DNA from: Deltaproteobacteria bacterium | Lineage (GTDB): Bacteria > DRYD01 | Assembly (NCBI GenBank): GCA_028276365.1 | Contig: JAPYWL010000014.1 | Location: forward strand, 1 to 22,904 | Direction: 5' to 3' | Length of the DNA stretch: 22,904 nt | Shown: in pieces, positions 1 to 22,904 of the stretch | Layout: each line of letters starts with the position of its first letter | Position numbering within the stretch: the stretch's first letter is position 1 | Made by a program: the position numbers and the translations under genes | The notes under the pieces: model-generated | Seen by the model: the letters and a program-made list of their open reading frames with translations, nothing else | The model's database searches: none | Told to the model about the DNA's origin: nothing

Positions 1-521
1 TGTTTTTCAATCCCTCTCATCATCATGCATAAATGAACACCATCTACTACAACTCCAACTCCCAAAGGATTAATTACTTTATCTATAGCCTCTGCGATTT
101 GATGAGTTAATCTCTCTTGAATTTGTAATCTCCTAGAATACATTTCAACTATTCTTGCAAACTTCGATATACCTAAGATTTTTTTATTAGGTATATAACC
201 TATATGAACTTTTCCAAAGAAAGGTAGCATATGATGTTCACATAATGAATAAAATTCTATATCTTTAACTATTATCATATCGTTATGGGTAGTTTCAAAA
301 ATTCCGTTACCTACAACCTTTTCTAAAGATTGAAAATAACCCTTAGTAAGATAAGCCCAAGCTTTAGCTACTCTTAACGGTGTTCTTTTCAAACCATCTC
401 TGTTTATATCTTCCCCTAACTCTTTAATAAACTCTCTAACTAATGTAGCTAAATTATTTAAATTAACTCCTGTTTCAAAAGATAAAGTTATTTCTTCATC
501 ATTTATTATTATTTTTTTCAT
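1..521 (-). CDS. folE: GTP cyclohydrolase I (FolE), 3' end outside the window
   Basis: Converts GTP to 7,8-dihydroneopterin triphosphate, the first step of folate/pterin synthesis, in the cytoplasm. I translated this from the reverse complement; 173 codons are visible and the frame is open to the window edge. The family zinc-site motif SLCEHH is at residues 92-97, so Cys94 and His97 are ligands, with the third ligand in [10 protein letters not shown] (Cys165). The [10 protein letters not shown] segment near residue 46 is also typical. The family is usually about 185-220 residues, so only the short C-terminus is missing. The ATG is preceded by an AGGGGAAAGGA ribosome site. The gene is divergent from the plus-strand pair starting at 1375. 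Confidence 0.96.
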
Positions 522-683
522 AAAAATTTTCCTTTCCCCTTTAGATAAGCTTTTATAACTTATATTAACAATATGTACATATTTATCATATAAAACTGTT
601 ATATAACTGATGGAGTAGCAGATTATAACCCAGGACCATTATAAAATTCAACTGAAAATTTATTTAGCTTTTTATTTAACTCT

Positions 684-848
684 TTATTTATAGTTTTTAT
701 TTATAAAATTTACATAGACTTTGGGAAATGAACTATTTAGCTCAAGTGTAATATTTTTAGGATTAGGCCATCCTCTGTTAATTTTTTTTAGATTATAAGT
801 TGTAGAAATTTTTCTTACTCCCCTACTTAATATTAATATATTCTTTTT
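684..848 (-). pseudogene. Possible decayed coding fragment (54 codons, no start)
   Basis: On the minus strand a frame closed by TAA at 684-686 stays open back to a stop at 849-851. Its translation contains INRGWPNPKNITLELNSSF and then PKVYVNFINKN, with Trp, Pro and Gly residues and codon choice more protein-like than the surrounding low-complexity DNA. It has no ATG, GTG or TTG start, but a ribosome-site-like AAAGGGGAAAGGA lies just upstream at 861-873. I do not recognise the family. It could be the remnant of a gene that once sat upstream of folE, or a chance open frame. Confidence 0.25.
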
Positions 849-896
849 TTATAATTAATATCCTTTCCCCTTTTTATTTTTATTTTTATTTTTATT

Positions 897-1034
897 TTAG
901 TTTTTAGTTTTTTGTTTTTTTTTCAGATTTCCCTTCTTTTTTTTAATTATATTTTTTATAATAAATTCCTTTGAAATTTTTATAAAAATTTTTGGATACA
1001 TTTCAATAAATTCCCGCAATTTTTTACAAACTTG
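897..1034 (-). pseudogene. Possible coding fragment with a highly basic tail
   Basis: A minus-strand frame ending in TAA at 897-899 is open back to a stop at 1035-1037. It contains an ATG at 1001 and an earlier TTG at 1019. The translation includes LREFIEMYPKIFIKISKEF followed by a lysine-rich tail. No good Shine-Dalgarno precedes either start. A lysine-rich end is also what A-rich DNA gives by chance, so this may be a remnant of the C-terminus of a membrane or secreted protein, or nothing. I assign no function. Confidence 0.2.
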
Positions 1035-1374
1035 CTACTTTATACAGTATTGCTTTTAACTATAAATTAAATGTAATAAATCAGAACTTCTCTTTAAAAT
1101 CTAATGCCTTAGGGGTATTCAAATAAATAATTTATTTTTTATAGAACATAACCTTTTATATTATATTATTTATTAAGCTTTTTACTTTTTTATCGTTTAG
1201 GTAAAACCTTAAATAAGTTAAATAATTTTTTTAAATGTCTTAAATCTTTAAATTAATTTAAAAATAACATTTGGAATATTATTTAGTAAAATCAAATAAC
1301 AAATTTTGAATGTTTTATTTTAGTGATGTAAAAAAGGAACTATTTTTTTTAAGTTTTACTTTACAATAAGGGAA

Positions 1375-1734
1375 ATGAATAAAAAATTTCTAAAAGAATT
1401 ACTTTTTAATTTAGTTTTATTATTATCTTTTTTAGCTATATGGAATTTTTATAATGATATAGAAACAAAGAATTTTCCAAATTTAAACAAAATTTACATT
1501 ACTGTTAATAAAAGTAATTTAGTAAGTGTAAATAAAGGATTATATTTTATTTTAGTAAGTGGAGGGAATGCTAGTAAATATATATTTGAGTCTTATGAAA
1601 GGATTCTATCTAATTTGGGATATGTAATCAATGGAAACTACATTGGAGTCCTAAATGAACAAAAATATTACAAACAAGTATATCATATTTATAATTTTTT
1701 AAAAAATAATGATAAAAAAATTATTTTAAAATGA
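1375..1734 (+). CDS. Small protein with one N-terminal membrane anchor, unrecognised
   Basis: A 119-residue protein with a basic start (MNKKF) and one hydrophobic segment at about residues 9-24 that could be a membrane anchor or an uncleaved signal. A polar region of about 95 residues follows and would be outside the cell if the positive-inside rule holds. I see no catalytic motif and no family I recognise. An AAGGGA site lies only two bases before the ATG, which is close for a ribosome site, so expression may be weak. Its TGA stop overlaps the ATG of the next gene (ATGA), so the two are probably co-translated and may act together in the membrane. Confidence 0.6.
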   Translation: MNKKFLKELLFNLVLLLSFLAIWNFYNDIETKNFPNLNKIYITVNKSNLVSVNKGLYFILVSGGNASKYIFESYERILSNLGYVINGNYIGVLNEQKYYKQVYHIYNFLKNNDKKIILK

Positions 1735-2738
1735 ATAATGAATTAGTAGCTAATTTGGATAATGTTTATGTTATAAATGGTTTATTTTACGAGATGCACC
1801 CTTTAGGAGAAACAATAAATATAAAATCTAAAAAATACTATTCAACCTTAACTAACCATATTGGACAATTATCTGATTTTAATACTATATTCTCTATTTT
1901 ATCAATTCTTAACACTTTAAATGATTTTAATAACTATTATTTAGTAAAAAACAACTATCTTAAAATAATTTTTATTAAAGAATTATTAATTTATTTATTA
2001 ACAACATTGATATTTTTTCTTTTGATAAGCTATTTTTATATTTACAATAAAGATTTATTTTCTTTTTTAACATTTTTAACTATAATTTTAATTTATTTTT
2101 TATTTAAATATTTAAAAGGGTTTTATGAAGTAAATTTTATTATTTCTTGTCTCATTTTGAGTTATATATTAAAAAAATTAAACCTTAATCTAAAAGAAAT
2201 ATTAATTAGTTTTGAATTATTAATATTTTCGTTTATTTTATCTTCGATTTTATCTTGTTTATTTATTTTATTTTTAAGAAATATAGATATTAATTTAGTT
2301 TATTTTGATTGGGGATTTTTTAATAATTATTTTTTTAGTCAGTTATTTAATTTTATTATTTATTTTATTAATTTGTTTTTAGGTTTAAATTACAGTGTAA
2401 TAAAAGCTACTTCTTCATTACTACATTTACTTTTTATTATTTTTTTTATTTTTATTATTCAAAAACATAATTATGAATCTATCTCAAATTATATATATTC
2501 CAGATTTAATTTGATAAACAATTTAGTAAATAAATTAAATACAAATTTGATATTTTTAATAACAATTTTATTAATAATATCAATTAATTCCTTAAATTTG
2601 ATTCTTATTTACATTAATTTAAGTGAAATAGCATTTGATTTATTTAGGTTTTTACATTTTATCTTTAGAATATTATTAACTATTTCTTTATTTTTATTAT
2701 TAAAAAAATTTATATCAATAAAATTAAAGCATATTTGA
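1731..2738 (+). CDS. Multi-pass membrane protein, unrecognised
   Basis: A 335-residue protein starting within the stop codon of the upstream gene. Residues 1-75 are polar. The rest is strongly hydrophobic, with roughly seven or eight membrane segments (about 78-106, 110-128, 134-149, 156-181, 196-219, 228-244, 274-298 and 303-328), rich in Phe, Leu, Ile and Tyr as expected for a membrane protein in very AT-rich DNA. I see no transporter signature, conserved charged pair or enzyme motif. The first gene supplies a single-anchor partner, so a two-component membrane complex is plausible, but this is inference from the overlap alone. It could also be the divergent membrane part of an export system. 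Confidence 0.6.
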   Translation: MNNELVANLDNVYVINGLFYEMHPLGETINIKSKKYYSTLTNHIGQLSDFNTIFSILSILNTLNDFNNYYLVKNNYLKIIFIKELLIYLLTTLIFFLLISYFYIYNKDLFSFLTFLTIILIYFLFKYLKGFYEVNFIISCLILSYILKKLNLNLKEILISFELLIFSFILSSILSCLFILFLRNIDINLVYFDWGFFNNYFFSQLFNFIIYFINLFLGLNYSVIKATSSLLHLLFIIFFIFIIQKHNYESISNYIYSRFNLINNLVNKLNTNLIFLITILLIISINSLNLILIYINLSEIAFDLFRFLHFIFRILLTISLFLLLKKFISIKLKHI

Positions 2739-2756
2739 AATTGTTAAAAGATAAAG

Positions 2757-2780
2757 TATTAATTTTTAATAGTTTTTTTT
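2757..2780 (+). terminator. Weak terminator-like hairpin
   Basis: TATTAA at 2757-2762 can pair with TTAATA at 2766-2771 around a three-base loop, and eight T residues follow at 2773-2780. It lies 18 bases after the stop of the membrane-protein gene, where a Rho-independent terminator would be expected. The stem is only A/T pairs, so its strength is doubtful, and in such AT-rich DNA it could be chance. The opposite-strand operon also ends nearby, at 2858. Confidence 0.35.
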
Positions 2781-2857
2781 AAGAAATCTTAATTAAATTA
2801 CCAAAAATCTTTATCATTTAAAGCTTTTTCGAAATAATACTTGTCTATAAATAGTAA

Positions 2858-3961
2858 TTATAATCTAAATTTTCTACTTAATTTTAATAAAAATAAATAA
2901 AGAGTTTTTTCTGATCCATACATATCATGGGGTTTTTCAGGTCTTTTTAAATAATTTTCAAAATCTTCTTTAGTCCATCTCATTTTTTTTAAAAAATATT
3001 CAATATCTTGTTTTAGCTCTTCTTCAGAAGGATATGCATATTTGCTTTTCATTTGCTCTAAAGCTTGCTCTCTTGTAATCTGTCCTGAAATTATTAAAGA
3101 AGATAAATGTAATTTCCTTTTGTCTACCCCAAATTTTTCTATCAACAAAAATCCTTGATAAAATCTCGTAAAAACTGATTCATAATGTTTATAAGGATAA
3201 GGTTTATAGCTAAAATTTCTTTGAAGTATATCTAATGCTTCATACTTATTATAATAAGGTAAATAATCTAGAAAAGGTATTATTTTTATCTTTTTTATAA
3301 ACTCATAATATATATATTCTAAAGTTCCAATAGAAGGAAAAGTTTTAATTTTTACTTTATTTCTTTTAGCTAGGGAATATATATTTTTCTTATCCAGTTT
3401 GTACCAATTCCAATTTTCAGGCATTCTCATTCCTTCAGTATATTTATTATAACCAGCTAATATATATTTTATCCCATATTTATTAGCTTGTTGATAATTA
3501 ACAGCAAGCATAGCATTATCATAAAGTAGTTCTATATCAATAACATCAGCATCAAAAAATGCCTGCATTAAATCCCTATACTCTTCCCAATCTATAACAT
3601 AAGTAAAAAGATCTACTTTTAATTTTTCTACTAAATTCTTTATATTATTTGAAGCTAATTCACTATCCCAACCATTATCCATATGAACAGCTAAAGGTCT
3701 CAAACCTAATTCTTTTACTTTAACCAAAGTATAAGAGCTATCAACTCCACCACTAATACCAACTATACAATCATAAGGTTTATTTTTAGAAGCTTTTTTA
3801 ATTCTATCTACTAACTCATCCAAAGCAATATTTATCTTTTTTACATTACTCTTTAATAATTTTTCAAATTCTTTACAATAGTTACAAATACCGTTTTCAT
3901 CAAAAGTTATACCCTTAGCAGTAGTATCCATTAAACATCTCTTACATTGCCTATATTCCAT
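2858..3961 (-). CDS. N-acetyl sugar amidotransferase (PseA/WbpG-like PP-loop ATPase)
   Basis: Probably converts an N-acyl group on a surface sugar to an amidino group, using ATP and ammonia delivered by the adjacent HisH/HisF pair, as known for WbpG/WbuX/PseA proteins. The N-terminus has a CxxC-CxxC zinc-ribbon pattern (Cys6, Cys9, Cys26, Cys29). The PP-loop SGGVDSS at residues 70-76 is the ATP pyrophosphatase motif, and the AVHMDNGWDSELA segment follows as in the family. The frame is open eight codons further upstream (ATG at 3985), but AAAGGGAGTG at 3969-3978 sits correctly in front of the ATG at 3961, so I use that start (367 residues). It is the last gene of the long minus-strand array. 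Confidence 0.92.
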   Translation of the reverse strand: MEYRQCKRCLMDTTAKGITFDENGICNYCKEFEKLLKSNVKKINIALDELVDRIKKASKNKPYDCIVGISGGVDSSYTLVKVKELGLRPLAVHMDNGWDSELASNNIKNLVEKLKVDLFTYVIDWEEYRDLMQAFFDADVIDIELLYDNAMLAVNYQQANKYGIKYILAGYNKYTEGMRMPENWNWYKLDKKNIYSLAKRNKVKIKTFPSIGTLEYIYYEFIKKIKIIPFLDYLPYYNKYEALDILQRNFSYKPYPYKHYESVFTRFYQGFLLIEKFGVDKRKLHLSSLIISGQITREQALEQMKSKYAYPSEEELKQDIEYFLKKMRWTKEDFENYLKRPEKPHDMYGSEKTLYLFLLKLSRKFRL

Positions 3962-3993
3962 TTTACTCACTCCCTTTATTCTCATTTTGATAT

Positions 3994-4758
3994 CTAAATA
4001 TTTTGTCCAAATATATTTTTTAAATCTTCATAATTAGGATAAGAAATTAAAACGGCTCTATGAGGTCCTTGAAAAACAAACATAGATCCTGCTGCACAAG
4101 CACTAGCACCGGCTTCAACAGCTTTCTTAAAATCCTCTAATTTACCAGCCCCACCACAAGCTATCAACGGAATTTTAATCTTTTTAGAAATCTGATTAAT
4201 AAGTTCAAGATTATATCCCCCCATTGTACCATCTCTATCTATATCATTTAACAATATCTCACCTACCCCTAATTCTTCCATATACATAGCAAAATCAATA
4301 GGATCATACTTAGTTTCTACCGTACCACATTTAATAAAAACCTTATATCCCCAAAAAGTTTTCTTAACATCAAGAGAAAAAACTATAGCTTGACTTCCAA
4401 ATTCTTTCACTAAATCTCTAACCAAATTAGGGTTAAGAACTGCATAAGTATTTAAAACAATTTTTTCAATCCCAATAGCAAATAACTTTCTTGCTTCCTC
4501 AACATATTTTATGCCTCCACCATAAGCTAATGGAATAAAAGCTTCTGAAACTACTTCTCTTAGATATTCAAAATCTATATTTTTATTCTTTAAAGTAGAT
4601 TCTATATCTAATATTATAATTTCATCTACTTCTTTATCATTAAAAATCTTTACAGTATTTATAGGGTCACCTACATATTTATGGTTTCTAAAATTAATTC
4701 CCTTATATAAACCACGATTTTTCATTAATAATAAAGGAATTATTCTCGGTATCATCAT
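3994..4758 (-). CDS. hisF: HisF-like subunit of the sugar amidotransferase
   Basis: A (beta/alpha)8-barrel of about 254 residues related to imidazole glycerol phosphate synthase HisF. It has AYGGGIKYVEEARKLF, GEILLNDIDRDGTMGGY and ACGGAGKLEDF, the phosphate-binding loops of the family. The catalytic Asp of true HisF (D11 in the IIxCLDVKDG loop) is replaced: here the loop reads IIPLLLMKNRG, with Leu at that position, while the second catalytic Asp is kept in SLDVKKT. This is the pattern of HisF2/WbuZ-type proteins, which channel ammonia to an amidotransferase rather than making histidine. The frame could begin with TTG at 4764, but ATG at 4758 or 4755 is more likely; no good ribosome site precedes any of them. 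Confidence 0.9.
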   Translation of the reverse strand: MMIPRIIPLLLMKNRGLYKGINFRNHKYVGDPINTVKIFNDKEVDEIIILDIESTLKNKNIDFEYLREVVSEAFIPLAYGGGIKYVEEARKLFAIGIEKIVLNTYAVLNPNLVRDLVKEFGSQAIVFSLDVKKTFWGYKVFIKCGTVETKYDPIDFAMYMEELGVGEILLNDIDRDGTMGGYNLELINQISKKIKIPLIACGGAGKLEDFKKAVEAGASACAAGSMFVFQGPHRAVLISYPNYEDLKNIFGQNI

Positions 4759-4859
4759 AATCAAATATCCATATATATTCTTATATTACAATTATCTATC
4801 TATTAACTAGATTTTATAATTTATACTTTGCAATAAATTAAGCAAATTTAAACACTTTC

Positions 4860-5465
4860 CTAAAATTTAGTTATAAAATTTTTTAATAACATCATTCCAA
4901 ATTTATGCGACTTTTCAGGATGAAATTGAACCCCAATAATGTTTTCTCTTTGAAAACTGGATACAAAATCATGTATATAAAAAGTTGTAGTAAGGATATC
5001 ATCTTTATTATAGGATTCTACATAATAGCTATGAACAAAATAAAATCTCCATTCAGAAAATTCGCTACTAAAAAGATCACTATTTTTAATTATTTTAACG
5101 TAATTCCATCCCATATGTGGTATTTTATAAGTATCACTTACAAATCTTTTTGTTTCAGCGTCAATCCAAGATAATCCTTGTAATTCCCCTTCCTCACTTT
5201 TCTTAGTCATTAGTTGCATACCTAAACAAATACCTAAAATCGGCACTCTTTCCTTAAAAACTTTATATTCTAAAATTTCAATTAATCCTAATTTCTTTAA
5301 ATTAATTATACCATTATCAAAAGCTCCTACCCCAGGTAAAATAATTTTTTTAGCTTTTTCGATTTCATTTATATTTGAAGTTATTAATGCTTCAAAACCA
5401 ATTTTTTTTATCATATTATATACAGAACCAACATTACCCATATTATAATTTACTATTACTATCAT
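4860..5465 (-). CDS. hisH: HisH-like glutamine amidotransferase subunit
   Basis: Class I glutaminase of 201 residues that releases ammonia from glutamine for its HisF-type partner. The nucleophile Cys80 is in GICLGMQLM, and the His182/Glu184 pair is in GVQFHPEKS. The N-terminal VNYNMGNVGSV and the LPGVGAFDNG loop are typical of HisH. No other histidine genes are nearby. Its neighbours are a HisF lacking a catalytic Asp and a PP-loop sugar amidotransferase, so it most likely serves acetamidino-sugar formation. It starts three bases after the TGA of the upstream glycosyltransferase gene and in the same reading frame. A 95-base gap separates it from hisF. Confidence 0.93.
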   Translation of the reverse strand: MIVIVNYNMGNVGSVYNMIKKIGFEALITSNINEIEKAKKIILPGVGAFDNGIINLKKLGLIEILEYKVFKERVPILGICLGMQLMTKKSEEGELQGLSWIDAETKRFVSDTYKIPHMGWNYVKIIKNSDLFSSEFSEWRFYFVHSYYVESYNKDDILTTTFYIHDFVSSFQRENIIGVQFHPEKSHKFGMMLLKNFITKF

Positions 5466-5468
5466 AAT

Positions 5469-6884
5469 TCACTTTAAAATACTCTCAATAAATTTTCTAT
5501 AATTAGCTAAAGAATTAGATTTCCAAATATCTTCTATTTCAATATTCATATTATTATATGTAATGTTTTGTATTTTATTAATTATTTCATTTATATTATA
5601 ATCAACTTCCTCAAATAAATCATCTTTTTTTTCCAAAAATTCATTTTTGGGATTTCTAATTAATATAACTTTAACATTAAAAGCCAATGCTTCATACAAA
5701 ACAGTCGATTTTTCAAAAGATAATACAATATCGTAATTAATAAGGCTTTTATATAGATTATCATTATCTATTTTAATACCTATTTTAATAATTTGATTAT
5801 ATCTTTGATTTATAGCTACTCTTTCAGAGGGATGTGGTCTAAAGACTATTTCATATATATTTTTATCCAATAAATCATATAAATTCTTCACTAATTGATT
5901 ATAATACTCTACTAAGCTCCCTCCAGAAATAATTAAAATATACTTTTTATTTTTTTCTTTTTTTAAATTTAATGATTTAGTTTTCTCTTCTAAATAAGGA
6001 AAACCTATTTCCACTGTTTTTGATGGTATTCTAACATTGTTACTCCAAAACCTACCAAAAGTTAGGAAATAATCAGGTAAATACTCAGTTATATAATTAT
6101 GCAAACTATAATGGTAATTATAAGCTATATGATCTTTACCAATATACCCATGCTGTAACTCTAATATAATAATCCCATTTTTTTTAGCTAAATATATTAA
6201 ATCTGTGTATTTTCCATAATGAGCATCTTCTATTATCAATACCTTTGGCTCTAATTTTTTTAGCAATATACTGTAAAGAATATTGTTTATCCTTATAAAC
6301 TTGGATATACTAAAAAGATTATGTTTAAAATTTTCCAATGTTTTTACATCATATAATATTTTATTTTTATCACAAATATCTTTTAGATAGTTTAATAGCA
6401 ATATAATATTTTTTTGATCCTCCTTACTTACTAATAAGTATTTAGAAAGCTTTCTAAGTATTAAAACTATATCAATTGAATAAGATTTTATTTTTCTAGG
6501 TTCGTAAAAAAATAATCTATTAGAATATTCCAATAAGATAGTATCTTCAGGAAAAATACTATAAATTAAGTCATACAATCTATTAGTAAAATATTCTCCT
6601 TCCCATACATTATTAATAGCAGCTCCTATAATAGCTACATTGTATTTCTTTTTAATAAAAAATGGAAACTTTTTTATAGAATTTATCAAATAACTAATTT
6701 TCTTTTTGAAATTAATTTTTTTTAAATCTAAAGAGGCATGCGGTTCATCTAAACTATATCTCTTTTTTATGATGTGCCAAAGAAAATCAACTCTAATAAA
6801 AAGCCACATCGGTAAATTATTTAATTTAAATCTAAAATCTAAAATCTTAGGATCTTCCTCTAACTTTAGCAATTCTTCGTTCAT
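5469..6884 (-). CDS. Putative GT-B-like surface-glycan glycosyltransferase
   Basis: A soluble protein of about 471 residues. From the ATG at 6884, QHG lies at residues 244-246 within LELQHGYIGKDHIAYN, and FRPHPSE lies at about 348-354. QHG followed about 100 residues later by RPHP resembles capsule/Kdo-transferase-type and other CMP-sugar-using GT-B proteins. The segments SGGSLVEYY (about 320) and SFEKSTVLYEALAFNVKVI (about 385) fit the nucleotide-binding C-terminal domain. By position, next to a CMP-nonulosonate synthetase and decoration enzymes, it is the best candidate for the transferase that attaches the finished sugar, but the substrate is unproven. A GTG at 6902 would overlap the upstream gene; the ATG at 6884 follows its stop by one base and I prefer it. 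Confidence 0.6.
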   Translation of the reverse strand: MNEELLKLEEDPKILDFRFKLNNLPMWLFIRVDFLWHIIKKRYSLDEPHASLDLKKINFKKKISYLINSIKKFPFFIKKKYNVAIIGAAINNVWEGEYFTNRLYDLIYSIFPEDTILLEYSNRLFFYEPRKIKSYSIDIVLILRKLSKYLLVSKEDQKNIILLLNYLKDICDKNKILYDVKTLENFKHNLFSISKFIRINNILYSILLKKLEPKVLIIEDAHYGKYTDLIYLAKKNGIIILELQHGYIGKDHIAYNYHYSLHNYITEYLPDYFLTFGRFWSNNVRIPSKTVEIGFPYLEEKTKSLNLKKEKNKKYILIISGGSLVEYYNQLVKNLYDLLDKNIYEIVFRPHPSERVAINQRYNQIIKIGIKIDNDNLYKSLINYDIVLSFEKSTVLYEALAFNVKVILIRNPKNEFLEKKDDLFEEVDYNINEIINKIQNITYNNMNIEIEDIWKSNSLANYRKFIESILK

Positions 6885-6885
6885 A

Positions 6886-7614
6886 TCAAGCAATTTTATC
6901 ACCTATAAAATCTCTGGTTAATATAATTAATAAATCATTTTTTATATTCTCAAATAAAATAGAATGTCCTTTTCTATTTAAATGATGTAAATCCTTTAAA
7001 AAACATTCTTCGGGTTCAAAATCTTTATAAGCATTAACTAAAAAGTAATCAGCATTTTCCTCTAAAACTTTATTATACTTAATTATATTATCTTTTACTC
7101 TTGGGCTATGTTTAATAAAACCAATACAAGGTGGAGCAATTGGTATTACTATTACTTTCGCATTGTTATTTCTTAAAATATCAAAAATTGTTTTTACATT
7201 ATATTTAAATTCTCTTATCTTAACTCTTTCTATTTTTCTTATTGTTGTAAGAATATTATGGTACTTAGAAGCTAATTTTTGTACTATTCCTGATAATTTT
7301 AAGAAAGTAAAGAATTTAATTTCTTTTTCTTTAAGAGCTCTTGGAGCACAATCTACAATACCAAACTGCAGTATTACAAAATCAGGTTTATAAAGTGGTA
7401 ATTCCGTTTTTGCTTTCTCCAATAATTGTCTTGAATCTAATCCATAAACTACCATCGGATAAAATTCTATATCTTTAAAAGGTTTAAAAAAATTGATAAT
7501 CTTAAATACCCATGTATCTTCATAAAATATGTTTTCTTCTGCATATCGCGGCCCCCCTAATGAATCAGTAACAATAATCACTTTTTTTACTAAATTATGC
7601 CTACCCTGAACCAT
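6886..7614 (-). CDS. SGNH/GDSL-fold hydrolase or acyltransferase
   Basis: A 242-residue protein of SGNH fold. VTDSLGG places the nucleophile Ser18 near the start, and DLHHLNRKGH gives the Asp208/His211 pair. The block that usually contains GxND reads FGIVDCAPR, so the usual oxyanion-hole Asn is not present at that site. SGNH proteins in surface-glycan loci usually add or remove O-acetyl groups, so a role in trimming or O-acylating the nonulosonate or its glycan is likely but inferred. The ATG at 7614 has no clear Shine-Dalgarno. The TGA stop is one base before the preferred ATG of the glycosyltransferase gene, suggesting translational coupling. Confidence 0.7.
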   Translation of the reverse strand: MVQGRHNLVKKVIIVTDSLGGPRYAEENIFYEDTWVFKIINFFKPFKDIEFYPMVVYGLDSRQLLEKAKTELPLYKPDFVILQFGIVDCAPRALKEKEIKFFTFLKLSGIVQKLASKYHNILTTIRKIERVKIREFKYNVKTIFDILRNNNAKVIVIPIAPPCIGFIKHSPRVKDNIIKYNKVLEENADYFLVNAYKDFEPEECFLKDLHHLNRKGHSILFENIKNDLLIILTRDFIGDKIA

Positions 7615-7651
7615 CGGTTAGTATAAATTTATTTTAGTAAATTTAATAAAT

Positions 7652-8671
7652 TTAATAAATTAGTTTAATTTTATTTCTCATATCATTGTCTATCTCACTT
7701 ATTTGTTGATTAATTTTATTTATATCCTCTTCATAAGGAACAGTAAATGTCCCGCATTCAGCACAAACATTCAATTTTTGAAGCAAAAATTGCTCTCTTA
7801 TCCTTTTCATTTTCTCTGAGTAAAATACCTCTTTAATTGATTGGTAATTTAAATCTCCTAATTCTAAGCCAGCAGAAAAATCAGCACAACACAAAGCAAC
7901 TTTACCATCATAAGCAACTGTTAAAACATTAAATGGATAATAACAATAAAAATTTCTATCAATCTTTTTTAATTCAAAATATTCTTTTTCATCGAGCTGC
8001 ATAGCTTTAAAAACTCCATCCGAAAATTTTAGTGGCGGATAAACGAAATGAATATGTATTTTATCAACATAAGGTCCCCAAAGTTCAACAAATTCTTTTA
8101 ATTGTGTTCTTTTTGTTATTAATAAATTAATCTGAGTATGTGGCTTTTTCGGTAATTTTGATATAAATTCAGAAAAATTCTTAACATTTTCATAAATTAC
8201 TTCAAATTTTAAAGGATATCTATATTTTTCGTAAGATTCTTTATCTCAACCCTCTATAGAGAACTGAATTAAATCTATTTTAGACAAAGTTTCAAAATGT
8301 TTATTCAGTAAAGAGGCATTAGTAGATAAATGTATAATAAAGCCCATACTTTTTATTAAATCTACAATCTTATCAAATTCTGGATGTAAAGTAGGCTCAG
8401 CTGTAGAATAAAGTCTAACAGTATTTACCTTATTTTCCTTAGCATCATATATAATTTTTTTTAAAAGTGATAATTCCATAAATCCTTTCTTACGCTCATT
8501 AGGCATGAAATTTCTTGAACAAAAAGGGCATTTAGCGTTACAAGCTGCAGATATATCAATAATAATTTCCTTTAAATTAATTAATTTCTCCATTTTTTTA
8601 GTAAAGGGAAAAATTTTCCTTAAACTCCTTATACCCAAGATATTTTTGATATATTCTTTTAATTTCTTCAT
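7652..8671 (-). pseudogene. Radical SAM/SPASM enzyme gene interrupted by an in-frame TGA
   Basis: The full frame would encode 339 residues. CNAKCPFC (Cys44, Cys48, Cys51) is the radical SAM CxxxCxxC cluster motif. The C-terminal part, with VALCCADFSAGLELGDL and VCAECGTF, looks like a SPASM domain for an auxiliary Fe-S cluster. Codon 142 (8246-8248) is TGA. The same frame continues after it with good protein sequence (DKESYEKYRYP), and related radical SAM proteins commonly have Trp at this point (SxxGWDxESYEK), so a single TGG to TGA change explains it. The interruption leaves a 141-residue N-terminal piece and a C-terminal piece from which a Met at 8002 could start. I chose the ATG at 8671 because AAGGGGTGG precedes it; a GTG lies four codons upstream. 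Confidence 0.85.
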
Positions 8672-8712
8672 TATTTTTTCCACCCCTTATTTTTAAGAAT
8701 TACATTACTTAT

Positions 8713-8738
8713 GAATTCTACAAGAAATATTAGAATTC
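8713..8738. repeat. Perfect 8-bp inverted repeat between two operon genes
   Basis: GAATTCTA at 8713-8720 and TAGAATTC at 8731-8738 form a perfect 8-bp stem with a 10-base loop, in the 78-base gap between the CMP-sugar synthetase gene and the radical SAM gene. No T-run follows on the transcribed strand, so it does not look like a standard terminator. It may be a processing or stability hairpin in the long transcript, or a chance palindrome. Confidence 0.45.
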
Positions 8739-8749
8739 CTTTAAGATTA

Positions 8750-9457
8750 TTAAGATTTATCTATTAAAAATTTCTCTTTTAAAATTAATTCTGCAAGTTT
8801 AAAATCTATTTCATCATCAATATCTATAGAACTTAATCTATCCATTATATAAGCATAAATATTTTTTTTTAAGAAAAAGGTATTTTCAGATATAAATTTA
8901 TCAGTTTTACATATATAAATAGCCCCGTTTAATCTATAAAATTTAGGCAAATCCTGACTCCTTTTATCTTTAATGTCATCAGATACAAAATTTTCCATAC
9001 TTAAATCATCAGGTAAAGTATTGCACCATAAAGGAGAATAATCAACTTCACATACTGAAATTATAGCATCCGCATTTAATTTTATAATTCTTTCTATAGC
9101 TTCATCTATATGATACTCTTTTCTTAAAGGAGAAGTAGGTTGTAATAAAACAATAAAATCATATTTTTTATCCTCATTTTCTATAACATGTTTTATTACA
9201 TCTACCATCTTAGCAGTATCAGAAGCTAATTCTAATGGTCTTTTAATAACTTTTATATTATAATTTTTTACAATGTTAATAATTTCATCACTATCAGTAG
9301 ACAATACTATTTCATCAAGATACTTACTTTTTACGGCATTTTCGATTGTCCATAATAACATTGGTTTTCCTGCTAATGGTAAAATATTTTTATTTGGTAA
9401 TCTTTTACTTCCACTCCTTGCAGGAATTATAGCTAAAAAAGTCATTCCTTTATACAT
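8750..9457 (-). CDS. legF: CMP-nonulosonic acid cytidylyltransferase (LegF/PtmB/NeuA-like)
   Basis: Activates the nine-carbon acid with CTP to give the CMP-sugar used by glycosyltransferases. The 235-residue protein has the N-terminal signature AIIPARSGSKRLPNKNI followed by LAGKPMLLWTIENA. VLSTDSDEI, ELASDTAKM and FIVLLQPTSPLR are the substrate- and metal-binding segments typical of acylneuraminate cytidylyltransferases. The start at 9457 is preceded by GAGGGG about eight bases upstream, better placed than for the Met at codon 5. It begins two bases after the stop of the PtmE-like gene. Whether the substrate is legionaminic, pseudaminic or neuraminic acid cannot be read from sequence; the gene context favours legionaminic-type. 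Confidence 0.92.
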   Translation of the reverse strand: MYKGMTFLAIIPARSGSKRLPNKNILPLAGKPMLLWTIENAVKSKYLDEIVLSTDSDEIINIVKNYNIKVIKRPLELASDTAKMVDVIKHVIENEDKKYDFIVLLQPTSPLRKEYHIDEAIERIIKLNADAIISVCEVDYSPLWCNTLPDDLSMENFVSDDIKDKRSQDLPKFYRLNGAIYICKTDKFISENTFFLKKNIYAYIMDRLSSIDIDDEIDFKLAELILKEKFLIDKS

Positions 9458-9459
9458 AA

Positions 9460-10539
9460 TTATATCCCCTCAAGAATTTTTAATGTTTTTTTATATTCTT
9501 CCCATTGTCCAGTATCAAAATAATCACTTTCATTAATAGGATATGCTAGTACTTTATAATTATTTTTTATAAGCATATTAATCAAATCTGGCATATCTAA
9601 ATATTCCTTTTCAGGAACCAATTTAAGTATCTCCTTATTTATTAAATATACCCCTGTATTTACTTGGAAAACTATTTCCGGCTTTTCATTAATTTTCTTA
9701 ACTAAATTATTCTTACCTGTTTCTACTACTCCATATGGTACTTTATAATGTTTAATAGAAGTAACGGTTGTGAAATCTGCCTTTAGATCTTTATGAGTTT
9801 GTAATACTTCTAAATAATTAATTTTCGTTAAAACATCGCAATTAGATAAGAAAAAACAATCGCTATTGACATCTTTTAATAAATACAAGGATCCTGCAGT
9901 TCCATAAAAATCCTCCTCATATATAAAATTTAATAAGTAATCCTTATTTATACTATTAAAATATGCTTCTACTAATTTAGCTTTGTAATTAAGGATCAAA
10001 ATAAAAATATAAAATCCAAATCTCTTAAAACTATCAATAATATGTTCTATAATTGTTTTGTCTTTAAGTGGTAATAATGGTTTAGGTAAAACTTTTGTAA
10101 AAGGATCTAATCTAGTTCCTTTACCACCAGCCATAATTACCACAGGCAATTCAATCTTTTGAGGAACATAATCATTTAATAAATAACTATCAAAATTTTC
10201 CTCAAATAAATCAGTCCAAACAATAAAATCTATAACCTTTTTTTGCTCATTAACAATTGGTAAAACCTCTATTTTATTTTCTAACATTATTTTTTTCGCT
10301 TTTTCCTTTGTTTCATATGAATATATAAACTTTGGATTTTTATTATATACATTTTCAATTGTTCCTTCTATTTTTCCAGTGCTTAAGATATATCTTCTTA
10401 TATCTCCATCCGTAATTGTTCCCAAAAGCTGACCATTTTCATCAACAACTATTAAAAGTTTTTCTCCAATTTCGTTAAATTTTTTTAGCGCCTCTTTAAT
10501 ATTAATATTGGGATAAGTAAGAATATCTTTATATCGCAT
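9460..10539 (-). CDS. CBS-domain sugar-phosphate nucleotidyltransferase (PtmE-like)
   Basis: A 359-residue protein. Residues about 1-115 are two CBS modules (GTITDGDIRRYIL; VLPIVNEQKKVIDFIV), and from about 130 onward lies a nucleotidyltransferase domain with MAGGKGTRLDPFTKVLPKPL. The same architecture is found in Campylobacter PtmE, which makes GDP-glucosamine for the GDP-based legionaminic acid route, so this is the likely first dedicated step here. The CBS pair may bind a nucleotide and regulate activity. The ATG at 10539 is preceded by AAGAGG, which overlaps the final codons of the aminotransferase-like gene, so the two were probably translationally coupled. The guanine specificity is inferred from the family. 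Confidence 0.85.
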   Translation of the reverse strand: MRYKDILTYPNINIKEALKKFNEIGEKLLIVVDENGQLLGTITDGDIRRYILSTGKIEGTIENVYNKNPKFIYSYETKEKAKKIMLENKIEVLPIVNEQKKVIDFIVWTDLFEENFDSYLLNDYVPQKIELPVVIMAGGKGTRLDPFTKVLPKPLLPLKDKTIIEHIIDSFKRFGFYIFILILNYKAKLVEAYFNSINKDYLLNFIYEEDFYGTAGSLYLLKDVNSDCFFLSNCDVLTKINYLEVLQTHKDLKADFTTVTSIKHYKVPYGVVETGKNNLVKKINEKPEIVFQVNTGVYLINKEILKLVPEKEYLDMPDLINMLIKNNYKVLAYPINESDYFDTGQWEEYKKTLKILEGI

Positions 10540-10543
10540 TTTA

Positions 10544-11490
10544 TTAACCTCTTAAAGCACTTTTCAATTTAGAAAATAAATAATTAAAATCTTCATCATT
10601 ATAATTTTCAAAAAGTGGAATAGATAATAATTTGTCATATAATAAGCTATTACTTACCTTGTCAGACCAATGAATCGGAAGATATATATTATAATTTATT
10701 AAATCTTTTCTAATTTTATCTCTTTTGTCATGCTTAATTACAAAGTAAGAAAAACAAGCCGGATTTTTATTAACACATAAATCGCCAAATTCATTATAGA
10801 GCTTAAAAAATCTTTCTTTTCTTATAGACTGTATAAAATCCCAATCCATTTTAGAAAGCAAGTAAATTGATTGATCAGAGATATAATATATATCTTTTTG
10901 GTTATCTATTATATCCTCTGCTTCCTTAAAAATTGAAAGATAATTTTCCTCTGTACCTTTTTTACTATAAATGTAATCATACTTTAATTTTTTTGCTATA
11001 TATTTTTTTGGTGAGAATAAATTATCCTTTTCTAAACTGAATTTTAAGTTTAAGTTCGTCTTAATCAAACTTCCATCAGCTAAATGTGAAATCTTTCTAT
11101 AACTATTAAATCCAAACCATCTTGGAAAGTTATATCTATTCTCAAAATCGTAAAAAAATACATTATCTTCTATAAGTATCTTACTTTTTAGTAAATCAAC
11201 ATCTAAATTTTGATAAACTCCAAAATAATTTATTATATAAATAATATCAAAGTCTTTATGCCAAACACTATCCATATTAATACTAAGATCCTCTTTTATT
11301 TCATAAAATTCAAAATTGCAATTTTCTTGCTTAAAAATATTAAGTATTTCTTTACAAAGAAATTAGGGATTAAATATTTTAAATTTTTATGGTTTCTTAT
11401 AAATACTCTTAATGAACTTCTACCAGAATCTGTATAATAGATTGAATCTTCGGGTAATTTAAATTCTATTTCTCCACCGATAGGTCTCAT
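10544..11490 (-). pseudogene. DegT/DnrJ-like aminotransferase-fold gene with a frameshift
   Basis: The first 64-codon frame begins MRPIGGEIEFKLPEDSIYYT and continues with DSGRSSLRVFIRN. It shifts phase close to 11356-11358. Restoring one A/T pair in that short run rejoins it to the 10544-11275 frame, through LIPNFFCKEILNIFKQEN and INMDSVW, to give about 315 residues. FGFNSYRKISHLADGSLI resembles the PLP-lysine region of DegT-type aminotransferases, and PIHWSDKVSN with DKLLSIPLFENYNDEDF is like their C-terminus. It is shorter than canonical LegC (about 380 residues). The shift could be a true mutation or a sequencing error; as written, the protein is truncated. It may have supplied the amino group of the sugar precursor. 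Confidence 0.78.
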
Positions 11491-11597
11491 CTCTTAATCC
11501 CCAAATTTAAAATTTTTGATTATCAACAATAAGTAATTTTAACTTTTAGTATATTTATTTTTTAGATTTTTTTTAAATCAATTTAAGCTTTCTTTAT

Positions 11598-12266
11598 TTA
11601 TAAAATCTCCTTAAGTAGCATAAAACTTTCTGCATATTTAGTATTACACATTGAACCTCTGTAAGTAGCAAGTGCTTTTATATTATCTAAATTTCTAGGA
11701 AAAGGATGAATACCTAACTCTTTTTCATAAATTTTAACAATTTCTATTTTTTTATCCATATAATCCGTTATGTCTATAAAGACATTAGGGATAAACCAAG
11801 AAGATTGTATTGGAACTGCAAAATCTGTTTCTGAAATTGTTTCCATCATCAACACCCTCTTTATGAATGGATACCTAAACGATTTTGATGCAGACCAACA
11901 AGCCTTAAACACTACTTGGTGATCCGTATGAACATCATCCTTAAACGGTATATATAATATGGAAGGTTTTATTATTTTAATTACATTTGATATTTTTTCA
12001 ACTAAATCTTTTTGTGGATATGTATCTATTCTCATTGTAGGTAAATTTAAATCTATAACATCGTCAAATTCATAGGCTTTTGCTACCTTATTTAAAATAG
12101 TGTTTCTATAAAAGATATCATCTTTTGTAAAGCCTTGTTCTTCGTGAATTCCGGTTATATTAAGCCAAAATATTTTATCACCTAAACTTTTATGTTTTAA
12201 TAGAGTTCCACCTGCTCCTAGGGTTTCATCATCAGGATGTACTGAAATAACTAATACTTTTCTCAT
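11598..12266 (-). CDS. PIG-L family N-deacetylase
   Basis: Zinc-dependent deacetylase of 222 residues that removes N-acetyl from amino sugars. The N-terminal SVHPDDETLGAGGTL carries the His-Pro-Asp-Asp metal motif, and DDVHTDHQVVF supplies the later His ligand region. It starts inside the stop of the formyltransferase gene (ATGA overlap) with AGGAGAG nine bases upstream, so the two are almost certainly co-translated. The pair suggests an acyl swap: this enzyme uncovers an amine and the formyltransferase (or the amidotransferase trio) then re-modifies it. The actual substrate, free nonulosonate, sugar nucleotide or glycan, is unknown. A gap of about 107 bases to the next gene shows no clear feature. 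Confidence 0.88.
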   Translation of the reverse strand: MRKVLVISVHPDDETLGAGGTLLKHKSLGDKIFWLNITGIHEEQGFTKDDIFYRNTILNKVAKAYEFDDVIDLNLPTMRIDTYPQKDLVEKISNVIKIIKPSILYIPFKDDVHTDHQVVFKACWSASKSFRYPFIKRVLMMETISETDFAVPIQSSWFIPNVFIDITDYMDKKIEIVKIYEKELGIHPFPRNLDNIKALATYRGSMCNTKYAESFMLLKEIL

Positions 12267-13156
12267 AATAGATACTCTCCTACCTTGGGTAATAAATCAA
12301 ATTCATGTTCAATTATTTTAATACAATTATCGTAAGCTTTAACAATGATATTTTTACTTACTGGATCAACAAAAAGTATTTTACCTGGCTCAATGTTTTT
12401 TAAATTATTACATTCTATTTCCTTAACCTTCCATATTTTAATTTTATTTCCTTTGTAAATTAAATGTGCTCCAATATAAGGTTTTGTTAATCCTCTAACT
12501 AAATTATAAATAGCTCTACTACTCATTCTAAAATCAATTTTCCCATCTTCCTCCGTTCTCTTTCTCCAATAATTAGCCCTAGAATGATCTTGAGGAATCC
12601 TCATATAATTAAAATTCTCTAGATTTGGTAAAAAATCATTAATTTGTTTTTTAGCTGTCTCTATAATCTTATTATATAAAGACATCGCATCATCTTCATA
12701 AGTTATAATTACCTTTTCTTGACTTAAAATATCTCCTGAATCTACTCCCTCATCCATGAAAAAAAAAGTAGATGCTGTTTCCTCAAGTCCAAGAACTAAA
12801 GCCCAAATGATAGGATGCCTACCTCTATTTTGTGGAAGTTTAGCAGGATGATAACCAATCACCCCATGCCTTGGTAAATCTAATATTTCCTTCTTAAGTA
12901 TTCTAGACCAACCAAAGCAAAATATATAATCCAAATCTAATTTCTTTAATTTTTTCACTACTTCACATGCATTTATATCTATTACTTTCATTATTTCTAT
13001 ATCATTTAATATACATAAAGGTTCTAGATCAACATAATCCGAATTAATCCCTTTATTACTTTGAGTAATAACTAAAGATGGTTTATAGTTTTTTTCAATT
13101 AAATATTTTAATATCTCAAAAGAAAATTTTACATTACCAATATATGCAAATTTCAT
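12263..13156 (-). CDS. Sugar N-formyltransferase (methionyl-tRNA formyltransferase fold)
   Basis: Likely transfers formyl from N10-formyltetrahydrofolate to an amino sugar. About 297 residues from the ATG at 13156; an upstream TTG at 13171 would overlap neuC and is less likely. GYHPAKLPQNRGRHPIIWAL matches the HGSLLPxxRG active-site loop, with the catalytic His kept, and FFMDEGVDSGDILSQ contains the catalytic Asp. The canonical Asn two residues before the His is Gly here. A C-terminal OB-like domain follows (KIKIWKVKEIE, GKILFVDP). This variant is distinct from housekeeping Fmt, and its place between NeuC and PIG-L points to formylation of the nonulosonate precursor. Folate supply comes from general metabolism; folE nearby is probably coincidental. 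Confidence 0.85.
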   Translation of the reverse strand: MKFAYIGNVKFSFEILKYLIEKNYKPSLVITQSNKGINSDYVDLEPLCILNDIEIMKVIDINACEVVKKLKKLDLDYIFCFGWSRILKKEILDLPRHGVIGYHPAKLPQNRGRHPIIWALVLGLEETASTFFFMDEGVDSGDILSQEKVIITYEDDAMSLYNKIIETAKKQINDFLPNLENFNYMRIPQDHSRANYWRKRTEEDGKIDFRMSSRAIYNLVRGLTKPYIGAHLIYKGNKIKIWKVKEIECNNLKNIEPGKILFVDPVSKNIIVKAYDNCIKIIEHEFDLLPKVGEYLL

Positions 13157-13160
13157 AATA

Positions 13161-14327
13161 TTAGATATCAATATTTATATTATAAAAAGATTTTTCTATA
13201 GAATCTATATTATATTTTTTTAGGATATCCTTTATTTTTAGAGCACTATTGCCATCTCCATATGGATTGATTACATCTTTTATACTATTTCGAAAATCCT
13301 TATCATAAATTAATTCTAAGGCCTTTCTTATTTCATCTTCTCTTGGATTACAATCAATTACACTTTTTGCCTTTATCCTTCCCTTTTGTCTATCTCCTAT
13401 ATTTATTGTAGGAACTTTAAAAGATGGAGCTTCTACTATTCCACTAGAAGAATTACCAACAACTGCATCTACATATTTCATAAGAGATAAATAATTTAAT
13501 TGTCCTAATGAATTAAATGCTAATGCTTTATCGCTATTTTCTTTAACAAACTCTTCTATTAGCTTAATTATTCTCCTTCCTTCTGTATCTGCATTTGGTT
13601 TCGTAAATATAAGCAATGTATCATTAAGTTCTTTTAAAACATTTAATAATACCATAAATTCCTTTTCCGATTCATTTTCCCTTAATGTTACTGGATGATA
13701 AGTTATTAATAAATTTTTATTTTTAAACTTAATACCAAGTTTTTTTTCTATTTCATTTTTACTTAAAAGCCTAAGTTTTTTTATATTATCAATCCCCAGT
13801 GCTCCTACATTAAACACTCTTTTAGGATCCTCTCCCAATTGTATAACTTTTTTCCTGTATTCTTCAGTAGAAGTGAAATGTAAATAAGATAACTTTGTTA
13901 TAGCATGTCTTATTCCTTCATCTATTAATCCTTCTGTAGCTTCCCCACCATATAGATGCGCTATTGGTATCCTATTTATAAAACTTGATATAGCAAAAGC
14001 AAGTGCTTCAAATCTATCCCCAAGTACAACTGTAATATCAGGTTTTAATCTATTCAAAGCATCTGTATATCCTATCATTCCTAATCCCATTGATTTTACT
14101 ATTCCTGATGGAGTATCCGAACTTAGCAGCATCTCAATTTTCTCATTTATAATAAATCCATCATTTTCTATCTCTTTATATGTTAATCCAAATTCAGGAC
14201 TTAAGTGCATGCAAGAAGCTACAATCTGCAATTCCAAATCAGAATCATTCTTTATTTCATCCATTAGAGGCTTTAAAAGACCATATTCTGCTCTAGTTCC
14301 TGTAAAAACACAAATTCTTTTCTTCAT
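13161..14327 (-). CDS. neuC: Hydrolysing sugar-nucleotide 2-epimerase (NeuC/LegG-like)
   Basis: Splits a UDP- or GDP-linked HexNAc derivative and inverts C2, releasing the ManNAc-type six-carbon sugar for NeuB. The 388-residue length fits the family. VFTGTRAEYGLLKPLM at the start, LGDRFEALA, AHLYGGEATEGLIDEGIRHA and GNSSSGIVEAP are the conserved blocks of the UDP-GlcNAc 2-epimerase GT-B fold. Its ATG overlaps the TGA of neuB (ATGA). With a LegB-type dehydratase and a PtmE-like enzyme in the same array, the substrate is probably a 2,4-diamino-2,4,6-trideoxy sugar nucleotide rather than UDP-GlcNAc, which is inference. Confidence 0.93.
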   Translation of the reverse strand: MKKRICVFTGTRAEYGLLKPLMDEIKNDSDLELQIVASCMHLSPEFGLTYKEIENDGFIINEKIEMLLSSDTPSGIVKSMGLGMIGYTDALNRLKPDITVVLGDRFEALAFAISSFINRIPIAHLYGGEATEGLIDEGIRHAITKLSYLHFTSTEEYRKKVIQLGEDPKRVFNVGALGIDNIKKLRLLSKNEIEKKLGIKFKNKNLLITYHPVTLRENESEKEFMVLLNVLKELNDTLLIFTKPNADTEGRRIIKLIEEFVKENSDKALAFNSLGQLNYLSLMKYVDAVVGNSSSGIVEAPSFKVPTINIGDRQKGRIKAKSVIDCNPREDEIRKALELIYDKDFRNSIKDVINPYGDGNSALKIKDILKKYNIDSIEKSFYNINIDI

Positions 14328-15331
14328 ATTTCTATTATATCATCCTCTTTAAAATCTTTTATAGCATTTTTACCCAAAACTTCATACCATCTCATAGGAG
14401 AGATTCCAGTTCCTGGCCTTTTAACAGTGATATTATCTTCAGTAAAAATTTCCCCTTTTCTTATATTCCTTCTAGCTACTATACTTTTTCTTACGATATC
14501 TCTATTTTTTATTTCAGATTTAGAAGGTTTTTTTATTCCATTTCCCAAAGCTTTTTCAATATTTCTTATTGCATCTATCATTGCTTTAAGCTCGTAAGGC
14601 TCTAAACTTGCTCTATGATCTGGCCCTTCCATATTCTTATCAAGAGTAAAATGTTTCTCTATAATACTTGCTCCCAAAGCAGCTGCTGCTATTGGCACTT
14701 CAATTCCCAAAGTATGATCAGAATACCCTACTTTAACCTTAAAAGCTTCTTTTATAGTAATCATTGCCAAAAGATTAACATCTTCATAAGGAGTAGGGTA
14801 TTCAGTATTAGAATGTAATAAAGTTATATTTTCTCTTTCTGTTCCATTTGAGATTAGAATATCTAATGCATCTTCTATTTCTCCTAAATCTGCCATACCT
14901 GTGGAAAGAATAATTTTTTTTCTTAGTTTACCTATTTTCTCTAAATAAGGTAAATTAGTAATTTCTCCACTTGGAATTTTAAATATTTCAAGCCCTAAAC
15001 TATGTAAAAACTCTATACTTTGGAAATCAAAAGGAGTTGATAAAAACATAATCCCCACTTTATCACAATACTCTTTAAGCTCTACGAAATCTTCAAATGA
15101 TAATTCTAATTTTTTTACCATTTCTAGTTGAGATTTATTTTCTCCTGTATTTAGTTTTTGATATTCAGCTTTAGGGGCATGCTTAGAAATAACTTCTTCT
15201 GTTTTAAAGGTTTGAAATTTAATAGCATCAGCACCACATTCCCTTGCTACTTCAATCATTTTTTTAGCAATTTCAATGTTTCCATTATGATTAACACCTG
15301 CTTCAGCTATTATAAATATTTTACTTTTCAT
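14324..15331 (-). CDS. neuB: N-acyl nonulosonic acid synthase (NeuB/LegI-like)
   Basis: Condenses a six-carbon amino sugar with phosphoenolpyruvate to form the nine-carbon acid. 335 residues: an N-terminal TIM-barrel NeuB domain (IAEAGVNHNGNIEIAKKMI, DAIKFQTFKTEE, PSGEITNLPYLE, GYSDHTLGIEVPIAAAALGA, KHFTLDKNMEGPDHRASLEP) and a C-terminal antifreeze-like SAF domain (RRNIRKGEIFTEDNI, PGTGISP). The ATG is preceded by AGGGTG. It lies one base past the FemAB-like gene stop and overlaps neuC, so the three are one translational unit. Separation between LegI, PseI and sialate NeuB needs a phylogeny; the pathway context supports LegI. Confidence 0.95.
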   Translation of the reverse strand: MKSKIFIIAEAGVNHNGNIEIAKKMIEVARECGADAIKFQTFKTEEVISKHAPKAEYQKLNTGENKSQLEMVKKLELSFEDFVELKEYCDKVGIMFLSTPFDFQSIEFLHSLGLEIFKIPSGEITNLPYLEKIGKLRKKIILSTGMADLGEIEDALDILISNGTERENITLLHSNTEYPTPYEDVNLLAMITIKEAFKVKVGYSDHTLGIEVPIAAAALGASIIEKHFTLDKNMEGPDHRASLEPYELKAMIDAIRNIEKALGNGIKKPSKSEIKNRDIVRKSIVARRNIRKGEIFTEDNITVKRPGTGISPMRWYEVLGKNAIKDFKEDDIIEI

Positions 15332-15332
15332 A

Positions 15333-16334
15333 CTACACCCTATATTTTAAAAATTTTTGCTCATTTGATTTAGATATATTACAAAATTCCTTATATTTAT
15401 CATACATAAATATTATCCCACCTACATAAAAAGGCAAAATTAGCTTAGAAAATTTTCTTTTGAATAAAAAAAGACTATCATTAGGATCCTTTGTTCTACC
15501 ACCACCTAGTACTAAATATTTTTTTTTCATAGATAAGTAGTAATTAACTGCTTCATTTAATAATAAATAATTTCCTTTTAAATTATACTTTAATGGATCA
15601 TTTGCAGAAAGATGGTAATAAACAATATCACTGCCCTCTAAAAAATATGCCATCGAAATAACTTCATTATCCTTATAAGCTACAAACAACTTACTAAAAG
15701 ATAAAGCATTTAATCCTTTAAAATAATTCTCATCAAAGTAATAAAAATTACTAGCATTATTTCTATCCATTGTTTGATAATATAGATAAATAAATTTCTC
15801 AAGTATTTTATTTTTTTTTTCTTCTGTTTCCATTATTTCTATTCTATATGTAAAATCCCTTTCCATTTTTCTTAGAATATTTCTAGTAGTTGAATTATAA
15901 TTTTTAAAAATCTCCTCTTTAGATAGAGTTAAATCAATAACTACAATATCTCTATTATATTCAAAAAAATCGAGATAATCTGATAAATAAACTAAATAAG
16001 AATCAAAGGGATTAAATCTTATAAATCCTGCTACTATAAAATTCTCTACACAATATTTCTTATATGAATTCATTGCTTTATTCAAAAAAATCTTATCTTG
16101 TGTATTTGTATAAATACCTCCATATCCATATACGCTTTCTATATCAAAATATGGTTTATCTATTATTACATTACCAATTGAACTAATTTTCTTTTTTATA
16201 GCAACATTATAAAAAATTTTATCATCTTCAGAATATAAAAACTCAAAAATATCATCATCTTTAGTAAGATATAGCGAAATATAATCTTTATTATAATATG
16301 GATCATTAAAAAGATCAAATTTTAATATTATCAT
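15333..16334 (-). CDS. FemAB/GNAT-like acyltransferase
   Basis: A protein of about 333 residues resembling FemAB/FemX-type double-GNAT proteins found in surface-sugar loci. Residues from about 135 on have FKNYNSTTRNILRKM, then a GNAT-like segment (LFVAYKDNEVISMAYFLEG), YYHLSANDPLKYNLKGNYLL and LGGGRTKDPNDSLFLFKRKF, all typical of this group. It probably transfers an acyl or aminoacyl group to an amino sugar, perhaps filling the LegH acetyltransferase role, which I do not otherwise find; this is inference. The frame is open to a start at 16358, but the ATG at 16334 overlaps the methyltransferase TGA (ATGA), the arrangement used elsewhere in this array, so I prefer it. Confidence 0.68.
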   Translation of the reverse strand: MIILKFDLFNDPYYNKDYISLYLTKDDDIFEFLYSEDDKIFYNVAIKKKISSIGNVIIDKPYFDIESVYGYGGIYTNTQDKIFLNKAMNSYKKYCVENFIVAGFIRFNPFDSYLVYLSDYLDFFEYNRDIVVIDLTLSKEEIFKNYNSTTRNILRKMERDFTYRIEIMETEEKKNKILEKFIYLYYQTMDRNNASNFYYFDENYFKGLNALSFSKLFVAYKDNEVISMAYFLEGSDIVYYHLSANDPLKYNLKGNYLLLNEAVNYYLSMKKKYLVLGGGRTKDPNDSLFLFKRKFSKLILPFYVGGIIFMYDKYKEFCNISKSNEQKFLKYRV

Positions 16335-17035
16335 AATTTTCTTACAGCTAAACACCATTCTTTAATAACATCCTTATTATTTACACCATCGTAATAATAA
16401 TCATTTCTATGGATAAATTCAATTTTCATATATGGTTTATTGAATAATTTATATAAATCATCAAGTGTTGTATATCTTTGTAATCCTTTATTTGCTAAAG
16501 GCCCTATCTTAGGTATACCAGCATGATAATCCACCTCTTCAATATTTTCAAAACCATAAGTACCATCAGAAAAAGTCATCATATAAAACAATCCCCCAAT
16601 TTTCAATTTATCAAAAGCTTCATCTATTACTTTTAATGTATCATCAAAACTAATACAGTATAAACTTTCTATATCATATATACAATCATAATAATTATTA
16701 GGGAACTTTTGCAAAGAATCTCTATAATCTCCAATTTCTACAATTTCTAAAAATCTAAGTAAATTTTCTTCATCGAGCCTCTTTTTTAACTTAATGATTG
16801 CTGACTCAGATATATCAATACAAGAAACAGAAAACCCTTCCTTAGCGAGATACCAAACATTTGCTCCAGTACCGCAACCCAATTCTAAAAATCTTATTTT
16901 ACCTCTATTAGGAACATTATAAAAATTTTGGGCTACAAACCTAACAAATGGAATAGATGGATACTTACCCCATTCCTTATCCCTAAATATATTTTCCCAT
17001 ATAAATTTTAAATCTTTTATACCCCTTAGATTCAT
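16331..17035 (-). CDS. SAM-dependent methyltransferase (class I)
   Basis: A 234-residue class I methyltransferase. LELGCGTGANVWYLA at about residues 50-64 is the SAM-binding glycine-rich motif I, SVSCIDISESAI is the acidic ribose-binding loop, and YDCIYDIESLYCI is the post-motif II region. It has no membrane segments, so it acts in the cytoplasm, probably O- or N-methylating the sugar or its precursor. The substrate cannot be told from sequence. A good AAGGAAGG ribosome site precedes the ATG, and it lies 13 bases after the legB stop. The end overlaps the FemAB-like gene. Confidence 0.85.
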   Translation of the reverse strand: MNLRGIKDLKFIWENIFRDKEWGKYPSIPFVRFVAQNFYNVPNRGKIRFLELGCGTGANVWYLAKEGFSVSCIDISESAIIKLKKRLDEENLLRFLEIVEIGDYRDSLQKFPNNYYDCIYDIESLYCISFDDTLKVIDEAFDKLKIGGLFYMMTFSDGTYGFENIEEVDYHAGIPKIGPLANKGLQRYTTLDDLYKLFNKPYMKIEFIHRNDYYYDGVNNKDVIKEWCLAVRKL

Positions 17036-17048
17036 TGCTTACCTTCCT

Positions 17049-18041
17049 TTATATGTTATAAATCCAAGGTTTATAGTACTTTATGTTCTGTTTAAACCAT
17101 TCTATAGTTAGATCAATTCCTTGATCTATATTAATTTGAGGAATCCATCCCGTTATTTTTTTTAATTTTTCATTTGAACCAAGTAACCTTTCTACTTCAC
17201 TATTTTTAGGTCTAACTCTTAAATCCTCTTCTATTAATTTAACATCCGGATTAATTTTATTTATTATTTTTTCTGCTAAAGCATTAATAGATATTTCAAC
17301 CCCAGTACATATATTAATTTCCTGCCCTAATGCTTCATCCTTTTGTGAAATTTTTATAAAACCTTCTACTGTATCATCTACATATACAAAATCTCTAGTA
17401 GGGTTTAGTGAACCAATTCTAATTTCTTTATATCCAAATAAACATTGGCTAATTATAGTAGGAATAACTGCTCTAGCAGATTGTCTTGGTCCATAAGTAT
17501 TAAATGGTCTAACTATAATTACTGGTAAATTAAAACTTCTATAAAAACTTTGGGCTAAGTAATCTGCCGAAATTTTCGTAGCAGCATAAGGAGATTGTGC
17601 TTGCTTTATATGATTCTCATCTATAGGTACATATTTAGCAGTACCATATACCTCAGAAGTAGAGGTAATAATAACCCTTTGTATTGAAAAATCCAAGCTA
17701 GCTTCTAATATATTTAATGTTCCCTTTATATTAGTTTCTACATAACTCGCTGGTGAATAATAACTATAAGGTATCCCTATTAGAGCAGCTAAATGGAAAA
17801 CTACATCCACATTTTTTAAAGCTTTTCTAACAGATTCACTATCCCTTATATCACCTGTAATAACCTCTATTGAATTTAAAATATTTTTATCTAAAGTATC
17901 AAGCCATCCCCAACTGTTAAAAGAATTATATTTTACAAAAGCTTTCACTTTAGCAGACTTATCTATAAGTTTTTCAACAAGATGACTGCCTATAAAGCCT
18001 CCCGCTCCTGTTACTATAACTATTTTATCTTTTAATTTCAT
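17049..18041 (-). CDS. legB: Sugar-nucleotide 4,6-dehydratase (LegB-like, extended SDR)
   Basis: An NAD-dependent extended short-chain dehydrogenase/reductase of 330 residues. TGAGGFIGSH at residues 11-20 binds the dinucleotide, STSEVYG at 127-133 and YAATK with Tyr152/Lys156 form the catalytic set, and RPFNTYGPRQSARAVIP is the substrate-binding strand of nucleotide-sugar dehydratases. The sequence style fits LegB, which converts GDP-GlcNAc (or UDP-GlcNAc) to the 6-deoxy-4-keto sugar at the head of legionaminic acid synthesis. It is the first biosynthetic gene of the array. The 146-base gap before it is AT-rich and may contain the operon promoter, but I could not identify one confidently. Confidence 0.87.
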   Translation of the reverse strand: MKLKDKIVIVTGAGGFIGSHLVEKLIDKSAKVKAFVKYNSFNSWGWLDTLDKNILNSIEVITGDIRDSESVRKALKNVDVVFHLAALIGIPYSYYSPASYVETNIKGTLNILEASLDFSIQRVIITSTSEVYGTAKYVPIDENHIKQAQSPYAATKISADYLAQSFYRSFNLPVIIVRPFNTYGPRQSARAVIPTIISQCLFGYKEIRIGSLNPTRDFVYVDDTVEGFIKISQKDEALGQEINICTGVEISINALAEKIINKINPDVKLIEEDLRVRPKNSEVERLLGSNEKLKKITGWIPQINIDQGIDLTIEWFKQNIKYYKPWIYNI

Positions 18042-18187
18042 AAAAAAATAATAAACCCTCTTTTTTTTATAATTTCAATTCAAGAAACACATATCCCTTT
18101 TTGTCTTTATAAAATTTAAATAAATAAAAAAATTATTCTTCTGCCTTCAAAAATTAAATTAATTTAAAAACAAATCTCCTAAAATCA

Positions 18188-19426
18188 TTACTTATTAGCT
18201 AATTTAGAATATATATTTAAAAAAAGTTGGATTATATTAAATTCTTGCATAATTTGTTTTTCAAAGATATCTAAAGTATTATATATATTCCTAAACAATG
18301 CTGTATAAAATATATTTACCTTAGGAAACCAAAAGTATAATTTATTCCCTTGTGAAATAACTAAAAAATCTCCTATATTTTCTTTTACATTCAGTAATTG
18401 ATTTGCTATCCCATTTGTAATTATATCTTGATTAACACTATAATGACTAATACTATGATAATCAATTTCATTTTGAACTAAAAAATAAAAATTCTTATTA
18501 AAAATTTCATTGTTTATTGGCACATTAAAAAATGATCTAATATATTTATTTAAAGCTTCTATAAAATGAGTATTAAACAAATAAGATAAATTTAAATATC
18601 TAGATATACCAAATAAATATAATACTAAAGCAACTGAAGGTAAAAGACTAATAATGCTAAATACAAAAGAGAGTATTAAATACATTAAAACATTGTTAAT
18701 ATTATTGTTAGCAAAATTTATCATATAATTGTATAGCGAAGAACAAAAGCACAATGAAATACCAATTATTGGAATAAAAATAAAAGCAAATAAAAAACTA
18801 GCAAAAAAACTAGCAAAAGGCGCAGGAAATACAGAATAAAAATCACTTTTAGCTGATAAATTAATAGGAACTATAATAGTATTTCTTAAAAAATAAGGTA
18901 AATATAATACCCAAACCCTACCCTCAAAAAAATCCAATGTAGGCCTACCTTTGGCTAAATAGTTTTTTTTATCGATTAGTAAATTAGCTGATTTGTAAAA
19001 AATATTATTCTGATTTATTTTTAATAGATCTTTCTCAAAAATTCTAAGAGGTGCAGCAATTCCAAAATACTTTTGTCTCATAAAATTAACCAATGGAATA
19101 CTCTCTATTTCCATTCTTATTTCATTAGTTTGATTAGAATACAAAAATCCATATCTATTATAAAAATACCTTGCTAAAAAATCTTGGATTTGCCTATAAA
19201 ATAAACTAATATAAATATTAATTATTATCCCCAAAATAACGGGTAAAAAAATGAACATAAGAAATGTAATAACAAATGCCCCAAAACCATCATCTAAACG
19301 ATAAAAATAAAGTATAATAAAATAAACAAGAAATATAAAAATAAAACAAAAAATTAAAATAAAAATCAATAACATTATCAACATTTTTCTCTTCCATTCT
19401 AAATTATCTATTTCTTTAGTATCCAT
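18188..19426 (-). CDS. DUF3137-like membrane protein
   Basis: 412 residues. Two hydrophobic segments at about 15-43 and 50-77 are followed by a soluble part, then two more hydrophobic stretches at about 202-226 and 242-272, and a C-terminal domain with HYSVNQDIITNGIANQLLN and GNKLYFWFPKVNIF. This layout and the NKLYxxxP ending resemble DUF3137 proteins, whose function is not established, although the second hydrophobic pair is not something I can place in that family. There is no enzyme motif. It is on the same strand as the sugar array but separated by 146 bases, so it may or may not be co-transcribed. A truncated relative lies just upstream. Confidence 0.6.
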   Translation of the reverse strand: MDTKEIDNLEWKRKMLIMLLIFILIFCFIFIFLVYFIILYFYRLDDGFGAFVITFLMFIFLPVILGIIINIYISLFYRQIQDFLARYFYNRYGFLYSNQTNEIRMEIESIPLVNFMRQKYFGIAAPLRIFEKDLLKINQNNIFYKSANLLIDKKNYLAKGRPTLDFFEGRVWVLYLPYFLRNTIIVPINLSAKSDFYSVFPAPFASFFASFLFAFIFIPIIGISLCFCSSLYNYMINFANNNINNVLMYLILSFVFSIISLLPSVALVLYLFGISRYLNLSYLFNTHFIEALNKYIRSFFNVPINNEIFNKNFYFLVQNEIDYHSISHYSVNQDIITNGIANQLLNVKENIGDFLVISQGNKLYFWFPKVNIFYTALFRNIYNTLDIFEKQIMQEFNIIQLFLNIYSKLANK

Positions 19427-19458
19427 GTTTATTTTAAATTTATTTACTTTAAGTTTAA

Positions 19459-19659
19459 TTAAGTAATTTTTCCAAAGATATTTACTATTTCTTTAACAGC
19501 AAAAAGTTCCCTTTCTAAATCATTTATAAAATTTTCAAAAACTTTATAAATATCCTTTATAAAAATATTATTAAATACATTTTCCTTAGGAAACAAAATG
19601 TATAACTTATTATTAATTAATCCAATATAAAACTCCCCTACCTTTATTAGGTAACTCCT
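19459..19659 (-). pseudogene. C-terminal remnant of a second DUF3137-like gene
   Basis: On the minus strand a 66-codon frame ends with TAA at 19459-19461 and is closed upstream by TAG. It has no convincing start. Its translation aligns along its whole length with the C-terminus of the adjacent 412-residue protein: GEFYIGLINNKLYILFPKEN matches GDFLVISQGNKLYFWFPKVN, and VFENFINDLERE matches TLDIFEKQIMQE. It is therefore the tail of a duplicated paralogue whose front has been lost, not a chance frame. The divergence is large, so the duplication is old or the copy came from elsewhere. Confidence 0.72.
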
Positions 19660-19815
19660 CTATAAAAAGAAAAAATAATATTAAAATAGCAGCTTTTAAT
19701 ATAACATATACAAATTTCCTTTATTTTTCATTTTATCTATCATACATATACATAATTTGAAAAAAATAAAAAAACTATTAAAAGGATTATTTTTATTCTT
19801 ATAGAAATACTTTAA

Positions 19816-19876
19816 TATAGGAGATGGCGTTCTCCCTATAACCGCTCCTTAACTATAGGAGCTAATAACGCCTACC
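19816..19876 (+). promoter_or_regulatory. Fluoride riboswitch aptamer (crcB motif)
   Basis: The sequence folds as the fluoride aptamer. TATAGGAGA (19816-19824) pairs with TCTCCCTATA (19831-19840), with one bulge, around a loop containing ATGGCGT. GCTCCT (19844-19849) pairs with AGGAGC (19857-19862). The loop GGCGTT (19826-19831) pairs with AACGCC (19867-19872) as the pseudoknot. The conserved ATGG, AACC and CCTAC positions match. The joining segment reads TAATAACGCC where many examples have TGATGxCGCC, so it is a mild variant. It lies in the leader of the antiporter-UspA operon and should sense fluoride ion. No promoter could be assigned with confidence in the AT-rich DNA before it. Confidence 0.92.
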
Positions 19877-19929
19877 ACTCTTAACTAATTTATTTACAAT
19901 TTAAAACAAAAAAGAAAGGAGTGGTAGGC
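19870..19929 (+). promoter_or_regulatory. Riboswitch expression platform: stem sequestering the Shine-Dalgarno
   Basis: GCCTACCACTC at 19870-19880 is perfectly complementary to GAGTGGTAGGC at 19919-19929, separated by 38 nearly unstructured A/T-rich bases. The right arm covers the end of the AAGGAG ribosome site (19916-19921) and reaches to one base before the ATG at 19931. The left arm takes the GCC (19870-19872) of the aptamer pseudoknot strand. Aptamer and stem therefore compete: without fluoride the stem hides the ribosome site, and with fluoride the pseudoknot weakens it. No T-run follows, so control is translational. The mechanism is inferred from pairing. Confidence 0.82.
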
Positions 19930-19930
19930 A

Positions 19931-21094
19931 ATGGATTCCTTATTTAAAGACGCTTCCCTATGGTTCTTGCTTATCCTTATATCTTCCTTAATATCCTTTA
20001 GATTAGGTATTACCACTGCTTTAATAGAAATATTAATTGGTATTATCTTTGGAAATATTATAAATATAGAAATAACAGAATGGGTTAAGTTTTTAAGCTC
20101 TGTAGGTGCAGTAGTATTAACATTCCTTGCAGGTGCTGAATTAGAAACTGAAATAGTAAAAAAATATTGGAAAGAATCAACTATATTAGGTTTAATGGGC
20201 TTCTTAGCTCCTTTTATTGGAGCTACCTTAATTTCATATTACCTTCTTAAATGGAATCTAAATCAATCCTTCATTGCTGGCTTAGCTTTATCCACTACTT
20301 CTGTTGCTGTTGTATATTCCGTTATGTTTGAAACCAAACTAAATGAAACAGAATTAGGAAAACTTATTTTAGCAGCATGCTTCGTAACTGATTTAGGAAC
20401 TGTTATAACACTTGGGTTAATATTCACTAAATTTGATCTAATGTTTTGGATTTTTGTTATTGTTATGATTATATTATCCTTTATACTACCTAAATTAAGT
20501 AAAGTATATTTTGAATATGTAAAGAATCATTCAAGTGAACCTGAAGTAAAATTTATATTATTTATACTTATTCTTTTAGGTTTCTTAGCAATAAAAGGAG
20601 GCAGTGAAGCAGTTCTACCAGCTTACATAGTAGGTGCTTTACTCGCTGATAATTTCTTAGCTAATAAAGAAATGGTTAAAAGATTAAGAGTACTAACAAT
20701 CTCTTTTTTAACCCCTTTTTATTTTATTAAAGCAGGAATATTAGTTGATCTTAAATCTGTAATATCTTATCTACCCTTAGTAATATTTTTCTTATTTGTA
20801 AAAACTATATCTAAGTTTATCGGATTATATCCCTTAGGTATGTTATTTAAATTCCCCAAAAAAGTAAATATTTATATCAATTTGTTAATGAGTACAGGTC
20901 TTACCTTTGGTACTATATGTGCTCTTTATGGCTTAAATAAAAGTATTATAGATAAAAATCAATATTCTATATTAGTAGTAGTAGTTATATTAACAGCTAT
21001 AATTCCTACAATAATAGCTCAACTCTTTTTCCAACCTAAAAAAAATGAAGTTAATTTTATAAATACTAAAAATATAGAAAAAGGAGGAGATTAA
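19931..21094 (+). CDS. Cation/proton antiporter, CPA2 (KefB/NapA-like) family
   Basis: A 387-residue membrane protein with about 11-12 segments and little else, so only the transport domain is present, without the TrkA-N or TrkA-C regions of Kef systems. TM-region landmarks are GAELETEIVKKYW (about 68-80), LALSTTSVAVVYS (118-130) and AACFVTDLGTVITLG (148-162). The ion-binding site has Thr153-Asp154 where electrogenic CPA2 members usually have Asp-Asp. It is the first gene under the fluoride riboswitch and so probably takes part in fluoride tolerance, either through cation/proton exchange that offsets HF-driven acidification or more directly. The stop lies two bases before the uspA-like gene. 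Confidence 0.85.
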   Translation: MDSLFKDASLWFLLILISSLISFRLGITTALIEILIGIIFGNIINIEITEWVKFLSSVGAVVLTFLAGAELETEIVKKYWKESTILGLMGFLAPFIGATLISYYLLKWNLNQSFIAGLALSTTSVAVVYSVMFETKLNETELGKLILAACFVTDLGTVITLGLIFTKFDLMFWIFVIVMIILSFILPKLSKVYFEYVKNHSSEPEVKFILFILILLGFLAIKGGSEAVLPAYIVGALLADNFLANKEMVKRLRVLTISFLTPFYFIKAGILVDLKSVISYLPLVIFFLFVKTISKFIGLYPLGMLFKFPKKVNIYINLLMSTGLTFGTICALYGLNKSIIDKNQYSILVVVVILTAIIPTIIAQLFFQPKKNEVNFINTKNIEKGGD

Positions 21095-21096
21095 GA

Positions 21097-21516
21097 ATGT
21101 TTAATAAAATATTATTAGCTTATGATGGGTCAGAAGGTTCTAAAAATGCCCTTGAAAAAACCATTGAATTAGTTTTAAAATTCAATAGCGAATTATATAT
21201 TTTATCAGTAGGAAGGATACCAGAATATGCGGAAGTAATTTCAGAAACAGAAGAAGCTAAAGAACAAGCTTATAAGTACTATGATAAAATTTTAGCAGAA
21301 GCTTCTAAAAAATTAGAAGAAAAAGGTATAAAATCTAATACGTTAATAAAATATGGGAAACCTGGAAAAGTAATAGTAGATGTAGCAGAAGAACTAAAAG
21401 TAGATTTAATTGTATTAGGCACAAGAAAACACTCTCCCTTAGCAAGAAGACTCTTAGGAACTACTGCTGATAAAGTAGTTGATACCGCTAACTGCTCTGT
21501 CCTCGTTATAAGATAA
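21097..21516 (+). CDS. Universal stress protein (UspA family)
   Basis: A 139-residue single-domain UspA-like protein. The N-terminal ILLAYDGSEGSKNALEKTIE and the C-terminal VDLIVLGTRKHSPLARRLLG then TTADKVVDTANCSVLVIR are the family signature; the ATP-binding pattern G-2x-G-9x-G(S/T) is present except that the second Gly is Lys (GTRKHSPLARRLLGT), so nucleotide binding may be altered. An AAAGGAGGAG ribosome site overlaps the end of the antiporter gene, indicating coupled translation. UspA proteins are a recognised companion of antiporters and of fluoride-riboswitch operons, and may regulate the transporter. It faces the 21545 gene tail to tail. Confidence 0.93.
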   Translation: MFNKILLAYDGSEGSKNALEKTIELVLKFNSELYILSVGRIPEYAEVISETEEAKEQAYKYYDKILAEASKKLEEKGIKSNTLIKYGKPGKVIVDVAEELKVDLIVLGTRKHSPLARRLLGTTADKVVDTANCSVLVIR

Positions 21517-21522
21517 AGTGAA

Positions 21523-21539
21523 AAATATTTATAATATTT
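21523..21539. terminator. Possible bidirectional terminator, A/T-only hairpin
   Basis: AAATATT at 21523-21529 and AATATTT at 21533-21539 form a perfect 7-bp stem with a three-base loop, inside the 28-base gap between two convergent genes. There is no G/C pair in the stem and the flanking T-run is interrupted, so terminator function is only suggested by position. Confidence 0.3.
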
Positions 21540-21544
21540 AAAAT

Positions 21545-22132
21545 CTATTTTTCTCTTATTTTGTCTTTAATAACATTATAAAAACCGCCAATAAAAGGAA
21601 CTAATAAAAATCCTAAAGGTCCTAAAATAGAAACTCCTACTATACTTAAACCACCTATTACTATATAATCCAAAATAGAATTAACTAATCCTTTGAAACC
21701 TGATAATAAAAATCCCTTAACAGAAGCTTTTAAAACATCATTTTTTAATTCCTTAGTTAATTCATTATTTTTAATTAACTCTCTTGCTTCTTTATTCACT
21801 TTGGAATATCCTTCAATAGCTCTGGTAATACCAAAAAAAGCTGGATAACTTATACTTAGTAAGCCTAAAATTAATGAAAGATTTTTTAAACCACCTACTA
21901 AATTTAATAAATTAGGAGAAGTACCTATATAATATCCTAAAAACGGAATACTATATAAAGGTATCATTACTCCTAATCCCTTAAAAAAACCCTCCTTAAA
22001 TGAATCTTTTATATTATTACTTATATCATCAAATGAAATTTTTATCTTACTTTCCTTATCCTTATAATTTAATAAAATCCCGTCCCAATATACTTTGCTA
22101 TCTAATTTATCTTTTATATTACTTAATAGCAT
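21545..22132 (-). CDS. Membrane protein of unknown function, paralogue A
   Basis: A 195-residue protein starting with a polar region that contains VYWDGILLNYKDKESKIKIS, followed by hydrophobic, glycine-rich stretches at about 50-70, 78-100 and 155-185. The C-terminal ISILGPLGFLLVPFIGGFYN-like segment is nearly shared with the neighbour at 22152-22631 (SILGPTGIFLAPFIGSIYN), as is the N-terminal WDxxxxNxxxKE pattern, so the two genes arose by duplication. I recognise no named family and no enzyme motif; the glycine-rich hairpin-like ends suggest membrane insertion or association. A GGGGG ribosome site precedes the ATG. The two genes lie 19 bases apart and are probably co-transcribed. Confidence 0.7.
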   Translation of the reverse strand: MLLSNIKDKLDSKVYWDGILLNYKDKESKIKISFDDISNNIKDSFKEGFFKGLGVMIPLYSIPFLGYYIGTSPNLLNLVGGLKNLSLILGLLSISYPAFFGITRAIEGYSKVNKEARELIKNNELTKELKNDVLKASVKGFLLSGFKGLVNSILDYIVIGGLSIVGVSILGPLGFLLVPFIGGFYNVIKDKIREK

Positions 22133-22151
22133 AAAGTCCCCCTAATATAAT

Positions 22152-22631
22152 CTACTCTCCATATTTAGATAATAAAGATTCTTTAGTGAAATTATAGATA
22201 CTTCCAATAAATGGAGCCAAAAATATACCCGTAGGCCCTAAAATAGATATTGTAAATGATATTAACCCCGTTAATAATAAAGAATCAAAGACTCCATTAA
22301 TACCAGCCTTTACTCCAGATAATACAGCTGTTTTAAAAGCTATTTCTTTTATTTCTTTCTCATTTTTTAATCCATATAATTCAGTTAAACCAACTTTTAC
22401 ATTCTTATAAGTATCTATTCCTTTACCAATTGAACTAAATAAAGGATAAGCTACTGGATTTATAGAAACCAAAGTACCCTTTAAAGTCCCTTCTAACATA
22501 GAACCTACCGCTGTTTCACTTACATCATCATAATTTATATCCTCTTTTATTTCTTTCCCATCTTTATTTATCTTAAGGGAATCCCAAGTAAGATTATATT
22601 TTATAGAATTTGTTTTATTAATTTTATCCAT
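22152..22631 (-). CDS. Membrane protein of unknown function, paralogue B
   Basis: A 159-residue protein related to the downstream 195-residue one. The N-terminal LTWDSLKINKDGKEIKEDIN corresponds to the WDGILLNYKDKESK region of its neighbour. The middle, with GTLKGTLVSINPVAYPLFSS, is shorter than the equivalent region of the neighbour. The C-terminal glycine-rich hydrophobic part SILGPTGIFLAPFIGSIYNF is conserved between the two. A strong AAAGGAGG site precedes the ATG. Neither its location between the UspA operon and mutL nor its sequence indicates a function. Confidence 0.7.
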   Translation of the reverse strand: MDKINKTNSIKYNLTWDSLKINKDGKEIKEDINYDDVSETAVGSMLEGTLKGTLVSINPVAYPLFSSIGKGIDTYKNVKVGLTELYGLKNEKEIKEIAFKTAVLSGVKAGINGVFDSLLLTGLISFTISILGPTGIFLAPFIGSIYNFTKESLLSKYGE

Positions 22632-22785
22632 CTTTTTCCTCCTTTATTTTTTTATTATCTTTTGTAATAAAAATTAACTATTTCATTATTTCATTATTAT
22701 TAATTATAATTAAAAAACTAAAAATAAAATTGAAAACTGTAAAATTATTGTAAAAAAGATAGTATAAAAAATTAGTTAAAAAAAA

Positions 22786-22904
22786 TTAGTGTCGTTCAAA
22801 AAGTTTATTAATTTGCTTAAAATCTATCCTAATAATAGCATTTCTTCCATGAGGACAAAAATTAGGGTTTAATGAATCCAATTTTAAAATGTTTTCAAAT
22901 AGAT
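22786..22904 (-). CDS. mutL: DNA mismatch repair protein MutL, C-terminal end only
   Basis: The last 38 full codons of a gene entering from outside the window. NFCPHGRNAIIRIDFKQINK followed by LFERH and a stop matches the MutL C-terminus, where the CPHGRP motif forms part of the endonuclease metal site. The conserved Pro of CPHGRP is Asn here; the Cys and His expected to bind metal are kept. The frame is open to the window edge with no start visible, so nothing can be said of the ATPase domain. A gap of about 154 bases with no recognisable feature separates it from paralogue B. Confidence 0.93.
   Translation of the reverse strand, partial: LFENILKLDSLNPNFCPHGRNAIIRIDFKQINKLFERH

Follow-up and report, generated by a model that had tools for sequence, protein, structure and literature searches.

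Fluoride riboswitches act on transcription or on translation, those of Pseudomonas syringae and Burkholderia pseudomallei being translational controls (PMC13273304). In the crcB riboswitches of Bacillus cereus and Thermotoga petrophila, the 3' strand of the aptamer pseudoknot is at the same time the base of a competing stem; whether the pseudoknot is displaced is controlled by the linchpin pair A40-U48 (PMC8752731), and switching is tuned by the composition of the pseudoknot (PMC11077080). The locus described here lies on a stretch of DNA of 22,904 nucleotides, hereafter called the window. It has an RF01734 aptamer, probable translational control and the lack of intrinsic termination in common with the loci of P. 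syringae and B. pseudomallei; its own platform is a stem of 13 bp, 9 of which lie outside the aptamer. As in the riboswitches of B. cereus and T. petrophila, the competing stem is built on the pseudoknot 3' strand, and bases that could form the linchpin are present (PMC8752731, PMC11077080); the pseudoknot of T. petrophila is also G+C-rich (83%), whereas both of these crcB riboswitches end in intrinsic terminators and are transcriptional. We regard it as likely that the window carries a fluoride riboswitch which, by means of a thermally sized stem, allows an ion antiporter and a universal stress protein to be translated, most likely in the ordinary arrangement in which fluoride turns translation on. 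The locus adds another example of a known riboswitch type; translational fluoride platforms are already known.

The aptamer is the sole Rfam match of the window (Table 1). It was matched by cmscan over the complete model (1-64) with 53.9 bits against a gathering threshold of 34 and an E-value of 1.3e-12, which bears out the claim of a sequence-only reading that a complete crcB-type fluoride aptamer is present. Judged by this match, the RNA is a genuine member of the fluoride riboswitch family, and it can be expected to bind fluoride together with Mg2+. The P1 strands (19820-19823/19832-19835) can be extended across a bulged C by UAUA 19816-19819 and UAUA 19837-19840. The bases for the linchpin pair are present as A19865 and U19873, which we take to be the equivalents of A40 and U48 in the register of the T. 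petrophila aptamer. For comparison, genomes of bacteria and archaea were sampled with a sequence pattern that required GATGGNGTTC, which yielded at least 80 further aptamers with a locatable pseudoknot strand; the classified set of 82 comprised 80 of these, among the matches listed, plus the window and a riboswitch from a genome of the same phylum (G003). The pseudoknot GGCGU/ACGCC of the window, formed by the P1 loop and the 3' strand, consists of five Watson-Crick pairs, including a compensated C-G pair in the middle, where most aptamers have A-U and only 2 of the 82 among the matches listed have C-G (the other being L021). The joining segment TAATA, previously regarded as a mild variant, turned out to be a combination of variants found elsewhere in the sample (GCTAAT and GATAAC, both together in L049).

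Table 1 Features of the fluoride riboswitch and the genes behind it, in positions of the window.
Feature	Position	Strand	Basis
Fluoride riboswitch aptamer (RF01734)	19811-19881	+	cmscan
P1 hairpin GGAG/CUCC, loop AUGGCGUU	19820-19835	+	Rfam structure line and constrained fold
Pseudoknot 5' strand GGCGU	19826-19830	+	complements ACGCC 19868-19872
Pseudoknot 3' strand ACGCC and U19873	19868-19873	+	sequence
Stem left arm, 13 nt	19870-19882	+	fold, shuffles
Stem right arm, over AGGAG, ending 1 base short of the start codon	19917-19929	+	fold, shuffles
Shine-Dalgarno sequence AGAAAGGAG	19913-19921	+	complementary in all 9 nt to the 16S 3' end CUCCUUUCU
Antiporter, Na_H_Exchanger family (PF00999), 387 aa	19931-21094	+	Pfam, E 8.7e-44
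Universal stress protein (PF00582), 139 aa	21097-21516	+	Pfam, E 1.1e-34

The perfect 11-bp stem that had been read from the sequence is exact: GCCTACCACTC (19870-19880) pairs with GAGTGGTAGGC (19919-19929), and one base is left between the right arm and the ATG at 19931. Since U19881-G19918 and U19882-A19917 lengthen it to 13 bp (about -22.7 kcal/mol), the stem covers the whole of AGGAG (19917-19921) and not, as had been thought, the end of the Shine-Dalgarno sequence only. The 16S tail CUCCUUUCU was read in the relatives G001 and G004, as the 16S end was not found in the window's own genome (G000). The overlap of stem and aptamer consists of the GCC noted before (19870-19872) and additionally of U19873, that is 4 of the 13 pairs, and through these common bases the stem over AGGAG and the aptamer are mutually exclusive. 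The loop had been called AT-only; between the 11-bp arms, 33 of 38 bases are A or T and the remainder are three C and two G. No U-tract follows the stem, the tail being AAUGGAUUCC with at most three T in any 8 bases at the stem end, and a terminator search covering loops of 3-8 found no intrinsic terminator. Because of the lack of a U-tract, and with a stem over the Shine-Dalgarno sequence that excludes the aptamer, translational ON control, the direction proposed earlier, is the best reading.

Among the 82 classified aptamers (those among the matches listed, in crude classes of which some assignments are wrong, e.g. L053, which looks like a terminator), 36 showed a pairing of the aptamer end with the start codon region, 21 a terminator-like stem, 23 another arrangement and 2 no stem. 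In the common translational design of the sample, the pseudoknot strand, ACUCCU, doubles as the anti-Shine-Dalgarno sequence. The rarer C-G pair of the window makes its strand ACGCC unsuitable for this role, and its stem must therefore run further in order to reach the Shine-Dalgarno sequence. The earlier description as an unusually simple platform was not supported, since the common translational designs are simpler and, within the ribosome-site class among the matches listed, the window ranks first both in the strength of its stem and in the length of the residual stem. The riboswitches of PF00999-like antiporters (L052, L059, L071, L096, L104, L119 and others) are alike in that the proteins are 41-50% identical to the antiporter of the window and the start codon is near the aptamer, but most of them use ACUCCU directly as anti-Shine-Dalgarno sequence, with 0-4 bp outside the aptamer. 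In Acidobacteria (L019, L023, L033, L036, L047, L086, L097, L103), a second translational design was seen, with a near-perfect complement GAACTCCATCGTG of the P1 loop GCGAUGGAGUUC at the Shine-Dalgarno sequence or start codon; several of these anti-loop designs precede GTG starts, and a similar one is present in G003 (L003:1611-1687). In six of them (L019, L033, L036, L047, L097, L103) and in G003, a part of the aptamer sequesters the ribosome site as in the window, but it is the P1 loop GCGAUGGAGUUC that does so, whereas the window uses the 3' pseudoknot strand.

According to the mechanism that we propose, 19870-19882 would pair with 19917-19929 when fluoride is absent and would hide the Shine-Dalgarno sequence and the spacer up to the start codon. 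When fluoride is present, 19870-19873 would be held in the pseudoknot (19826-19830/19868-19872) and in the linchpin pair, so that the stem would lose the four base pairs nearest the start codon and be weakened to 9 of its 13 bp. At the probable high temperature of the host, the 9-bp remnant would then melt enough for ribosome entry, perhaps through a single-stranded AGAAA toehold. We modelled the bound state by barring the two pseudoknot strands and the linchpin bases from pairing, a treatment which leaves out pseudoknot energy, Mg2+ and kinetics. In this model, a 9-bp residual stem of -11.1 kcal/mol was still over AGGAG at 37 °C, and the cost of opening the region from the Shine-Dalgarno sequence to the AUG fell from 22.3 kcal/mol in the free to 12.8 kcal/mol in the bound state. 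When the site was delimited a little differently so that all candidates could be scored together, the costs were 22.1 and 12.4 kcal/mol, the bound value being, jointly with that of L057, the highest among 35 translational candidates from the matches listed, for which the median at 37 °C went from 12.8 to 5.4 kcal/mol. Since only 4 of the 13 pairs are blocked and 9 bp keep the Shine-Dalgarno sequence hidden, the pairing at 37 °C does not by itself reveal the mechanism, and the contrary statement of the sequence-only reading was too strong. Of its further claims, the fluoride riboswitch, the mutually exclusive stem and the ON direction are supported; freeing of the ribosome site by fluoride is not what the model predicts at 37 °C but is plausible at the high growth temperature to which reverse gyrase points.

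The host is probably a thermophile, because its genome and those of its relatives encode reverse gyrase, an enzyme reported to be ubiquitous in hyperthermophiles and absent from mesophiles (PMC6878951). TIGR01054 was above its cut-off in six of the seven genomes of the phylum. One of the six is the genome of the window, where a single 996-aa frame (G000:C23:7-2967) contains both the helicase and the topoisomerase part, with a sum of 676.5 bits against a cut-off of 471.7. The IVYWREL fraction of the window proteins was 0.443, a rough and composition-sensitive value that the low G+C content may bias, and the 16S G+C content of the relatives (56.4-57.6%) is mildly suggestive, not strongly thermophilic. 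This probable thermophile from a phylum of seven genomes has a very low G+C content (24.5% in the window). With extrapolated energies, the opening cost from the free to the bound state became 13.8 to 6.9 kcal/mol at 60 °C and 10.6 to 4.9 kcal/mol at 70 °C, which resembles what the other candidates, pooled irrespective of growth temperature, cost at 37 °C. In this model, exposure of the Shine-Dalgarno sequence in the bound state is plausible at 60-70 °C. A stem that blocks the ribosome site with such unusual strength is easiest to understand in a host living at high temperature, as its genome suggests, and the most economical reading would be that the length of the stem is matched to the growth temperature.

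The energies at 37 °C would also be expected of a real fluoride sensor with a leaky, weak or decaying platform that barely switches, the 9-bp remnant keeping translation low both with and without fluoride. In line with this, opening the Shine-Dalgarno sequence alone costs 10.4 kcal/mol in the free and 9.4 kcal/mol in the bound state at 37 °C, the top bound value of the 67 riboswitches scored from the matches listed. We nevertheless consider such a platform unlikely, as the costs enter the normal range at 60-70 °C and the perfect 13-bp stem and the compensated C-G pseudoknot pair suggest selection. Control of transcription, whether the stem acts as a terminator of atypical form or Rho terminates once translation is blocked, appears very improbable to us, even though the terminators of fluoride riboswitches in the sample (among the matches listed) usually are 11-13-bp stems overlapping the pseudoknot strand and a 2017 title cited in PMC13273304 points to a coupling of Rho to translational block in other riboswitches. 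The tail AAUGGAUUCC has no U-tract, for which reason an intrinsic terminator was rejected, the arm ends just one base before the start codon, and the loop, at 34-38 nt, is longer than one would expect of a terminator.

That the stem is a chance pairing independent of the aptamer is hardly credible, although G003, with the sole related riboswitch, does not share the platform. When the ribosome-site region was shuffled 5,000 times with its dinucleotides kept, no duplex with the 3' part of the aptamer was as strong as the real one (-22.6 kcal/mol; best shuffle, -17.1), none of 1,000 shuffles reached it when paired against the whole aptamer, and an uninterrupted Watson-Crick match of at least 11 was found in 6 of 20,000 mononucleotide shuffles. 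The sequestering stem is thus far beyond chance, and its arms sit exactly on the Shine-Dalgarno sequence plus spacer and on the pseudoknot strand; on the strength of the shuffles, we rejected a chance origin.

Searches at the level of genus, order, class and phylum for close homologues that might show covariation of the stem returned only G003 besides the window, with its different platform, and a scan of genome contigs with the antiporter as query found nothing. G003 (L003) holds the only other fluoride riboswitch among the seven genomes of the phylum, and it precedes an antiporter 49-51% identical to that of the window. There, the P1 loop and 3' arm AUGGAGUCUCCCUUU pair with GGAGGGAGACUCCAU, covering the Shine-Dalgarno sequence and the start codon with -25.7 kcal/mol, a strength equalled by 1 of 3,000 shuffles. 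Two different pairings that reach the same end in front of related antiporters support translational control. The window antiporter is 41-50% identical to ten proteins behind other fluoride riboswitches among the matches listed, and in frequency of association with the riboswitch, Na+/H+ antiporters come directly behind fluoride exporters (PMC11139923); a gene of this kind is thus ordinary for a fluoride riboswitch. The universal stress protein gene follows 2 nt behind the antiporter stop and is the probable second gene of an operon.

CrcB was found in G001, G004 and G005 and a relative of the antiporter in G000, G002 and G003; CrcB was not found in G000, G002, G003 and G006, nor CLC in G000. 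In these seven incomplete genomes and few cases, CrcB and the riboswitch-type antiporter never occurred together, a pattern that is only suggestive because the genomes are 71-90% complete. Since the aptamer removes only 4 of the 13 pairs, one could conceive of a gate with two inputs, in which fluoride opens the ribosome site only in a hot cell, so that translation needs both fluoride and high temperature, and in which the antiporter stands in for the missing CrcB channel of the lineage; we regard this combination as quite unlikely.

Elsewhere in the window, the adjacent minus-strand genes 21545-22132 and 22152-22631 encode proteins without Pfam match that are alike in layout, with a hydrophobic C-terminal half containing LGP.G..L.PFIG..YN, and these are possibly paralogues of an undescribed family of small membrane proteins. 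The minus-strand run 2858-18041 is, by its sequence, of surface-sugar type and includes a cytidylyltransferase-like protein (8750-9457), a NeuB-like synthase (14324-15331) and an NDP-sugar epimerase-like protein (17049-18041).

Taken as a fluoride-responsive translational switch, the locus places a riboswitch in control of an antiporter in a probably thermophilic lineage, in a genome in which no CrcB or CLC exporter was detected. Its platform seems non-functional at 37 °C and becomes sensible at the probable temperature of the host, which is a warning against folding such RNAs at the default temperature.
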